Assembly (NCBI RefSeq): GCF_000183725.1
Contig: NC_014762.1
Span: 124,001-188,000, forward strand
Source: Sulfuricurvum kujiense DSM 16994
GTDB lineage: Bacteria > Campylobacterota > Campylobacteria > Campylobacterales > Sulfurimonadaceae
Direction: 5' to 3'
Length of the DNA: 64,000 bases
This document shows positions 1 through 64,000 of this stretch, in pieces (the first letter of the stretch is position 1; each line of letters opens with the position of its first letter). The notes beneath the pieces were generated by a model. It searched no databases. It was not told the DNA's origin and saw nothing but the letters and a program-made list of their open reading frames with translations. A program made the translations under genes and the position numbers.

Positions 1-187
1 AAATACCGTGCATGTGCTGAGCACCAATGAAACGTACGATGTCAAACCGGTGAATCTGACCGTCTATCAGGGAGATGCCGTGGCAGAAGATGATATATGT
101 GTGATTGATTCGGAGCGAAGCGAGCGCGCATTTGTCAACACCAGAAATTATATGAAACAGTTTACTCAAGGAGGCGGAAATGTCTGA
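1..187 (+). CDS. DUF1989 protein, urea carboxylase-associated type 1 / carboxyguanidine deiminase subunit (3' fragment)
   Basis: The frame is open from base 2 to the TGA at 185-187, so only the last 61 residues are present. The tail carries KPVNLTVYQG and ERAFVNTRNYM, which resembles the C-terminus of the DUF1989 family member called urea amidolyase-associated protein 1. DUF1989 proteins of this type have been shown in other bacteria to form carboxyguanidine deiminase (CgdAB). The gene overlaps the next DUF1989 gene by 8 bp, so the two are translationally coupled and probably form a heteromer. The promoter and any upstream riboswitch lie outside the window. Assignment rests on the tail and the context. 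Confidence 0.75.
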   Translation, partial: NTVHVLSTNETYDVKPVNLTVYQGDAVAEDDICVIDSERSERAFVNTRNYMKQFTQGGGNV

Positions 188-821
188 GATGATTACGGTC
201 GATTTGACTTTGAATGAACCTATCTATGATGAGACGATACCTGCCGGAGAGCCTTGGTACCATGTTGTGAAAGCGGGCGAAGTGCTGCGGATCGTCGATT
301 TGGAAGGGTGCCAGGCTGTGGATACCCTTTTTTACAATGCCAATGACGTCACAGAACGCTACAGCGCTCCTCAAACCATCGTACGACAAAAGAACATCTT
401 TGTCGAAACGGGTACCGAACTCGTTTCCAATTTGGGAAATACGATGATGAAAGTGATCAGCGATACCTGCGGGCGCCACGATACACTGGGCGGTGCATGC
501 AGTGCCGAGAGCAATACGGTTCGCTACGCGCTGGATAAACTCGATATGCATTCGTGCCGGGACAATTATCTTTTGGCATTGGGACAAATGGGGATGGACA
601 AGCGCGATCTCGTGAGCAATATCAATTTTTTCATGAATGTGCCGGTCGAAGCGGACGGGACACTGGCCATCATAGACGGGATTTCCACCCCCGGCAGTAC
701 GATCGAATTGATCGCATTGATGGATACCCTGGTATTGATCTCGAACTGTCCGCAGCTTAATAACCCGTGCAATGCGTTCAATCCTACACCGGTAAGACTG
801 AGCATCTATAAACCTTTTTAA
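180..821 (+). CDS. DUF1989 protein, urea carboxylase-associated type 2 / carboxyguanidine deiminase subunit
   Basis: This 213-residue protein is a complete DUF1989 member. It contains the family signatures DLEGCQAVDTLFYN, SDTCGRHDTLGGACSAES and the C-terminal SNCPQLNNPCN and PTPVRL. The Cys/His-rich central motif is the likely metal or active-site region. The family was long annotated as urea carboxylase-associated protein of unknown role; later work on guanidine-degrading bacteria identified the pair as carboxyguanidine deiminase, turning carboxyguanidine into allophanate and ammonia. GAGGCGG lies just upstream of the ATG, inside the preceding gene. A 135-bp gap separates it from the carboxylase. 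The CgdA versus CgdB assignment cannot be fixed without alignment. Confidence 0.85.
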   Translation: MSEMITVDLTLNEPIYDETIPAGEPWYHVVKAGEVLRIVDLEGCQAVDTLFYNANDVTERYSAPQTIVRQKNIFVETGTELVSNLGNTMMKVISDTCGRHDTLGGACSAESNTVRYALDKLDMHSCRDNYLLALGQMGMDKRDLVSNINFFMNVPVEADGTLAIIDGISTPGSTIELIALMDTLVLISNCPQLNNPCNAFNPTPVRLSIYKPF

Positions 822-956
822 TAACAGATTTCTGCCTCGATGAGGCAAGCTTTAATGCCATAGGCCAGCGTAGCATATCGGGGTTCATGCGTCCTTTATG
901 GCGTCGCTCCGATTGCGTTCAAAATTTATGTATAGATTATGATGTGAGGAAAAAAA

Positions 957-3900
957 ATGTTTGCTAAAGTACTGATAGCTAACCGTGGAGAGATAGCGTG
1001 CCGTATTATCCGTACTCTCAAGAAAATGAAGATCGCTTCTGTCGCGGTCTATTCGCATGCCGATGCCGGATCACTTCATGTGATGATGGCGGATGAAGCG
1101 ATATGTTTGGGGGAGCCGCCTGCAAAAGAGAGTTATCTGGATGTAGAGAAAATTATCCAAGCGGCGAAAGAGACGGGTGCCGATGCGATTCATCCCGGAT
1201 ACGGTTTTTTGAGTGAAAATGCAGCATTCTCACGTCGATGTGCGCAAGAGGGGATCGTGTTTATCGGACCGACACCGAAGCATATGGAAGATTTTGGACT
1301 GAAACATACCGCCCGTTCTATGGCAAAAGCTCAAAATGTTCCGCTTTTACCGGGTACCGAGCTTCTTGAAAATGTGCAGGAAGCATTGCGTGCCGCTCAA
1401 GAGATCGGCTATCCGGTCATGCTCAAAAGTACGGCCGGTGGCGGGGGAATCGGAATGCAGCTGTGCTACGGTGCCGAAGATCTTGAAAACGGTTTCGAAT
1501 CGGTCGGCCGTCTCAGCAAGAGCAACTTTTCGCAAGGGGGGATCTACCTCGAAAAATTCGTAGCCTCTGCACGCCACATCGAGGTACAGATATTCGGTGA
1601 CGGAAAAGGGGATGTGATCGCTTTGGGTGAGCGGGACTGCTCGCTTCAGCGCCGTAACCAAAAAGTGATCGAAGAGACACCGGCCCCAGGATTATCCGAA
1701 GAGGTTCGTGATGCATTACGCAGTGCAGCAGTCAATTTGGCCCGTTCGGCATCGTATAAATCGGCCGGAACAGTAGAGTTCGTCTACGATACGACGGAAG
1801 AAAAGTTCTATTTTCTGGAAGTGAATACAAGATTACAGGTCGAACACGGGGTAACCGAAGAGATATTCGGAGTAGATTTGGTCGAGTGGATGATACTTGA
1901 AGCTGCCGGAGAGCTGGGCGATGTGCTGAAAAAAAGCTATACGCCGAGCGGACACTCGATTCAGGTGAGGGTTTATGCGGAAGATCCGTTGAAAAACTTT
2001 CAACCGAGTTCGGGGGTACTCAGTGAAGTTGTTTTTTCGGAAAATATCCGATGCGAGACATGGATCGAGCGCGGGAGTGCCATTTCACCGTATTATGACC
2101 CGATGATTGCCAAATTGATCGTACACTCTTCCAGCCGTGACGAAGCAATCGAAGCGATGAAGAGCGCATTGAGCGAGACGACACTGTATGGGATCGTTAC
2201 CAATATCGGATATTTGAAAAGTGTTCTGGACGAAGAGGTATTTGCAAAAGGGGAACAGACTACGAAATATCTGGGGACGCTCAATTATTCCCCTGCTATT
2301 GTCGAAGTGATCAAGCCGGGGACCCATACGACGGTTCAATCCGCACCGGGACGGATCGGTTACTGGGATATCGGTGTTCCCCCCTCGGGTCCTATGGACT
2401 CACTCTCGTTTCGTCTGGGGAACCGACTGCTAGGGAACGATGAAAAAGCACCCGGTTTGGAAATGACGGTAACGGGTTCGACGCTGAAGTTTCATTTTCC
2501 GACACGGATCGTGCTGACCGGAGCCGCGATGAAAGCTCAGCTCAACGGAGCGGAAGCGGCTTATTGGGAAACCATCGAAATTTCTGCAGGCGATATCCTG
2601 AAAATGGGGATTATCGAAGGAGCGGGCGCCCGTACCTATCTGCTTATTGACGGTGGATTTGACGTTCCCGAGTATCTGGGGAGTACGGCGACATTTACGC
2701 TGGGTGAATTCGGCGGCCATGCAGGGAGAATCCTGCAGATCGGCGATCAGCTCAGTACCCACCGATCCGATGAGAAAAAATTTCAGGCAGTCCTCGACGC
2801 CGCATTACGCCCGCAAATGGCCAAAGAGTGGAAAATCGGGGTGATTTACGGACCTCACGGAGCACCTGATTTTTTCAAAGAGGAGTACATTGAAACGTTT
2901 TTTGCTACCGATTGGGAGGTGCACTACAACTCCAACCGTACCGGAGTCCGGCTCATCGGTCCTAAACCGCTTTGGGCGCGGGAGGATGGAGGAGAAGCAG
3001 GATTGCATCCTTCCAATCTGCATGATAACGCTTATGCGATCGGTACGGTCGATTTTACCGGTGATATGCCGGTCATTTTAGGCCCTGACGGTCCCAGTCT
3101 GGGAGGGTTTGTCTGCCCGGTAACGATTGTGGGTGCGGAGCTGTGGAAAATGGGGCAGTTAGGCCCCAAAGACAGAGTCCGTTTCATTCCGATGACGTAC
3201 GATGATGCCGTTAAGATGGAACGTGATTTAGAAGCGAAGATCGCAGGACTTGAGGGGACATTGCCATCTCTGCCGGCTCCGACCGTCACGAATCCGGTGG
3301 TAGCGGAAATCGCTGCCAACGATCGTCATGACGCGGTGAAAATACGGCTGTCGGGCGACCATTATATCCTGATCGAGTTCGGTCCGATGGAGCTTGATCT
3401 GACATTGCGTTTTCAGGTTCATGAACTGATGCGCCGGCTCAAAGCTGACAATGATGTCCGTTTGATCGATCTCACGCCGGGGATCCGCTCATTACAGATC
3501 CATTATGAGAGCCAAACACTCTCATTGACGGAACTATTGGAAAAAGTTAAGGGAGAACTTTCACGAATGCCGGCAACTCGGGATATCATCGTTCCGAGCC
3601 GTACGGTGTATCTTCCGTTGTCTTGGGATGACCCCTCAACGAAACTGGCGATCGAGAAATATATGCAGTCGGTACGTGACGATGCACCGTGGTGCCCGAG
3701 CAACATCGAATTCATCCGACGGATGAACGGTTTGAATGGCATCGAGGATGTCCAGAATATCCTTTTTGAAGCGGAATATCTGATCATGGGTCTCGGGGAT
3801 GTTTATCTGGGTGCTCCGGTAGCGGTTCCCGTCGATCCGCGTCACCGTCTTGTGACGACCAAATACAATCCAGCCCGTACGTGGACACCGGAAAATGCGG

Positions 3901-4556
3901 TAGGAATCGGCGGAACGTATATGTGTGTTTACGGGATGGAAGGACCCGGCGGATATCAGTTCGTCGGACGGACGGTACAGATGTGGAACCGATATAAATC
4001 GACAACCGATTTTAAACTGGGCAAGCCGTGGCTATTGGAATTTTTCGACCGTATCCGATTCTATCCCGTCTCGCAGAATGAATTGGCACAAATGCGAAAA
4101 GATTTCATCAACGGGACGTTTTCATTGCGGATTGAAGAGGGAGAATTCTCCTTGGCAGAGTATCTCGAGTTTTTAGAGACGAACAGAGAATCGATCGATG
4201 CATTCAAAACAATCCAGCAAGAATCGTTCAACGCCGAACGCCAACGATGGGAGGCTTCAGGGATTTCGGCTTATGTCAGCGAAACACTCGAAACGGACGA
4301 TGAGAGCGATTTCGCTGAAATTCCTGAGGGGTGCGAAGCGGTTTCGAGTTTTCTTTCCGGAAATGTATGGGAAATTTCGGTTAAAGCAGGGGACACAGTC
4401 CGTGAGGGGGATACGCTTGTGATTATCGAAGCGATGAAATCGGAAGTGATGATCGAGTCACCTGTTGCGGGGGAAGTGGTCGAAGTATTATGCGTACAGG
4501 GCGATACCGTTCATACGGGTCATACTCTTGTCATCATTAAAACAGAAGGTGTGTAA
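957..4556 (+). CDS. Biotin-dependent urea/guanidine carboxylase
   Basis: The 1199-residue protein has the full urea carboxylase layout: a biotin carboxylase half (about 1-450, ATP-grasp glycine loop near [11 protein letters not shown]), a KipA/AHS2 domain (about 455-770, [14 protein letters not shown]), a KipI/AHS1 domain (about 800-1080) and a biotinyl domain whose EAMKSE motif puts biotin on Lys1161. The amidolyase half is encoded separately at 4894. Carboxyltransferase segment TVDFTGDMP has Asp699. From memory, guanidine-specific enzymes carry Asp where fungal urea carboxylases have Asn in the substrate pocket, so this is probably a guanidine carboxylase. Neighbours (DUF1989 pair, SMR exporter, riboswitch-controlled porin) point the same way. 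GTGAGGA is the ribosome site. Urea as the substrate is not excluded. Confidence 0.88.
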
Positions 4557-4897
4557 TGAACAGCTGGATTTTACTGGCTCTGGCAATTTTATTAGAAGTT
4601 GCCGGGACGACATCAATGAAACTTTCAGACGGAATGCAAAAGATATTTCCTACGGTGATGATTTTCATTTTTTATGCGATGGCGTTTGTACTGATGCCGT
4701 TTGTGATGAAAAAAATTGAGATGAGTACGGTGTATGCGATCTGGACGGGTGCGGGGACGGTAATGGTGACAGTGATAGGGATTGCCTATTTCAGCGAATC
4801 TTCCAATCCGATCAAACTGGCCAGTATTGCATTGATCGCATTTGGAGTTGTTGGTCTGCATTTTGCCGAACGCAGTTCACAAGGAGGGTTAGGATGA
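4556..4897 (+). CDS. Small multidrug resistance (SMR) family exporter, possible guanidinium exporter
   Basis: This is a 113-residue protein with four predicted membrane helices and the essential helix-1 glutamate, Glu14 (AILLEVAGTTSMK). YAIWTGAG in helix 3 is typical of the Gdx (SugE-type) guanidinium exporters, whereas GTTSMK after Glu14 resembles the Qac/EmrE subtype, so the subtype is mixed. The start codon overlaps the carboxylase stop by 1 base and its own stop overlaps the next start by 4 bases, so it is tightly coupled to the catabolic genes. An SMR exporter inside a catabolic operon fits guanidinium homeostasis. Gdx exporters act as antiparallel dimers exchanging guanidinium for protons. 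Substrate remains an inference. Confidence 0.85.
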   Translation: MNSWILLALAILLEVAGTTSMKLSDGMQKIFPTVMIFIFYAMAFVLMPFVMKKIEMSTVYAIWTGAGTVMVTVIGIAYFSESSNPIKLASIALIAFGVVGLHFAERSSQGGLG

Positions 4898-6642
4898 GAG
4901 AGTTGAAAACGATAGGTGATTATCTGCATCAGTATCGGGTAGAAGGTCGTGGCGTCAGAGAAGTAATTCAGAGTTGTCTTGACAAATCGAGTATGTTTGA
5001 TGATAAAAACATTTGGATTGCCAAAGCGGATACATCATTTCTGGAACCGTATTTCCTCCGTTTGGAAGGGTGTGATCCTGCCTCATTGCCGCTATACGGA
5101 GTTCCGTTTGCGGTAAAAGACAACATCGATATTGCAGGGATGAACACAACGGCCGGATGTGCGGAATTTTCCTATCTTCCGAGCGAACATGCGTTTGTGG
5201 TCAAACAGCTGATTGAAGCCGGTGCGATTCCGATCGGCAAGACCAATCTGGACCAGTTTGCGTCAGGGCTTGTCGGGACACGAAGCCCTTATGGAGAGGG
5301 GATTAATCTATTTAATCCCGATTACGTCTCCGGAGGGTCGAGTTCAGGGTCAGCATTGGCCGTGACTGCGGGGATCGTCCCTTTTTCGCTGGGAACCGAT
5401 ACGGCAGGATCGGGCCGCGTTCCTGCCGCGTTCGGAAACATCGTCGGGTTAAAACCGACACGGGGGGCATTGAGTATCCGAGGGGTTGTCCCCGCATGCA
5501 AAAGTCTCGATTGTGTCGCCATTTTTGCCCAAAACTGCGAAGATGCCGGACGTGTTTATGACCTGTGCGGCATCGTTGATGATGAGGACTCCTTTTCACG
5601 TTCGAAAAGTTGCATTATTCCGTTCGGAGGGACGTTTCGTTTCGGGGTACCGAGAGAAGAGCAACTGGAATTTTTCGGAAACAGTGCGTACGAATCCCTG
5701 TTTTGGGAGAGTGTTAAAAAACTCGAGTCGTTAGGGGGGATCCGATGCGAGATTGATTTTTCCCCTTTTATCGAGACGGCAAAACTGCTCTACCACGGAC
5801 CGTGGATTGCCGAACGCTACTGCGGGATTAAATCCTTCGCCGATACGCAGAGCGACGCAATGCTGGACGTGACCCGAGGGATTATCCTCTCCGGTGCCAA
5901 ACCGAGCGCTATGGATGCGTTTGAAGGGTTTTACCGCCTCTCTGAGCTCAAAAAAATCAGCGACCGGATTATGGACTCGGTCGATATGATCATGACGCCT
6001 ACGGCCGGGACAATCTACCGTCGTGATGAAATTCGTGAACAGCCGCTCGCGTTGAATACGAATCTCGGCTATTACACCAATTTTATGAATCTGCTTGATC
6101 TGAGCGCATGCGCCGTTCCTGCCGGATTTACCTCTGAGGGGCTGCCGTTTGGGGTGACCCTTGCCGCACCGGCCTGGTATGAACATTCTCTTTTAAATGT
6201 CGGAGCAAAATTGCATGCTGCATCAGGGTATGAAAGCGGTCTTATTGAACCGCACCAACCGAAAACGGTTGTTTTAGCCGTTTGCGGGGCGCATATGTCC
6301 GGTCTTCCCCTGAATCATGAATTAACCGACAGAGGGGCACGGCTGGTTGAAAAATCTTCAACCGCCCCGCAGTACCGCTTTTTTGCTCTGGAAAACTTTA
6401 CCCCTCCGCGTCCGGGGCTTGTCCAGGTGAATGAAGGCGGCGGCACAATTGAAGTTGAACTTTGGGAGATTCCTAGCGAAGAGTTCGGATCGTTTTTTAG
6501 CGGAGTTCCCTCACCATTGGCTCTGGGGAGCCTGATATTGGCCGATGGCAAAGTAGTCAAAGGATTTCTTTGCGAGAGTTACGCAGTTGAGGGGGCAAAA
6601 GAGATCACTGCCTTAGGCGGATGGAGAAATTATTTACAATAA
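4894..6642 (+). CDS. atzF: Allophanate hydrolase
   Basis: The 582-residue protein has an amidase-signature domain (about 60-440) followed by the C-terminal gamma-glutamylcyclotransferase-like domain typical of AtzF (about 460-582). The catalytic triad is visible as Lys75 (FAVKDNID), cis-Ser149 (GGSSSGSA) and nucleophile Ser173 (TAGSGRVP), with the same spacing as characterised AtzF. It hydrolyses allophanate to ammonia and carbon dioxide, the last step after urea carboxylase or after guanidine carboxylase plus carboxyguanidine deiminase. The ATG overlaps the SMR stop (ATGA), so it is the last gene of the coupled operon. A weak inverted repeat at 6666-6690 follows but lacks a T-run, so the terminator is unclear. 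Confidence 0.93.
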   Translation: MRELKTIGDYLHQYRVEGRGVREVIQSCLDKSSMFDDKNIWIAKADTSFLEPYFLRLEGCDPASLPLYGVPFAVKDNIDIAGMNTTAGCAEFSYLPSEHAFVVKQLIEAGAIPIGKTNLDQFASGLVGTRSPYGEGINLFNPDYVSGGSSSGSALAVTAGIVPFSLGTDTAGSGRVPAAFGNIVGLKPTRGALSIRGVVPACKSLDCVAIFAQNCEDAGRVYDLCGIVDDEDSFSRSKSCIIPFGGTFRFGVPREEQLEFFGNSAYESLFWESVKKLESLGGIRCEIDFSPFIETAKLLYHGPWIAERYCGIKSFADTQSDAMLDVTRGIILSGAKPSAMDAFEGFYRLSELKKISDRIMDSVDMIMTPTAGTIYRRDEIREQPLALNTNLGYYTNFMNLLDLSACAVPAGFTSEGLPFGVTLAAPAWYEHSLLNVGAKLHAASGYESGLIEPHQPKTVVLAVCGAHMSGLPLNHELTDRGARLVEKSSTAPQYRFFALENFTPPRPGLVQVNEGGGTIEVELWEIPSEEFGSFFSGVPSPLALGSLILADGKVVKGFLCESYAVEGAKEITALGGWRNYLQ

Positions 6643-6785
6643 AGAATTCACCCTAAACCCTCATCAGCAGGTTTGACTATTGAGCCTGCTGCAGCTGCAA
6701 CAAACCCCACTGCTCACCGCCATTTCAATCATTTACATATATTTTTAAAGGGCAGGCTTCTTGCAAAATAGATAGGGGAAGAAAG

Positions 6786-6809
6786 ATAAAAATGGCCGCC
6801 GAAGCGGCC
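6786..6809 (-). terminator. Rho-independent terminator of the porin gene
   Basis: On the - strand GGCCGC-TTCG-GCGGCC forms a perfect 6-bp stem closed by a UUCG tetraloop, followed by ATTTTTAT. It starts 14 bases past the porin stop codon. Confidence 0.88.
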
Positions 6810-6822
6810 TAAAGAGAATCCA

Positions 6823-8040
6823 TTAAAATTTATACGTTAGATAAACTTGGATGTTATTGTAATATTTGGCATCGTTATAATCATTGGCTTTAGAGTAGAC
6901 GTAAGCGAGGCTTGTGTCGAGCGAACCGAAAGATTTAGCAGCGGTTAGGGTATATTCGCGCATATCGTTATCGCCGTTTGCCGCACGCTGATCTACATCC
7001 GTATAAAAGAATCCAAGATCTACGATTTCAGGAACAGTATAAAGAGCGGTGACATTATAGGCGGTCGTACCCGCTTTGCCGACATATCCGAAGTTCCACC
7101 ATGCTTCGGTGTAGAGTTTTGATTGCGCTCCGCCGCTCCCGCCGGTAGCCAAATTAGCGATTTGAAAGTTTGCCGATCCGTCTTTATCCGTTTGGGAAAC
7201 GGCGGCGCTTAGCGTGAGGTTTTCAATCGCGGTGTATCCGATTTTAGCTGCATAAGCTTTAGAATTGTCAGACGAGTCAAGCGTATTATCCAAATTCAAC
7301 ACTGCCGCCTGAGCTCCTAACGTTATTCCGGAAAATTCTGTGTCGCCCTGAATCCAGTACGATTTAGCCGTATTTTTTAGTTCATAGAACCATGCTTGCA
7401 GTTCAGTGCCGTTAAACGATTTGTTTTTCGCCCCTACGACATAGGCCCCTTCATAAAACTTCTTGAACGGATTTTTTAATTTTCCTGAATCTGCAATAGC
7501 CGGATTGACCGTTGCAAATCCGTTAACGCCGTTACCTTTGTCGATATAGGCTCCGATAAGTGTCGTATCCGATAAATCGGTGTTTTCAACTAAAACAGCA
7601 TCAAAAGTATTAGCCGCGATATTCCAAAGTTCGGTAAAAGCAAAAGGGGTGTCAAGACTCTGGCGCCCAAGAGTTACGGCTGTTTTATCCAATACGTTTT
7701 TATTTAAATAAACTTCGCTTAGCCAGACCTGGCTTCCCATCATCCCGGTCGCCCACGGTGCATTGACGATATTGCCGCCCATATTGGCAGTGGCTAATCC
7801 GGTACCGGCAATTTTTCCTTTGAATCCGGCTCCCAGATCGGCAGCGATGCCCATATCAATCCCGAATTGAGCGAATGCCCCTTCTTTGTTAAAAAGGTTA
7901 GGACGGCTAGTCCCATCAGGCGATCCATCGACAGTGCCGTAAAAGAATTTGCCGGCACCTGAAACTTCTATGTTGTCGACAGCAAAAGATGACGTATATA
8001 ATAACAATGACGCCAATAAACTGATTTTTGTAACTCTCAT
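6823..8040 (-). CDS. Outer-membrane porin (campylobacterial Opr/MOMP type), riboswitch-controlled
   Basis: The 405-residue protein begins with a signal peptide (MRVTKISLLASLLLYTSSFA) and ends in YLTYKF, the aromatic C-terminus recognised by the BAM complex. Between them lie alternating amphipathic strands with frequent Gly, Asn and aromatic residues, as in epsilonproteobacterial Opr-family porins of about 400 residues. AGGAG lies 5 bases before the ATG. Its 5' leader contains a ykkC-class riboswitch and terminator, so expression is predicted to rise when guanidine is present. With the carboxylase operon next door on the other strand, it is a candidate outer-membrane channel for guanidinium. 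Pore selectivity cannot be read from sequence. Confidence 0.87.
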   Translation of the reverse strand: MRVTKISLLASLLLYTSSFAVDNIEVSGAGKFFYGTVDGSPDGTSRPNLFNKEGAFAQFGIDMGIAADLGAGFKGKIAGTGLATANMGGNIVNAPWATGMMGSQVWLSEVYLNKNVLDKTAVTLGRQSLDTPFAFTELWNIAANTFDAVLVENTDLSDTTLIGAYIDKGNGVNGFATVNPAIADSGKLKNPFKKFYEGAYVVGAKNKSFNGTELQAWFYELKNTAKSYWIQGDTEFSGITLGAQAAVLNLDNTLDSSDNSKAYAAKIGYTAIENLTLSAAVSQTDKDGSANFQIANLATGGSGGAQSKLYTEAWWNFGYVGKAGTTAYNVTALYTVPEIVDLGFFYTDVDQRAANGDNDMREYTLTAAKSFGSLDTSLAYVYSKANDYNDAKYYNNIQVYLTYKF

Positions 8041-8064
8041 AATGACTCCTAAACGGTTTTTGAG

Positions 8065-8094
8065 AAAAAACTGGGAGAAATATCTCTCTCTCCC
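8065..8094 (-). terminator. Riboswitch expression-platform terminator
   Basis: On the - strand GGGAGA and TCTCCC pair around a GAGAGATATT loop, then AG and six T residues. The 5' arm overlaps the conserved 3' end of the aptamer, giving mutually exclusive structures upstream of the porin start. Confidence 0.85.
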
Positions 8095-8176
8095 GGGCTT
8101 TTATCCCTCCGTGTAGCCGCTTACGAGGCCGGATGCTCTCGGACCAGCACTTTGCAGTCGGAACCCTAGCATCCAT
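8065..8176 (-). promoter_or_regulatory. ykkC-class riboswitch, guanidine-I type
   Basis: Read on the - strand the leader holds the conserved ykkC blocks in order: GCTAGGGTTCCG, CTGGTCCGAGAG, ACACGGAGGGATAAAAG and CCCGGGAGA. GGATGC at the 5' end pairs with GCATCC after the GTCCGAGAG block, forming P1. The last aptamer block, CCCGGGAGA, is shared with the 5' arm of a terminator, so ligand binding should prevent termination (ON switch). Subtype 1 of this class binds guanidinium; subtypes 2a and 2b bind ppGpp and PRPP. The neighbouring guanidine/urea carboxylase genes favour guanidine. A TATAAT at about 8227-8232 (complement) is a possible upstream promoter, but its -35 is poor. Confidence 0.92.
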
Positions 8177-8180
8177 TTAT

Positions 8181-8427
8181 TGACAATATTGGGAGATATA
8201 TTCCCCCCGAATTTTCTACATGAAATAATTATAATCTAATTGATTAAACTGTAATCATGTAATGTGATTAATTTATAATCAACTCAAAAGTAAATTTTAG
8301 AATAAAGAATAAACGATTGTGAGAATACGAGTGGAATAGCTATATGATTAAATCTTGTAAAGATGCAATTAATGGATTTTTTGTTAAAGAAAGTATACCG
8401 AAGCCCATAAAAATAGGGGTTTTTCGA
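8181..8427. other. AT-rich intergenic stretch between riboswitch and tRNA cluster
   Basis: About 250 bases with no supportable gene. It is very AT-rich, with several TAATC/GATTA repeats around 8228-8280 that could hold the riboswitch transcript's promoter and a regulator site. No convincing terminator for the tRNA operon could be drawn; only a 3-bp stem is possible near 8404-8418. Confidence 0.5.
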
Positions 8428-8512
8428 TGGTGCGGATGAAAGGACTTGAACCTTCACACCGTTAGGCACCAGATCCTAAGTCTGGCGTGTCTACCAATTT
8501 CACCACATCCGC
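8428..8512 (-). tRNA. tRNA-Leu (UAG)
   Basis: The - strand gives a complete cloverleaf with acceptor GCGGATG/CATCCGC, anticodon loop CTTAGGA (anticodon TAG), a long variable arm as expected for Leu, GGTTCAAGTCC T-arm and an encoded CCA. It is the last gene of the five-tRNA cluster. Confidence 0.96.
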
Positions 8513-8530
8513 ATAAAAAAAAGTCTAAGG

Positions 8531-8607
<77 letters not shown>

Positions 8608-8618
8608 GAGAGTATATA

Positions 8619-8695
8619 TGGTGCGCCCGATAGGGTTCGAACCTATAACCTACGGATCCGAAGTCCGTTACTCTATCCAGTTGAGCTACGAACGC
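8619..8695 (-). tRNA. tRNA-Arg (UCG)
   Basis: The - strand cloverleaf has anticodon stem ACGGA/TCCGT with loop CTTCGGA, giving anticodon TCG, a T-arm TAGGTTCGAACCCTA and an encoded CCA. It lies between the His and Arg(UCU) genes. Confidence 0.95.
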
Positions 8696-8745
8696 ACATC
8701 CTTCTAAAACATCGCGTATCAGAAGAGTTTCAAACCAGAAACAAA

Positions 8746-8823
8746 TGGGGTGGAATATGGGAATCGAACCCACGACCCTCAGAACCACAACCTGATGCTC
8801 TAACCGACTGAGCTAATTCCACC
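8746..8823 (-). tRNA. tRNA-His (GUG)
   Basis: The - strand gives acceptor GTGGAAT/ATTCCAC with the extra 5' G(-1) opposite C73 that is diagnostic of tRNA-His, anticodon GTG and encoded CCA. Confidence 0.96.
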
Positions 8824-8870
8824 ATATGTAAAAGATTCTGTTTGAAATGATACATTAAAATAAAAAAACA

Positions 8871-8948
8871 TGGTCGGGGCGAGAGGACTCGAACCTCCGG
8901 CCCCTTGGTCCCAAACCAAGTACTCTAACCATACTGAGCTACGCCCCG
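8871..8948 (-). tRNA. tRNA-Pro (UGG)
   Basis: The - strand gives acceptor CGGGGCG/CGCCCCG, anticodon stem CTTGG/CCAAG with anticodon TGG and encoded CCA. It is the first gene of the cluster, transcribed from the promoter at 8993-9021. Confidence 0.96.
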
Positions 8949-8992
8949 ACCTTCATCTAATTTTACTCAGGTGAGCTAATTAGTGAGGCGAA

Positions 8993-9021
8993 ATTATAGT
9001 CGAAAATAAAAGAATTGTCAA
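8993..9021 (-). promoter_or_regulatory. Consensus sigma70 promoter of the tRNA operon
   Basis: On the - strand TTGACA (complement of 9016-9021) and TATAAT (complement of 8993-8998) are separated by exactly 17 bases. The start site would fall about 35 bases before tRNA-Pro. A full -35 box is unusual for this phylum and fits a strong stable-RNA promoter. Confidence 0.92.
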
Positions 9022-9152
9022 GACTTTTGCGTAACCGTGTTAAACGAATCGTTTATCTTTTGTCCGGGTTGAGTATAAAAATGACGAAGCACGTGAAAAA
9101 TAATGTATAATTGACTCTAATTGTACTGCAGATACTGTGTTGAGGATGGGGA

Positions 9153-10520
9153 ATGAAAGGTATTTTTAGGAAAAAGGATATGAGCGGCACAAACGGAGAA
9201 TTCCGTCGAAGCCTCGGTCTCATGGATGTAACGTTTATCGGTGTTGGTGCGGTTATCGGCGCCGGTATCTTCGTTATCACCGGTCAGGCGGCGGCAACGA
9301 TGGCGGGACCGGCGATCGTATTGTCGTTCTTGCTCGGTGCCGTGATGATCGGGATTACGGCTCTTATATATGCGGAACTCAGCTCCGCCTATCCGGTTGC
9401 GGGGAGTGCGTACAGTTTTACATTTGCTTCTTTGGGGGAAGTATTTGCGTGGTTTGTGGGATGGAATCTGCTCCTTGAATACGGAGTGGCTACTGCCGCG
9501 GTGGCTACGGGGTGGTCCGGGTATCTGCGCCGTTTCTTGGAAAACTCTATGGGACTACATATCCCGCAAGCCCTCAGCGGCGCTTATAACCCGAGTGCAG
9601 GGACTTATATCGATATCAGTGCATTCGGGATTATTTTGGCTATTTTTGTTCTTCTGGCAATCGGTATCAAGGAGAGTGCAAAAGTTAATACGGCCATCGT
9701 ATTTATTAAGCTTGGAGTTTTAGTAACATTCGTGGTAGTAGGATTGCCGCACGTTGATTTTCATAATCTCTCCAACTTTTTCCCGTTCGGATGGGAAGGG
9801 GTATGGCACGGAGCTTCATTGATTATTTTTGCTTACCTCGGATTTGATGCGATCAGTACGGTAGCTGAAGAGACGAAAAACCCTGAACGCAATATCCCGT
9901 TGGGACTTATCCTCTCCTTGGCTTTGAGTGTCGTCTTTTTTATCCTGGTGAGTTTTACCCTTACTGCAATCGTACCGTATCAGGAACTGAACGTTCCCGA
10001 TGCGCTTGCTTTTGCATTGTACAAAGTAAATGAACCGTTTGCGGCAAACGTTATCGCTTTGGGTGCCGTTATTACGATTACGACGGTTATGATCGTTATG
10101 GGGCTCGGGTTTACCCGTATCTTTTTTGCCCTTGCACGCGACGGGCTATTGCCGAAGACACTAAGTGAAATTCATCCGAAATTCAATACTCCCTATAAAG
10201 CGACTATTATCGGCGGTATCTTGCTCAGTATTATGGCAGGGTTGATCCCTCTTAAAACGTTGGCGGAATTGGTCAATATCGGAACACTGTTCGCCTATTT
10301 GATGGTAGCGGTGGCGATTATCGTTCTTCGTCGCCAAAATAGTATTCAGCCGGTCTTTAAAATCCCTGCGTTTAAAATCCTGATGCCCCTTAATTTCATT
10401 CTGATTATATTTATGATGGCGGGGTTGCCGTTTGAGACATGGCTTCGCTTTATCGGATGGTCGGTTATCGGGATGTTGATTTACGCTTATTACAGTACGA
10501 AACGTTCAAAGGCAGAGTGA
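9153..10520 (+). CDS. APC-superfamily amino acid permease
   Basis: The 455-residue protein has about 12 predicted membrane helices. Helix 1 carries GVGAVIGAGIFVITG, the unwound-helix signature that binds the amino acid backbone in the APC superfamily. It resembles the YfnA/cationic amino acid transporter branch (FGDAISTVAEE-like segment AYLGFDAISTVAEE is visible mid-protein). It would import an amino acid across the inner membrane by proton symport or exchange; the substrate cannot be read. A TATAAT at 9106-9111 is a plausible -10. The stop codon overlaps the ATG of the following transporter by 1 base (TGATG), so the two are likely co-expressed. Confidence 0.87.
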   Translation: MKGIFRKKDMSGTNGEFRRSLGLMDVTFIGVGAVIGAGIFVITGQAAATMAGPAIVLSFLLGAVMIGITALIYAELSSAYPVAGSAYSFTFASLGEVFAWFVGWNLLLEYGVATAAVATGWSGYLRRFLENSMGLHIPQALSGAYNPSAGTYIDISAFGIILAIFVLLAIGIKESAKVNTAIVFIKLGVLVTFVVVGLPHVDFHNLSNFFPFGWEGVWHGASLIIFAYLGFDAISTVAEETKNPERNIPLGLILSLALSVVFFILVSFTLTAIVPYQELNVPDALAFALYKVNEPFAANVIALGAVITITTVMIVMGLGFTRIFFALARDGLLPKTLSEIHPKFNTPYKATIIGGILLSIMAGLIPLKTLAELVNIGTLFAYLMVAVAIIVLRRQNSIQPVFKIPAFKILMPLNFILIIFMMAGLPFETWLRFIGWSVIGMLIYAYYSTKRSKAE

Positions 10521-11743
10521 TGGCGATATCGGTATGGCGTCAGGTTCTGACACTCCCCGTCATTGTTATCGCGATGGGGTATTTTGTTGATATTTACGAC
10601 CTGATTTTGTTTGGGGTTGTGCGTGTCGAGAGTTTGAGCGAGTTGGGATTGGATAAAGAGGGTATTACTCTGTGGGGTTCGTATATCCTGAATGCCCAAA
10701 TGGCTGGGATGCTGATCGGTGGGATTCTATGGGGGATTCTCGGGGATAAAAAAGGGCGACTCTCAGTACTGTTTGCCTCGATCATCCTCTATTCCGTTGC
10801 CAATTTGCTTAATGCGTTTGTTACCAATGTCGAGCAATATACGATTTTGCGTTTTATCGCGGGAATCGGCCTGGCGGGAGAATTGGGCGCGGGAGTGACG
10901 TTGGTTGCCGAGATTCTTCCCAAAGAGCTACGAGGGTATGGTGTCATGACCATTGCGGCGTTTGGGGTATTGGGTGTTGTGGCAGCTAAAGGTGTTGCCG
11001 GATATTTTGAGTGGCGCAATGCCTATATTATCGGAGGGGTATTGGGATTCATGCTCCTTGCACTGCGCTTTCGGGTTCGTGAGTCGGCGATGTTTGAGCA
11101 TAATTTGAGCGATGATATCAAACGTGGGCAGTTTTTTGCCCTTTTTACCCATAAAAAGCTTTTTACTAAATACATCAAGGCGATCGTCATCGGGATGCCG
11201 TTGTGGTATGTCGTCGGTATTTTGGTGATGTTTTCTCCCGAGTTTGCGACCGCGCTTTCCATTCAGGGAGAAGTAACGGCGGGATCGGCGTTGATGTATA
11301 CCTATATCGGTTTATCTGTCGGGGATTTGGCCAGCGGATATTTGTCTCAGCAGATGCGGAGCCGTAAGAAAGCGTATACGATTTTCATGGCCCTTTCGCT
11401 TTTAAGCGTTATCTATTATTTTACCCTTCAGGGTGCCAGTGCCGATGCGTTTTACATCGCTGTCTTTTTACTGGGGGTATTTTGCGGCTACTGGGCGCTG
11501 TTTATTACGATGGCGGCAGAGCAGTTCGGAACGAATATTCGTGCTACTGTCGCAACGACAGTACCTAATTTCGTTCGCGGATCGGTGGTGCCGATCACGT
11601 CGAGTTTCATGCTTCTGAAAGAGAGTATGGGTGTGTTGGGTGCTGCGGCCACAGTTGGATCGGTTGTATTTGTGATTGCGTTAGTCGCGCTGTATTATAC
11701 GCGTGAGACGTTTCATGAAGATTTGGATTATATAGAAGCGTAA
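10520..11743 (+). CDS. Major facilitator superfamily transporter
   Basis: The 407-residue protein has about 12 membrane helices in two six-helix halves. The loop after helix 2 has GDKKGR, the MFS motif A, and helix 4 region has RFIAGIGLAGELGAG, similar to metabolite:proton symporters. The start was set at ATG 10520 because AAAGGCAG precedes it and it abuts the permease stop; the frame extends further upstream only within the permease gene. It probably imports or exports an organic acid or related metabolite. The 3' end is followed at once by the hairpin-rich intergenic element at 11745-11983. Confidence 0.85.
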   Translation: MAISVWRQVLTLPVIVIAMGYFVDIYDLILFGVVRVESLSELGLDKEGITLWGSYILNAQMAGMLIGGILWGILGDKKGRLSVLFASIILYSVANLLNAFVTNVEQYTILRFIAGIGLAGELGAGVTLVAEILPKELRGYGVMTIAAFGVLGVVAAKGVAGYFEWRNAYIIGGVLGFMLLALRFRVRESAMFEHNLSDDIKRGQFFALFTHKKLFTKYIKAIVIGMPLWYVVGILVMFSPEFATALSIQGEVTAGSALMYTYIGLSVGDLASGYLSQQMRSRKKAYTIFMALSLLSVIYYFTLQGASADAFYIAVFLLGVFCGYWALFITMAAEQFGTNIRATVATTVPNFVRGSVVPITSSFMLLKESMGVLGAAATVGSVVFVIALVALYYTRETFHEDLDYIEA

Positions 11744-11744
11744 T

Positions 11745-11772
11745 GTACTTTTCTGTTTAGTCAGAAAAGTAC
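11745..11772. repeat. Perfect 11-bp hairpin flanking nested-stem element
   Basis: GTACTTTTCTG and CAGAAAAGTAC pair around TTTAGT, directly after the MFS stop codon. A related hairpin at 11958-11983 closes the other side of the intergenic element. Confidence 0.8.
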
Positions 11773-11784
11773 CAAAAGAGCATA

Positions 11785-11854
11785 CCGTGATCCAAGAACG
11801 CTCGTTCCTCTCGGCACTACTGCCTCCGGAACGGCTCTAGGTATTGGATCACGG
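11785..11854 (-). repeat. Nested-stem intergenic element, copy 1
   Basis: An 11-bp outer stem (CCGTGATCCAA/TTGGATCACGG) encloses a 6-bp inner stem (CGTTCC/GGAACG). The inner loop contains, on the - strand, GCAGTAGTGCCGAG, and the inner stem is followed by AGCGTTC. The same order of parts appears in copies 2 and 3 with different stem sequences. It lies between convergent genes. Confidence 0.75.
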
Positions 11855-11871
11855 GAATTTTAAATAATAAT

Positions 11872-11946
11872 GCCCTCACGCCACACTAAGAGCAAGGTCA
11901 CCCGCAGTAGTGCGGAGGCGTACCGACAGCGATTTGGGGTGAGGGC
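11872..11946 (+). repeat. Nested-stem intergenic element, copy 2
   Basis: An 8-bp outer stem (GCCCTCAC/GTGAGGGC) encloses a shorter inner pairing (GGT/ACC region) whose loop contains GCAGTAGTGCGGAG, followed by AGCGATT. It is inverted relative to copy 1, 18 bases away. Confidence 0.72.
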
Positions 11947-11957
11947 GATTTCTTTTG

Positions 11958-11983
11958 ATACTTTTCTATGAAAAGAAAAGTAT
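11958..11983. repeat. 10-bp hairpin flanking nested-stem element
   Basis: ATACTTTTCT and AGAAAAGTAT pair around ATGAAA, just past the thiG stop codon (thiG reads toward it). The arms are nearly the same as those of the hairpin at 11745-11772. It may also help end thiG transcription. Confidence 0.75.
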
Positions 11984-11991
11984 AGAAATGA

Positions 11992-12768
11992 TTAAAACTG
12001 AATCATCCCATCAACCGGTGAGCTTGCGGTCGCATACGGACGTTTCGGGATGCGTCCCGCAAGATAGCTTAAACGTCCTGCAATTACAGCATTCTTCATA
12101 GCTTCCGCCATCAGTATCGGATTTTGCGCCTGCGCAATCGCGGTGTTCGTCAAAACTCCGTCCGCTCCGAGTTCCATCGCTAACGCAGCATCACTCGCAC
12201 ATCCGATTCCCGCATCAACGATAATCGGCACTTTGACCGCTTCACGGACAAACACGATGTTATATTTGTTTTGAACGCCGAGACCTGATCCGATCGGAGC
12301 GGCGAGCGGCATGATCGCATGGGCACCCGCATCTTCCAATCGGCGTGCCATAATCGGATCATCCGAGGTATACGCCATAATAGTAAAACCGTCTTTGGCT
12401 AACACTTCACACGCTTTGATCGTCTCCAAAACATCGGGGTAGAGAGTTTTTTGGGTATCGCCGATTACTTCGAGTTTGATCAAATCGATCCCCGTCGCTT
12501 CGCGGGTAAGACGGAAAAGGGTAATCGCCTCTTCGGCTGTCGTACATCCGGCAGAGTTTGGCAGAAACTTGACGTTCGTTCCCGCAAAGGTATCACGGAG
12601 ATTCGGCTCATTCGGATTGGTGATGTTCAAACGGCGTACGGCGACGGTGATCAGCTCAGAACCCGAGGCCAAAGTTGCCGCTTTGGTTGTTTCAAACGAG
12701 TCGTATTTACCGCTTCCGACGATGAGTCGGCTTCCGAGAGTATATTTTCCGATTTGTAATGTATGCAT
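11992..12768 (-). CDS. thiG: Thiazole synthase
   Basis: The 258-residue protein matches ThiG over its whole length. It forms the thiazole phosphate ring of thiamin from deoxyxylulose 5-phosphate, dehydroglycine and ThiS thiocarboxylate. Lys98 ([11 protein letters not shown]) is the Schiff-base lysine, and the phosphate-binding TIM-barrel loops are visible as APIGSGLGV and [10 protein letters not shown]. The other thiamin genes (thiS, thiH, thiF) are not in the window. It lies 14 bases downstream of purN on the same strand, so nnrD-purN-thiG probably form one transcript. The RBS is AAAGGATATGG-like, just before the ATG. Confidence 0.96.
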
Positions 12769-12782
12769 CCATATCCTTTTGT

Positions 12783-13337
12783 TTAGTCATGTAAAACTTT
12801 TAGTATGCTCAGAGGGAGAACCTCATGCTCGATTGCGCGAATTTTAGCAGTAAATTCTTCTAAATTATCATTAGGATTTTTAGTAAAACTTTTTTGCAAG
12901 ATTATTTCACCGCCGTCTAGTTCATCGGTGACCCAGTGTACACTGACTCCGCATACTTTTTCATCGCTTTCGAAGCTGCGTTCGATTGCCCGGGCACCTT
13001 TGAACGCAGGGAGAAGTGCGGGATGGAGGTTTATGGAACGGATCTGCGATGTAAATACGGGGGTAAGAATCCGCATAAACCCGCACAGCACTACGAGATC
13101 GGGATTGTACTCTTGGATGAGTGAAACCAACGCTTCATCGTAGAGTTCGCGACTCTCAAAATCCCGGTGGTCAAGTATCTCGACCGGTATGCCGGCACTT
13201 CTGGCTTTGGCAATACCTCCCGCTTCGGGATTATTGGTGATAGCACAAACGATTGCGGCATGCTTAAGATGGATTTTTGTGATCAGATTGGCGAGGTTGG
13301 TCCCCTCGCCGCTAAAGAGGGCAACGATTTTTTTCAT
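12783..13337 (-). CDS. purN: Phosphoribosylglycinamide formyltransferase
   Basis: The 184-residue protein transfers the formyl group of 10-formyltetrahydrofolate to GAR in purine synthesis. The catalytic triad is visible as Asn103, His105 ([10 protein letters not shown]) and Asp141 (DELDGG), each three residues earlier than in the E. coli enzyme. The N-terminal SGEGTNL is the phosphate-binding loop. Its ATG overlaps the nnrD stop by 4 bases. At 184 residues it is slightly shorter than the usual 190-215. Confidence 0.94.
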
Positions 13338-14725
13338 AAGCAGGTAATTCTTTCTATGAGGTCAAATGGGGTGAGGGCATAATTGTTTTTATCGAATTTC
13401 TGTGCAGCGAGGGTATGTGCGAGCGAACCTTGAATTGCCGCTTCCAACGGCGTATTCCCTTGTGCCAGCAGGGCACCGATAAGACCGCTTAGGACATCCC
13501 CGCTTCCCCCCTTGGCAAGAGCTACGGTTCCCAGCGGGTTGATATAAAACTCTTCTCCCTGCCCGATAATAACGTTGGAGCCTTTAAGCACTAACACCGT
13601 GTTTGGATAGGCGGAGCAAAATTTCTCAACGTAAGTGAAACGGTTGCTTTGCAATGCGCTAACATCGATATCGGCGATACCGGTGAGCCGTAAAATTTGG
13701 GTGAACTCTTTGGGATGCGGGGTAAGGACGAGCGAGGTGCGTTTTAAAAGTTTGCTAAACATCGGATGGTAAAAAATATCGGCATCCAAAACCAGCGGAA
13801 GGGTATTGTCCAGCAAAGAGGAGAGCTCATCGTCGCAAAACTCTACCCCCAGCCCCATCCCCAGTGCAATAGCCGTGGCCGTTGAGGGAATGGAATGGCT
13901 TTGCATCAGCTCATAAGGGATGGTTACGTTTTCGTTACTGATCAGACTCACCAATCCCGTTCCGAAACGGAGGGCTGCTGAGCCTGCGATTACGGATGCG
14001 CCTGCTTTTTCGCCGCAGACTACCGCCAAATGGCCGTAGCTTCCTTTATGGGAAGAGGCTCGGATTCTGTTTGGGAGTGATAAGTCCTGAGATTCTAATA
14101 ACTTCCATGGCGACGGTGTCTCATATCGCTTTTTATGTACTCCTAAATCCGCAACGATGATTTCGCCGCAGACCTCTTTGGCGCCGTCGCTGAAAAGCGA
14201 ACGTTTATAAGCCCCCATCGTGACCGTGATATCGGCATAAAAAACATTAGTATCGAATGTGCCCTCGGCGTAAAGGCCGCTGGGGACGTCACACGCTATT
14301 TTGAGTCCGCTCATCCCATTCATCAAGATCAAAGCTTCGATAGCCGTCGGGCCGAGAGGACGGTTCAACCCTGAACCGAAAAGTGCATCAACGATAACGT
14401 CATAGTCTCCTTCGATAGGAGCATGTTTTAATCCTAACGCTTCGACGCGATCCCGCTGAAGATGGGCAAGCGGCGAACTCGCACCGAAAGGAATATGGAG
14501 AGAGATATGAAAATCCCCTTCCAGAAGCCTTGCTAGGGCTAAGCCGTCCGCTCCGTTGTTTCCGCTGCCGCAGACAATGAGAACGGATGAATTGGCGTTA
14601 AACCGCGCTCGGATCAAGTGTGCCATCGCCATTGCGGCATGTTCCATCATCACCTCTTCACTGAGGGCAAATTTCGTAACGCCGCGCTGATCAAGAGGTG
14701 ATACGTCAAGGTAAAGATTTTGCAT
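13334..14725 (-). CDS. nnrD: Bifunctional NAD(P)H-hydrate epimerase / dehydratase
   Basis: The 463-residue fusion repairs hydrated NADH and NADPH. The N-terminal YjeF_N domain (about 1-205) is the NADHX epimerase, with VCGSGNNGADGLALARLL as its nucleotide-binding segment. The C-terminal YjeF_C domain (about 215-463) is the ribokinase-fold ADP/ATP-dependent dehydratase, with LTPHPKEFTQIL, LKGSNVIIGQ and the anion-hole motif AKGGSGDVLSG. The fused form is the common bacterial arrangement. It is the first gene of the nnrD-purN-thiG group and diverges from the sugar-phosphate isomerase gene. Confidence 0.94.
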   Translation of the reverse strand: MQNLYLDVSPLDQRGVTKFALSEEVMMEHAAMAMAHLIRARFNANSSVLIVCGSGNNGADGLALARLLEGDFHISLHIPFGASSPLAHLQRDRVEALGLKHAPIEGDYDVIVDALFGSGLNRPLGPTAIEALILMNGMSGLKIACDVPSGLYAEGTFDTNVFYADITVTMGAYKRSLFSDGAKEVCGEIIVADLGVHKKRYETPSPWKLLESQDLSLPNRIRASSHKGSYGHLAVVCGEKAGASVIAGSAALRFGTGLVSLISNENVTIPYELMQSHSIPSTATAIALGMGLGVEFCDDELSSLLDNTLPLVLDADIFYHPMFSKLLKRTSLVLTPHPKEFTQILRLTGIADIDVSALQSNRFTYVEKFCSAYPNTVLVLKGSNVIIGQGEEFYINPLGTVALAKGGSGDVLSGLIGALLAQGNTPLEAAIQGSLAHTLAAQKFDKNNYALTPFDLIERITCL

Positions 14726-14751
14726 AAACAGACACCAGTTTTAAAGGGTTA

Positions 14752-15738
14752 TTGAGCTATAATAATTTTATGAACAACGATTATATCGCAATAGCCAAAA
14801 ACACACTTGAAATTGAAGCGCAAGCTCTCCGTGAAGGATCTGAACGGCTCGGAGAAGAGATAGCGCGTGCGGTAGAGATTATTCTCTCATGCAAAGGAAA
14901 ATTGGTTATAACGGGTGTCGGAAAATCGGGACTGATCGGGGCTAAAATAGCCGCAACGTTTGCCTCTACCGGGACACCGAGCTTTTTCCTCCATCCGACC
15001 GAAGCGCTACACGGCGATTTAGGGATGATAGGACGTGAGGATGCGGTACTGGCGATCAGTTACAGCGGCGAGAGTCCTGAACTCAGTTCTATTCTTCCGC
15101 ACATCAAGCGTTTCGATATCCCTTTGATCGGGATGACGCGCAATGCCGCTTCGACACTCGGACGTTACAGTGATGAAGTGATCAATATCAATGTTGAACA
15201 CGAAGCGTGCCCGCTGGATATCGCTCCGACCAGTTCAACGACGCTGACATTGGCCATGGGGGACGCGTTGGCGGTATGTTTGATGAAGGCACGGAATTTT
15301 CAAAAAGAGGATTTTGCCTCTTTCCATCCCGGCGGTGCATTGGGCAAACGCCTTTTTGTTAAAGTAAGTGATCTGATGCGGACGGAGAACCTTCCGATCG
15401 TCAATGAAAACACTCCGTTGAAAGAGGCGATTCTCATCCTCAGCGAAGGACGATTGGGAACCGTGATGCTCACAAACAATGAAGGAAAACTTTCAGGTCT
15501 TTTGAGTGACGGCGATATTCGCCGTGCGTTGATGAGCGAATCGTTTTCTCTCGATGCCTCCGCCAAGGCGTATGCAACCAAAAAACCCCTTGTAATCGAT
15601 GATGCGTCGATGCTTGCCAGTGATGCGCTGGTATTGATCGAGACGAAAAAAATCCAGTTGCTGGTGGTCACCGACCGAGCCGGCGTTATTCAAGGTGCAT
15701 TGCATCTTCATACACTCGTGGAAGCAGGTATCTCATGA
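14752..15738 (+). CDS. kdsD: Arabinose-5-phosphate isomerase (KpsF/KdsD family)
   Basis: This is a SIS-domain protein followed by two CBS domains (about 210-328), the standard KpsF/KdsD layout. It converts ribulose 5-phosphate to arabinose 5-phosphate, the first step towards KDO of lipopolysaccharide. VGKSGLIGAKIAATFASTGT and HPTEALHGDLGMI are the family motifs of the sugar-phosphate site. The TTG at 14752 has AAAGGG only 3 bases away; the ATG at 14770 gives the usual N-terminus but has no ribosome site and a TATAAT at 14759-14764 right before it, so the start is uncertain. The 3' end overlaps the next gene by 4 bases. Confidence 0.92.
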   Translation: MSYNNFMNNDYIAIAKNTLEIEAQALREGSERLGEEIARAVEIILSCKGKLVITGVGKSGLIGAKIAATFASTGTPSFFLHPTEALHGDLGMIGREDAVLAISYSGESPELSSILPHIKRFDIPLIGMTRNAASTLGRYSDEVININVEHEACPLDIAPTSSTTLTLAMGDALAVCLMKARNFQKEDFASFHPGGALGKRLFVKVSDLMRTENLPIVNENTPLKEAILILSEGRLGTVMLTNNEGKLSGLLSDGDIRRALMSESFSLDASAKAYATKKPLVIDDASMLASDALVLIETKKIQLLVVTDRAGVIQGALHLHTLVEAGIS

Positions 15739-16682
15739 TGCGACTTAACAAATTTATTGCCCACTATTCGACCTATTCGCGCCGTGAAGCCGATCAGGCG
15801 ATTTTAGACGGCTATGTCCGGATTGACGGTGAAATCGAAACCAATCCCGCCACACAGGTGGATGAACGCCATGCAAACGTCATGATCAGCGGGAATAAAA
15901 TCACCCCGACGGATCAATTCACGGTGATCGTTTATAACAAACCGCGCGGAGAGTTGGTAACGAAAAAAGACCCGCAGGGGCGTAAAACGATTTACGATTC
16001 TTTGGCTAAACAGTATCGTCATTACATCCCGATAGGACGGCTTGACTTCGCCTCCGAGGGACTGTTGCTCCTCACCGATGCGTCACGGGTTGCTACGGCA
16101 TTGATGACCTCGAAAATGGAACGGGTGTACAAGATTAAGATCAAAGGTCCCGTGACCGAAGCGATGAAAGTGGCTATGGGGGAAGGGCTGGAGCTTGAAG
16201 ACGCGAGCGCCGGTGCCCATGAACACGCGGAAGCCGGCCCGATGAGCTTCGCCCCTTTTTATGCGTATCAGGTGCAAAAAGACCAAGGGGATTATTCGGT
16301 TCTCAAAGTTGCGATCGGTGAGGGGCAAAACCGCGAGCTTCGCCGATTTTTCGCCCATTTCGGTGCCGAGGTCGTCGACCTCAAACGGCTCAGTTTCGGG
16401 GGGATCGATCTGAATAATCTTCCGACCGGAAAAGTACGCTTTTTGGAGCGGAGCGAATACGCATCGTTGCGTGAATTCTTGGATGCTTTGGAAAAAGCGG
16501 AAAAACAAAAACAAAAGAGTGAAAAAAAAGCGCCGCGTGCTGAGGGAAAATCAGAATTCAAACCGGCAAAAACGTTTACGAAAGAGAAATCAAAAGCCAA
16601 ACCGAAATCTTCCAACGAGCCTTTCGGTACGAATAAGTACAAACCGGAAAAAAAATTTGCAAAAGGTGAACACAAAAAATGA
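15735..16682 (+). CDS. RluB/RsuA-family rRNA pseudouridine synthase
   Basis: The 315-residue protein has an S4 RNA-binding domain (about 1-50), then the RsuA/RluB/E/F catalytic domain with the nucleophile Asp104 in GRLDFASEGLLL. It isomerises a uridine of ribosomal RNA, most likely in 23S helix 89 if it is RluB. A Lys-rich, low-complexity tail (about 255-315) is probably disordered and may help RNA binding. It overlaps both neighbours by 4 bases, as part of a kdsD-rlu-yjbQ-rarA group. Confidence 0.91.
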   Translation: MMRLNKFIAHYSTYSRREADQAILDGYVRIDGEIETNPATQVDERHANVMISGNKITPTDQFTVIVYNKPRGELVTKKDPQGRKTIYDSLAKQYRHYIPIGRLDFASEGLLLLTDASRVATALMTSKMERVYKIKIKGPVTEAMKVAMGEGLELEDASAGAHEHAEAGPMSFAPFYAYQVQKDQGDYSVLKVAIGEGQNRELRRFFAHFGAEVVDLKRLSFGGIDLNNLPTGKVRFLERSEYASLREFLDALEKAEKQKQKSEKKAPRAEGKSEFKPAKTFTKEKSKAKPKSSNEPFGTNKYKPEKKFAKGEHKK

Positions 16683-17077
16683 AAACACTCAAATTTCCAA
16701 CCAGTCATAAAACACAGTTAATGGATATTAGTGCAGAAGTGAGAGAAGCGGTCATTATGTCGGGTATTAAAGAGGGTATTTGTGTCGTGTTCACTCCGCA
16801 TACGACAGGAAGCATCTTTTTATTCGAAAATGCAGACCAAAATCTTCGCCGTGATTTATTGTCAGCTCTTTCCAAAGTCATTCCGAGTGATGCGCAATAC
16901 GCTCATGTCGGAAGCAATGCGGCAGCCCATCTAAAATCATCCCGTATGGGTGCATCGGTTAGCATCCCCGTACATGAGGGGCGTCCGATGTTCGGAAAAT
17001 GGCAGGGTGTTTTCTTCGGTGAATTTGACGGACCGCGTCAAGAACGTGAAGTGATTATCAAAGTAATAGCAGGTTAA
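16679..17077 (+). CDS. yjbQ: YjbQ/UPF0047 family protein
   Basis: The 132-residue protein is a full-length YjbQ family member, with the conserved TPHTTGSIFLFEN, AHVGSNAAAHLKSSRMG and GEFDGPRQ motifs. Several members have weak thiamine-phosphate synthase activity, so it is often called secondary thiamine-phosphate synthase, but the physiological role is unsettled. A conserved His (in SNAAAHLK) and Glu (NADQ/FENAD region) line the presumed active site. The ATG overlaps the preceding stop by 4 bases and rarA follows after 2 bases. Confidence 0.9.
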   Translation: MKTLKFPTSHKTQLMDISAEVREAVIMSGIKEGICVVFTPHTTGSIFLFENADQNLRRDLLSALSKVIPSDAQYAHVGSNAAAHLKSSRMGASVSIPVHEGRPMFGKWQGVFFGEFDGPRQEREVIIKVIAG

Positions 17078-17079
17078 TT

Positions 17080-18258
17080 ATGGCCGATTTGACCTATCTG
17101 CTTCGTCCGAAAAAATTTGACGATGTGGTAGGCCAGCCTCACCTTTGTTCTCCTGATTCCCCATTGCGTTCTCTGTGTGAGAACGGTAATCTTACCCACT
17201 CTTTTTTTTACGGTCCTCCCGGCTGTGGCAAGACGACATTGGCGCGGATTATTGCCGAAGTGATGGGCTTGCCCTTTTACGAATTTAATGCCACATCTCT
17301 TAAAATCGAACAGCTCCGCAAAATTTTCGATCAATATGAAAATTCACTCACCAAGCCGCTTATTTTCATCGATGAGGTACACCGTCTAGCAAAGAATCAG
17401 CAGGAAGTGTTACTCCCGGTTATGGAAAAAAACAGCGTGTTAGTGATCGGTGCATCGACGGAAAATCCCTATTTTTCGCTTACGGCAGCGATGCGATCCC
17501 GTTCGTTGTTGTTTGAACTCTATTCGATTACACATGAAGCGTTAGACGATTTGTTAGTTCGAACGGCTATTGAGATGGACGAAGAGGCACGCGAATATTT
17601 GATTGCCAGTTCGGGCGGCGATGCGCGTGCAATGCTCAAACTTCTCGAAGTCTCTTGTGCACTAAATAAACCGATTACATTGGGACTACTCAAATCGCTC
17701 CGTCCTGCTGCACAAAGTTTGGGAAGCTCCGAAGCGGGAGTCCATTACGATCTTGCTTCCGCACTGATCAAAAGTATCCGGGGAAGCGATCCCGATGCGG
17801 CGATTTATTATCTCGCCCGTCTTATAGAAGGGGGAGAACCGCCGGAATTTATCGCCCGCCGTCTGGTCATTCTCTCATCCGAAGATGTGGGAAATGCCAA
17901 TCCTCAGGCGTTGACGCTGACGACCTCGGCGATGATGAGCGTAAAGCAGATCGGCTATCCCGAAGCACGGATTATTTTGGCTCAAGCCGTGATCTATCTG
18001 TGTGCTTCGCCTAAATCCAATACGGCCTACAACGCGATCAATTCGGCACAGCAAGCCGTCAAAAACGGAGTCATTCTGGACATTCCCACCCATTTGCGCC
18101 AACAGCATAAAGGGTATTTGTATCCGCACGACTTCGGCGGTTGGGTAGATCAGCAATACCTATCGAAACCGCTCAAGTTTGTCGAATTTAAAAACAGCGG
18201 GTATGAAGCGAAGATGGGGGAGTGGATTCAAAAAGTGTGGAACCGTTCTAAAGTATAA
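17080..18258 (+). CDS. rarA: Replication-associated recombination protein A (RarA/MgsA)
   Basis: The 392-residue AAA+ ATPase has Walker A GPPGCGKT at 45-52, Walker B FIDEVHR with Asp98-Glu99, sensor GASTENPYFSL, arginine finger AMRSRS and the C-terminal MgsA/tetramerisation domain (PEARIILAQAVIYLC). RarA resembles the clamp loader and works at stalled replication forks. Its length is typical of campylobacterial RarA, a little shorter than the roughly 440 of E. coli. It ends facing metH, with the nested-hairpin element and a bidirectional terminator between them. Confidence 0.95.
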   Translation: MADLTYLLRPKKFDDVVGQPHLCSPDSPLRSLCENGNLTHSFFYGPPGCGKTTLARIIAEVMGLPFYEFNATSLKIEQLRKIFDQYENSLTKPLIFIDEVHRLAKNQQEVLLPVMEKNSVLVIGASTENPYFSLTAAMRSRSLLFELYSITHEALDDLLVRTAIEMDEEAREYLIASSGGDARAMLKLLEVSCALNKPITLGLLKSLRPAAQSLGSSEAGVHYDLASALIKSIRGSDPDAAIYYLARLIEGGEPPEFIARRLVILSSEDVGNANPQALTLTTSAMMSVKQIGYPEARIILAQAVIYLCASPKSNTAYNAINSAQQAVKNGVILDIPTHLRQQHKGYLYPHDFGGWVDQQYLSKPLKFVEFKNSGYEAKMGEWIQKVWNRSKV

Positions 18259-18261
18259 AAA

Positions 18262-18335
18262 ATCTGTCTGATGTAAATGAGCCGCGCGCGAAGCAGTAGT
18301 GCGAGAGTCGCGCGTTAGCGAACCATCAGACAGAT
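18262..18335 (+). repeat. Nested-stem intergenic element, copy 3
   Basis: A 12-bp outer stem (ATCTGTCTGATG/CATCAGACAGAT) encloses a 7-bp inner stem (CGCGCGA/TCGCGCG). The loop is AGCAGTAGTGCGAGAG and the inner stem is followed by TTAGCGAAC. Layout and loop match the copies at 11785 and 11872, though the stems do not. Confidence 0.75.
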
Positions 18336-18339
18336 GAGG

Positions 18340-18374
18340 TTTTTTTGGTTCCTTTTTTTGCCGGAACAAAAAAA
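18340..18374. terminator. Bidirectional terminator between rarA and metH
   Basis: TTTTTTTG-GTTCC pairs with GGAAC-AAAAAAA around TTTTTTTGCC, with one bulged G. The T tracts on both strands allow termination of rarA (+) and metH (-), whose stops face each other. Confidence 0.7.
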
Positions 18375-18386
18375 GGGACAAGAGAG

Positions 18387-21300
18387 TTAAATATTGTAAT
18401 ACGTCGCTTCTTTGTGATGGACAACGAGCGCCGTCGTACTCTGCTCAGGGTGAATTTGGAACGTTTCACTGAGAGTAATCCCGAACTCTTCAGGACGCAA
18501 CAGATCAAAGATAATACGGCTCGGCTCCAAATCAGGACATGCAGGATATCCGAAACTGTATCGTGCACCCGCATAGCGATTCATGCGGACATCACGCAGG
18601 CTGAACCCTTCGTCATCACTCGCGATATTCAGATCGAGCCGTATTTGTTTATGCGCCACTTCGGCCAGCGCTTCGGCCAGCTCTACCCCAAATCCGTGTA
18701 CCAGATTATATTCCAGATATTCATTGGCTGCGTAGAGCTCTTTTTCATACTCGCTGAATTTGTCCCCGACACTGACACACGTTAGCGGCAATACGTCATC
18801 ACGCGTATGAGTAAAAAAATCACTTAACGCCCGATGTGGTACTTTGCGCTGACGCGGAAATTCGAATACATATTTGGCATTTCCGATCACTTCATCCAGA
18901 GGCTGGCGATTAGCATTTTCATCGATGTTCCATCCGCTGCTCTCATCAAAAATAAGGAGTTCCTGATCGCTGCTTCGAACGGGATAGTAGCCGTAGATTA
19001 TCGTCGGATCAAACAGTCCCCGCTTCACTATCTCACGTTTGATCCGCTCATAGGCCGGATAGACTTTGGTTTCTAAAAGTTTTTTGTATTCATCTACCGG
19101 CATTCCGGCGCGCTTGTATCCCCAGTGCAGTTTAAAGAGGCTTCGTTTATTGATCCATTCACACACCATATCAAAGTCGAGCTGCTCTTTGCGCAATACG
19201 CGACGCCCCCAAAACGGAGGGGTGGGGATTTTAACTTCACGAGAAGGCATTTTCAGCTCATGAAATGGAGGGATGACTACGTCGATAACTTCCTTGACAG
19301 ACTTTTCTACCATATCGCCGCCCAAACGTGTATCAAGCCCTATGCTCGGATCGGCATTGTATTTTTCGATGCGGCTCATCGCGATAACCCCGTCAAACGC
19401 ATCGCGGCAATAAAAGATAGGACCTTGATAAATCGGTCGGCAAAAATCGTCCACGAAGCTACGGGTAAGTGCCGCTCCTCCCAAGAGTACCGGAGTGGTG
19501 ATCCCCATGCCCGCCATTGTCTCCAGATTGTCTTTCATTACTTGGGTCGATTTGACCAGCAATCCCGACATCCCGATAGCGTGGATATCTTTAGACTTCA
19601 TAACCTCGAGGTACTCTTCAAGCTCCGTTTTGATCCCGATATTGATCACTTTGAACCCGTTATTGGAGAGGATAATATCGACGAGATTTTTGCCGACGTC
19701 ATGGACGTCCCCTTTGACGGTTCCGATAACGAGGGTAGTATCGGTATCTTTTTCCTGTTTGGAGAGATACGGGTTGAGATAATCGACCGTCGTTTTCATC
19801 GTCTCGGCACTTTGCAATACGAACGGAAGCTGCATTTTCCCCGATCCGAAAAGTTCGCCGACCACTTTCATCGCATCGATAAGGATCTCATTGACGATTT
19901 TATCGGGACTGATTGTGAGGCGGACTCTTTCGACCAACGGAATCATTCGCTCTTTGTCCCCGTCGAGAAGGAGCTTGGCAATCTTTTCTTCATCACTGAG
20001 CGCTTCATAGGCTTCATCGTTTTTAGAGTTATCGATTGTTTTATCGCTAAAGTGTCCGATAAACTTAAACAGGGACTGATCATCCGGATGGAATAAAAGC
20101 TCTTCACAGATGGCACGGTCCTCTTCGGACATTTTAGAGAGCGGTATGATGTGTTTGACGTTGATGATGACACTCGTCATTCCCGCTTCAATACAATGGT
20201 GTAAAAAGACGCTGTTTAAAAAGACACGGGCATTGGTACTGAGTCCGAATGAGATATTAGAAAGCCCAAGAGTTGAGCCGACATTCGGATATTTGAAATG
20301 GAGCTGCCGGATCGCTTCGAGCGTTTGGATGGCGGCATCACGGTACTCCAAATCTCCGCTTCCCACCGTAAAGGTGAGCATATCAAACATCAGATTGCGC
20401 GGATCGATGCCGTGGCGGTTGACGCACAGATCATAAATACGATCGGCGATACGCATTTTATCCTCGGTGGTTTTCGCCATCCCTTTTTCATCGATAACGA
20501 GACATACAAGCGCCGTTCCGAATTTTTTGGCGAGAGAACAGATAGCGTCTAAACGCTCTTCTCCGTCTTCGAGGTTGACCGAGTTAATGATCGGTTTTCC
20601 GCCGATACATTTGAGTGCCTCTTCCATCGTGTTGACCCGTGTCGCATCGGGCATGAGGGGAAGTGGGATTTTTTGGTTATAGAGCCTCATGACGTGAGAC
20701 ATATCGACCGCACCGTCACGTCCTGCAAATTCGACGTTGACGTCCAAACAGTGGGCGCCGTCGCGCACCTGCGCTTGACCGACACTGAGTGTCCCCTCAT
20801 AATCGCTCGCGATGATGAGTTCGCGAAACGCTTTCGATCCCGTCGAGTTGGAGCGCTCTCCGATCAAGAGCGGAGCAGGGGTCTGGATCAGCTCAACTGT
20901 ATTGAACAGCGATGCGATGGACGGTTTCGTCTCTCCGCTCGGTTTTTTAGGGGCAACCCTGGAGACTTTATCGACCAGTGCACGAATATGCTGAGGAGTC
21001 GTACCGCAGCATCCTCCGAGGAAGCTGACACCGTCGTAATTCAAAAAATCGCGTTGAAGATTGGCAAATTCATCGGGCCCCATCGGATAGTACGAATAGC
21101 CGCCACGGTTTTGGGGCAATCCCGCATTGGCATGCACCGAGATCGGTTTCCCCCATACCTCGGAGAGGGTTCTGACGTGTTTGGCGTATTGCTCCGGTCC
21201 CGTACCGCAGTTGAATCCCAGGCTGATGATATCGAACGGCTCCATTATGGTCGCGATCGTTGCCGCATCGGTTCCGATGAGCATACTTCCCGCTAGCTCG

Positions 21301-21887
21301 ATGGTGACGGAGACCATAATCGGCAGAGCCGTAGTGCGTTCTTTATTGGCCGCTTCGCAGGCGTGCAGAGCCGCTTTGATCTGGAGTGGATCCTGGCAGG
21401 TCTCCAAAAGAAAAATATCGCATCCGCCGTCAATCAGACCGAGACAGCACTCTAGATACCCCTCATACATCTCATCATAATGGATATGTCCCAAAGAGGG
21501 GAGTTTGGTTCCCGGTCCGATGGAACCGAGCACATAACGGGGGTGATCGGAAGTGGAGAATTTATCACACTCGGCTTTACAGACTGCCGCTCCCGCACGG
21601 GAGAGCTCGTAGGCGCGATGACCGATCCCGTATTCATCGAGTACCCAGCTGAAAGCGCCGAAGGTGTTGGTCGTAATCAGATCGGCTCCGGCAGTGAGGT
21701 AGGCGTGAAAAATATCGCTCATGACCTCCGGGCAGGTGACATTAAGAAGCTCGTTGCACCCTTCTAATCCTTCCCAGGCACTTTCAGGGATTTTGTCGGC
21801 ACGCTCTTGAAGCTGTGTTCCCATGGCGCCGTCGATAATAAGGGGACGGCGGGAAATGGTTTCAAGAAGCGTGTTTTTTACCGACAT
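18387..21887 (-). CDS. metH: Cobalamin-dependent methionine synthase
   Basis: The 1166-residue protein has all MetH modules: homocysteine domain (about 1-310) with zinc ligands Cys227, Cys293 and Cys294 (GGCCGTTP), methyltetrahydrofolate domain (about 335-600, LLIGERSNSTGS), helical cap and B12 domain (about 620-850) with the axial ligand His729 in DVHDVGKN, and the SAM-binding reactivation domain (about 870-1166, with YPVRSSDQEL and RYSFGYPACPD). It regenerates methionine in the cytoplasm and needs cobalamin. It is a single-gene unit, divergent from the sensor kinase. Its 5' region of about 100 bases shows no obvious riboswitch. Confidence 0.97.
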   Translation of the reverse strand: MSVKNTLLETISRRPLIIDGAMGTQLQERADKIPESAWEGLEGCNELLNVTCPEVMSDIFHAYLTAGADLITTNTFGAFSWVLDEYGIGHRAYELSRAGAAVCKAECDKFSTSDHPRYVLGSIGPGTKLPSLGHIHYDEMYEGYLECCLGLIDGGCDIFLLETCQDPLQIKAALHACEAANKERTTALPIMVSVTIELAGSMLIGTDAATIATIMEPFDIISLGFNCGTGPEQYAKHVRTLSEVWGKPISVHANAGLPQNRGGYSYYPMGPDEFANLQRDFLNYDGVSFLGGCCGTTPQHIRALVDKVSRVAPKKPSGETKPSIASLFNTVELIQTPAPLLIGERSNSTGSKAFRELIIASDYEGTLSVGQAQVRDGAHCLDVNVEFAGRDGAVDMSHVMRLYNQKIPLPLMPDATRVNTMEEALKCIGGKPIINSVNLEDGEERLDAICSLAKKFGTALVCLVIDEKGMAKTTEDKMRIADRIYDLCVNRHGIDPRNLMFDMLTFTVGSGDLEYRDAAIQTLEAIRQLHFKYPNVGSTLGLSNISFGLSTNARVFLNSVFLHHCIEAGMTSVIINVKHIIPLSKMSEEDRAICEELLFHPDDQSLFKFIGHFSDKTIDNSKNDEAYEALSDEEKIAKLLLDGDKERMIPLVERVRLTISPDKIVNEILIDAMKVVGELFGSGKMQLPFVLQSAETMKTTVDYLNPYLSKQEKDTDTTLVIGTVKGDVHDVGKNLVDIILSNNGFKVINIGIKTELEEYLEVMKSKDIHAIGMSGLLVKSTQVMKDNLETMAGMGITTPVLLGGAALTRSFVDDFCRPIYQGPIFYCRDAFDGVIAMSRIEKYNADPSIGLDTRLGGDMVEKSVKEVIDVVIPPFHELKMPSREVKIPTPPFWGRRVLRKEQLDFDMVCEWINKRSLFKLHWGYKRAGMPVDEYKKLLETKVYPAYERIKREIVKRGLFDPTIIYGYYPVRSSDQELLIFDESSGWNIDENANRQPLDEVIGNAKYVFEFPRQRKVPHRALSDFFTHTRDDVLPLTCVSVGDKFSEYEKELYAANEYLEYNLVHGFGVELAEALAEVAHKQIRLDLNIASDDEGFSLRDVRMNRYAGARYSFGYPACPDLEPSRIIFDLLRPEEFGITLSETFQIHPEQSTTALVVHHKEATYYNI

Positions 21888-21986
21888 AGCAAAGACCTTG
21901 TATTATAAATAATGGCACGATTTTATCCAAAAGGAGCATAAGCGCTTCTAAGGGTGAAAATATAATTCTTTCGATACACTTTAAAC

Positions 21987-24578
21987 ATGAAAAAACTTTT
22001 TTTATTTTTACTCATTTTTACAGTTTCGCTCTGGGGTGTAGAAAAGGTGACTCTACAGTTGCCATGGCTCCATCAGTTCCAGTTTGCCGGATATTATGTT
22101 GCCAAAGAAAAAGGGTATTTCTCGGATGAGGGTTTAGATGTTACCATCTTGGACGCCAATAAGAAAGAGGCATCATTAAAAAGTGTTTTGGACGGTAGGG
22201 CGCAATACGGAGTGGGACACTCTTCGTTGATCGTTAATTATATTAACGGTGCACCGATCGTCCTGATGGCAGCCGCGTATCAATCTTCCCCCATGATTTT
22301 GTTGACACGCAAAGATGCGAATATTACCGGTCCTAAAGATTTAAAGAACAAACGGGTCATGTTAACCGATGATATGGTTCAATGGGCTGAAATTCAGGCA
22401 ATGCTTCGAAGCATCGGTATGAGCACAAAAGATTTGATAGTGCAGCCTCATTCGTATGATTCTATGTCGTTATCCCGTCGTGAAACCGATGCGATGGTCG
22501 CTTATGTTTCAAACGAACCGTTTATTTTAAAACAAGCAGGGTTAGAAACCTATGCAATAGATCCGAAAAACTACGGATTTAATTATTACAGCGATATTCT
22601 ATTTACAAGTAAAGAGGAGACTGTCCGCCATCCTGAACGGGTAGAGGCTTTTTACAATGCGTCAATACAAGGATGGCTCTGGGCGTTTGACCATATCGAA
22701 GAGACAGCCGCACTGATTTATCGAAAGTATAATCCTCAGCATAAATCTCTGGAAGCCTTGATTTATGAGGGGAAAGTCCTCAAAGAACTTGCATTTCGCC
22801 CCAATACCCCTTTTGGAACGATTGATCAGAGCCGGCTGGAGCTTATTGCACAGGGCTATCGGCTTATGGGGGCGGTGAAAGCGATTCCTCCGTTTGAACC
22901 TTTGCTGTATAAGCATGATAAACTGCATTTGAGCGATCAAGAAAAAGAGTGGTTAAAAATGCATCCGGTCATTCGTGTCGGGGTAGATCATAATTGGCCC
23001 CCTATTGAATCGGTTGACGAAAAAGGGAGATATACGGGAATCAGTGCGTCGTATCTGCATTTTCTCGAAAAGCGGCTGGGGGTCCGTTTTGACGTTGATT
23101 ACAGTCGGCCGCTTTGGAGCGATTCGATCCGGGCAGTCAATAACAAAGAACTTGATATGCTCTCGTGTGCCGCAATTGCCGATAATAGAAATGATAAACT
23201 GAGATTCAGCCGTCCGTATTTGAAACAAACGGTGGTCATCGTAACCAATTCAAATGTCGGATACGTTAACGATTTAAATGATTTGAACGGGAAAAAAGTT
23301 GCTGTCGTCCGTTCCTACGCAAGTGAAGAGTATTTACGAACCTATTATCCAAAGATCATTCCGGTTTTAGCCGACAGTTCCCTGGAAGCACTCAAAAAAG
23401 TCGCTTCAGGGGAAGCGTATGCCTGCATCGAAGGGTTAAGTGTCGTGAGTTATTTGATAGAACGGCACAATCTCAAAAATATTAAAGTGGTGGGAGAGAC
23501 GCCGTTTCGATACGAACTCGCTTTTGCCTTTCGCAAGGATTGGGGGATCATGGCCTCAATATCCGACAAAGTACTGGCTTCTGTTACCCCTGCGGAATAT
23601 GAAGAGATACACGGGCACTGGCTTGAGATGAAACACGATGAGCCTGTCAATTATCGTCTAGTATGGGGAATCGCAGGGTTTATGGCTTTATTGTTTTTTC
23701 TGGTGGCTTATAAAAATCACCGATTGGATGTACTGGTACGCCAGCGTACGGGTGAGCTGGAGACGTTTAATCAACGGCTTCAGGATGAAGTTGACAAAGC
23801 GGTTGAAAAAAATCGGAAGCAGGAAAAACTGCTGATGCAGCAGGCCAAAATGGCGGAAATCGGTTCAATGCTTGAATCGATTGCCCATCAGTGGCGCCAG
23901 CCGTTAAATATTCTGGGACTTTCCATGACACGGTTGAATCTGAGTTGTGCTTTGAGTGGGAAAAGCGAATCGGCGAAAGTGATTGAAATCGCTGAAGCAC
24001 AAATTGAATATATGTCTCAGACCATTGACGATTTTCGCAATTTTTTCAAACAGGACCGAAGCCAAATACCTGTGAATATCGCCGCAATGGTTAATGATGT
24101 CGAAGCGTTATTAGGACCTTTGCTTGTTCGTAAAAAAATAACCGTTAAGCATGAAATCGATCCTTTGATTGAAGTACTGGTTTACCCGAATGAACTCAAG
24201 CAGGTGATCATCAATCTGGTCAATAACGCCCGTGAAGCGATTGAACAGCGCCGCGGTAATGAACGGATTATTTATATTCGCTGCGAGAACGATAAGCGCT
24301 ATTGTACGATCAGTATCGAAGATACGGGGGGCGGGATTGATGCGTCGATAATCGACAAGATTTTCGATCCTTATTTTACGACAAAATTTGAATCCCAAGG
24401 GACGGGAATCGGGCTCTATATGGCCAAAATGATTATTGAGAAACATTTTTTAGGGAAACTGAGTGTTTATAACACGAGTAAAGGGGCATGTTTTGAGATT
24501 CGGCTTAATCGTGAGCAAAAAAAGGATACGGAAGAGAATAAAGTGTTGAAGAGAGAAAGTACAGACGGCTCACTGTGA
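21987..24578 (+). CDS. Sensor histidine kinase with NMT1/THI5-like and SBP_bac_3 periplasmic domains
   Basis: The 863-residue protein has a signal peptide (about 1-18), an NMT1/THI5-like solute-binding domain (about 20-235, LPWLHQFQFAGYYVAKEKG), a second type-3 solute-binding domain (about 320-545, VGVDHNWPPIE), one membrane helix (about 557-577), a coiled coil, and a kinase core with phospho-accepting His634 (SIAHQWRQPLN), N-box near 742 (LVNNAREAIEQ) and G-boxes EDTGGGI and GTGIGLYMAK. NMT1-type domains usually bind pyrimidine thiamin precursors or aromatic ring compounds. No response regulator is adjacent. The two stacked binding domains suggest joint sensing of two ligands, or one ligand and a partner protein. 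Confidence 0.88.
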   Translation: MKKLFLFLLIFTVSLWGVEKVTLQLPWLHQFQFAGYYVAKEKGYFSDEGLDVTILDANKKEASLKSVLDGRAQYGVGHSSLIVNYINGAPIVLMAAAYQSSPMILLTRKDANITGPKDLKNKRVMLTDDMVQWAEIQAMLRSIGMSTKDLIVQPHSYDSMSLSRRETDAMVAYVSNEPFILKQAGLETYAIDPKNYGFNYYSDILFTSKEETVRHPERVEAFYNASIQGWLWAFDHIEETAALIYRKYNPQHKSLEALIYEGKVLKELAFRPNTPFGTIDQSRLELIAQGYRLMGAVKAIPPFEPLLYKHDKLHLSDQEKEWLKMHPVIRVGVDHNWPPIESVDEKGRYTGISASYLHFLEKRLGVRFDVDYSRPLWSDSIRAVNNKELDMLSCAAIADNRNDKLRFSRPYLKQTVVIVTNSNVGYVNDLNDLNGKKVAVVRSYASEEYLRTYYPKIIPVLADSSLEALKKVASGEAYACIEGLSVVSYLIERHNLKNIKVVGETPFRYELAFAFRKDWGIMASISDKVLASVTPAEYEEIHGHWLEMKHDEPVNYRLVWGIAGFMALLFFLVAYKNHRLDVLVRQRTGELETFNQRLQDEVDKAVEKNRKQEKLLMQQAKMAEIGSMLESIAHQWRQPLNILGLSMTRLNLSCALSGKSESAKVIEIAEAQIEYMSQTIDDFRNFFKQDRSQIPVNIAAMVNDVEALLGPLLVRKKITVKHEIDPLIEVLVYPNELKQVIINLVNNAREAIEQRRGNERIIYIRCENDKRYCTISIEDTGGGIDASIIDKIFDPYFTTKFESQGTGIGLYMAKMIIEKHFLGKLSVYNTSKGACFEIRLNREQKKDTEENKVLKRESTDGSL

Positions 24579-24595
24579 GCGCAATCTTTGGTTAA

Positions 24596-24676
24596 TTAAT
24601 CCACCATCCAGCGGGCGCGTTTTGATTGACGTAGTTTTTTAACCAATGTTTTTTCTAACGGTGTCAATTTTTCCAT
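24596..24676 (-). CDS. Possible 26-residue small protein
   Basis: On the - strand ATG at 24676 follows AAGGAGACCCAA, a strong ribosome site at good spacing. It encodes MEKLTPLEKTLVKKLRQSKR plus ARWMVD, a basic amphipathic peptide with no membrane segment. It lies in the 240-base gap between the kinase and msrA, opposite in strand to both. No family was recognised. The case rests on the ribosome site and helix-like composition, so it needs expression data. Confidence 0.45.
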   Translation of the reverse strand: MEKLTPLEKTLVKKLRQSKRARWMVD

Positions 24677-24819
24677 TTGGGTCTCCTTATATTTGATTTT
24701 CAAATGCAAGTGTATCGGCGAAAAGTTACGGGACGGTAACTTAAAATGATGAAGCAGCACGCATCCTTCAACACATTTACAGTGGATCGGATAGATAATC
24801 CCTCTAAAAAAGAGTGAAT

Positions 24820-25356
24820 ATGGGAACAATGGAAAAAGCGTTGATCGGGGGCGGATGTTTTTGGTGTATCGAAGCAGTCTATAATCGTGTCATCGGGGTT
24901 CAAAGTGCAATCAGCGGGTATGCGGGGGGTGCACGTAAACATCCGAGTTATGAGCAGGTATGCAGCGGTGCTACCGGACATGCGGAGGTTGTAGAGGTAA
25001 CGTATGATTCTGCCGTTATTTCGTATGAAGAGATTTTAGAGATCTTTTGGGCAATCCATGATCCTACCACTCTTAATGCTCAAGGGGCGGATAGAGGGAC
25101 ACAGTACCGTTCCGTCATCTATTATTACGATGAGGTACAAAAAGAAAAAGCGGAGGCTTCTATTGCTCAGGCGCAAAAAAATTGGACTGATCCGATTGTG
25201 ACCGAACGCTCACCCGCACCGGAATTTTTTGTAGCGGAGGAGTATCATCAAGACTATTACAGCGAGCATCCGACGCAAGGGTACTGTTATGCGGTAATTG
25301 CACCGAAAATTGAAAAGTTTATGAAAAAATTTGGGGATAAAGTCAAAAGGAGCTAA
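24820..25356 (+). CDS. msrA: Peptide methionine sulfoxide reductase A
   Basis: This 178-residue MsrA has the catalytic motif GGCFWC with nucleophile Cys13, followed by GVQSAISGYAGG, GATGHAEVVEVTYD, DPTTLNAQGADRGTQYRS and EYHQDYY of the substrate pocket. It reduces the S-form of methionine sulfoxide in proteins. A GTG at 24814 and an ATG at 24829 are other possible starts; ATG 24820 was chosen because AAAGAG precedes it at normal spacing. No MsrB domain is fused. Confidence 0.95.
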   Translation: MGTMEKALIGGGCFWCIEAVYNRVIGVQSAISGYAGGARKHPSYEQVCSGATGHAEVVEVTYDSAVISYEEILEIFWAIHDPTTLNAQGADRGTQYRSVIYYYDEVQKEKAEASIAQAQKNWTDPIVTERSPAPEFFVAEEYHQDYYSEHPTQGYCYAVIAPKIEKFMKKFGDKVKRS

Positions 25357-25361
25357 AAAGT

Positions 25362-25462
25362 GGCTCTCCCAGATACCTGCGGCACAAAACATGAACGGGT
25401 GTGCTGCTGTATTCCTACCCTGACACGTTGTCCGTCCACACCCTTGCACAGGTCTAGAAGAG
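25362..25462 (-). ncRNA. ffs: Signal recognition particle RNA (small bacterial 4.5S type)
   Basis: The - strand has the SRP domain IV core GTCAGGGTAGGAATACAGCAGCA: a GGAA tetraloop flanked by the invariant GUCAGG and AGCAGC internal-loop strands. The arms GGGTGTG/CACACCC and ACCTGTG/CGCAGGT extend the long hairpin. The RNA starts a few bases after the promoter at 25470-25498 and ends near the T-run by the msrA stop codon. Ends are estimates. Confidence 0.9.
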
Positions 25463-25469
25463 TTGGCGA

Positions 25470-25498
25470 ATTATAGCCGTTTAAACCTGCAAATGCAA
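25470..25498 (-). promoter_or_regulatory. Sigma70 promoter of SRP RNA
   Basis: On the - strand TTGCAT and TATAAT are separated by 17 bases. The predicted start falls about 7 bases further on, at the 5' end of the SRP RNA. Confidence 0.82.
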
Positions 25499-25518
25499 GA
25501 TGGTGCTATAATAAATCT

Positions 25519-26304
25519 ATGATTTATCTAATTACCGCACTCGATGCCGAAGCCAAACCTTTATGGGATCATTACCGTCTCAAACGCGATTCGTCGCTCC
25601 CTTATACCCTTTATCGAAATGATGAGATGACGCTTTTGGTGGGCGGGATCGGTAAAGCCAATACGATGATGGCGCTCAGTGCTCTGCTGGGATGGCGGAT
25701 TCCTGAAACGGGAGATATTTTGATTAATATCGGAATCTGCGGTGCACCCTCAGAGTATACGATCGGCGAAGCCCTTTTGATCCACCAAATCTTTGAGGGG
25801 GAACGGCGCTATTATCCCGATATCCTTTACCCTCATACTCTTCGGGAATCATCGCTCGTGTGTATAAATTCTCCCCAGTCAATAGTCCGCGATTATCCTG
25901 TCGATATGGAGAGCAGCGCCCTCTTTCAGGCCGCATCCCGTTTTTTCAAGCTTCATCAAATGGCATTTATTAAAATAGTATCGGACCATTTTACACCCGA
26001 AAGCGTGACGAAAGAGGGGGCTATGGATCTTGTGCGCTCTCATGTGAAGACCTTGGACGAACTCATACGCAATCTCCAATCGGTTCAAGTCGATTCTTTG
26101 CTGTTTACATCTGAAGAGAGGCAAAAAATTGATGCCTTAAAAGGGCACTTTACCAAAAGTCAGGGGGATGCTCTGGAAGATGCGTTGAACTATTTTCGGC
26201 TAAAAAATCCGGAACAATCCCTCAAAATCGATCATGACATTCCCCATTCCAAACGCGAAAGGAGCCAATTGCTTGAAACACTCATCATTGCCCTCACAGC
26301 CTAA
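25519..26304 (+). CDS. Phosphorylase-superfamily protein (nucleosidase-like)
   Basis: The 261-residue protein begins as a nucleoside phosphorylase/MTAN fold: VGGIGKANTMMALSALL and INIGICGAP are the phosphate/ribose loop region, and DMESSALFQAASRF corresponds to the ME(S/G)xA motif that binds the ribose hydroxyls. The last 70 residues are an added helical segment. Substrate is not known; a purine nucleosidase or a related N-glycosidic cleavage is likely. It overlaps the following SPL-family gene by about 32 bases, so they are translationally coupled, which may tie it to a damaged-nucleobase pathway. Confidence 0.75.
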   Translation: MIYLITALDAEAKPLWDHYRLKRDSSLPYTLYRNDEMTLLVGGIGKANTMMALSALLGWRIPETGDILINIGICGAPSEYTIGEALLIHQIFEGERRYYPDILYPHTLRESSLVCINSPQSIVRDYPVDMESSALFQAASRFFKLHQMAFIKIVSDHFTPESVTKEGAMDLVRSHVKTLDELIRNLQSVQVDSLLFTSEERQKIDALKGHFTKSQGDALEDALNYFRLKNPEQSLKIDHDIPHSKRERSQLLETLIIALTA

Positions 26305-27292
26305 ACTCTTTTCGCATCTTTATATCGAAAGAGGGATATTGGAGCATCCGCAGACCCAAATGATCCGTGTCAAATTTTCCGATTCGCAGGTCATCGTAAT
26401 TGAGCACTACAAAGAGGTTTTTAACCGCTCCGCACAGAGTTTTGCCGCCCAAAGCAGCGCTAAAAAACTGATTTTAGCCCGTAAAGAGGGAAAATTCCTG
26501 CATGAGGGGAGCCAATACAGCGACGGATTCGGAATAAAGCAGTTTTTTTACGCTTCCAGCGTTATGGGGTGCTTATACGACTGCGACTACTGCTATCTTC
26601 AGGGACTGTACCCATCGGCTAACACGGTGTTATTCGTCAATCTCGAGGACGCGTTTGAACAATTGACCCCTTATTTAGGGGAGGATACCCTTGTTGCGAC
26701 CTCGTATGATACCGATACGATGGCCATCGAATCGCTAACACACCAAACAAAAAGTTGGTTGGATTTTGCGGCACAGAATGAAAAGCTTCATCTTGAAATC
26801 CGTACCAAAAGTGCCAATATCAAAGCACTCAAAAATAATATACCCAATGATCGGGTGACATTGGCGTGGACCCTCTCGCCGCAGGAGATAATCGATCGAT
26901 ACGAACACGCTACCCCATCGCTTCAAAAGCGGTTGTCTGCAGTACGCGAAGCGATCCAATTAGGATGGAAAGTACGTCTATGTATCGATCCGGTTATCTA
27001 TACGGAAAACTTCGATAGCCTTTATCCACAACTGATTGAGACAATTTTCGCTACAATTGATCCTGAATCAATCGAGCACCTTACATTGGGGAGTTTTCGA
27101 ATGAGCCAAAGCCATCTTCGTTCCCTCAAAAAACTCCGCCGCAGCGATGTGGCATTTTTCCCCTACACGGTAAAAGATGAGATGGCAACTTATCCCGAAA
27201 CAGTTGAATCGTATATTTTAGAGACTTTGCTGGCAAAAGCAACACAGTATCTACCGCAAGAGAGGATTAGAACATGGCAACGGCAATCGTAA
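26273..27292 (+). CDS. Spore photoproduct lyase family radical SAM protein
   Basis: This protein of about 339 residues has the radical SAM cluster motif Cys100-x3-Cys104-x2-Cys107 in MGCLYDCDYCYLQG, with Tyr and the YLQG sequence typical of the SPL family. Spore photoproduct lyase repairs a thymine dimer in spores; non-sporulating bacteria carry paralogues of unknown substrate. The start was taken as TTG 26273, preceded by AAAGGAGCC; an ATG at 26234 exists without a ribosome site and deep inside the previous gene. It overlaps the upstream phosphorylase and the downstream SDR gene. The family is sure, the reaction is not. Confidence 0.85.
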   Translation: MKHSSLPSQPKLFSHLYIERGILEHPQTQMIRVKFSDSQVIVIEHYKEVFNRSAQSFAAQSSAKKLILARKEGKFLHEGSQYSDGFGIKQFFYASSVMGCLYDCDYCYLQGLYPSANTVLFVNLEDAFEQLTPYLGEDTLVATSYDTDTMAIESLTHQTKSWLDFAAQNEKLHLEIRTKSANIKALKNNIPNDRVTLAWTLSPQEIIDRYEHATPSLQKRLSAVREAIQLGWKVRLCIDPVIYTENFDSLYPQLIETIFATIDPESIEHLTLGSFRMSQSHLRSLKKLRRSDVAFFPYTVKDEMATYPETVESYILETLLAKATQYLPQERIRTWQRQS

Positions 27293-27960
27293 CGGGAACG
27301 AGTTCGGGGATCGGGGAAGCGATAGCCCAGATATTGCTTCAAAACGGGTATAACGTTATAGGTCTCAGCCGCCGGCGAGGAGATATCCACCATCCTCTCT
27401 TTGAACATTTGCCCTGTGATTTGAGTGATTTGGCAGTGGTCGATATCCTCCAAAAAAAACTGACAGAGATAGAGGATCTGGAGATTCTCGTCAATGCAGC
27501 CGGATTTGGACGGTTTGAGCCGCATGAAGAACTCAGCTCTAAAACGATTACCGACATGATTTCGCTCAATCTGACTACCCCGATTTTACTGGCGAACGCC
27601 TTGATGCGTCCTCTTAAAAAAACAAAAGGGATGATCATCAACATCACTTCGATCGAAGCGACGCGCCATTCAAAATTTTCCGCTCTTTACAGTGCGACCA
27701 AAGCGGGACTTCGGGCATTCGGACTGACACTTTTCGAAGAGACCCGAAACGCCGGAGTTAAAGTCGTTACGATCAATCCCGATATGACGGAAACGCCGTT
27801 TTTTGACGGATTTAGATTCGGGGTGGGAAAAGAGGACGATACGAAACTGTTGACCTCCGATATCGCACAAGCGGTTCAATACCTACTGGATACACGCGAG
27901 GGGATTTGCGTGACCGAAATGACCATTCGCTCACAACGTTTCGGGATAACGAAAAAATAG
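27274..27960 (+). CDS. Short-chain dehydrogenase/reductase
   Basis: The 228-residue protein is a classical SDR: cofactor loop TGTSSGIG at 7-14, NAAG at 74-77 and the catalytic Ser126, Tyr139 and Lys143 (YSATK). An Arg-rich SRRRG after the second strand favours NADP(H). The substrate is unknown. Its start lies 19 bases inside the SPL-family gene, making it the third member of a coupled group. Many SDRs of this size act on small alcohols or ketones. Confidence 0.85.
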   Translation: MATAIVTGTSSGIGEAIAQILLQNGYNVIGLSRRRGDIHHPLFEHLPCDLSDLAVVDILQKKLTEIEDLEILVNAAGFGRFEPHEELSSKTITDMISLNLTTPILLANALMRPLKKTKGMIINITSIEATRHSKFSALYSATKAGLRAFGLTLFEETRNAGVKVVTINPDMTETPFFDGFRFGVGKEDDTKLLTSDIAQAVQYLLDTREGICVTEMTIRSQRFGITKK

Positions 27961-27995
27961 TCGGCGGAACCTTTTTTGCTTTGTCTCTAAAACAT

Positions 27996-28022
27996 TAAAC
28001 TTTTGAACGTTTCGGTCGATAT
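27996..28022 (+). promoter_or_regulatory. Sigma28 (FliA) promoter of fliD
   Basis: TAAA at 27996-27999, 15 bases, then GTCGATAT at 28015-28022, one mismatch from the campylobacterial FliA consensus TAAA-N15-GCCGATAT. fliD starts 39 bases downstream. Confidence 0.83.
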
Positions 28023-28061
28023 ATTAGTTTAAGTAAGCAATATCGAGTAAAAGGATTTGCC

Positions 28062-29774
28062 ATGTCAGGAACAATAAATTCACTCGGATTGGGATCGGGC
28101 GTTTTAACAGCGGATCTTATTGATAAATTAAAAGCAAGTGATGAAGCCGTAAGTGTTACGCCGTTCGATAGCAAAATATCTCTCAATAAGCAAAAATCTC
28201 AGGCTTTAGATCTTTTAAACAGTTTATTGACAACCTTTAAAAGCAGTGTCAATGCCCTTGATAATGACAGTTTGTACCAAAAAAGATCGGTAAGCGGCAC
28301 GAATGACGGTGTGAGCGTGAGTGCGAGTGCAGGTAGCCAGATACGTGATTTTTCAATCGGAATTACCAATATCGCGAAAAAAAATGTAGTGCAATCGGCT
28401 TCTTTTTCCTCTAACACCGATAAAATCGCCAATACGGACGGAAAGCTGAATCTTAATATCAGCGGTAAAAATTACACGATCGACTACACGGCGACAACGA
28501 CGTTGGATGACATCAAGCAGTCTATCAATGATGCCGCCGGATCAGACGTGAGCGCAAGCGTTCTTCAGACCGGGACATCGGCTTACAGTTTGGTGGTAAC
28601 CTCGAAGGTAACGGGAAAAGAGCAGACCATCTCTTTAACGGATATATCCGGTAATTTAAAAAATAACAATTTAGTGAGCGAAGGGGTTGCTTCAGGCTCC
28701 TTTATTGCCGCCGATGATTTTATAGCCAATACCGGAGCAGCGGGTACGATGAGTGTTAATGTCGGAGGGGTCGGATACAATTTTGCGTACGATGATACGA
28801 CAACCCTAGAGCAAATGGTCGATAACATTAACAATGACTCCACTCTTAGCGGCAAAATATCGGCAAGCATCGTACAATACGGAGCGAATGATTATCGTAT
28901 GGTATTAACGCCTAAAGACGGAACGGAAGGGAGTGCAATAACCATTACGGATACACCGTCCAGCGGAACAGGATTGGTGGGCGTTATGACGGGGACGACC
29001 GATAAGGGCGGTTTGGTCAATACGGTACAAAACGGGCAAGACGCGTCATTTACCTTTGACGGGATCGCCATGACTAGATCCACCAATACGATAACCGATA
29101 TTGCGACGGGATTAACCATTAATTTGCTTCAAGACGGGGGAAGTTCGAATATTTCGATTTCTCAGGATCGAGATCAGATTGCAACGGAGCTTGAAGGACT
29201 TGTCAGCAGTTATAACACATTGCAGCAACAACTTGACAGTATGCTCTCTTCCGATAGCGAAGCAGGGACAGTCGGTATTTTTAACGGTGACAATACGATC
29301 CGCAATATCGGTCGAGAAATTACCAAAATGATCAATTCGGTCGATTCAAAAGGGTCTTCGTTAGCGAATTACGGTATCGATTTGACCCGTGACGGGACAA
29401 TGACGTTTGATAAAAGTGTTTTTACTGAAAAAATGGATGCTGATCCGGAAGGGACAGAAGCCTTTTTTAGCGGAAAAACTACGGTAAATTCCGTAGGAAG
29501 TGAAACCTATACAAAAGGTGTATTTACGACACTTTCTGATCTGATGACAAGCTATGTCGGTTCTTCCGGTACCGTTACCAACTTGGTAACCGATACAAAA
29601 AGCGCAACAACGTCTTTAAATGAAGAACGGGCAAAAGCGGTTAAATTGCTAGAAGCACGATACGCGACATTAACGGCAAAATTTGCGGCCTATGATTCTA
29701 TGATCAGCAAATTAAACTCCCAGTTTTCAGCTCTCCAGCAACAAATTGATGCGGCTGCAAATGCCAATAATTAA
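28062..29774 (+). CDS. fliD: Flagellar filament cap protein (HAP2)
   Basis: The 570-residue protein has the FliD N-terminal domain (about 10-105, starting GSGVLTADLIDKLKASDE) and C-terminal domain (about 330-560), with repeated FliD/flagellin-hook IN-type blocks between (NTDGKLNLNISGKNYTIDY and TMSVNVGGVGYNFAYDD are parallel). It caps the growing filament and helps flagellin fold. AAAAGGATTTGCC precedes the ATG. It is driven by a sigma28 promoter, as expected for a late flagellar gene. fliS does not follow; a small protein overlaps its end instead. Confidence 0.95.
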   Translation: MSGTINSLGLGSGVLTADLIDKLKASDEAVSVTPFDSKISLNKQKSQALDLLNSLLTTFKSSVNALDNDSLYQKRSVSGTNDGVSVSASAGSQIRDFSIGITNIAKKNVVQSASFSSNTDKIANTDGKLNLNISGKNYTIDYTATTTLDDIKQSINDAAGSDVSASVLQTGTSAYSLVVTSKVTGKEQTISLTDISGNLKNNNLVSEGVASGSFIAADDFIANTGAAGTMSVNVGGVGYNFAYDDTTTLEQMVDNINNDSTLSGKISASIVQYGANDYRMVLTPKDGTEGSAITITDTPSSGTGLVGVMTGTTDKGGLVNTVQNGQDASFTFDGIAMTRSTNTITDIATGLTINLLQDGGSSNISISQDRDQIATELEGLVSSYNTLQQQLDSMLSSDSEAGTVGIFNGDNTIRNIGREITKMINSVDSKGSSLANYGIDLTRDGTMTFDKSVFTEKMDADPEGTEAFFSGKTTVNSVGSETYTKGVFTTLSDLMTSYVGSSGTVTNLVTDTKSATTSLNEERAKAVKLLEARYATLTAKFAAYDSMISKLNSQFSALQQQIDAAANANN

Positions 29775-30003
29775 GATAAATGTAGAAGAGTGGTCTGAAG
29801 CTTTTCAAAAAGCGATTAATTCAAAGAATATGGGGCAGATCCAAGCATTGATCCGATCGCTTCCCGTCTTTGAAAGGGAGGAAGAGATAAGAGATGTACT
29901 TTTGCAAACAATGGATGCCGAAGCGACCGTATTGGAAATAAGGGAACGTTTGGTTGAGGAGAGAAAGCGGCATAGTCACTTCTATAAAAATAATGTAGTT
30001 TAA
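29761..30003 (+). CDS. Small helical protein after fliD, possible flagellar chaperone
   Basis: The 80-residue protein is Glu/Arg-rich and predicted fully helical (VEEWSEAFQKAINSKNM, LIRSLPVFEREEEIRDVLLQ). It starts inside the last codons of fliD, so translation is coupled. Position and size fit a FliT- or FliS-like export chaperone, since fliD is commonly followed by fliS and fliT, but no family motif was recognised and fliS is absent. An ATG at 29749 is an alternative start. No function can be claimed. Confidence 0.65.
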   Translation: MPIIKINVEEWSEAFQKAINSKNMGQIQALIRSLPVFEREEEIRDVLLQTMDAEATVLEIRERLVEERKRHSHFYKNNVV

Positions 30004-30005
30004 AG

Positions 30006-30021
30006 TTGGTATTTTTATTGC
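30006..30021 (+). promoter_or_regulatory. Sigma54 (RpoN) promoter upstream of pseB
   Basis: TTGGTATTTTTATTGCTTTT has GG and GC exactly 10 bases apart, with the flanking TTGG and TTGC of the -24/-12 consensus. pseB starts 32 bases downstream. It would place the sugar operon with the middle flagellar genes. Confidence 0.75.
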
Positions 30022-30040
30022 TTTTCTTTTTTCAATGTAA

Positions 30041-32184
<2,144 letters not shown>

Positions 32185-32194
32185 AGGAGCATTC

Positions 32195-32881
32195 ATGCGC
32201 GTCGCCATTATCCCCGCCCGAGGCGGAAGCAAACGGATCCCCCGAAAAAATATTAAAACGTTTGCGGGTCTTCCTATCATCGCCCACAGTATCAAAGCGG
32301 CTCAGGAATCGGGGCTGTTTGATCGTATCGTGGTCACGACCGATGATGAAGAGATCGCCGACGTGGCACGCCGTTACGGTGCCGAGATCCCGTTTATGCG
32401 ACCCAAAGAGCTGAGCGACGATCACACCGCTACCATCCCCGTCATCGCTCACGCGATCCAAACACTTCAAAACGATTCGGTTATCGAATACGCCTGCTGT
32501 ATCTATGCCACGGCACCGTTTATCCGCGCGGAAGATATTCGTGATGCCCATAACGCCCTTATAACCCATAACAAACAGTACGCCTTTCCTGTTACAACAT
32601 TCCCGTTTCCGATTCAGCGTGGAGTTAAACGCGATAAAGAGGGAAATATCGAGATGTTTTATCCCGAACATTTCGCCACTCGCAGCCAAGATCTCGAAGA
32701 GGCGTATCACGATGTGGGGCAATTTTATTGGGGAACGGCTGAAGCATGGCTGGAGGGAAGAGCGATCTTCTCCGATGCGGCGACAACGATTGTTTTGCCC
32801 CGTCATCTGGTACAGGACATCGATACGCCGGAAGATTGGACGCGCGCCGAGCTAATGCACAAAGTGCTTCAAGAGCTATGA
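32195..32881 (+). CDS. pseF: Pseudaminic acid cytidylyltransferase
   Basis: The 228-residue protein activates pseudaminic acid as CMP-Pse. The N-terminal PARGGSKRIPRKNIK is the CMP-sugar synthetase signature that binds CTP, and the acceptor-side motifs ATAPFIRAEDI and QFYWG follow. It resembles NeuA but lacks long extensions. It overlaps pseG by ATGA. Confidence 0.95.
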   Translation: MRVAIIPARGGSKRIPRKNIKTFAGLPIIAHSIKAAQESGLFDRIVVTTDDEEIADVARRYGAEIPFMRPKELSDDHTATIPVIAHAIQTLQNDSVIEYACCIYATAPFIRAEDIRDAHNALITHNKQYAFPVTTFPFPIQRGVKRDKEGNIEMFYPEHFATRSQDLEEAYHDVGQFYWGTAEAWLEGRAIFSDAATTIVLPRHLVQDIDTPEDWTRAELMHKVLQEL

Positions 32882-33741
32882 ACCTCCTTATCCGTGCCGA
32901 CTCTTCGAGTAGTATCGGGTTAGGACACATTATGCGCGATGTGGTGTTTGCCGCGCAATATTCGCAGGATTCGGTACGGTTCGCCTGTCAAAATTTGAGC
33001 GGTAATATCATCGATCACATCCCTTATCCCGTCCATATATTAGATTCCAATGATCCTGAAGAACTGATCGCGCTTATTCGAGAGCAGCGTATCGATAGGG
33101 TGGTGTTCGATCACTACGGTATCGATGAGATATTCGAGAAAAAAATCAAAGAAGCGTGCGGTGTTAGTATTCTCTCTTTTGATGACACGTACGAAAAACA
33201 CTATTGTGATATCCTCCTCAACCACAACATCTCAGCGGATAAAAACCGATATGTCGGGTTGGTTCCGCCACATTGTGAACTCCGATGCGGTGGGGAATAT
33301 ACGCTGATACGCGATGAGTTTAAAACCGAAAAGCAGGTCAAGCGGGAAAAACTCTACGATGTTTTTATTGCTATGGGGGGAACCGATCCGACCAATGCGA
33401 CGATGAATATTCTCTCAACCCTAAGCGATGAGATGCGTGTCTGTATCGTAACGACATCGGGTAACCCGCATGTGAGCGAATTGGAAACCTGTGTGCAGGA
33501 GAGAAAAAATATCACCTTGGAGATCGATTCAGCACGGATCGCGCAATTGCTCCATCAAAGCCGCTTGGCGATTATCACCCCCAGTGTAATGGTGCATGAG
33601 GTGCTGTTTATGGAGGTTCCGTTTATAGCCGTACAAACTGCGGCTAATCAAGAGGATATGGTTGTATATTTGCAGCAAGAGGGGTATATCGTGTTAAAGG
33701 AGTGGGATGCAGGTGCGATTGCTCGATTTTACAACGCTTGA
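32878..33741 (+). CDS. pseG: UDP-2,4-diacetamido-2,4,6-trideoxy-beta-L-altropyranose hydrolase
   Basis: The 287-residue GT-B-fold hydrolase removes UDP before condensation with phosphoenolpyruvate. His17 in GLGHIMRD is the catalytic histidine, at the same number as in C. jejuni PseG. MGGTDPTNATMNIL forms the nucleotide site. The frame runs further upstream, but ATG 32878 overlaps the pseF stop and gives the family N-terminus (MNLLIRADSSSSIG). Its end overlaps pseH by 35 bases. Confidence 0.94.
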   Translation: MNLLIRADSSSSIGLGHIMRDVVFAAQYSQDSVRFACQNLSGNIIDHIPYPVHILDSNDPEELIALIREQRIDRVVFDHYGIDEIFEKKIKEACGVSILSFDDTYEKHYCDILLNHNISADKNRYVGLVPPHCELRCGGEYTLIRDEFKTEKQVKREKLYDVFIAMGGTDPTNATMNILSTLSDEMRVCIVTTSGNPHVSELETCVQERKNITLEIDSARIAQLLHQSRLAIITPSVMVHEVLFMEVPFIAVQTAANQEDMVVYLQQEGYIVLKEWDAGAIARFYNA

Positions 33742-34174
33742 GACGCAGCTGCTAACGATGGTGTTAGCATGGCGCAACCATAGCGATATTAGCCGTTGGA
33801 TGGTGAATACGGAGGAAATTTCGATAGAAAATCATCTGCGTTTTGTCGAATCCCTGAAAAATAGAGCGGATAAGCGCTATTTTTTGGTTCAGGATGAAGA
33901 TAGGTATATCGGTGTGATCGATTTTACCGATATTGCTCAAAACTCTGCCGAAATCGGGATATATGCCAACCCTGAGTTACGCGGAGTCGGCGAAGACTTG
34001 ATGCGTACAGTGATCGAGTACGGTTTTACATCACTGAGCGTGAGAACACTGATAGCCTCGGTGTTTGCCGACAACGAGCGGGCTAAACATTTGTACGAAA
34101 AATTCGATTTTATCGAGACAAATCGAACACACTATAACGGCAGAGAGATGATCACTATGGAGTTGAAAAAATGA
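33707..34174 (+). CDS. pseH: UDP-4-amino-4,6-dideoxy-beta-L-AltNAc N-acetyltransferase
   Basis: The 155-residue GNAT protein acetylates the C4 amino group using acetyl-CoA. LRGVGEDLMRTVIEY corresponds to the acetyl-CoA pyrophosphate loop and NERAKHLYEKFDF is the usual C-terminal GNAT helix. AAGGAG precedes the ATG by 4 bases inside pseG. By chemistry it acts before PseG although its gene follows. Confidence 0.92.
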   Translation: MQVRLLDFTTLETQLLTMVLAWRNHSDISRWMVNTEEISIENHLRFVESLKNRADKRYFLVQDEDRYIGVIDFTDIAQNSAEIGIYANPELRGVGEDLMRTVIEYGFTSLSVRTLIASVFADNERAKHLYEKFDFIETNRTHYNGREMITMELKK

Positions 34175-35205
34175 ATATTGCCCACCATAACACAGATGAA
34201 AAAGTCTTTATTATTGCCGAACTCTCCGCCAACCACAACGGCTCGCTCGATACGGCACTGCGTACGATCACAGCGATGAAAGATGCGGGGGCGGATGCGG
34301 TGAAACTCCAAACGTATACCCCCGATACGATCACTCTCGATTGCGACAGTGAAATGTTCACCATTTCGCAGGGAACGCTGTGGGACAAACGGAAATTTCA
34401 CGATCTCTACGCAGAGGCGATGACCCCGTGGGAATGGCATCCTATTCTTTTCGATCATGCCAAAAGTTTGGGGATGGCGGCATTTTCCTCCCCTTTTGAT
34501 GTGAGTGCCGTCGATTTTCTCGAATCGCTCGATGTCCCCGCGTATAAGATCGCCAGTTTTGAGATCACCGATATTCCGCTGATCGAGTATACGGCTGCTA
34601 AGGGAAAACCGATCATCATCTCGACCGGAATCGCCACACTCAGCGATATTGAAGAGGCGTTGGACGCCTGCCGACGTGTCGGAAACGAGCAGATTATGTT
34701 GCTCAAATGTACCTCCGCTTATCCTGCCGCTCTGGAAGAGATGAACCTCCTCACGATAGCTGATATGAAAATTCGCTTCGGAGTGAATGTAGGGTTGAGT
34801 GACCACACGATGAGTTTGGCTGCCCCTATCGCTGCTGTCGCTTTGGGGGCTCGGGTGATCGAGAAGCATTTTATCCTTGATCGAGGTATGGGGGGAGCGG
34901 ATAGCGCCTTTAGTCTGGAGCCGCACGAATTTAAAATGATGGTCGATGCGGTACGCGACACCGAAAAACTGTTGGGGAAAGTGACCTACGAATTAAGTCC
35001 GAAGAGTTTGAAATCGCGCGAGTTTTCCCGCAGTTTGTTTATCGCCGAAGATGTCAAAGAGGGTGAAGTGATTAGCGATAAAAATGTCCGCTCCGTCCGC
35101 CCCGGTTTCGGATTAGCGCCCAAACATCTCAAAGAGATTCTGGGCAAAACGTTTAAAGCGGGCGCTATAAAAGGAACCCCGCTTTCATGGGATCATATCG
35201 GATGA
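34171..35205 (+). CDS. pseI: Pseudaminic acid synthase
   Basis: The 344-residue NeuB-family enzyme condenses the 6-deoxy-AltdiNAc with phosphoenolpyruvate to form pseudaminic acid. The TIM-barrel part (about 1-275) shows IIAELSANHNGSLDTAL, KLQTYTPDTITLD and GLSDHT; the C-terminal SAF/antifreeze-like domain (about 285-344) includes SRSLFIAEDVKEGEVI and NVRSVRPGFGLAP. It overlaps both neighbours by 4 bases. Confidence 0.96.
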   Translation: MNIAHHNTDEKVFIIAELSANHNGSLDTALRTITAMKDAGADAVKLQTYTPDTITLDCDSEMFTISQGTLWDKRKFHDLYAEAMTPWEWHPILFDHAKSLGMAAFSSPFDVSAVDFLESLDVPAYKIASFEITDIPLIEYTAAKGKPIIISTGIATLSDIEEALDACRRVGNEQIMLLKCTSAYPAALEEMNLLTIADMKIRFGVNVGLSDHTMSLAAPIAAVALGARVIEKHFILDRGMGGADSAFSLEPHEFKMMVDAVRDTEKLLGKVTYELSPKSLKSREFSRSLFIAEDVKEGEVISDKNVRSVRPGFGLAPKHLKEILGKTFKAGAIKGTPLSWDHIG

Positions 35206-36206
35206 CGATTTCCGTCGTATCCCATGATGCGGGAAGTTCGGAGATACTGTGCGCATTGATTCGCGAGTATTTTGACCTTGCCTCATGGCATATTTTTGCA
35301 CTGCCTCAAAGTCCTATGGGAAGACTGTGTGAACGATATACTCTCCCCTTCACACCAATCGGTGATCCCGAACAACAGTTTCGTGCCATTCAGCCCGATC
35401 TGCTGTTATTCGGAACGGGATGGCAGGAGAAGATTGAGCGCCCCTATGTCCGTTTTTGCAAAGAACACGCCATTATGAGCGTCGCTTTTTTGGATCATTG
35501 GAGCAACTATCGTGAGCGGTTCGGATTTCCTGAGGGCGGTTGGGAAGAGAATCTGGGAGATTTTACGGCAGTTTCGGATCAAAAAGCGCTCTCTCTTGCC
35601 GAAGCGTTCAATCTCCCCAACCCTGTCGGATTTCAAAATTTTTATCTGCGGGATACGATTGCTCAGGCTCGTCAAAAAGAGCCTCATTCCAACAACAACC
35701 TCCTCTTTTTGAGCGAGCCGACCGATGCGGTGGCGTTGCGTACTTACGGAGATAAAAACTACTGGGGATTTACCCAATACAGTGCACTAGAGGAGATATT
35801 GAAAAATTTTCATCGGTTTGAATGTGCGGGACTTACGATTCGGCTTCATCCTAGTGATAATGGAAGCGGTTATAAAAAGATCCTCAAAGCCTATCCCCAT
35901 ATCCGAGTTCAAATCAATGATGCGGCGGTATGTGAGCTATCTGATCAGCTTTTGAGTGCCAAGATGATCATTGGATTCGATACGATGGCCCTCTATATCG
36001 CGGCACTTTTAGGACGTCCCGTCCTCTCGTATCTCCCCTCGAAAAACAGAGAATTTTTACTCCCGCTTCCGAATGATCGGCAGGTTCGTTCTCTATTAAA
36101 AATCCCACCTAAACTTCTCACTGCTTCGACTTTGAGTAGTGATGATTTCGGTATGGATTTTGCTTTATTTATAAAAACTATAGTTGTAAAAGAGCGAAAT
36201 GTATAA
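35202..36206 (+). CDS. Probable GT-B-like glycosyltransferase or sugar-processing protein, unassigned
   Basis: No specific family was recognised in this 334-residue protein. The end half looks like a GT-B C-terminal domain: LTIRLHPSDNGSGYKKIL, then AKMIIGFDTMALYIAALLGRPVLSY, the kind of phosphate/sugar-nucleotide site found in UDP-sugar hydrolases and sialyltransferase-like proteins. VVSHDAGSSEIL opens a Rossmann-like first half. It has no signal peptide or membrane helix. Its ATG overlaps the pseI stop, so it is made with the Pse enzymes, suggesting a Pse transferase or a regulator of sugar use. That is inference from position. Confidence 0.6.
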   Translation: MTISVVSHDAGSSEILCALIREYFDLASWHIFALPQSPMGRLCERYTLPFTPIGDPEQQFRAIQPDLLLFGTGWQEKIERPYVRFCKEHAIMSVAFLDHWSNYRERFGFPEGGWEENLGDFTAVSDQKALSLAEAFNLPNPVGFQNFYLRDTIAQARQKEPHSNNNLLFLSEPTDAVALRTYGDKNYWGFTQYSALEEILKNFHRFECAGLTIRLHPSDNGSGYKKILKAYPHIRVQINDAAVCELSDQLLSAKMIIGFDTMALYIAALLGRPVLSYLPSKNREFLLPLPNDRQVRSLLKIPPKLLTASTLSSDDFGMDFALFIKTIVVKERNV

Positions 36207-37146
36207 AGCACTGATCATCGGCGCCGGAAGTATCGGCGGACTTATCGACTCTCCGACATCAAAAACGGTTGCGAGTCATGCACATGCTTATAAAAAGCAT
36301 CCGGATACGCAGCTATATGCGATCTGTGAACCCTCAGAACTCAATGTTTTTGCCTTTATGGAGCGGTGGGGAGAGGTACACCATTATGGGTCGATTGATG
36401 AGATTAGCACCGATGAGCTTTATGATATTGTCTCTATCTCTTCGCCGACAAAATCCCATTTTTATGATCTGATCACCTTGCTCAAACGCAGCGATAGCTC
36501 CATGATACTGTGTGAAAAACCTCTTGTTGCAACCCAAGAGGAATTATCTTCCCTCTCCACACTTCTTATGCACAGTGATAAAAAAATACTGGTTCATTTC
36601 GTTCGCCGATACAATAGTGCTTTTATCAACCTCGCGGAGCGGATTCAAAAGGGAGAATTCGGTAAATCATTAGGATTTCAAGGGGTTTGTACCAAAGGGC
36701 TACTCCACAACGGTTCCCATATGATCGCCGTGTTGAGCCATTTTTTAGGCAATGTTACTTCGATAAAACCGTTTCGTGCATCGTTTTGCCATGATGATCT
36801 GTGCGGAGATTTCGGTATATCGCTCGAACGCGGTGACGGAGCTATTTCGGTTCTGAGTCATCCGCCATACTCTTTATTTGAGATAACCTTTTGGTTTGAA
36901 ACGGGTGTGATAAAAATACTCGACGGAGGGGATAAAATCGAAATCTATTCGCGTGTCCCATCGACCTATGAGGGATATTTTTCCCTTGCATTGCAGGAGA
37001 GTATGACGACGAATCTCTCCAATTATGCGTATGATTCAGTAGAATTTTTACTCCGTAAAAGCAAAGAGACGTGCAAAAACATTCTGAGCGAGCATTTCCA
37101 TATTCACAAGATGATTTTTCAAACGCTTGCCAAGGTATACCCATGA
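36199..37146 (+). CDS. Gfo/Idh/MocA-family oxidoreductase
   Basis: The 315-residue protein has an N-terminal Rossmann domain with GAGSIGGLIDSP and the family's catalytic-lysine motif CEKPLVATQEE (about 110). Such enzymes oxidise or reduce sugar nucleotides, often at C3 before transamination. It overlaps the genes on both sides by 4-8 bases. With the following aminotransferase and acetyltransferase it makes an oxidise-aminate-acetylate set, as in WbpB-WbpE-WbpD, that could make a second amino sugar or modify Pse. Confidence 0.82.
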   Translation: MYKALIIGAGSIGGLIDSPTSKTVASHAHAYKKHPDTQLYAICEPSELNVFAFMERWGEVHHYGSIDEISTDELYDIVSISSPTKSHFYDLITLLKRSDSSMILCEKPLVATQEELSSLSTLLMHSDKKILVHFVRRYNSAFINLAERIQKGEFGKSLGFQGVCTKGLLHNGSHMIAVLSHFLGNVTSIKPFRASFCHDDLCGDFGISLERGDGAISVLSHPPYSLFEITFWFETGVIKILDGGDKIEIYSRVPSTYEGYFSLALQESMTTNLSNYAYDSVEFLLRKSKETCKNILSEHFHIHKMIFQTLAKVYP

Positions 37147-38444
37147 AGAAACTCGCCATAAACGGCGGAGAGAAACTCCGCACGACACCGTTTCCCGCCT
37201 ATAACACGATCGGAATCGAAGAAGAAGAGGCGGTTTTGCGTGTCTTGCGCAGTGGAAAGCTCTCGACGTTTTTGGGGACATGGCATGATGACTTTTTCGG
37301 CGGTCCAGAAGTGCGTGCATTGGAATCGGAATGGGCAGCATATTTCGGTGTCAAACACGCGATCAGCGTCAACTCCGCGACATCGGGGCTTTATGCAGCG
37401 ATCGGAGCGTGCGGAATCAGTCCGGGGGATGAGGTGATCGTCAGCGCTTATACTATGAGTGCCTCGGCGACTGCCGCATTGGTGTACGGTGCTATCCCTA
37501 TCTTCGCCGACATCGAAGAGGATTTTTATTGTCTCGATGTCAAAAGTATCGAAACCAAGATTACCCCTCGAACCAAAGCGATTATTGTGGTTGATATTTT
37601 CGGACAGCCTTATGATGTCGAAGCGATCAACACATTAGCGAAAAAATATAATCTTTTTGTCATCGAAGATACGGCGCAAGCTCCGGGTGCGATGCTGGGT
37701 GAAAAATATGCGGGAACACTCGGTGACATCGGGGTCTATTCGCTCAACTACCACAAACACATCCATAGCGGGGAGGGGGGAATCATCGTTACCGATGATG
37801 ATGTCTTAGCCGATAAAATCCGCCTTATCCGCAACCATGCCGAAGCGGTTCTCTCTGCACGTGGGATCAAAGATAAATCAGAACTCATCAATATGGTCGG
37901 TTATAACTACCGAATGACGGAGATTGAAGCGTCTATCGCCCGTTGTCAGCTTAAAAAACTTCCCTCTTTGCTGACGCAAAGACTCGAAAATACTGCATAT
38001 TTCAATGAACAGTTGGCACAAATTCCCTGCATAAAGCCGACCAAAATCCGCGAGGGGGCAAAACACGCGTTTTACGTCCATCCGTTGCAGTTCGATGCAG
38101 AGGTCGCAGGAATGCATCGCAACCGTTTTATCGATGCGGTCAAAGCGGAACTCCCTCCGACATTGCTGCGTGAGGAGTCGGTAGTGCTGCTTAGCTACGG
38201 CTATGTCAAACCGCTCTATCTTCAACCTCTCTATCAGGAAAAAATCGCATTCGGACGGGACGGTTATCCGTTTAATCTCAGCGAAGTTACCTACCCGAAA
38301 GGGCTCTGTCCGATAACCGAAGAGATGCATTTTAATCGCCTCGTCACCCATGAATTTATGCGTCCTGGAATGGGCAAAGCGGATATGGACGATGTCGTAC
38401 AAGCCTTTGTCAAAGTATGGGACAACAGAGCGGAGCTTGTATGA
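37143..38444 (+). CDS. DegT/DnrJ/EryC1/StrS-family aminotransferase
   Basis: The 433-residue PLP enzyme has the Schiff-base lysine Lys205 in NYHKHIHSGEGG and the ring-stacking segment EDTAQAPGA. It differs from PseC in sequence and is about 60 residues longer, with a C-terminal extension (FGRDGYPFNLSEVTYPKGL). It presumably aminates a keto-sugar nucleotide made by the adjacent Gfo/Idh enzyme. ATG 37143 overlaps the previous stop; the frame extends upstream but only through the neighbouring gene. Confidence 0.86.
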   Translation: MKKLAINGGEKLRTTPFPAYNTIGIEEEEAVLRVLRSGKLSTFLGTWHDDFFGGPEVRALESEWAAYFGVKHAISVNSATSGLYAAIGACGISPGDEVIVSAYTMSASATAALVYGAIPIFADIEEDFYCLDVKSIETKITPRTKAIIVVDIFGQPYDVEAINTLAKKYNLFVIEDTAQAPGAMLGEKYAGTLGDIGVYSLNYHKHIHSGEGGIIVTDDDVLADKIRLIRNHAEAVLSARGIKDKSELINMVGYNYRMTEIEASIARCQLKKLPSLLTQRLENTAYFNEQLAQIPCIKPTKIREGAKHAFYVHPLQFDAEVAGMHRNRFIDAVKAELPPTLLREESVVLLSYGYVKPLYLQPLYQEKIAFGRDGYPFNLSEVTYPKGLCPITEEMHFNRLVTHEFMRPGMGKADMDDVVQAFVKVWDNRAELV

Positions 38445-38983
38445 AATTTGAGGGGGAGCGTGTTTATCTGCGTCCGATTGAACTGAGTGATGCCGATGGC
38501 GCGTACCCTTTATGGTTAAACGATCCCGACGTATGCCGTTACAACTCGCACGGGGATACTCTGTATACGAAAGAGATGGCACAATCGTATATAAAGAGCG
38601 TGATGGACAACCCAAGCACAGCCGTTTTTGCGATCTGTTTACGTGAGAATGATCGTCATGTCGGTAATATCGCATTGCAGCAAATTTCACTCAAAAATCG
38701 CAATGCCGAATTGGCAATTTTGATCGGAGATCCCTCTGTTCATGGAAAAGGGATCGGCTATGAAGCGGGGAAGCTTTTGGTGGAGTATGCTTTTAGTACG
38801 TTGAAGCTCCATCGTCTCTATTGCGGTACCCATGAGGCGAATATCGGGATGCAAAAGTTGGCGTTGAAGCTCGGAATGAGTGAGGAGGGGCGGCGGCGCG
38901 AAGCCCTTTGGAAAAACGGTGTTTTAGCCGATATAGTGGAATATGGATTACTTAACACCGTTTCTGAAAAGGAGACTCTATGA
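38441..38983 (+). CDS. GNAT-family N-acetyltransferase (RimJ/RimL-like)
   Basis: The 180-residue protein has the GNAT fold: VYLRPIELSDADGAYPLW at the N-terminus, acetyl-CoA loop DPSVHGKGIGYEAGKLLVEYAF and the ANIGMQKLALKLGMSEEGRRR helix. It probably acetylates the amino group added by the aminotransferase upstream, giving an acetamido sugar. It is distinct from PseH. ATG overlaps the upstream stop (ATGA), and its stop overlaps the amidotransferase start. RimJ-like protein acetylation is the alternative. Confidence 0.82.
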   Translation: MKFEGERVYLRPIELSDADGAYPLWLNDPDVCRYNSHGDTLYTKEMAQSYIKSVMDNPSTAVFAICLRENDRHVGNIALQQISLKNRNAELAILIGDPSVHGKGIGYEAGKLLVEYAFSTLKLHRLYCGTHEANIGMQKLALKLGMSEEGRRREALWKNGVLADIVEYGLLNTVSEKETL

Positions 38984-40113
38984 CCAAACAAATGATCTTT
39001 ACCGATACACCGCCGGATAATTACGGCGAACCGTTGTACAAAGAGTATCTTCAATACTGTACCCGCTGCTGTATGCCCAGCTCGAACGAGGGGATGCAGT
39101 TCGATGAACTCGGTATCTGTTTAGCGTGTCGTGCGCAAGAGCAAAAGATGCGGATAAACTGGAAAAAAAGCGAAGAAGTCCTTCGTGAAACCCTCGAGAG
39201 TTACAAAGAGAGATCGGGAGACAACTATGATTGTATTATCCCGATCAGCGGAGGAAAAGACAGCGTTTTCCAACTCCATGTCCTCAAAAAAGTGTACGGG
39301 ATGAAACCGCTTGCCGTGACCTTTAACCATAACTGGTATTCGGAGATCGGTCGTTATAATCTCGAAAATGCCCTTGAAAAACTTGAAATTGACCATATCA
39401 TGTTCACCCCGAATAAAGCATTGGTAAAAAAACTGTTCGTCAAATCGTTTTATAAAATCGGAGATTCTTGCTGGCATTGTCACGCCGGTGTGGGTGCATT
39501 TCCCCTCCAAATCGCCGTCAAATTCAACATTCCGCTCCTCATCTGGGGAGAATCGGTGTGTGAGAGCAGCGGTCGCGCCGATTTTCGCGATAACGTTCAA
39601 AAGTTCGACCGTGACTATTTCACCAAAGTCTCTGCCAAACTCTATCCTGAGCAGATGATTGACGAAGAGATCACCCGCAAAGATCTCAAACCGTTTGAAT
39701 TGCCGAGTTTTGAGGATATCGAACGTGTCGGTGTCGTAGGATTGCATTTGGGGGATTATCTCTTTTGGGATGATGAGCGTCAGATGGAGTTTATCAAAAA
39801 AGAGTACGATTGGCGTGAAGAGCATCGTCCGGGACACTACAAAGGGTTCAAGGGGAACGAGTGCAAATTTGAAACCCTGCACGATCATATGAAGTACGTT
39901 AAACGGGGATTCGGTCGGGGAACCGATCAAGCAAGCGCCGATGTCCGTGCCGGATTGCTCACTCGTGAAGAGGGGTTTGAAATCGCTAAAAAGTACGACC
40001 AACAGCGCCCCGCGTATCTGGATGAATTTTTGGATATGGCGAACATCACCGAAGAAGAATACAACAATGTCCTCAAAGCGATGCGTCAAGGAAAATTCAG
40101 AGAGTGCCGATGA
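38980..40113 (+). CDS. PP-loop N-acetyl-sugar amidotransferase (PseA/WbpG family)
   Basis: The 377-residue protein carries a PP-loop ATP site SGGKDS at 90-95 after an N-terminal zinc-binding region with Cys27, Cys30, Cys47 and Cys50. WbpG/PseA proteins convert an acetamido to an acetamidino group on a sugar; PseA is linked to the acetamidino form of pseudaminic acid on Campylobacter flagellin. In Pseudomonas WbpG works with HisH2/HisF2, which are missing here; an amidase follows instead. Both ends overlap their neighbours by 4 bases. Confidence 0.88.
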   Translation: MTKQMIFTDTPPDNYGEPLYKEYLQYCTRCCMPSSNEGMQFDELGICLACRAQEQKMRINWKKSEEVLRETLESYKERSGDNYDCIIPISGGKDSVFQLHVLKKVYGMKPLAVTFNHNWYSEIGRYNLENALEKLEIDHIMFTPNKALVKKLFVKSFYKIGDSCWHCHAGVGAFPLQIAVKFNIPLLIWGESVCESSGRADFRDNVQKFDRDYFTKVSAKLYPEQMIDEEITRKDLKPFELPSFEDIERVGVVGLHLGDYLFWDDERQMEFIKKEYDWREEHRPGHYKGFKGNECKFETLHDHMKYVKRGFGRGTDQASADVRAGLLTREEGFEIAKKYDQQRPAYLDEFLDMANITEEEYNNVLKAMRQGKFRECR

Positions 40114-41459
40114 GATTGAGTGATTGTACTGCGACTGAATTATTAGAGCGTTTGAAAACAAACTCCACAACACCCAAAGAGATCGCCCAAAGCTGCATCG
40201 AACGTATTCGTGCAATTGATCCAATGGTCAATGCATGGGAGTATTTCGATGAGGCTGCGATTGAGGCGCAACTTGCCAAAATCGGAACCTATAACCGAGA
40301 CGATTATCCCCTCTACGGCATCCCCGTCGGCGTCAAGGACATCTATAACACCTTTGATATGCCCACACAGATGGGCTCGCCGTTGTGGAGCGACTTTACC
40401 CCCGGTAACGATGCACGGATGATCCATTATCTTCGCCGCTCCGGTGCCGTGATGCTCGGAAAAACGGTAACGGCGGAGTTTGCCGTCCATTATCAGGATA
40501 AAACCCGAAACCCGCATGATTTGAGCCGATCACCGGGGACGTCATCGAGCGGTTCGGCCGTTGCGGTGGCAACGGGGATGGTTCCGGTCGCACTGGGCAG
40601 CCAAACGGCAGGTTCGATCAGCCGACCTGCGAGTTATTGCGGTATCTATGGATTTAAACCGACGTTTGGGGTATTGCCCCGTATCGGTGTATTGAAAACG
40701 ACCGATTCGTTGGATACGCTCGGATTTTTTGCACGAAGTGTTAGTGATTTGGCGTTGATGTTTGAAGCATCCCGCGTGCATGGCGAGAATTACGAGTTTG
40801 TTCATCAATACATTGATAATTACGTCTCTGTCCCCGATAAAGTTTATCGGATCGGCATCATCAAACATCCTAAATGGGATTTAGCCTCTGAATCTGCCAA
40901 AAATGCCTTTGAGGCATGGTGCGCGCGTCTTAAATCTCCTTGTTTGCAGGTACAGACGGTTACGCTTCCCCAATTTTGCGATACGATTCATGCGACCCAT
41001 CAGACAATCTACGATAAATCGCTTGCGTACTATTTCAAAGAAGAATACGCAAAACACACCCTGATGAGTCCTATCTTTTATGATATTATCCAAGATGGAT
41101 TGCGTATAACGAAAGAGGAGTACCAAGATGCTTTGGAAAAACAATCGCGTGAAACACGCGAATTTGATGCATGGATGGATTCGTATGACATCCTCATCAC
41201 CCTTGCTACCGCTGATGAAGCACCGATCGGGTTGACGACATCGGACATTCCTGATGCAAATTTGATCTGGACTTATTTAGGATTACCGATTGCGACCTTG
41301 CCGGTTTTAAAAGGAGAAAATCATTTGCCGATAGGGGTAAGTGCCGTTTCACGAAAATATAATGATAAACTGTTGCTTGATTTTTTACAGTATCTTGCGC
41401 TCTTGGGCATTTTGCCGATGGTTTCACCAATCACCCCCAATTCTAAATCGAAGGAATGA
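40110..41459 (+). CDS. Amidase-signature family amidase
   Basis: The 449-residue protein has the amidase triad Lys76 (GVKDIY), cis-Ser145 (GTSSSGSA) and Ser169 (TAGSIS), with spacing as in GatA-type enzymes. It has no signal peptide. The ATG overlaps the PP-loop amidotransferase stop by 4 bases. Since that enzyme needs ammonia and no glutaminase subunit is nearby, this amidase may supply it, much as GatA does for GatB. Removal of an N-acyl group from the sugar is another possibility. The substrate is not visible from sequence. Confidence 0.83.
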   Translation: MRLSDCTATELLERLKTNSTTPKEIAQSCIERIRAIDPMVNAWEYFDEAAIEAQLAKIGTYNRDDYPLYGIPVGVKDIYNTFDMPTQMGSPLWSDFTPGNDARMIHYLRRSGAVMLGKTVTAEFAVHYQDKTRNPHDLSRSPGTSSSGSAVAVATGMVPVALGSQTAGSISRPASYCGIYGFKPTFGVLPRIGVLKTTDSLDTLGFFARSVSDLALMFEASRVHGENYEFVHQYIDNYVSVPDKVYRIGIIKHPKWDLASESAKNAFEAWCARLKSPCLQVQTVTLPQFCDTIHATHQTIYDKSLAYYFKEEYAKHTLMSPIFYDIIQDGLRITKEEYQDALEKQSRETREFDAWMDSYDILITLATADEAPIGLTTSDIPDANLIWTYLGLPIATLPVLKGENHLPIGVSAVSRKYNDKLLLDFLQYLALLGILPMVSPITPNSKSKE

Positions 41460-41465
41460 AATAAA

Positions 41466-42086
41466 ATGAGTAAATTTAGCACTGAGCAAGAAAAATTTTG
41501 GGCAGGAGAGTTCGGAGATGATTACATTTCACGAAATCGAGGAGAAAACTTAATCGCATCCAATACCGTAATCTTCGCCCGACTCTTTCAGCGTATACAG
41601 AAGATAGAGTCGATCATTGAGTTTGGTGCTAACATCGGAATGAATATACATGCTATTGGGAACCTTCTTCCCAAGGCATATCTCTCAGCAGTAGAAATCA
41701 ATGCCGTTGCAGTTGAGCACCTCAAAAAAATACCGGATTTGAATATTTATCACCAATCCATTTTAGAATTTGAATCTGAACGGCACTATGATCTGGTTTT
41801 TACTAAAGGGGTTTTGATTCATATTGACCCAAATGAACTCCAAAATGTTTATGAACGAATGTATAAGAGCAGCAAGCGATATATAGCAATGGTTGAGTAT
41901 CACAGTCCATCTCCCGTTGAACTGGATTATCGAGGGCATAAAGAAAAATTATTTAAACGGGATTTTGCCGGAGAGTTGTGGGAAAAATATCCTGACCTCA
42001 CCCTTTTGGATTACGGATTTTTTTACGGGCGCGATCCTCGACATGGACAAGAAGATGTCAACTGGTTTTTATTTGAAAAAAAGTAA
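41466..42086 (+). CDS. Pseudaminic acid biosynthesis-associated methylase
   Basis: The 206-residue class I methyltransferase matches the Pse-associated methylase family (TIGR03587 type) in size and motifs: EFGANIGMN is the SAM glycine loop, HYDLVFTKGVLIHI the motif IV/V region and EDVNWFLFEKK the C-terminus. Its target is probably a hydroxyl or amine on the Pse derivative. It lies 6 bases after the amidase and keeps a lower GC content than the pse genes, as do the maf gene and this whole 3' end. Confidence 0.85.
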   Translation: MSKFSTEQEKFWAGEFGDDYISRNRGENLIASNTVIFARLFQRIQKIESIIEFGANIGMNIHAIGNLLPKAYLSAVEINAVAVEHLKKIPDLNIYHQSILEFESERHYDLVFTKGVLIHIDPNELQNVYERMYKSSKRYIAMVEYHSPSPVELDYRGHKEKLFKRDFAGELWEKYPDLTLLDYGFFYGRDPRHGQEDVNWFLFEKK

Positions 42087-42155
42087 ACGGGTCGATATGC
42101 TGATAAAGAATTTTTGAAATAAAAAGGCACCAATATTTTCTAAAAGGATACCGGT

Positions 42156-44156
42156 ATGTCTGCCGAAATCATTACCGAAGCGCTGAACACGTTTCAAAAA
42201 AACCTTCTTTTTCTCGAAAGAAATTACCCTGAACTTTATGAAAGAATAAATCTTTTAAATCTTTTGATCGAGGCAGAGGAATATATCGAGCGATATGCCC
42301 TTGAGTACAAAGAAGAGGGGTACTTTGACGTTTTGGAACTCTCCAGCAATGAATTGCTGTATAAAGAAAACAGCTATGAACATGCGAAAAGGGTAACTGA
42401 GGGTGTAAATTTCAAACGTACCGGCGGTATTTTTTATGCGCAGCGTTTGGCTGCTGCTACGGATGAACAAGCCGAATACATTGATAAAAGCGAACTTTCG
42501 TTTCATAATGTATTATGGGCGACGATTAAAATTATTAATTATGTCAAGCGATATACATCGTATGAAACCTATATGCAGAGTGTTGATAAAATTATTTTTA
42601 TCGGTATTGGATTGGGATTATACGTAGAAAGCATCGCCGACAAATTAAAATCACAAGTCGTATTTATAAAAGAAAAAAATCTTGAGATATTCAGACTCTC
42701 TTTATTTGTCACCGATTATGAAAAACTTGCAGTTAATCGGTACCTTTATTTTTCAATCACCGATGATACTGAAAAAGAGAGAGAAAATTTTATGCCGTTT
42801 TTGCATAAAGGAAATAATCATAATTTATACATGAAGTTCATCCCTTTTACACTGGATTATGAAGAGGAAGTAAAACGTCTTCAAACGCACGTATTCTCTC
42901 AAAGCTATATCAATTATGGCTACAGTCCGATGCTGCTGCGTTATATCGATTCTCCTCGCTATTTGATTAGAGAATATTCTTTTCTCAATATCGGTCGTTA
43001 CTATGTCGATAATCTTTTTTCAAAGAAACCGGTCTTACTCCTTTTTTCCGGTCCATCAACCCTTAAAAATATCCGATGGGTGCAAGAAAACAGTGATCGT
43101 TTTATCATCGTCAGTGCACTTTCAACCTGCCGACTTTTGAGCAGTTACAATATTTCTCCCGATGTCGTCATGCATATCGATCCGGGAGAAAATACCGCAG
43201 CACTGTTCGAAGGGCTGGATATCGCCGAATATTTTAAAAATACTGTTGTTATTCTCTCCGCCAATGTTGATGAAGCGACCGTCCAAAAATTCGATAAAAA
43301 GAGTATCCATTTTATTGATCAGGGGACACATTACAAACGAGGATTCGGGACACTGTCGGCTCCGAGCGTCGGAGAGTATACGTATGCGCTGTTTTTAATC
43401 CTCGGCGCAGCTAATATGTTTTTGTTGGGAATCGATATGGCGTTGGACAGTGAGACATTGCAATCACATGGAGACTTCCATCCCGATCAGTTTACCGGTA
43501 AAGTGGATAAAGAGAACGCATCATTGGAAGCTTCGGAAGCGATAGAGTTTGTACCGGGGAACTTTTTAGAGCAGGTTCCGACACTTGCCGCGTATAAACT
43601 CTCTATTTGGCAATTGGAAATGTTTACGGATAAATTTAAACAAGATTATCATCGTATCTATAATCTAAGCAACGGAGCATTGTTGCAGGGGTGTGAACCG
43701 CTCCGTATCGGTGAATACGATTGGGGTCAGTGGAATGTTTTGGATAAAAAAGAGATACATCAACCGCTGAAAGATTTTTTTCAATCCATCGGATCGACAG
43801 AGTTTAATGAGGAAGATAAGGGATGGATAAAATATCAAATAAAAACAGCAAAAGCGCTAGAAAAAATTATTAAACAGCATCAAAAAAAGAAGTTTGCTCA
43901 TCCGGAGGCTTATCTTAACTCTTTGACAAAACTCTCGATTGAGTTGAGTGACATGGACTACAAAACAAATTCAAATCTTGCACAGGTTTATTATGAATAT
44001 TTTTTGATAGTGTTGAGTTATATCTATGCCCTTTTTAATACACAGGAGCTGAGTAACCCGAATAAACATGTAGTACAAATGCATCGGATGTTGGATGATC
44101 AATTGTTAAAGATATCGAAAACCTATCTATCGAAAATGGAAAGTTATTTGGAGTAA
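42156..44156 (+). CDS. Motility accessory factor (Maf/DUF115) flagellin glycosyltransferase
   Basis: The 666-residue protein has the MAF_flag10/DUF115 core about 190-420, with FSGPSTLKNIRWVQEN as the start of the conserved Rossmann-like part and VMHIDPGENTAALFEG and GIDMALDSETLQSHGDFH as later signatures. Maf proteins transfer pseudaminic or legionaminic acid to Ser/Thr of flagellin. Flagellins lie immediately downstream on the other strand, the likely acceptors. AAAAGGA precedes the ATG. This is the last gene of the operon; it is more AT-rich than the pse genes. Confidence 0.92.
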   Translation: MSAEIITEALNTFQKNLLFLERNYPELYERINLLNLLIEAEEYIERYALEYKEEGYFDVLELSSNELLYKENSYEHAKRVTEGVNFKRTGGIFYAQRLAAATDEQAEYIDKSELSFHNVLWATIKIINYVKRYTSYETYMQSVDKIIFIGIGLGLYVESIADKLKSQVVFIKEKNLEIFRLSLFVTDYEKLAVNRYLYFSITDDTEKERENFMPFLHKGNNHNLYMKFIPFTLDYEEEVKRLQTHVFSQSYINYGYSPMLLRYIDSPRYLIREYSFLNIGRYYVDNLFSKKPVLLLFSGPSTLKNIRWVQENSDRFIIVSALSTCRLLSSYNISPDVVMHIDPGENTAALFEGLDIAEYFKNTVVILSANVDEATVQKFDKKSIHFIDQGTHYKRGFGTLSAPSVGEYTYALFLILGAANMFLLGIDMALDSETLQSHGDFHPDQFTGKVDKENASLEASEAIEFVPGNFLEQVPTLAAYKLSIWQLEMFTDKFKQDYHRIYNLSNGALLQGCEPLRIGEYDWGQWNVLDKKEIHQPLKDFFQSIGSTEFNEEDKGWIKYQIKTAKALEKIIKQHQKKKFAHPEAYLNSLTKLSIELSDMDYKTNSNLAQVYYEYFLIVLSYIYALFNTQELSNPNKHVVQMHRMLDDQLLKISKTYLSKMESYLE

Positions 44157-44167
44157 GAGGAGATTAG

Positions 44168-44193
44168 GGAAAAATCCGCTGCATAAGCAGCGG
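44168..44193 (-). terminator. Rho-independent terminator of downstream flagellin gene
   Basis: On the - strand CCGCTGC-TTAT-GCAGCGG forms a perfect 7-bp stem followed by ATTTTTCCC, immediately past the flagellin stop. Confidence 0.9.
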
Positions 44194-44198
44194 CGAGG

Positions 44199-46607
44199 TT
44201 ATTGGAGGAGTTTTAAAACGTTTTGCTGCACAGCGTTGGCTTGGCTCATCGCATAGCTTCCTGATTGTGCAAGGATGTTAAATTTAGAGAAGTTTGCACT
44301 CTCTGCCGCGAAATCGACATCACGGAGTTGTGATTCCGCCGCTTTAACGTTAACTTGAGTCACGCTGATGTTGTTAATTGTAGCCGTCAACTGGTTTTGA
44401 ACCGAACCGAGGTCTGCGCGGATCGTATCGAGATCCCCGATAGCGGCATCGAGAGTATCGATCGCTTTCATGGCATCTGTGAGATTGAGGACGCTGATAC
44501 TGGAGAGGTTCGTCACCTCGCCCGCATCGATTCCAACCCGACCGGAGTTCTCCGTATTCGGCATCAACGTTGATCCGGCAGCGATGGTCGGAGCCGTACC
44601 TGTTCCGCGAAGCAATGTCAAATCTGCAGAGAGGGTGATAGCCGCACCGGTCGTGATATCGACCGTTACTTTATCCCCCGCACTCATTGCTGAAGCACCG
44701 GTTTGAGCGGCAGTAAGATCTTGCATCAGAACGGTTCCCGCTTTGATCACGGTACCGGTTGCGAGGGTTGAACCCGCTTTGATCGTCATATCCGCATTGA
44801 GGGTAATGGCGGATGAGTTGATGACCGTCCCCCCGATCGTTGAACCCTCTTTGAGCGTACTTGCGGCGGCCAAAGAGCTTCCCGCTTTCAAATCAGTCGT
44901 TGTATAGGTTGTAACGGCGGATGAGTTGACCGTATCGGCACCGAGCACCGATCCCGCTTTGAGTTTGGAAGCGGCCGCAAGAATTGATCCCGATTTGAGC
45001 GTCATATCTTCCGATACGGTAGCGGTGGAACTGCTGACAATGTTACCGCCGAGTACCGAACCGACGTTGATGGTCGATGCTGTGGCAATAGAGGAGTTGG
45101 CAGTACCGCTGAGATCGACGTTGATCGTCATATCAGAGGTAAGGGTTAAGGATGCCGTCAACGTAACGTCCGAAGAGAGAACATCCCCTTTGTGGTACGT
45201 CACGCCGTTGACGGTAAAGTCTTGTTGTACTAACGTACCTGCATCAAAAATCGTACCGCTTACGAGGGTAGAACCGGCCGTGATATACATATCGGCCGAA
45301 AGAGCTACGGCAGCCGTTAGATTAACAGCGGCTCCCATTGTGGTCCCTTTGGCAAATGTCGTTCCCGCTGCTGCGGTCGTTCCCGCTTTGAGGGTTCCGT
45401 CCAAGACCAACGTGGTAGCTGCAGTCAAGTTAACATCTCCCCCGATGGTGGTTCCCACTTTCAACGTCGAACCGACGGCGATCGAAGAGCCAGCCGCAAG
45501 GATTGAGTCTTTAACCATACTGGTAGCCCCTGAGAGGTTGATCGTCCCTCCGACGGCACCGGCACCGATACCGCTGACTTGGAACTCTGCCGCCCCTTTT
45601 TGAACCAGTTCGATGTATCCGACCGTAGAGAGCTGATTCGCCGTTCCGCCGAAGACGTCACTCACATTCCCCTCTACTTTGATCGCACGACCGTCGGTTG
45701 CTTTGAGGGTTATTTTTCCATCATCGGTGATCGTTGCCGCAACACCCGTTTGGGTGGTTTTGCCATTGATCGCCGCCATCAATGCGCCGTCGCCGTCATT
45801 GGCTTTGACATTGATCGCCCCGATGTTGATTCCGTTAATCGCAAATCCCGATCCTGTAGTACCCGCCGCAATCGCACTTCCAGAGGTTACTTCAACGACC
45901 GCTTTGGCACGGATACCGGTAATACCGCTGTGGGAGTTGATCTCATCGGCCAATGCACCCATACCGTTTTCCGGTGTATTATTGTATTGAATATCGATTG
46001 CTTTCATCGTGATGTTTTCACCCGTCAAGGCACTTTTCATCGTCAATTGCACACTTCCCACTTCCGAAGCGAGGTTCAATTGAGCACGGCTGGTATGACC
46101 GATTTTATTCGGCTCTGTTGAAGCAACCGAAAAGTTGACCCCTTCGTTTGAGCTGGCACCCATTTGGATAGTTTTATTGGTAAACGATCCGGAGAGGAGT
46201 TTCTGACCGTTGAAAGAGGTAGTTTTTGCAATGGTGTTAAGCTCTTCCATCAAACGGCTGATATCTTTTTGAATCGCAAGACGTGAAGAGGTGTTTTGCC
46301 CATCAGATGATGCTTGAACTGCTTTGGTTTTAATGGTGTCGAGGATTTTTGAGTACTCGTTGAGTGCACCGTCCGCCGTTTGGATCAAACCGATTGCATC
46401 GTTACCGTTAGAGATCGCTTGTCCCAGAGAGTTTGCTTGGTTACGAAGCGCATTGGCAATAACCATCCCTGATGCATCGTCTGCGGCTTTGTTAATACGA
46501 AGACCTGAACTGAGTTTGGAGAGAGACTCGTCCAAATTACGATTGTTCATTACCCCACTTGTATGGGCAGTCATTGCTGCGATGTTAGTGTTAATTCGAA
46601 AACCCAT
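44199..46607 (-). CDS. flaB: Flagellin with repeat-bearing insert, sigma54-driven copy
   Basis: The 802-residue flagellin has the standard N-terminal D0/D1 helices (MGFRINTNIAAM, LDESLSKLSSGLRINKAADD) and C-terminal helices (LTDAMKAIDTLDAAIGDLD to NVLKLLQ). Campylobacterial flagellins are usually 500-580 residues; the excess is a repeat-rich insert at about 354-687 that should form the exposed outer domain. ILDTIKTKAVQAS at the D1 site that TLR5 recognises in other bacteria is of the campylobacterial type. It is a near-duplicate of the gene at 46830. A sigma54 promoter at 46661-46674 mirrors C. jejuni flaB, hence the symbol. Ser/Thr richness makes it a glycosylation target. Confidence 0.94.
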   Translation of the reverse strand: MGFRINTNIAAMTAHTSGVMNNRNLDESLSKLSSGLRINKAADDASGMVIANALRNQANSLGQAISNGNDAIGLIQTADGALNEYSKILDTIKTKAVQASSDGQNTSSRLAIQKDISRLMEELNTIAKTTSFNGQKLLSGSFTNKTIQMGASSNEGVNFSVASTEPNKIGHTSRAQLNLASEVGSVQLTMKSALTGENITMKAIDIQYNNTPENGMGALADEINSHSGITGIRAKAVVEVTSGSAIAAGTTGSGFAINGINIGAINVKANDGDGALMAAINGKTTQTGVAATITDDGKITLKATDGRAIKVEGNVSDVFGGTANQLSTVGYIELVQKGAAEFQVSGIGAGAVGGTINLSGATSMVKDSILAAGSSIAVGSTLKVGTTIGGDVNLTAATTLVLDGTLKAGTTAAAGTTFAKGTTMGAAVNLTAAVALSADMYITAGSTLVSGTIFDAGTLVQQDFTVNGVTYHKGDVLSSDVTLTASLTLTSDMTINVDLSGTANSSIATASTINVGSVLGGNIVSSSTATVSEDMTLKSGSILAAASKLKAGSVLGADTVNSSAVTTYTTTDLKAGSSLAAASTLKEGSTIGGTVINSSAITLNADMTIKAGSTLATGTVIKAGTVLMQDLTAAQTGASAMSAGDKVTVDITTGAAITLSADLTLLRGTGTAPTIAAGSTLMPNTENSGRVGIDAGEVTNLSSISVLNLTDAMKAIDTLDAAIGDLDTIRADLGSVQNQLTATINNISVTQVNVKAAESQLRDVDFAAESANFSKFNILAQSGSYAMSQANAVQQNVLKLLQ
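44545..45545 (-). repeat. About eight degenerate 35-50 residue repeats in flagellin (flaB copy)
   Basis: The coding repeats follow the pattern [A/S]-x-T-L-x-x-D-M-T-[L/I]-K-A-G-S-x-L-A-x-x-[S/T]-x-[L/I]-K-x-G-[S/T]-x-[L/I]-G, for example TIKAGSTLATGTVIKAGTVL and TLKSGSILAAASKLKAGSVL. Beta-strand-forming hydrophobics alternate with Gly/Ser/Thr, suggesting a stacked beta fold. Boundaries are approximate. Confidence 0.8.
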
Positions 46608-46660
46608 GTTAAATCCTTAATCGTGGTTTTGCGTCCATGCGCGTATTTAAACGGATTAAA

Positions 46661-46674
46661 GCAAAAATAGTTCC
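46661..46674 (-). promoter_or_regulatory. Sigma54 promoter of the flaB copy
   Basis: On the - strand CTGGAACTATTTTTGCTTTA has GG (complement of 46673-46674) and GC (complement of 46661-46662) exactly 10 bases apart, and lies about 53 bases before the ATG. Confidence 0.78.
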
Positions 46675-46710
46675 AGAATTAAGGTATATAGTTTTAAGAA
46701 GAATAAGAAG

Positions 46711-46746
46711 AGAGAAAAAGAGTTGATCGGGACAAGCCCGATCAAC
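46711..46746 (-). terminator. Rho-independent terminator of upstream flagellin gene
   Basis: On the - strand GTTGATCGGG-CTTGTC-CCGATCAAC, a 9-10-bp stem, is followed by TCTTTTTCTC. It separates the sigma28-driven flagellin from the sigma54 unit below. Confidence 0.9.
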
Positions 46747-46829
46747 GTGCAAGAGGCTATTGTAGCAAACGAAGCATGTTTTCAGAGAAACGTATTACGC
46801 AACCAAAAGGTTGCTATACGATCTTGTTA

Positions 46830-49238
46830 CTATTGTAACAATCTCAATACGTTTTGCTGCACAGCATTGGCTTGGCTCATCGCATAGCTTCCTGATTGTG
46901 CAAGGATGTTAAATTTAGAGAAGTTTGCACTCTCTGCCGCGAAATCGACATCACGGAGTTGTGATTCCGCCGCTTTAACGTTAACTTGAGTCACGCTGAT
47001 GTTGTTAATTGTAGCCGTCAACTGGTTTTGAACCGAACCGAGGTCTGCGCGGATCGTATCGAGATCCCCGATAGCGGCATCGAGAGTATCGATCGCTTTC
47101 ATGGCATCTGTGAGATTGAGGACGCTGACACTGGAGAGGTTCGTCACCTCGCCCGCATCGATTCCGACACTACCGGAGTTCTCCGTATTCGGCATAAAGG
47201 TTGATCCGGCAGCGATGGTCGGAGCCGTACCATCTCCGCGAAGCAATGTCATATCTTCAGAGAGGGTGATAGCTGCACCGGTCGTGATATCGACCGTTAC
47301 TTTATCCCCCGCACTCATTGCTGCTGCACCGGTTTGAGCGGCGGTAAGATCCTGAGTCAGAACGGTTCCCGCTTTGATCACGGTACCGGTTGCGAGGGTT
47401 GAACCCGCTTTGATCGTCATATCCGAATTGAGGGTAATGGCGGATGAGTTGATGACCGTCCCCCCGATCGTTGAACCCTCTTTGAGCGTACTTGCGGCGG
47501 CCAAAGAGCTTCCCGCTTTCAAATCAGTCGTTGTATAGGTTGTAACGGCGGATGAGTTGACCGTATCGGCACCGAGTACCGATCCCGCTTTGAGTTTGGA
47601 AGCGGCCGCAATAATTGATCCCGATTTGAGCGTCATATCTTCCGATACGGTTGCACTCGAACTGCTGACAAGGTTACCGCCGAGTACCGAACCGACGTTG
47701 ATGGTCGACGCTGCGGCAATGGAAGAGTTGGCAGTACCGCTGAGATCGACGTTGATCGTCATATCAGAGGTAAGGGTTAAGGATGCCGTCAACGTAACGT
47801 CCGAAGTGAGAGTATCCCCTTTGCTGTACGTTACGCCGTTGACGGTAAAGTCTTGTTGTACTACGGTTCCTGAGTCAAGGATAGAACCGCTTACGAGGGT
47901 AGAACCGGCCGTGATGAACATATCCGATGAAAGCGCTACGGCAGCTGACGTATTGAAAGCGGCTCCCGTTGTGGTCCCTTTGGCAAATGTCGTTGCCGAT
48001 AGAAGGGTTGTCCCCGCTTTGAGGGTTCCGTCCAAGACCAACGTGGTAGCTGCAGACAAGTTAACATCTCCCCCGATGGTGGTTCCCACTTTCAACGTCG
48101 AACCGACGGCGATCGAAGAGCCAGCCGCAAGGATTGAGTCTTTAACCATACTGGTAGCCCCTGAGAGGTTGATCGTCCCTCCGACGGCACCGGCACCGAT
48201 ACCGCTGACTTGAAACTCTGCCGCCCCTTTTTGAACCAGTTCGATGTATCCGACCGTAGAGAGCTGATTCGCCGTTCCGCCGAAGACGTCACCGACGTTC
48301 CCCTGTACTTTGATCGCACGACCGTCGGTTGATTTGAGGGTCATTTTTCCATCATCGGTGATCGTTGCCGCAACACCCGTTTGGGCGGTTTTCGCGTTGA
48401 TCGCCGCCATCAATGCGCCGTCGCCGTCATTGGCTTTAGTATTGATTGCTCCGATGTTGATTCCGTTGATAGTGAAATCGGTTCCCGTAGCACCCGCTGC
48501 AATCGCACTTCCAGAGGTTACTTCAACGACCGCTTTGGCACGGATACCGGTAATACCGCTGTGGGAGTTGATCTCATCGGCCAATGCACCCATACCGTTT
48601 TCCGGTGTATTATTGTATTGAATATCGATTGCTTTCATCGTGATGTTTTCACCCGTCAAGGCACTTTTCATCGTCAATTGCACACTTCCCACTTCCGAAG
48701 CGAGGTTCAATGTCGCACGGCTGGTATGACCGATTTTATTAGTCTCTGCAGAAGCAACCGAAAAGTTAACCCCTTCGTTTGAGCTGGCACCCATTTGGAT
48801 AGTTTTATTGGTAAACGATCCGGAGAGGAGTTTCTGACCGTTGAAAGAGGTAGTTTTTGCAATGGTGTTAAGCTCTTCCATCAAACGGTTGATATCTTTT
48901 TGAATCGCAAGACGTGAAGAGGTGTTTTGCCCATCAGATGATGCTTGAACTGCTTTGGTTTTAATGGTGTCGAGGATTTTTGAGTACTCGTTGAGTGCAC
49001 CATCCGCCGTTTGGATCAAACCAATACCGTCGTTACCATTAGAGATCGCTTGTCCCAGAGAATTTGCTTGGTTACGAAGCGCATTGGCAATAACCATCCC
49101 TGATGCATCGTCTGCGGCTTTGTTAATACGAAGACCTGAACTGAGTTTGGAGAGAGACTCGTCCAAATTACGATTGTTCATTACGCTATTACTGTGAGCG
49201 TTCATCGCCGAAATGTTAGTATTAATTCTGAAACCCAT
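46830..49238 (-). CDS. flaA: Flagellin with repeat-bearing insert, sigma28-driven copy
   Basis: This 802-residue flagellin is the same length as its neighbour and differs mainly near the N-terminus (ISAMNAHSNSV against IAAMTAHTSGV), in the variable domain and at scattered sites of the repeat array; long nucleotide runs are identical. The upstream sigma28 promoter (TAAA-N15-TCCGATAT) makes it the counterpart of C. jejuni flaA, probably the major filament protein. The leader carries a hairpin AAGAGC-TTTT-GCTCTT at 49257-49272 that may stabilise the mRNA. AAAGGATTTATC precedes the ATG. Confidence 0.94.
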   Translation of the reverse strand: MGFRINTNISAMNAHSNSVMNNRNLDESLSKLSSGLRINKAADDASGMVIANALRNQANSLGQAISNGNDGIGLIQTADGALNEYSKILDTIKTKAVQASSDGQNTSSRLAIQKDINRLMEELNTIAKTTSFNGQKLLSGSFTNKTIQMGASSNEGVNFSVASAETNKIGHTSRATLNLASEVGSVQLTMKSALTGENITMKAIDIQYNNTPENGMGALADEINSHSGITGIRAKAVVEVTSGSAIAAGATGTDFTINGINIGAINTKANDGDGALMAAINAKTAQTGVAATITDDGKMTLKSTDGRAIKVQGNVGDVFGGTANQLSTVGYIELVQKGAAEFQVSGIGAGAVGGTINLSGATSMVKDSILAAGSSIAVGSTLKVGTTIGGDVNLSAATTLVLDGTLKAGTTLLSATTFAKGTTTGAAFNTSAAVALSSDMFITAGSTLVSGSILDSGTVVQQDFTVNGVTYSKGDTLTSDVTLTASLTLTSDMTINVDLSGTANSSIAAASTINVGSVLGGNLVSSSSATVSEDMTLKSGSIIAAASKLKAGSVLGADTVNSSAVTTYTTTDLKAGSSLAAASTLKEGSTIGGTVINSSAITLNSDMTIKAGSTLATGTVIKAGTVLTQDLTAAQTGAAAMSAGDKVTVDITTGAAITLSEDMTLLRGDGTAPTIAAGSTFMPNTENSGSVGIDAGEVTNLSSVSVLNLTDAMKAIDTLDAAIGDLDTIRADLGSVQNQLTATINNISVTQVNVKAAESQLRDVDFAAESANFSKFNILAQSGSYAMSQANAVQQNVLRLLQ
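47176..48176 (-). repeat. About eight degenerate 35-50 residue repeats in flagellin (flaA copy)
   Basis: Same array as in the other flagellin, offset by 2631 bases. Differences cluster in the segment around 47860-48030 (FAKGTTTGAAFNTSAAVAL here, FAKGTTMGAAVNLTAAVAL there), while the repeats on either side are nearly identical. Boundaries are approximate. Confidence 0.8.
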
Positions 49239-49304
49239 GATAAATCCTTTTATCGCAAGAGCTTTTGCTCTTAAGTTAGTTCAGCGTCCTTGCTGTTACA
49301 GACT

Positions 49305-49331
49305 ATATCGGACGATAAAAAAAAAGCTTTA
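49305..49331 (-). promoter_or_regulatory. Sigma28 (FliA) promoter of the flaA copy
   Basis: On the - strand TAAA (complement of 49328-49331), 15 bases including a nine-T run, then TCCGATAT (complement of 49305-49312). It has one mismatch to TAAA-N15-GCCGATAT and is about 67 bases before the ATG. Confidence 0.9.
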
Positions 49332-49336
49332 ACATA

Positions 49337-50002
49337 TTAGGGAGAAATTTGAATCCAGTCGGATGTATTGGAATCGTAAATTTTGGTTACGTTGGTATCG
49401 CGTAGAAATAAAATGGTTCCGTTAATAGGCGAAGCCGGATAGGGGTCGGTTGAAAGGGCGACGATTGCGCTGTTGTATCCGCGGGTCTGTGTGGAGACTT
49501 CCGAACCGTTATAGAGTTTCATATGGTTGGTTTCACCGATCCCGATTTCGAGCAGTATATCATCACCCTGAGCACTCGAATGGGTCGCATTGGTTTGTAA
49601 AATACCGTCTTCCCCTCGGCTGAGGAGACGGCCGAGTACATTTGCATTGGGAGAGATGGATGTCGTATTATTATCGGCATAAGTGGCGTTTGTATTATGG
49701 GTACCAAAATCGTAGGTCGTGTAGCTGATATTACGACCCCATGCGTCTTTCCCCAAACCAATCACAACCGGAACGGTAGCATTTACCTCTTTTAGTAGTT
49801 CAAAATAGGCATCATTATCCGGATTTGAAGCAGTATTGAGTAATCGGCTTCGGATCACTTCAAGCATCGTTTTGCTGTTTTGCTGTTTTAGAGTATTGCC
49901 TTGAATAACTGTGTAATATCCCATAGTCGCCAGTACTGCTGCCAAAATTCCTGCCATGACAATGGCAAGCATTACTTCGATAAGCATAAATCCTTGTCTC
50001 AT
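49337..50002 (-). CDS. Type II/IV pseudopilin-like prepilin
   Basis: The 221-residue protein has a class III leader MRQG, then FMLIEVMLAIVMAGILAAVLATMGYY: prepilin peptidase cleaves after Gly and Glu5 follows. The globular part has many Thr and Asn residues and no Cys pair like the major pilins. It directly abuts the platform protein gene at 50003. It may be a minor pseudopilin that starts or lengthens the fibre. It is the last gene of the pilus operon, with flaA following on the same strand and no clear terminator in between. Confidence 0.85.
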   Translation of the reverse strand: MRQGFMLIEVMLAIVMAGILAAVLATMGYYTVIQGNTLKQQNSKTMLEVIRSRLLNTASNPDNDAYFELLKEVNATVPVVIGLGKDAWGRNISYTTYDFGTHNTNATYADNNTTSISPNANVLGRLLSRGEDGILQTNATHSSAQGDDILLEIGIGETNHMKLYNGSEVSTQTRGYNSAIVALSTDPYPASPINGTILFLRDTNVTKIYDSNTSDWIQISP

Positions 50003-51043
50003 TTATGCATGTCCTACTTGATCGATGATCCCTTGTTGGATTAATACCTGAGTCAAGACGATGGTGAAAAATTCGACAAATACGGCAAACGACAGTAGTA
50101 AAATAGCCACTATCGTCATACTGCGAAAAAACTTACTCGCCATAGTGAGTGCATTAAATCTGGCCCGGTCCGCAAATTCACCAAACATATTGCCCAGTTG
50201 AGCTACTGTTCCCGCTCCGGCGAGGAGGTGCTGTTCGATCTCTTCGAAAAAGGGGATACTCCAAAAGTTTTTTTCGCCTCGGCTCACTTGGGCAAGAATC
50301 CCCTCGAATTGCTTTGATATGCGAGGAATAATGGTGCTGTTTGCGGCGGTTTTAAAGGTCATTTTTAACGAAACGCCATTTTTAAGCATTTCGCTGAGCA
50401 GACTCAGTAGGATGAATTTTTCAAAATAACCGATAACGAGAGAAGAGATCGGCAGGTGCGACGCTATCCGTTTCGCCACGCCTTGAATGGCTCCACTATA
50501 GTTAAAAAGGGCGATCATAACGATAAGAAAATAGGCCGAAAAGAAAAGCAATCCTCCTAATAGAAGATTGCTTAGAATAAGAGCCATATCCAAATGTTCA
50601 GCGATAATAGCGTAGATTCTCGGATCGTAGCTTTTGGCTTCACTGATGTGAAACGGAACAGCAAAAAAACGGATGAAAATAATGATGATTGCCGTCAACG
50701 TAAAATAGATGACAGGAAGGGCAATTTTGTCGTTTGACTCTTGATGAAATCGGTTTTTTATCTCTAGATAATTTACAACCGATTTGAGCGTTTTGACGAA
50801 TCCACCCCCTTTTTCTGCCATAGCAACAAACTGGATGATATCGGGGGAAGGGGATATGTATTTCTCTATCGCATTGGAAAAAGAGGCTCCTTCTTGGATT
50901 GAGCGGGTAATATTGATGTATATGGCGCGTTCGTCCTTGTCTTTTGCCGTATTTTGAAGTAAATTGAGTGCATTAGTAAGGCTCTTTCCATTTTCCAAAG
51001 ATAACTGCAGCGCCTTTAAGAGGGTGAGTACATCAGGTTTCAT
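50003..51043 (-). CDS. Type II secretion / type IV pilus inner-membrane platform protein (GspF/PilC-like)
   Basis: The 346-residue protein has the two GspF repeats (about 10-130 and 205-330), with SLENGKSLTNALNLL and EMLKNGVSLKMTFKTAA at their starts, and three predicted membrane helices. It anchors the assembly ATPase and turns pilin polymerisation. It resembles CtsF of the Campylobacter competence system or MshG. The start overlaps the ATPase gene by 11 bases. Confidence 0.9.
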   Translation of the reverse strand: MKPDVLTLLKALQLSLENGKSLTNALNLLQNTAKDKDERAIYINITRSIQEGASFSNAIEKYISPSPDIIQFVAMAEKGGGFVKTLKSVVNYLEIKNRFHQESNDKIALPVIYFTLTAIIIIFIRFFAVPFHISEAKSYDPRIYAIIAEHLDMALILSNLLLGGLLFFSAYFLIVMIALFNYSGAIQGVAKRIASHLPISSLVIGYFEKFILLSLLSEMLKNGVSLKMTFKTAANSTIIPRISKQFEGILAQVSRGEKNFWSIPFFEEIEQHLLAGAGTVAQLGNMFGEFADRARFNALTMASKFFRSMTIVAILLLSFAVFVEFFTIVLTQVLIQQGIIDQVGHA

Positions 51044-52595
51044 GGACGTATCCTAACGATAGCAATTCGCTAGAGAGCGTTTCATAATCACATGTCCCCA
51101 TCTCGAATAAATACGCAGCCGATTGGAAATAGCTAAACGTGATGAAGTGTTCCCATGCTTTAAAGACGGTGCTGTTTTTAAGGGCAAGATAAAATTGGTA
51201 GCGTATTTTCATATCTCCGGGGATAAAAACCATATCCAGCAATAATGCCCGACCACTGTATCCAGTAAAATTGCATCGGATACAGCCGCTTTTTTCAAAC
51301 CCATACGTTTCGGTGCTAAAAAATGCTTTTCCGTCTTCAACGCCGCAGGGTTGTTTACACGAGCAGAGTTTAGGAATAAGCCGTTGAGCTACAACTCCGC
51401 TGAGTGAATAGGCGAGGATAAAGAGATCCCCCCCCTCATCACGGATACGTTCCATCGCCATAAAACTGTTGGGTGTATGGAGTGTAGAGAAAACCATGTG
51501 TCCGCTGTGCGCCGCTTTAAGTCCGGTGAGAATCGATTCGCGATCCCGCATTTCCCCGATAACAATGACGTCAGGGTCTTGACGCATGATCGATTTCATC
51601 CCCTCCGCAAAGGTAAAGCCGCTTGCCTCGTTGATCTGATACTGGGTAACGAAGTCGATTTTATACTCGATCGGATCTTCAATCGTATAGATGATTTCGT
51701 GGAGTCTGTCCCGCTGATTTAAAATGGCGTTGAGCGTTGTTGTTTTCCCGCTTCCGGTCGGTCCTACGACGAGAAAAAAGCCGCTGGACTGGTTGACGAA
51801 ATGGTGAAGGTGTTCCGACATAGGGTGGCTTTTAGGGAAGAGGGAGTTAAGCGATTTGATATTGCTCGCTTTGTCCAAAATACGCAAAACGATATTTTCT
51901 CCATACTGCGACGGGGCAATTTCAATACGAAAATCGATGGTGCGGTTTTCGTATTCGCGGGAGAAACTTCCCCCCTGAGGGGCATAGACATTAATCATAT
52001 CGATGTTGCAGCGCTCTTTGATAATCAGAGCAAAACGTTGCGCCAACTCATGATTGAGGAGGTATCGGGCTATGATTTTTCCGTCGATGCGGTAGCGGAG
52101 CCAATAAAACGATTCGTAGGCATTGATATGGATATCACTGGCGGAACGTTGAATACCGTATTCCAGAAGCATTTCAAAAATATCGATGACTTCATTTTCT
52201 CCGTCATCCATCGCATTAAACTGCTTGATTTTTCGCTCAATACTCTCGGGATCGACGCGCAGAAGAGACGTATATTTTTGTTGAAACTCACGAACGGGGA
52301 TATTTTTTTGCTCGATTTTTTTATGGACTTTTCCGCTGAGTTCGGCAAGACGTTTTTCCCCTAAAAGCTCTTTTCGAAGAATTGTGAGGGTGTCATCGCG
52401 TTCGTCGGCGATAATCATTTCGTATTCTTTCATGAGTTCGAGATTATAGGTTTTTGAGGTCTCTTTTTTTTGGATGAAGTGGTGAGAGAGTGCAATATCG
52501 AGAAGATGCTTTTTAATGCCGATTTGCTGATAATAGTATTGCTCTTTTTGGCATACTTCCAGCTGTTTCGACGTCAATATCTTTTTAATATTCAT
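51033..52595 (-). CDS. Type II secretion / type IV pilus assembly ATPase (GspE/PilB-like)
   Basis: The 520-residue protein has an N-terminal GspE-N-like region, a PAS-like domain, and the secretion ATPase core with Walker A GPTGSGKTT at 278-286, Asp box TIEDPIE, Walker B VIVIGEMRD and His box HSGHMVFSTLHTPNS. A zinc-binding set is visible in CSCKQPC and CIRCNFTG. It drives pilus extension, like CtsE of Campylobacter. ATG 52595 was chosen over the GTG six bases upstream. Confidence 0.93.
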   Translation of the reverse strand: MNIKKILTSKQLEVCQKEQYYYQQIGIKKHLLDIALSHHFIQKKETSKTYNLELMKEYEMIIADERDDTLTILRKELLGEKRLAELSGKVHKKIEQKNIPVREFQQKYTSLLRVDPESIERKIKQFNAMDDGENEVIDIFEMLLEYGIQRSASDIHINAYESFYWLRYRIDGKIIARYLLNHELAQRFALIIKERCNIDMINVYAPQGGSFSREYENRTIDFRIEIAPSQYGENIVLRILDKASNIKSLNSLFPKSHPMSEHLHHFVNQSSGFFLVVGPTGSGKTTTLNAILNQRDRLHEIIYTIEDPIEYKIDFVTQYQINEASGFTFAEGMKSIMRQDPDVIVIGEMRDRESILTGLKAAHSGHMVFSTLHTPNSFMAMERIRDEGGDLFILAYSLSGVVAQRLIPKLCSCKQPCGVEDGKAFFSTETYGFEKSGCIRCNFTGYSGRALLLDMVFIPGDMKIRYQFYLALKNSTVFKAWEHFITFSYFQSAAYLFEMGTCDYETLSSELLSLGYVHET

Positions 52596-52635
52596 AGGCA
52601 CTTTTTGGTTTAATTATAACACAAAAAGAGAATAT

Positions 52636-53130
52636 TCAGCGCGAAAGGTAAAATTTAAAACGTGCTGAAGTTAGGTTGTGTTCCAACGTCGCTTGTTGGG
52701 AGGTATAATTGAGGATAAGCTCTTTTAACGCTTTATCTTGGGTTGAGTTGTTTTCCGCACTGGTCATAATATAGAATGCACTCCCTGATTCGGTTGCCGT
52801 ATAAGGATTGAAGCCGCTCGGAGAAACGGGAACAAACCCGTTTCTCCCCCCGTCTAGTGAATAAGGTGTAGAGGTATTGCACTCTAATTCGGTTAGGAGA
52901 GTATTCGATGCGTCAACAGAAGCATTCAGCTCTTTTGGAAATTGCTCGGAAAGACTCTTACATTGAAACACCATGGATTCAATGAGATTCATGTGAGACT
53001 GGAGAGCACTTTTGTATTGTGACTTGGTTAAGGAGGAGGTATTTAGATAAAAATATCCTATCGCCCCTAATAACCCGACCAAAAATATAGTCGCAGCAAT
53101 TTCAATGAGAGTAAATCCTTTATTTTTCAT
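52636..53130 (-). CDS. Prepilin-like protein
   Basis: This 164-residue protein has leader MKNKG followed by FTLIEIAATIFLVGLLGAIGYFYLN, a class III signal with Glu at position 5. Cys residues in VFQCKSLSE and ELECNTS could form a disulfide. The frame extends to a TTG inside the upstream gene, but ATG 53130 gives the proper leader. It is a minor pilin or pseudopilin, 3 bases downstream of the third pilin. Confidence 0.85.
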   Translation of the reverse strand: MKNKGFTLIEIAATIFLVGLLGAIGYFYLNTSSLTKSQYKSALQSHMNLIESMVFQCKSLSEQFPKELNASVDASNTLLTELECNTSTPYSLDGGRNGFVPVSPSGFNPYTATESGSAFYIMTSAENNSTQDKALKELILNYTSQQATLEHNLTSARFKFYLSR

Positions 53131-53132
53131 TA

Positions 53133-53726
53133 TTAATTTTGTTGAACGATCATAATCCAATGTTTGTGATCATTGGCTCCAAGTATTTCGGTATAGCAAA
53201 ATGCATCTCCGAGGGCGGAATATTGGCTGGCTGCTGTTCCGAAATTCATGTTGTCGGAGACATTTAAATCCAAACTTGTATTGATTTCATGGTTGAAGAT
53301 AGCACAATACTGATCATCATCTTTGACACCGGCCAGTTTATAAGAGGTACCATTCAAGTCAATAGGAAACTGAAATGCAGGATGTCCGTCAACTGCTGAA
53401 GTATTCAGCTCCCATCCTACTGTGGTCATTTCGATGATATCTTTAGGAAGATGCTTAAGGATCATGACATTAGTTGCGTTAAAATCGGACAAATTGACAT
53501 CCAATGGGGCAATACCGAACTGCGCTATATAAACATCATACGCACCTGAGAGTTGTCTGCCTTGATCCATCAAAGCTGCAATACGTGCTTTTTTAGACGT
53601 TAAATCAATGTTGAAAAGATTTTTGTAATACAGCATTGTAACGGTTGATAAAACACCAAACAAGATAACGGCAATCGTCATTTCAACGAGAGAGATACCT
53701 TTTCTGTGATTTTTATAGATAGTCAT
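53133..53726 (-). CDS. Type IV pilin-like protein, diverged paralogue
   Basis: The 197-residue prepilin has a basic leader (MTIYKNHRKG) and ISLVEMTIAVILFGVLS as its hydrophobic helix, with Glu5. Its C-terminal half aligns with the two pilins upstream (DDDQYCAIFNHEIN; DAFCYTE), keeping the two Cys, so it is a diverged member of the same family. AAGGAG precedes ATG 53726. A perfect sigma28 promoter lies about 41 bases upstream, so it and the genes after it can be transcribed separately from the rest of the operon. Confidence 0.87.
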   Translation of the reverse strand: MTIYKNHRKGISLVEMTIAVILFGVLSTVTMLYYKNLFNIDLTSKKARIAALMDQGRQLSGAYDVYIAQFGIAPLDVNLSDFNATNVMILKHLPKDIIEMTTVGWELNTSAVDGHPAFQFPIDLNGTSYKLAGVKDDDQYCAIFNHEINTSLDLNVSDNMNFGTAASQYSALGDAFCYTEILGANDHKHWIMIVQQN

Positions 53727-53766
53727 TGTACACACTCCTTGTGTTCTAAAAGAAAAAATAAATTCT

Positions 53767-53793
53767 ATATCGGCTTTTTTTCCTAATCGTTTA
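53767..53793 (-). promoter_or_regulatory. Perfect-consensus sigma28 promoter of pilin gene at 53133
   Basis: On the - strand TAAA (complement of 53790-53793), 15 bases, GCCGATAT (complement of 53767-53774), an exact match to TAAA-N15-GCCGATAT. Confidence 0.9.
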
Positions 53794-53815
53794 ATATTGA
53801 TTGGGGAAAAAAGTC

Positions 53816-53835
53816 AAAAACGGCGCAGTGCGCCG
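53816..53835 (-). terminator. Terminator after second pilin gene
   Basis: On the - strand CGGCGC-ACT-GCGCCG is followed by TTTTTGACTTTTTT. It closes the unit starting at the sigma28 promoter at 54490-54516. Confidence 0.9.
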
Positions 53836-53842
53836 CCTCTTG

Positions 53843-54448
53843 TTAAGGTTTAACTATAAAGAGTGTTAGGTGCGATCCGTTGTTCCAGCAGAATACCGGA
53901 CCTAAATTTTGATACGCGATGGTTGGATTGGTATGGAATGCAGTTGCATTAGACGCATTGTATTCGACACTTGCATTGAACTCATGGTTGATAATCGCAC
54001 AATATTGCTCATCATCTGAAGTGTTCAAGCGTCCGGTAGCATTTTTATCCAGTTTGTACTGAAGCGCGATTCCGCTTGTCCCCGCAATGCCGGTAGTGTT
54101 GTTTAATTCCCAGCCGCCGGTGCCGTCCGCATTTCCTGAGGCCAATTCCGTAATAGCTACCGGAAGGCGGCTAAGGATCGAAACGTTCGCGTCATCGAGT
54201 TCGGTAAGGTTGATATCAAGGCTTGCGACCGAACCTACTTGCGCAATGTATGCGTCATACGCATTCGACATTTGTGCCGCTTGATCCAAAAGTGCCGCTA
54301 CACGTGCTTTTTTAGCCGTCAAGTCCGTATTAAAAAAGTTTTTGTAGTATTTAACCCCGATAGCGGAGAGAACTCCAAATAAGATAACAGCAATAATCAT
54401 CTCAATGAGAGAGATACCTTTTCGATGACTTTTGTAGATATTACGCAT
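53843..54448 (-). CDS. Type IV pilin-like protein, paralogue 2
   Basis: The 201-residue prepilin has leader MRNIYKSHRKG, then ISLIEMIIAVILFGVLS with Glu5. The globular domain has the Cys pair DDEQYCAIINHEF and GPVFCWNNG, the likely disulfide-bonded D-region. It is very similar to the pilin at 54605, differing at scattered positions. ATG 54448 with AAAAGGGG was preferred to the upstream in-frame extension, which lacks a ribosome site. A sigma28 promoter lies upstream and a terminator downstream, so it can be expressed as a single gene. Confidence 0.88.
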   Translation of the reverse strand: MRNIYKSHRKGISLIEMIIAVILFGVLSAIGVKYYKNFFNTDLTAKKARVAALLDQAAQMSNAYDAYIAQVGSVASLDINLTELDDANVSILSRLPVAITELASGNADGTGGWELNNTTGIAGTSGIALQYKLDKNATGRLNTSDDEQYCAIINHEFNASVEYNASNATAFHTNPTIAYQNLGPVFCWNNGSHLTLFIVKP

Positions 54449-54489
54449 AATTATGTACCCCTTTTGTCTGAAAGTAAAGATGAATACCA

Positions 54490-54516
54490 TATCGGTTGTT
54501 TTTGGGGATTGTTTAA
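54490..54516 (-). promoter_or_regulatory. Sigma28 promoter of pilin gene at 53843
   Basis: On the - strand TAAA (complement of 54513-54516), 15 bases, ACCGATAT (complement of 54490-54497): one mismatch to the FliA consensus, 42 bases before the ATG. Confidence 0.87.
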
Positions 54517-54575
54517 TGAAAAGAAAAAAAGAGGGGATGAAATTCCACTCCTCCCTCTAAGAGGGGGTGGAAAAG

Positions 54576-54602
54576 AGTAAAGAGCGGCGTAGCGCCGACT
54601 CT
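54576..54602 (-). terminator. Terminator or attenuator after first pilin gene
   Basis: On the - strand AGAGTCGGCG and CGCCGCTCT pair with one bulge around CTA, then TTACTCTTTT. A second hairpin (TCCAC-CCCTC-TTAG-AGGG..GTGGA) follows. Read-through from the sigma54 operon would be reduced here. Confidence 0.75.
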
Positions 54603-54604
54603 TA

Positions 54605-55207
54605 TTAAGGTTTAACTACGAAGAGCGTAAGGTGTGTTCCGTTGTTCCAGCAGAATACTTGTCCGAAACGTTGGTAAGCACTTGTTGCACTAACAGGGAA
54701 TACGGTTGCATTAGACGCATTGTATTCGATACTTGCATTGAACTCATGGTTAATAATCGCACAATATTGCTCATCATCTGAAGTGTTCAAGCGTCCGGTA
54801 GCATTTTTATCCAGTTTGTATTGAAGTGCGATACCTGTTGTACCAGAAATACCGGTAGTTTTGTTCAATTCCCAACCGCCGGTGCCGTCCACATTTCCTG
54901 AAGCCAATTCGGTAATAGCGATTGGAAGACGGCTAAGGATCGAAACGTTCGCGTCATCAAGCTGGGTAAGGTTGGTATCAAGGTTCGCGATTGAACCCAC
55001 TTGTACAATGTATGCGTCATACGCATTCGACATTTGTGATGCTTGATCCAAAAGTGCCGCTACACGTGCTTTTTTAGCCGTTAACTCCGTATTAAAGAAG
55101 TTTTTATAGTATTTAACTCCGATAGCGGAGAGAACTCCAAATAAAATAACGGCAACAATCATCTCAATAAGAGAGATACCTTTTCTCATTCCTGTGTACT
55201 GTTTCAT
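54605..55207 (-). CDS. Type IV pilin-like protein, paralogue 1
   Basis: The 200-residue prepilin has leader MKQYTGMRKG, then ISLIEMIVAVILFGVLSAIG with Glu5, and the same Cys pair (DDEQYCAIINHEF, GQVFCWNNG) as its neighbour. Of the three pilins it is the first in the operon. The leader RNA holds a hairpin at 55225-55241. A partial FliA-like box (ACCGATCT) lies upstream, but the TAAA is 18 rather than 15 bases away, so it probably relies on read-through from the operon promoter. Confidence 0.88.
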   Translation of the reverse strand: MKQYTGMRKGISLIEMIVAVILFGVLSAIGVKYYKNFFNTELTAKKARVAALLDQASQMSNAYDAYIVQVGSIANLDTNLTQLDDANVSILSRLPIAITELASGNVDGTGGWELNKTTGISGTTGIALQYKLDKNATGRLNTSDDEQYCAIINHEFNASIEYNASNATVFPVSATSAYQRFGQVFCWNNGTHLTLFVVKP

Positions 55208-55224
55208 TGTGTATCCTTTTTTGT

Positions 55225-55241
55225 GATCTTGTTTTAAGATC
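55225..55241. other. Short hairpin in the first pilin's leader
   Basis: GATCTT-GTTTT-AAGATC, followed on the + strand by GG and eight T. On the - strand, which is the coding strand here, it sits in the leader 18 bases before the pilin start and may protect or process the mRNA. Its T-run favours termination only of antisense transcripts. Confidence 0.5.
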
Positions 55242-55249
55242 GGTTTTTT

Positions 55250-55693
55250 TTATTGTGGAATCTTTAACACATAGGGACGAATTGTGATTGAAAATCCGAA
55301 TTCATCCCCCGTGCATCCTTGACCGATGCAGCTGCTGACTAATTCAACGTCATCATTTTTGACAACATCCAAGAGCCGTTTCAATAGTAGGTATGAATAG
55401 GTGTCATGAATGCCTCCTTGAATAGTTAATTTTTTTTGGTCGATCTTTACTTCGGCGTCCATCCCCAATTCCTGGAGCATAGCGTCGTATTGATCATTTT
55501 TAGTACGCAGAACATCTTGTTCTGCGTACACAGCAACTGGCTGCTCAACGGCAGTTTTTAAAGCACTAAAGGTTTTTACCTCTTCGGCTACCGTTTTGTC
55601 TTCGTATACAATATCGAGAAAATAAAAGTATGTTGAGACTAAAATTGTTAATAAAATAACAACAAATAGACCCAAGAGACTATATTTTTTCAT
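55250..55693 (-). CDS. PilO/GspM-like inner-membrane assembly protein, tentative
   Basis: The 147-residue protein has one N-terminal membrane helix (LLGLFVVILLTILVSTYFYFL), then a coiled part and a small periplasmic alpha/beta domain with Cys residues in SSCIGQGCTG. Size, topology and position after a PilN-like gene fit PilO or GspM, but no sequence signature was seen. It overlaps the gene at 55680 by 14 bases. Confidence 0.65.
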   Translation of the reverse strand: MKKYSLLGLFVVILLTILVSTYFYFLDIVYEDKTVAEEVKTFSALKTAVEQPVAVYAEQDVLRTKNDQYDAMLQELGMDAEVKIDQKKLTIQGGIHDTYSYLLLKRLLDVVKNDDVELVSSCIGQGCTGDEFGFSITIRPYVLKIPQ

Positions 55694-56474
55694 TACAATA
55701 TTGCACGATGCCCTGAGCAACGTCTTCCTTTATAATTTTCGCTTCCGGTGGTAACAACCTGACAAAAGCGTTGAGGTTTGGTGTCACCACCTCAGCACAT
55801 AAGCTATCGTTTTGATAGCTTATCTGCTGAAGGGTGGACTCCGTCTCTTTCGTAAGATTTTCAATTTTTTCCAATTCATGGACAATATCTACTTTTTTGG
55901 TCATTGCAAACGAGGTTTGGCAATTTTTAGTCACCAGCTCTTTGTACTCTTTAACGAGTGTATCTCTGTTGGTTATGTTAATTTCAGTCGCATTGAGATA
56001 GCCGTATCCGGCATACAAAATTCCTGAGGTTACTACGATGGTACACGCCAGCAAAAAGCTTCCGACCCAGGTATCTTTCCGCTCCTTATCCAGATTGATA
56101 GAGACAAGCTTATCCCCTTTCGTGTTATCAGCATAAAGAGTTCCATAACCGCGTTCTGTCGCAAAATCTTCGGGTTTATCGAGGATATAATCAATAATTT
56201 TGTCGTCTTCGACGACTACACCGACATTTTTATAGTCCAGTTCAAAAATGATCACACTTTTTCCTTGGTTCTTTGAAGCAAGGAGAAGGATGTTTTCATA
56301 AACGAGCTTCTCTTTCGGAAGAAATGCGATATAGTTGATCCCCTCCGAGTGCTTTCGTAATGAAACTTTGACCGCTGAAGAATCAAGATCCTGACGCGCA
56401 TAGTTGTAGACCTGCGTGCGGATATTGCTGATATCATTGGTTAAACTGATAGATCCTGCTGTAAAGATTGCCAT
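55680..56474 (-). CDS. PilM-PilN/GspL-like assembly protein, tentative
   Basis: The 264-residue protein begins with a cytoplasmic part (about 1-140), has one membrane helix near 143-165 (GSFLLACTIVVTSGILYAGYG) and a periplasmic coiled coil and domain. This is bitopic GspL/PilN-like architecture. No actin-like signature was clear. It follows the secretin by 2 bases and overlaps the PilO-like gene, as in competence pilus operons of Campylobacter (the cts genes). Confidence 0.65.
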   Translation of the reverse strand: MAIFTAGSISLTNDISNIRTQVYNYARQDLDSSAVKVSLRKHSEGINYIAFLPKEKLVYENILLLASKNQGKSVIIFELDYKNVGVVVEDDKIIDYILDKPEDFATERGYGTLYADNTKGDKLVSINLDKERKDTWVGSFLLACTIVVTSGILYAGYGYLNATEINITNRDTLVKEYKELVTKNCQTSFAMTKKVDIVHELEKIENLTKETESTLQQISYQNDSLCAEVVTPNLNAFVRLLPPEAKIIKEDVAQGIVQYCNEKI

Positions 56475-56476
56475 GG

Positions 56477-57922
56477 CTATTTCATCACATATTTGATTAC
56501 GCGAGGGGTAACGACGATTACCATTTCGCTTTTCGTATTAGAGGTATGGCGTGCTCCACCTACAACGCCTGCCGCGCTGTCACCAAGGCCTGGCAACCCG
56601 TTCCAGCCTTTATCGCTTTTGTTGCGGAAAAGACCTGAAATAACAATGGGTACTCCCGGTTGGACCCGCATGGTGTTATTGATTGCTTTGGTGACGGTTT
56701 GCGGCTGAGAAAATTTATTGCCGTTCACTTCAAAAGAGGTATAGCCGACGATGTCGTTAATTTTAAGTCCGATATCGGTGATGACGGTGCCATCGAGCAT
56801 ATTGGATTTAAGATTGATCTCTAATCCGCTCAGTGCGGTTGCGCTGGTAGTAGAAACTTGAGCGGTTCCGTTGCCCACAGACGTATTTTGAATACCGCTG
56901 ATATAAGGGGCTTCAACTCCGTCGGTCAGTTTAACATTAGTTCCTGCAAGTCCGAGAAGCTTCGGTCTTTGAACGCTTTCGACTTTTCCGAAGTTTTCGA
57001 GTGCATTGACAAGTGCTTTCCCGTTATAGGTGTCATTTTTCATGATCATTCCGAAGGTGAGAGGGACGGCTGAGGCACCGGCAGAGCCCAAACTTCCTGT
57101 TGCCGAAGCGACAAAACTGAGACCGTCTTTTGCGAGACTCGGAACAAGACTCCAGTCAATCCCTAGCGCATAGTTGTCTTTGAGCTCAACATCGTAAATA
57201 GAAATTTCATACTCGATAACATAGAGATTGTTGCGGAGTATCTCAAGATATTTCATGATATCGCTATACTCTTTTTCGCGTGCCGAAAAACTGACGGAAG
57301 AGGTAATAGCATCTGTCGTGACATTGCTTGCACCCATCGAAGTAATGCTTGCTTTTAGTATTTCCGGCAGACCGTTAATGGAAGGAATTTTAAGAGTTAC
57401 CGTACGTAAATTCCCTAGATAGAAAGTGTTGTCATCATAAAGAATACTAAGTTTGTCTCCCACCGTTTTTTGTAGTATTTTTCCAAAAGAGATATTGGAT
57501 GCCGAAAGATTGATGGTGGTTTCCGTAAGCAAATAATCATTTTTGCCTGTGTATTCATTATTAGAAGCCCCGTTGGCTGAGGAAGAGGTGCTGAATTTAT
57601 TTGAATTGACCGATTCTGCCTGAAGTTGAAATACAACATTCTCGTTGGTTGCTTCGGTCAGCAATGCAATAACGTCGCTTAATTCCGCTCCCATGATTTT
57701 TGCCCGTTTGATGATCTCTTTATCGGGGATAATTTGCGGTTCGATATGGAAATTATCCGCCTTTACTTCCACAACCTGAACCGCTGGCTCGGAACGCTGA
57801 ATCTGAGTGGTAGGGTTATCGAGTTCTTTGAGATGCATTTCCGGTGTCAGAGTTTCTTGTTTAGTCGCGACACTACACCCGGTTAATCCTAAAAGTACGG
57901 CAGCAAGTATAATTGAACGCAT
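56477..57922 (-). CDS. Secretin (PilQ/MshL-like outer-membrane channel)
   Basis: The 481-residue protein starts with a lipoprotein signal (LLGLTGCSVAT), then an STN/N0-type segment, an N1 domain and the secretin core (about 300-470), ending VPIVISGLFRNKSDKGWNGLPGLGD and MVIVVTPRVIKYV. It makes the outer-membrane ring through which the pilus or DNA passes, like MshL or CtsD. It overlaps the PilP-like gene by 1 base. Confidence 0.9.
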   Translation of the reverse strand: MRSIILAAVLLGLTGCSVATKQETLTPEMHLKELDNPTTQIQRSEPAVQVVEVKADNFHIEPQIIPDKEIIKRAKIMGAELSDVIALLTEATNENVVFQLQAESVNSNKFSTSSSANGASNNEYTGKNDYLLTETTINLSASNISFGKILQKTVGDKLSILYDDNTFYLGNLRTVTLKIPSINGLPEILKASITSMGASNVTTDAITSSVSFSAREKEYSDIMKYLEILRNNLYVIEYEISIYDVELKDNYALGIDWSLVPSLAKDGLSFVASATGSLGSAGASAVPLTFGMIMKNDTYNGKALVNALENFGKVESVQRPKLLGLAGTNVKLTDGVEAPYISGIQNTSVGNGTAQVSTTSATALSGLEINLKSNMLDGTVITDIGLKINDIVGYTSFEVNGNKFSQPQTVTKAINNTMRVQPGVPIVISGLFRNKSDKGWNGLPGLGDSAAGVVGGARHTSNTKSEMVIVVTPRVIKYVMK

Positions 57923-58311
57923 TAATTTGCTCCTGTCGTGAAATAGATGGTTTGGATTCGACCGGCATCATCAACAGTGATATAATTGCTGGTGATATTG
58001 CGGATAAAATATTTGTGGTTGTTTGCATAAAAAGGGTCTCCCTCTTTTAGAACAACGGTGTTCTCTCCAATTTTAAGAAGTATGAATTTCCCTTTATTGG
58101 TCTCTAAAAAACAGTTATAGATGAGTTGAGAAAGATCAAATTCCGTTTTAGACGGTAATGAAGGGGGCGCTAACAGTGGCGGCAGAGGCATAGGACGTGC
58201 ATCTGATGTTGCTACAGGAGCTTTCTTCGGCTTTACAGGTTCACGGAAAAACGGGTTATAGGCCGCATTTAGCGATAGTGCAAGAAAAAGAAATGACCAA
58301 AAATAGTTCAT
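57922..58311 (-). CDS. PilP-like periplasmic assembly protein, tentative
   Basis: The 129-residue protein has a signal peptide (MNYFWSFLFLALSLNAAY), a Pro-rich linker (PLPPLLAPPSLPS) and a small beta domain (FILLKIGENTVVLKEGDPFY and KYFIRNITSNYITVDD). This is like PilP/GspC-type linkers that join the inner-membrane platform to the secretin. The gene order matches the Campylobacter ctsR-ctsD start. It is the first gene of the pilus operon and lies behind a sigma54 promoter. Confidence 0.7.
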   Translation of the reverse strand: MNYFWSFLFLALSLNAAYNPFFREPVKPKKAPVATSDARPMPLPPLLAPPSLPSKTEFDLSQLIYNCFLETNKGKFILLKIGENTVVLKEGDPFYANNHKYFIRNITSNYITVDDAGRIQTIYFTTGAN

Positions 58312-58347
58312 ATCGCCACTTTCATAGAGATTATTTGACGATAAAAA

Positions 58348-58361
58348 GCAAGAAGCGTACC
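58348..58361 (-). promoter_or_regulatory. Sigma54 promoter of the pilus operon
   Basis: On the - strand TTGGTACGCTTCTTGCTTTT matches TTGGCAC-N5-TTGCTTT at nearly every conserved position, with GG (complement of 58360-58361) and GC (complement of 58348-58349) 10 bases apart. It is 37 bases before the first gene. Confidence 0.88.
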
Positions 58362-58476
58362 AAGTTTATAAAATATATCTTTATCTTATGTAGGTTTGAT
58401 TTTTGAAGAAGATGGACTGTAATTTGCTTATGAGTATGTTTATTAATATTGTAGAAAGCAAAAAGAGTTTTTATTC

Positions 58477-59022
58477 ATGGAAATCAAACGATTAGAATCT
58501 CCGCTCTTGAATCCGTCGAGAAGAACATTTATAAAAAATGTGATAGCTTTATCGGCTTCAACATCGCTTTTTGCCGATAATAAAGAGAAAGACGAAATTC
58601 TCAGTGTTATCCGCAACGGTACTTCCTATAAAATTCCGTTTATTCGCGATGGCAAAATAGAAGAAAACGGCTATGATGATTTATGCCGTGTTTTTGCCGA
58701 TGTTCGTGCCGGAGTAGCTGTAAGAATGGATCCGAATTTATTTTTGATTTTGACAAAAGCCCAACAATGGCTGTCAAGCAATCATATTAATCGCCCTATT
58801 ATTCTGACATCCGGTTATCGTACGGAACACACGAATAGTATAACGGAGGGAGCAGCCTTTAATTCGATGCATTTGTACGGCAAAGCTGCCGATATAAAAA
58901 TCGAAGGCATTCCTGCAGATTATTTAGCGAGGCTGCTTAGGATGTGCGGCGGAGCCGGAATAGGAATATACCCGACCTTCGTCCATGTAGATACGTGGAG
59001 AGAACGGGCATGGAGAGGTTAG
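58477..59022 (+). CDS. DUF882/YcbK-like peptidase M15 family protein, Tat-exported
   Basis: The 181-residue protein has a twin-arginine signal (NPSRRTFIKNVIALSASTSLF), so it is exported folded. The C-terminal domain is M15/YcbK-like: ILTSGYRTEHTNS, FNSMHLYGKAADI and HVDTWRERAWRG give the His, Asp and His zinc ligands. Such proteins trim or bind peptidoglycan. It is divergent from the pilus operon and not obviously part of it. Confidence 0.85.
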   Translation: MEIKRLESPLLNPSRRTFIKNVIALSASTSLFADNKEKDEILSVIRNGTSYKIPFIRDGKIEENGYDDLCRVFADVRAGVAVRMDPNLFLILTKAQQWLSSNHINRPIILTSGYRTEHTNSITEGAAFNSMHLYGKAADIKIEGIPADYLARLLRMCGGAGIGIYPTFVHVDTWRERAWRG

Positions 59023-59108
59023 AGGTTTTACTTTAAAAATATTGCTTTATTTTGACCTTTTTTTGTTACACTTTCAAAATTCATCCATAATATATAGGAT
59101 TCATTCTT

Positions 59109-61331
59109 TTGAAACTCATCATTGTCGAGTCTCCGGCCAAAGCCAAGACCATCAAAAACTTTCTCTCTAAAGATTACGAGGTAATTGCCTCTAAAGGTCA
59201 TATTCGCGACCTCCCAAAAAACCGTTTCGGTATTAAAATCGATGACGAAAAAATAATTGCCGAATATCGCATCAGTGAAGACAGCACCGCGACCGTCAAA
59301 CAGATTCAAGAATTGGCTAAAAAAAGCGATACGATCTATATCGCGACCGATGAGGACCGTGAGGGAGAGGCTATCGGATGGCATATTGCCCATGCTATTG
59401 ATAAAGACCCCTCATCGCTTCCGCGTATCGTATTTCATGAGATTACTAAAAATGCGATTATCCATGCACTCGAAACGCCGCGTACGATCGATATGGATCG
59501 TGTCAATGCACAGCAAGCCCGCCGGTTATTGGACCGGATTGTAGGGTATAAGCTCTCTCCGCTTTTGGCTAATAAAATCCAAAAAGGGTTGTCTGCCGGA
59601 CGGGTACAATCCTCTACCCTTAAAATCGTTGTCGATAGAGAAAGAGAAATCCGTGCTTTCATTCCGGAAGAGTATTGGACGATCGATACCCTTTTCAAAA
59701 AAGATATCGAAGCCGCACTTGTCAACTTTGAGAATGAGAAAATTGATAAACTCACTATCAAAACGGGTGATGAGGCTGCTCGGATTGTTGAGACTCTGAA
59801 AGGTGAAAGTTTTAAAGTCGGCGAGATTGAGACCAAAGAGCGCAAAAGCTCTACACCGCCGCCGTTTATGACGTCTACTTTGCAGCAAACGGCCAGCTCA
59901 CAGCTTGGATTTTCTCCGAAAAAGACGATGATGGTGGCTCAAGCGCTGTACGAGGGGGTTAAAACTCCTGAGGGGACCAGCGGGGTTATCACCTACATGC
60001 GTACCGATTCACTCAATCTTGCAACCGAAGCGGTTGAGGCGGCACGCGAAGTGATTTTGACCCGTTACGGCAAAGAGTATCTTCCCAAAGAAGCGAAAGT
60101 TTATACGAAAAAATCCAAAGGGGCACAAGAGGCGCATGAAGCGATCCGCCCGACTATGCTTGGCTTTACCCCGGAAGTTGCGGCTACCTATCTTAAACCT
60201 GATGAGATCAAACTTTATCGTCTCATCTACAATCGCTTTTTGGCATGTCAGATGAACGATGCACGCTTTGAACAGCAAAGTATTACGTTTGAATCGGCAA
60301 AAGCACAGTTTCGAGCGACAGGTCGAAAGCTTTTGTTTGACGGATTTTACCGTGTAACCGGAAGTGATGACAAAGACAAACTCCTCCCGTCACTTACGAC
60401 CGGAGATTCGATCGAGATACAAACCGTTACGCCTGAGCAGCATTTTACCGAGCCGCCGGCACGCTATTCGGAAGCGAGTCTGATTAAAAAGCTCGAGTCT
60501 GAAGGGATCGGCCGTCCATCGACGTATGCACCGACGATAAGCACGCTTCAAGCGCGTAACTACATCGAGATCGAAAAGCGTGCGATCATGCCGACTGAGA
60601 TCGCTTTTACCGTTACGGAGATGCTGGAGAATCATTTTAATGAGATTGTCGATGCCTCTTTTACCGCGACTATGGAAGAGACCCTTGATGAGATCAGTGA
60701 GAGCGGCAAATCGTGGCACAAAATTTTGCTCGATTTTTACTATCCGTTCATCGAGAAAATTGATGCGGGTAAAAGCAACATTGTTAGTCTCAAAATGGCG
60801 AAACCGCTCGGACGAAACTGTCCGCAGTGCGGAAGCGAATTGTTGCTCCGCTCGGGCCGTTTCGGTGAGTTTATTGCCTGCAGCGGGTTTCCGAAGTGTA
60901 AATACACGGAGCAGACCGAAGAGAATCAAAAAGAGAATCCCGCAACCCCTGATGAGGTGAGTGAAGAGGTATGTGATAAATGCGGCAGCGCGATGGTGGT
61001 TAAAAACGGCCGTAACGGAAAGTTTTTGGCGTGCAGCGGCTATCCGAAATGTAAAAATACCAAAACGCTCAATCAGGAAACGAAATTCTCACAAGTTCCG
61101 TGTCCGGAATGCGGCGGAAAGCTACTGTGGAGACAATCGCGGCGCGGTGCATTTTGGGGGTGTGAACATTATCCGAAATGTAAATTTATCTCCAAATTTG
61201 AACCAAGTGATAAAAAATGTGAAGTCCCGGGATGCGGCGGAGCACTGGCACCGCGAACGTATCGCAATAAAGAAGTGTATGAGTGTGTTAAATGTAAAGA
61301 TCGTACGCCTCGCGAGGAAGCCGGTGAATGA
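59109..61331 (+). CDS. topA: DNA topoisomerase I
   Basis: The 740-residue type IA topoisomerase relaxes negative supercoils. The TOPRIM domain starts at IVESPAKAKTI with the acidic ATDEDREGEAIGWH, and the nucleophile is Tyr296 in TYMRTDSLN. Four C-terminal zinc ribbons (CPQCG to CSGFPKC, CDKCG to CSGYPKC, CPECG to CEHYPKC, CEVPGCGG to CVKC) complete it. The start is TTG at 59109, chosen because it gives the family N-terminus and no ATG is nearby. It overlaps yfcE by 4 bases. Confidence 0.96.
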   Translation: MKLIIVESPAKAKTIKNFLSKDYEVIASKGHIRDLPKNRFGIKIDDEKIIAEYRISEDSTATVKQIQELAKKSDTIYIATDEDREGEAIGWHIAHAIDKDPSSLPRIVFHEITKNAIIHALETPRTIDMDRVNAQQARRLLDRIVGYKLSPLLANKIQKGLSAGRVQSSTLKIVVDREREIRAFIPEEYWTIDTLFKKDIEAALVNFENEKIDKLTIKTGDEAARIVETLKGESFKVGEIETKERKSSTPPPFMTSTLQQTASSQLGFSPKKTMMVAQALYEGVKTPEGTSGVITYMRTDSLNLATEAVEAAREVILTRYGKEYLPKEAKVYTKKSKGAQEAHEAIRPTMLGFTPEVAATYLKPDEIKLYRLIYNRFLACQMNDARFEQQSITFESAKAQFRATGRKLLFDGFYRVTGSDDKDKLLPSLTTGDSIEIQTVTPEQHFTEPPARYSEASLIKKLESEGIGRPSTYAPTISTLQARNYIEIEKRAIMPTEIAFTVTEMLENHFNEIVDASFTATMEETLDEISESGKSWHKILLDFYYPFIEKIDAGKSNIVSLKMAKPLGRNCPQCGSELLLRSGRFGEFIACSGFPKCKYTEQTEENQKENPATPDEVSEEVCDKCGSAMVVKNGRNGKFLACSGYPKCKNTKTLNQETKFSQVPCPECGGKLLWRQSRRGAFWGCEHYPKCKFISKFEPSDKKCEVPGCGGALAPRTYRNKEVYECVKCKDRTPREEAGE

Positions 61332-61843
61332 AAATCGGATTGCTCTCCGACACTCATACTAAAAAAGGGCGTTCACAAAAGGTAATTGATCATTTAAAAG
61401 CTCAGGGTGCGGAGTTTTTGATCCATGCAGGGGATATCGTCAAGCCCGAAATTCTCGATCAGCTGAAAAGCAGCGGGCTGCGTTATGTCGCGGTGTATGG
61501 GAATAATGATGCTAATTTGATTGAATATCACACCCGATATAATCTTGTTCAGGAACCCCATTATTTTAAACTTGGCGGAGTAAATTTCAAACTGATGCAT
61601 CTGCCGTTTTACATGAATGCCGATGCGGAAGTGATCATCTTCGGCCATACCCATGTATTTGAATGTGATTTTAAAAACCGTACATTGTTTTTAAATCCCG
61701 GAGAGGCATGCGCGCGTGATAAACCTTATTCAAGCTGTGCTATGCTTGAGATAACGGATAATGAACTGAAAGTGACTCACTATTCCCGTGCGCTAGAGAG
61801 TGAATATTTCGAAGAGCGCCACTATACTTTTGAAAGAGCGTAA
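61328..61843 (+). CDS. yfcE: Metallophosphoesterase (YfcE/MJ0936 family)
   Basis: The 171-residue protein has all the motifs of the small metallophosphoesterases: SDTH with Asp7 and His9, HAGDIV, GNNDAN and GHTHV, which bind two metal ions. It hydrolyses phosphodiesters; the physiological substrate is unknown. It overlaps topA by 4 bases and lies 3 bases before bioB. Confidence 0.92.
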   Translation: MKIGLLSDTHTKKGRSQKVIDHLKAQGAEFLIHAGDIVKPEILDQLKSSGLRYVAVYGNNDANLIEYHTRYNLVQEPHYFKLGGVNFKLMHLPFYMNADAEVIIFGHTHVFECDFKNRTLFLNPGEACARDKPYSSCAMLEITDNELKVTHYSRALESEYFEERHYTFERA

Positions 61844-61846
61844 TTT

Positions 61847-62695
61847 ATGAAAAAGATTTTTCTTTGCTCCATCTGTAATATCAACAGCGGAACATGTAAC
61901 GAAGATTGCAAGTTTTGCAGCCAGAGCGTTAAATATAAAGCTGACATTGAGCGTTACCGTCAAAAGCCCATGGAGCAGATTTTGGAAGAGGCCCGACGTC
62001 TTGAAGCACTCGGGGCATTAGGCTTTTGTCTCGTGACGGCTCAAAAAGGGCTGGATGACAAAACGCTCGATTTTGTTTGCAACGTCGCTTCGACACTCAA
62101 ACGTGAAGTTCCCCGCTTACGTCTTATCGCCTGCAACGGTACGGCGTCGTTTGAACAATTGAACGAATTGAGACGCGCGGGTGTGAGTGCCTATAATCAC
62201 AATCTTGAAACCAGCCGGGAGTTTTATCCACAGGTATGTACGACGCATCCGTGGGATGAGCGGTATGAGACGTGTGAAAATGTTAACCGTTCCGGTCTAA
62301 AGCTGATCAGTGGGGGGATTTTCGGTATGGGCGAAACGCAGGAAGATCGCCTCAGCATGCTGTACTCCCTAAAAGAGCTCAACCCTATATCGGTCCCGCT
62401 TAACTTTTATCATCATAATGCGGCATTGCCGTTAAATCCGAGTCCTCTTACGATTGATGAGTCATTGGAACTGATTTCACTTGCACGAAAAATACTGGAT
62501 AAAGCGGATCGTATAATGATCGCCGGAGGACGGGAAATTACATTTAAAGAGCGGCAGCATGAGATATTCGAAGCCGGTGCCAACAGTATCGTTATCGGAA
62601 ATTATCTCACGACTGCAGGCCGAGAGGCACATGCCGATTTGATGATGCTACAAGATCTCGGTTTTGAAATTGCTATGACACCTGAGGATAAGTAA
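61847..62695 (+). CDS. bioB: Biotin synthase
   Basis: The 282-residue radical SAM enzyme has the cluster motif Cys17-x3-Cys21-x2-Cys24 (GTCNEDCKFC) and BioB-specific NHNLETSREFYP, GIFGMGETQEDR and IMIAGGRE. It inserts sulfur into dethiobiotin. It is shorter than the usual 310-350 residues, typical for this phylum. The biotin is needed by the carboxylase at 957. Confidence 0.93.
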   Translation: MKKIFLCSICNINSGTCNEDCKFCSQSVKYKADIERYRQKPMEQILEEARRLEALGALGFCLVTAQKGLDDKTLDFVCNVASTLKREVPRLRLIACNGTASFEQLNELRRAGVSAYNHNLETSREFYPQVCTTHPWDERYETCENVNRSGLKLISGGIFGMGETQEDRLSMLYSLKELNPISVPLNFYHHNAALPLNPSPLTIDESLELISLARKILDKADRIMIAGGREITFKERQHEIFEAGANSIVIGNYLTTAGREAHADLMMLQDLGFEIAMTPEDK

Positions 62696-62736
62696 GTTAT
62701 AATAACACCATCTAGATAGTTAAAAGGGGTTAATAT

Positions 62737-63090
62737 ATGTCGCAATCCGTATTATTAACCATTGCTCGAGCTTCTATCGAAGAGGTCTTGCAAGGGCAGA
62801 ATTCGATTAATCGACGTGAACTTCTCGAACAATTCCCGATACTATCCGAACCTATGGCGACACAAATAACACTCTATCTCGGCACAAAAATTCGGGGGAG
62901 TGCCAAAACGCAAACGGCCGAGCGTTCACTCCTTGAAGACATTATCTATAATGCCAAAACAGCCGCTTTCCAGGATGAAAATTTCGATCCGCTCGTCACC
63001 TCTGAATACCTTCATGCCACGATACACCTGACTATTTTCAGCCCTGAGGGCGAATTAAGCCATCAGAGCGACCCTATTTTATCAGAGTAA
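62737..63090 (+). CDS. Short AMMECR1-like protein
   Basis: This 117-residue protein resembles parts of the AMMECR1 domain: LLTIARASIEEVLQG at the start and LEDIIYNAKTAAFQDENFDPL, VTSEYLHATIHLTIFSPEGE later. The central GCIG-type segment of full-length members is not there, so it may be degenerate or a distant homologue. It has no membrane segment. The family's function is unknown. It lies between bioB and a convergent oxidoreductase. Confidence 0.65.
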   Translation: MSQSVLLTIARASIEEVLQGQNSINRRELLEQFPILSEPMATQITLYLGTKIRGSAKTQTAERSLLEDIIYNAKTAAFQDENFDPLVTSEYLHATIHLTIFSPEGELSHQSDPILSE

Positions 63091-63102
63091 AACTTTTTGG
63101 AT

Positions 63103-64000
63103 TTAAAGTGATTTAATGTAGTTTGCGATCGCAAATCCGTGATTGAGCCCCAGGGCGATTGAACCGCCTGACTCTTGTGTAATGTCGCCAGCTACGAAAA
63201 GGCCGGAGATATTGGTTTGATAATTTTCGTCATGAACCGGTTTGCCATCCTCTTCCCGGATGCCGCTGCTTTGCAAAAAACCGCTCGGAGTCGTTCCGCC
63301 TATAGCGTAAACCAAACGGTCAAATAATTCGCTCGAGTCATCGGAAAATATGACTTTGACTTTTCCGCTTTCACTCTCCAGCTCTATAATCTCGGTATTT
63401 AGCAATGCTCTGACGGATCCGTTAGAGACGGCTTTATCGATATCGGCTTGATTCGTCGGATTGGCCCGGCGGAATGTTCCGCGGCGATAGCAGATAGTGA
63501 CTTCGTTTCTATCACACAGTTCGACCGCATACTCGATCGCGGAATCGCCGCCCCCGACCACCATGATTTTCTCCCCTGATCCGCAGCCGTCAAGGGTAAA
63601 ATGGATCTGATTTTTGATGGAGGGGGGGATTTTATAATCCGGCTTATTGGGTTTTCCCATCCGTCCGATGGTAACGACTACGTATTTTGCACGGATACTG
63701 CCGCCGGCAACAAAGACCTCAAACCCATCGTCGTTTTTTACAATTTTCTGCACTTCGGTGTGGGTACGAAGTTCCAACGATTCATGATCCAGCATCTGGT
63801 CAAAAAAATCGAGCGTCGACTCTTTGGTGCCGTCCATAAAATAGATGGTACCGTCAAGTTCGATTTTTTGTCCTTTCCAGTCTTTATCGACCCGTTTGTT
63901 GTCTTTATAAAATTTTCGAATGGTCGCGTTGTGATTTTCATCTTTTTCGAGCAAAATAATATCTCTCATCCCTACAGCATAGCTTTCGATTGCCGTTGCG
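63103..64000 (-). CDS. FAD-dependent pyridine nucleotide-disulfide oxidoreductase (5' end cut by window)
   Basis: The visible part runs from the window end to a stop at 63103 and covers about 299 residues. It has the second nucleotide-binding motif VVGGGDSAIEYAVEL and the FAD-binding GLFVAGDITQESGGSIALGLNHG. The frame is open past the internal ATG at 63969, where TAIESYAVGMRDIILLEKDE continues the expected N-terminal FAD fold, so the gene starts outside. It is like YpdA/thioredoxin reductase-like or ferredoxin-NADP reductase proteins. No CxxC is visible in the part shown, which argues against classical thioredoxin reductase. Confidence 0.85.
   Translation of the reverse strand, partial: ATAIESYAVGMRDIILLEKDENHNATIRKFYKDNKRVDKDWKGQKIELDGTIYFMDGTKESTLDFFDQMLDHESLELRTHTEVQKIVKNDDGFEVFVAGGSIRAKYVVVTIGRMGKPNKPDYKIPPSIKNQIHFTLDGCGSGEKIMVVGGGDSAIEYAVELCDRNEVTICYRRGTFRRANPTNQADIDKAVSNGSVRALLNTEIIELESESGKVKVIFSDDSSELFDRLVYAIGGTTPSGFLQSSGIREEDGKPVHDENYQTNISGLFVAGDITQESGGSIALGLNHGFAIANYIKSL

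What the first reader, a model, noticed from the sequence alone, without database searches (positions are those of the whole stretch)
49337..58361. A type IV pilus operon wired to the flagellar sigma factors
The first gene of the pilus operon has a near-perfect sigma54 promoter (TTGGTAC-N5-TTGCTTT), and two pilin genes inside it have sigma28 promoters, one of them an exact TAAA-N15-GCCGATAT match. In Campylobacterota these sigma factors mainly serve flagellar genes, and the operon lies directly upstream of flaA on the same strand. This implies that pilus and filament are built in sequence: secretin and platform as a middle class, pilins as a late class, after hook completion releases FliA from FlgM. 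I know of no described pilus with this wiring.
Basis: partly seen in the sequence, partly recalled or inferred. Interest (0 to 1): 0.88.

Follow-up and report, generated by a model that had tools for sequence, protein, structure and literature searches.

The report
Pilus operon with flagellar promoters
In Sulfuricurvum and a few relatives, a small type IV pilus operon carries the same three kinds of promoter that these bacteria use to build their flagellum in stages, so the pilus is probably made on the flagellum's schedule; the promoters are conserved across genera but nothing has been tested in cells.

Summary
The operon's first gene has a canonical sigma54 site (GG-N10-GC); two pilin genes have sigma28 sites, one exact. 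In 17 further copies (12 Sulfuricurvum, 4 in other genera of the family, 1 in another family) gene order is kept and the sigma54 site stands 52-67 nt before the first gene every time. In 14 of 14 readable pilin arrays the only pilin, or the last main pilin, has a sigma28 box. Flanks have diverged, other operon genes lack the motifs, and three other pilus/secretion loci of the genome lack them. Four carrier genomes show a single sigma54 activator, the flagellar FlgR, so FlgR is the likely activator. One correction: ATPase, platform and a minor pilin follow a third conserved promoter, sigma70 (gnTAnaAT, 13 of 13), so they are not 'middle class'. The layout is sigma70 for the inner-membrane motor, sigma54 for alignment complex and secretin, sigma28 for main pilins, parallel to the flagellar cascade. 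Partial precedents exist (FliA-driven Bdellovibrio Tad pilins; sigma54-driven PilA). I found no description of the combination in the papers searched. Transcription and checkpoint coupling are untested.

The parts
58346..58363 (-). sigma54 promoter TTGGTAC-N5-TTGCTT upstream of the first gene (g1)
   Evidence: present in all 18 copies that include g1
57922..58311 (-). g1, 129 aa, N-terminal signal-like segment, proline-rich linker, small domain; PilP/MshK/GspC-like by position and appearance only
   Evidence: no Pfam or NCBIfam match; conserved in place
56477..57922 (-). secretin lipoprotein, PilQ/MshL-type
   Evidence: PF00263 8e-17; TIGR02519 1e-26 but below its cut-off
55680..56474 (-). g3, 264 aa, inner-membrane protein, PilM/PilN-like by position (C-terminal alpha/beta part modelled at pLDDT 70-80, the rest low)
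55250..55693 (-). g4, about 147 aa, PilO-like by position (one membrane helix, small domain)
54605..55207 (-). pilin A, first pilin; no convincing promoter of its own, probably read through from the sigma54 promoter
   Evidence: PF07963
54489..54515 (-). sigma28 promoter of pilin B, TAAA-N15-ACCGATAT
53843..54448 (-). pilin B
   Evidence: PF07963; start revised
53816..53840 (-). terminator-like hairpin between pilins B and C (11 pairs, T-rich tail); not conserved in relatives
53767..53793 (-). sigma28 promoter of pilin C, exact TAAA-N15-GCCGATAT
53133..53726 (-). pilin C, the conserved pilin of the array
   Evidence: PF07963
52636..53130 (-). pilin D, minor pilin
   Evidence: PF07963
52613..52620 (-). 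sigma70-type -10 box GTTATAAT upstream of the ATPase
   Evidence: gnTAnaAT in 13 of 13 copies
51033..52595 (-). PilB/GspE-type assembly ATPase of a separate clade
   Evidence: PF00437 2e-81
50003..51043 (-). PilC/GspF-type platform protein
   Evidence: PF00482 1e-18
49337..50002 (-). pilin E, prepilin-like minor pilin closing the operon
   Evidence: prepilin-like N-terminus read; conserved in place
49305..49331 (-). sigma28 promoter of flaA (positive control)
46830..49238 (-). flaA flagellin, 802 aa
46659..46676 (-). sigma54 promoter of flaB, CTGGAAC-N5-TTGCTT (positive control)
44199..46607 (-). flaB flagellin, 802 aa

Best explanation
The operon encodes a compact type IV pilus machine of a rare clade whose genes are divided among three sigma factors in the order of the flagellar cascade of these bacteria. 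sigma70 transcribes the inner-membrane motor (ATPase, platform, minor pilin E). sigma54, activated by the flagellar regulator FlgR, transcribes the alignment complex and secretin (g1, secretin, g3, g4) and the first pilin, together with rod/hook genes and flaB. sigma28 (FliA), freed when FlgM leaves through a finished hook, transcribes the main pilins together with flaA. The pilus would thus appear on flagellated cells after the hook is done, most likely as a surface-contact or attachment filament of swimming cells. Shown: genes, order, promoter motifs and their conservation, FlgR-type protein as sole activator found in some carriers, absence of the motifs at other pilus and secretion loci. 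Inferred: actual transcription starts, dependence on FlgR, RpoN and FliA, the FlgM checkpoint, the attachment role.
For: sigma54 site before g1 in 18 of 18 copies; TGGNAY-N5-TTGCW before no other operon gene except three middle pilins of two genomes. sigma28 box at 0-2 mismatches at a pilin in 14 of 14 arrays long enough to read, exact in one copy each of genera g2, g7 and g9 and in a divergent Sulfuricurvum, with a 14-nt spacer in another family. sigma70 gnTAnaAT before the ATPase in 13 of 13, and gnTATAAT before no other operon gene. These forms agree with start-site-mapped C. jejuni promoters: CGATwt, GGaa-N6-tTGCTt, gnTAnaAT (PMC3847290). The flanks of the sigma54 site are not conserved, the motif is. 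Positive controls flaA, flaB, flgM, flgH, flgB carry such boxes. Negative controls: a T2SS and two MSHA-like loci of the same genome do not have them at their gene starts. Activators: only NifA and FlgR in the own genome, only an FlgR type in G069, G026, G048, G102; no NifA upstream element at any copy.
Against: No transcript data. The copies are related by descent and are not independent trials. G026 and G102 are incomplete, so a second activator could be missing there (G069 and G048 are 99% and 95% complete). Read-through could blur the classes, as no conserved terminators separate them. In several Sulfuricurvum copies the sigma28 box is a CGATTT or GTCGAT variant. FliA is present in all carriers, but flagella are common in this family, so co-occurrence says little. 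Most sampled Sulfuricurvum genomes lack the operon, so it is dispensable.
Confidence: 0.75

Rival explanations
1. The promoters are real but only serve to express the pilus in motile cells; there is no assembly-order logic, and read-through from the sigma70, sigma54 and sigma28 promoters makes all parts at about the same time.
For: No conserved terminators between promoter classes; two genomes (L048, L050) have sigma54 in place of sigma28 at middle pilins, so the order is not strict.
Against: One promoter type per functional block, kept over five genera and two families; a terminator-like hairpin before pilin C in the window.
Confidence: 0.3
2. The machine is a DNA-uptake or secretion pseudopilus rather than a surface pilus; the order secretin, two inner-membrane proteins, ATPase, platform recalls the Campylobacter cts transformation operon (from memory, not tested).
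For: No retraction ATPase in the operon; the pilin model is as near to pseudopilin PulG as to pilin PilA1.
Against: Several tandem pilins of about 200 aa with variable ends and flagellin-type promoters; the ATPase profile shows no close clade elsewhere in the order (about 1,100 bits within, 292 at best outside).
Confidence: 0.25
3. The sigma54 promoter answers to NifA or another non-flagellar activator, so the link to the flagellum is through sigma28 only.
For: A NifA equivalog exists in the own genome.
Against: No TGT-N10-ACA element upstream of any copy; four carriers show an FlgR type alone.
Confidence: 0.07
4. The motifs are chance or leftovers of nearby flagellin genes without function.
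For: The operon lies next to flaA in the window; A/T-rich stretches give partial matches.
Against: Motifs are kept where no flagellin is adjacent (L047, L048, L050, L053, L055, L057, L082) and where flanks have diverged.
Confidence: 0.03

Closest known systems
Flagellar sigma70/sigma54/sigma28 cascade of Campylobacter jejuni and Helicobacter pylori
   Same: Same three promoter types, same activator FlgR and same late sigma factor; filament genes are sigma28 (PMC3847290; PMC11187230 abstract).
   Different: There the targets are mainly flagellar; here a type IV pilus is divided among the same sigma factors.
Bdellovibrio Tad (type IVb) pilus, flp1/flp2 operon under FliA
   Same: Pilin genes driven by the flagellar sigma28 factor, shown with reporters (PMC5430801).
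   Different: Tad machinery, the operon under one FliA promoter, no sigma54 part described; FliA is there a general attack-phase regulator.
PilA of Pseudomonas and relatives under sigma54 with PilS/PilR
   Same: sigma54 promoter on a type IV pilus gene (own knowledge; PMC12316311 names type IV pili among sigma54 targets).
   Different: Dedicated PilR activator acting on the pilin, not a flagellar activator acting on the secretin operon.
MSHA pilus (MshL, MshE, MshG and others)
   Same: The secretin's best NCBIfam model is MshL.
   Different: Far below the MshL cut-off (93 against 250 bits), no MshM-type ATPase, different gene order; MSHA-like loci are elsewhere in the same genome (L093, L094).
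FcpMNO/PflD cage of the Campylobacterota flagellar motor
   Same: Type IV pilus parts tied to the flagellum in this phylum (PMC11870540).
   Different: Motor parts without pilins, and by qPCR not regulated by RpoN or FliA; here a pilus machine with pilins.

Membership tests
Type IV pilus / type II secretion-like machine | Prepilin N-termini with methylation motif | tested here: met
   PF07963 above cut-off in four pilins; the pilin model's best structural neighbours are PilA1 and PulG, at Z about 7
Type IV pilus / type II secretion-like machine | Secretin, PilB/GspE ATPase, PilC/GspF platform | tested here: met
   PF00263, PF00437, PF00482
Type IV pilus / type II secretion-like machine | PilM/N/O/P alignment complex | tested here: inconclusive
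   g1, g3, g4 have no family match; g3 model mostly low confidence
MSHA pilus | MshL equivalog score | tested here: not met
   93.4 bits against cut-off 250.2
sigma54-dependent, FlgR-activated gene set | GG-N10-GC promoter | tested here: met
   18 of 18 copies
sigma54-dependent, FlgR-activated gene set | FlgR is the available activator | tested here: met
   own genome has only FlgR and NifA; FlgR type alone in G069, G048, G026, G102
sigma54-dependent, FlgR-activated gene set | Loss of transcription in rpoN and flgR mutants | not testable with these tools
   needs mutants
sigma28 (FliA) late genes | TAAA-N14-16-GCCGATWT-type box at promoter distance | tested here: met
sigma28 (FliA) late genes | Expression gated by FlgM and hook completion | not testable with these tools
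   flgM exists and has a sigma28 box in this genome
Campylobacter Cts transformation system | Homology to Cts proteins and role in DNA uptake | not tested
   gene order recalled from memory only; named cts sequences were not at hand

The most novel reading that the evidence does not exclude
A pilus under the flagellar assembly checkpoint: main pilins are withheld until the hook is finished and FlgM leaves the cell, so a second, unrelated filament is built in step with the flagellum, with motor, envelope channel and filament genes assigned to sigma70, sigma54 and sigma28 in parallel to the flagellum's own export gate, rod/hook and filament.
Probability: 0.45. Interest if true: 0.85.

Novelty: new variant of a known kind. 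Interest (0 to 1): 0.7.

Why it matters
Flagella and type IV pili are usually thought of as alternatives, or as linked through c-di-GMP. Here two filaments seem to share one transcriptional assembly programme, which would show that the flagellar checkpoint can be borrowed by another machine. Sulfuricurvum kujiense is cultured (own knowledge), and the promoter triad gives sharp predictions gene by gene.

Tried and rejected
AlphaFold of g3: too poor for a fold search (pLDDT 48). Foldseek on the pilin gave nothing significant; the second look ranks pilins and a pseudopilin first, but at Z about 7, not firm. Terminators as class boundaries: one good hairpin in the window, not conserved, and the scan finds no more terminators or -35/-10 pairs than shuffles do. 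Flagellin adjacency as the cause of the wiring: rejected, absent in many copies. NifA as activator: disfavoured. Cts homology: not testable here. My early guess that the sigma28-preceded gene at C4:946446 is a flagellar assembly protein was not confirmed.
Full report
Setting. The window is part of a 2.82-Mb genome in five contigs. The nearest named relatives are Sulfuricurvum; size and replicon number fit S. kujiense DSM 16994 (own knowledge). The minus-strand cluster 58311-49337 runs g1, secretin, g3, g4, pilins A, B, C, D, ATPase, platform protein, pilin E, then flaA and flaB. Pfam finds the secretin, T2SSE, T2SSF and prepilin N-termini; g1, g3 and g4 match nothing and sit where PilP, PilM/N and PilO might be expected.

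Check of the motifs. g1 has TTGGTACGCTTCTTGCTT starting 52 nt before its start codon. Pilin C has the exact TAAA-N15-GCCGATAT and pilin B the same with one mismatch, each 67 nt before the start. flaA has a sigma28 box, flaB a sigma54 box. In 18 carrier genomes the exact sigma28 string is found 55 times against 12 for the reversed pattern. Of the near-exact intergenic sites in the own genome, the identifiable ones besides the pilins are flaA and flgM; others precede unidentified genes or are probably chance. Strict sigma54 sites include flgH; flgB has a one-mismatch site.

Conservation. The secretin was used to find the system elsewhere: 13 Sulfuricurvum genomes including the own one and 4 genomes of other genera in a sample of 121 of the family, 9 named Sulfuricurvum contigs that overlap these, and one genome of another family in a sample of 399 of the order; a search of 175 genomes of that other family found no more. 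The system is rare and patchy. Gene order is kept. The sigma54 site precedes g1 in all 18 copies in which g1 could be read (window plus 17), at 52-54 nt in most and 65-67 nt in two, although g1 itself falls to about 30% identity. Around the site the sequence has diverged while TGG.A and TTGCT stay. Of 14 pilin arrays long enough to read, all have at least one pilin with a sigma28 box at 0-2 mismatches; where there is only one main pilin, as in the other genera, the box is exact in most. The other operon genes have neither motif. Shuffled upstream stretches reach one mismatch or better in under 0.1% of trials. The copies share ancestry, so these numbers are descriptive and not independent trials.

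A third promoter. Upstream of the ATPase there is TATAAT in 12 of 13 copies and gnTAnaAT in 13 of 13; gnTATAAT is found within 60 nt of no other operon gene. gnTAnaAT without a -35 box is the sigma70 promoter mapped in C. jejuni, where sigma28 is CGATwt and sigma54 is GGaa-N6-tTGCTt (PMC3847290).

Which activator. In the own genome only two proteins have a full sigma54-activator domain: a NifA equivalog and an FlgR-like response regulator without a C-terminal DNA-binding domain. Four carrier genomes show just one activator, and in each its N-terminus is of the FlgR type; of these G069 and G048 are 99% and 95% complete (in G069 the gene runs to a contig end). No NifA upstream element precedes any copy. 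FlgR is therefore the likely activator. FliA is present in all carriers, and flgM has a sigma28 box in this genome.

Specificity. The genome has three more PilB/GspE-type ATPases, in a type II secretion locus and two MSHA-like pilus loci. None has the flagellar promoter boxes at the starts of its genes. The wiring thus belongs to this operon and not to pili in general. By ATPase profile the clade is far from all other PilB/GspE proteins sampled in the order (about 1,100 bits within, 292 at best outside).

Interpretation. In C. jejuni flagellar genes are transcribed early, middle (RpoN) and late (FliA) (PMC11187230 abstract). Here the pilus is divided in a parallel way: motor and platform sigma70, envelope-spanning part sigma54, filament sigma28. 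The likeliest purpose is to equip cells that have completed a hook with a contact or attachment filament; that purpose is inference. Two genomes (L048, L050) show exact sigma54 boxes at middle pilins instead of sigma28, a hint that pilin paralogues can move between classes.

Relation to what is known. FliA control of a pilus has been shown for the Tad operon of Bdellovibrio (PMC5430801); sigma54 control of PilA is established (own knowledge); and in this phylum pilus-derived proteins are part of the flagellar motor (PMC11870540). I found no paper with a type IV pilus split between sigma54 and sigma28 in Campylobacterota. The library lacks most subscription journals, so this does not prove absence.

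Noticed in passing
window 44199-49238: flaA and flaB are unusually long flagellins (802 aa) with a central stretch of repeated 'aGstlaaGt'-like units.
   Followed up: no
L050 upstream of 6473 and 7240; L048 upstream of 13555: Middle pilin paralogues in two Sulfuricurvum genomes carry exact sigma54 boxes in place of sigma28, as if pilins had changed promoter class.
   Followed up: partly
L065 (G000:C4:2099617), L140-L142, L145: FlgR lacks the Fis-type C-terminal domain in Sulfuricurvum and in G388 but keeps it in G048 and G026.
   Followed up: partly
G000:C4:946446 and C4:553675: Two unidentified proteins follow near-exact or exact sigma28 boxes; candidates for unrecognised late flagellar genes.
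   Followed up: partly
window 58477-59022: A divergent gene for an exported protein (peptidase-like by eye, twin-arginine-like N-terminus) is kept next to g1 in many Sulfuricurvum copies.
   Followed up: no
L082, reverse-complement coordinates 10722-12662: In the copy from another family the gene after the operon looks like a chemoreceptor (by eye).
   Followed up: no
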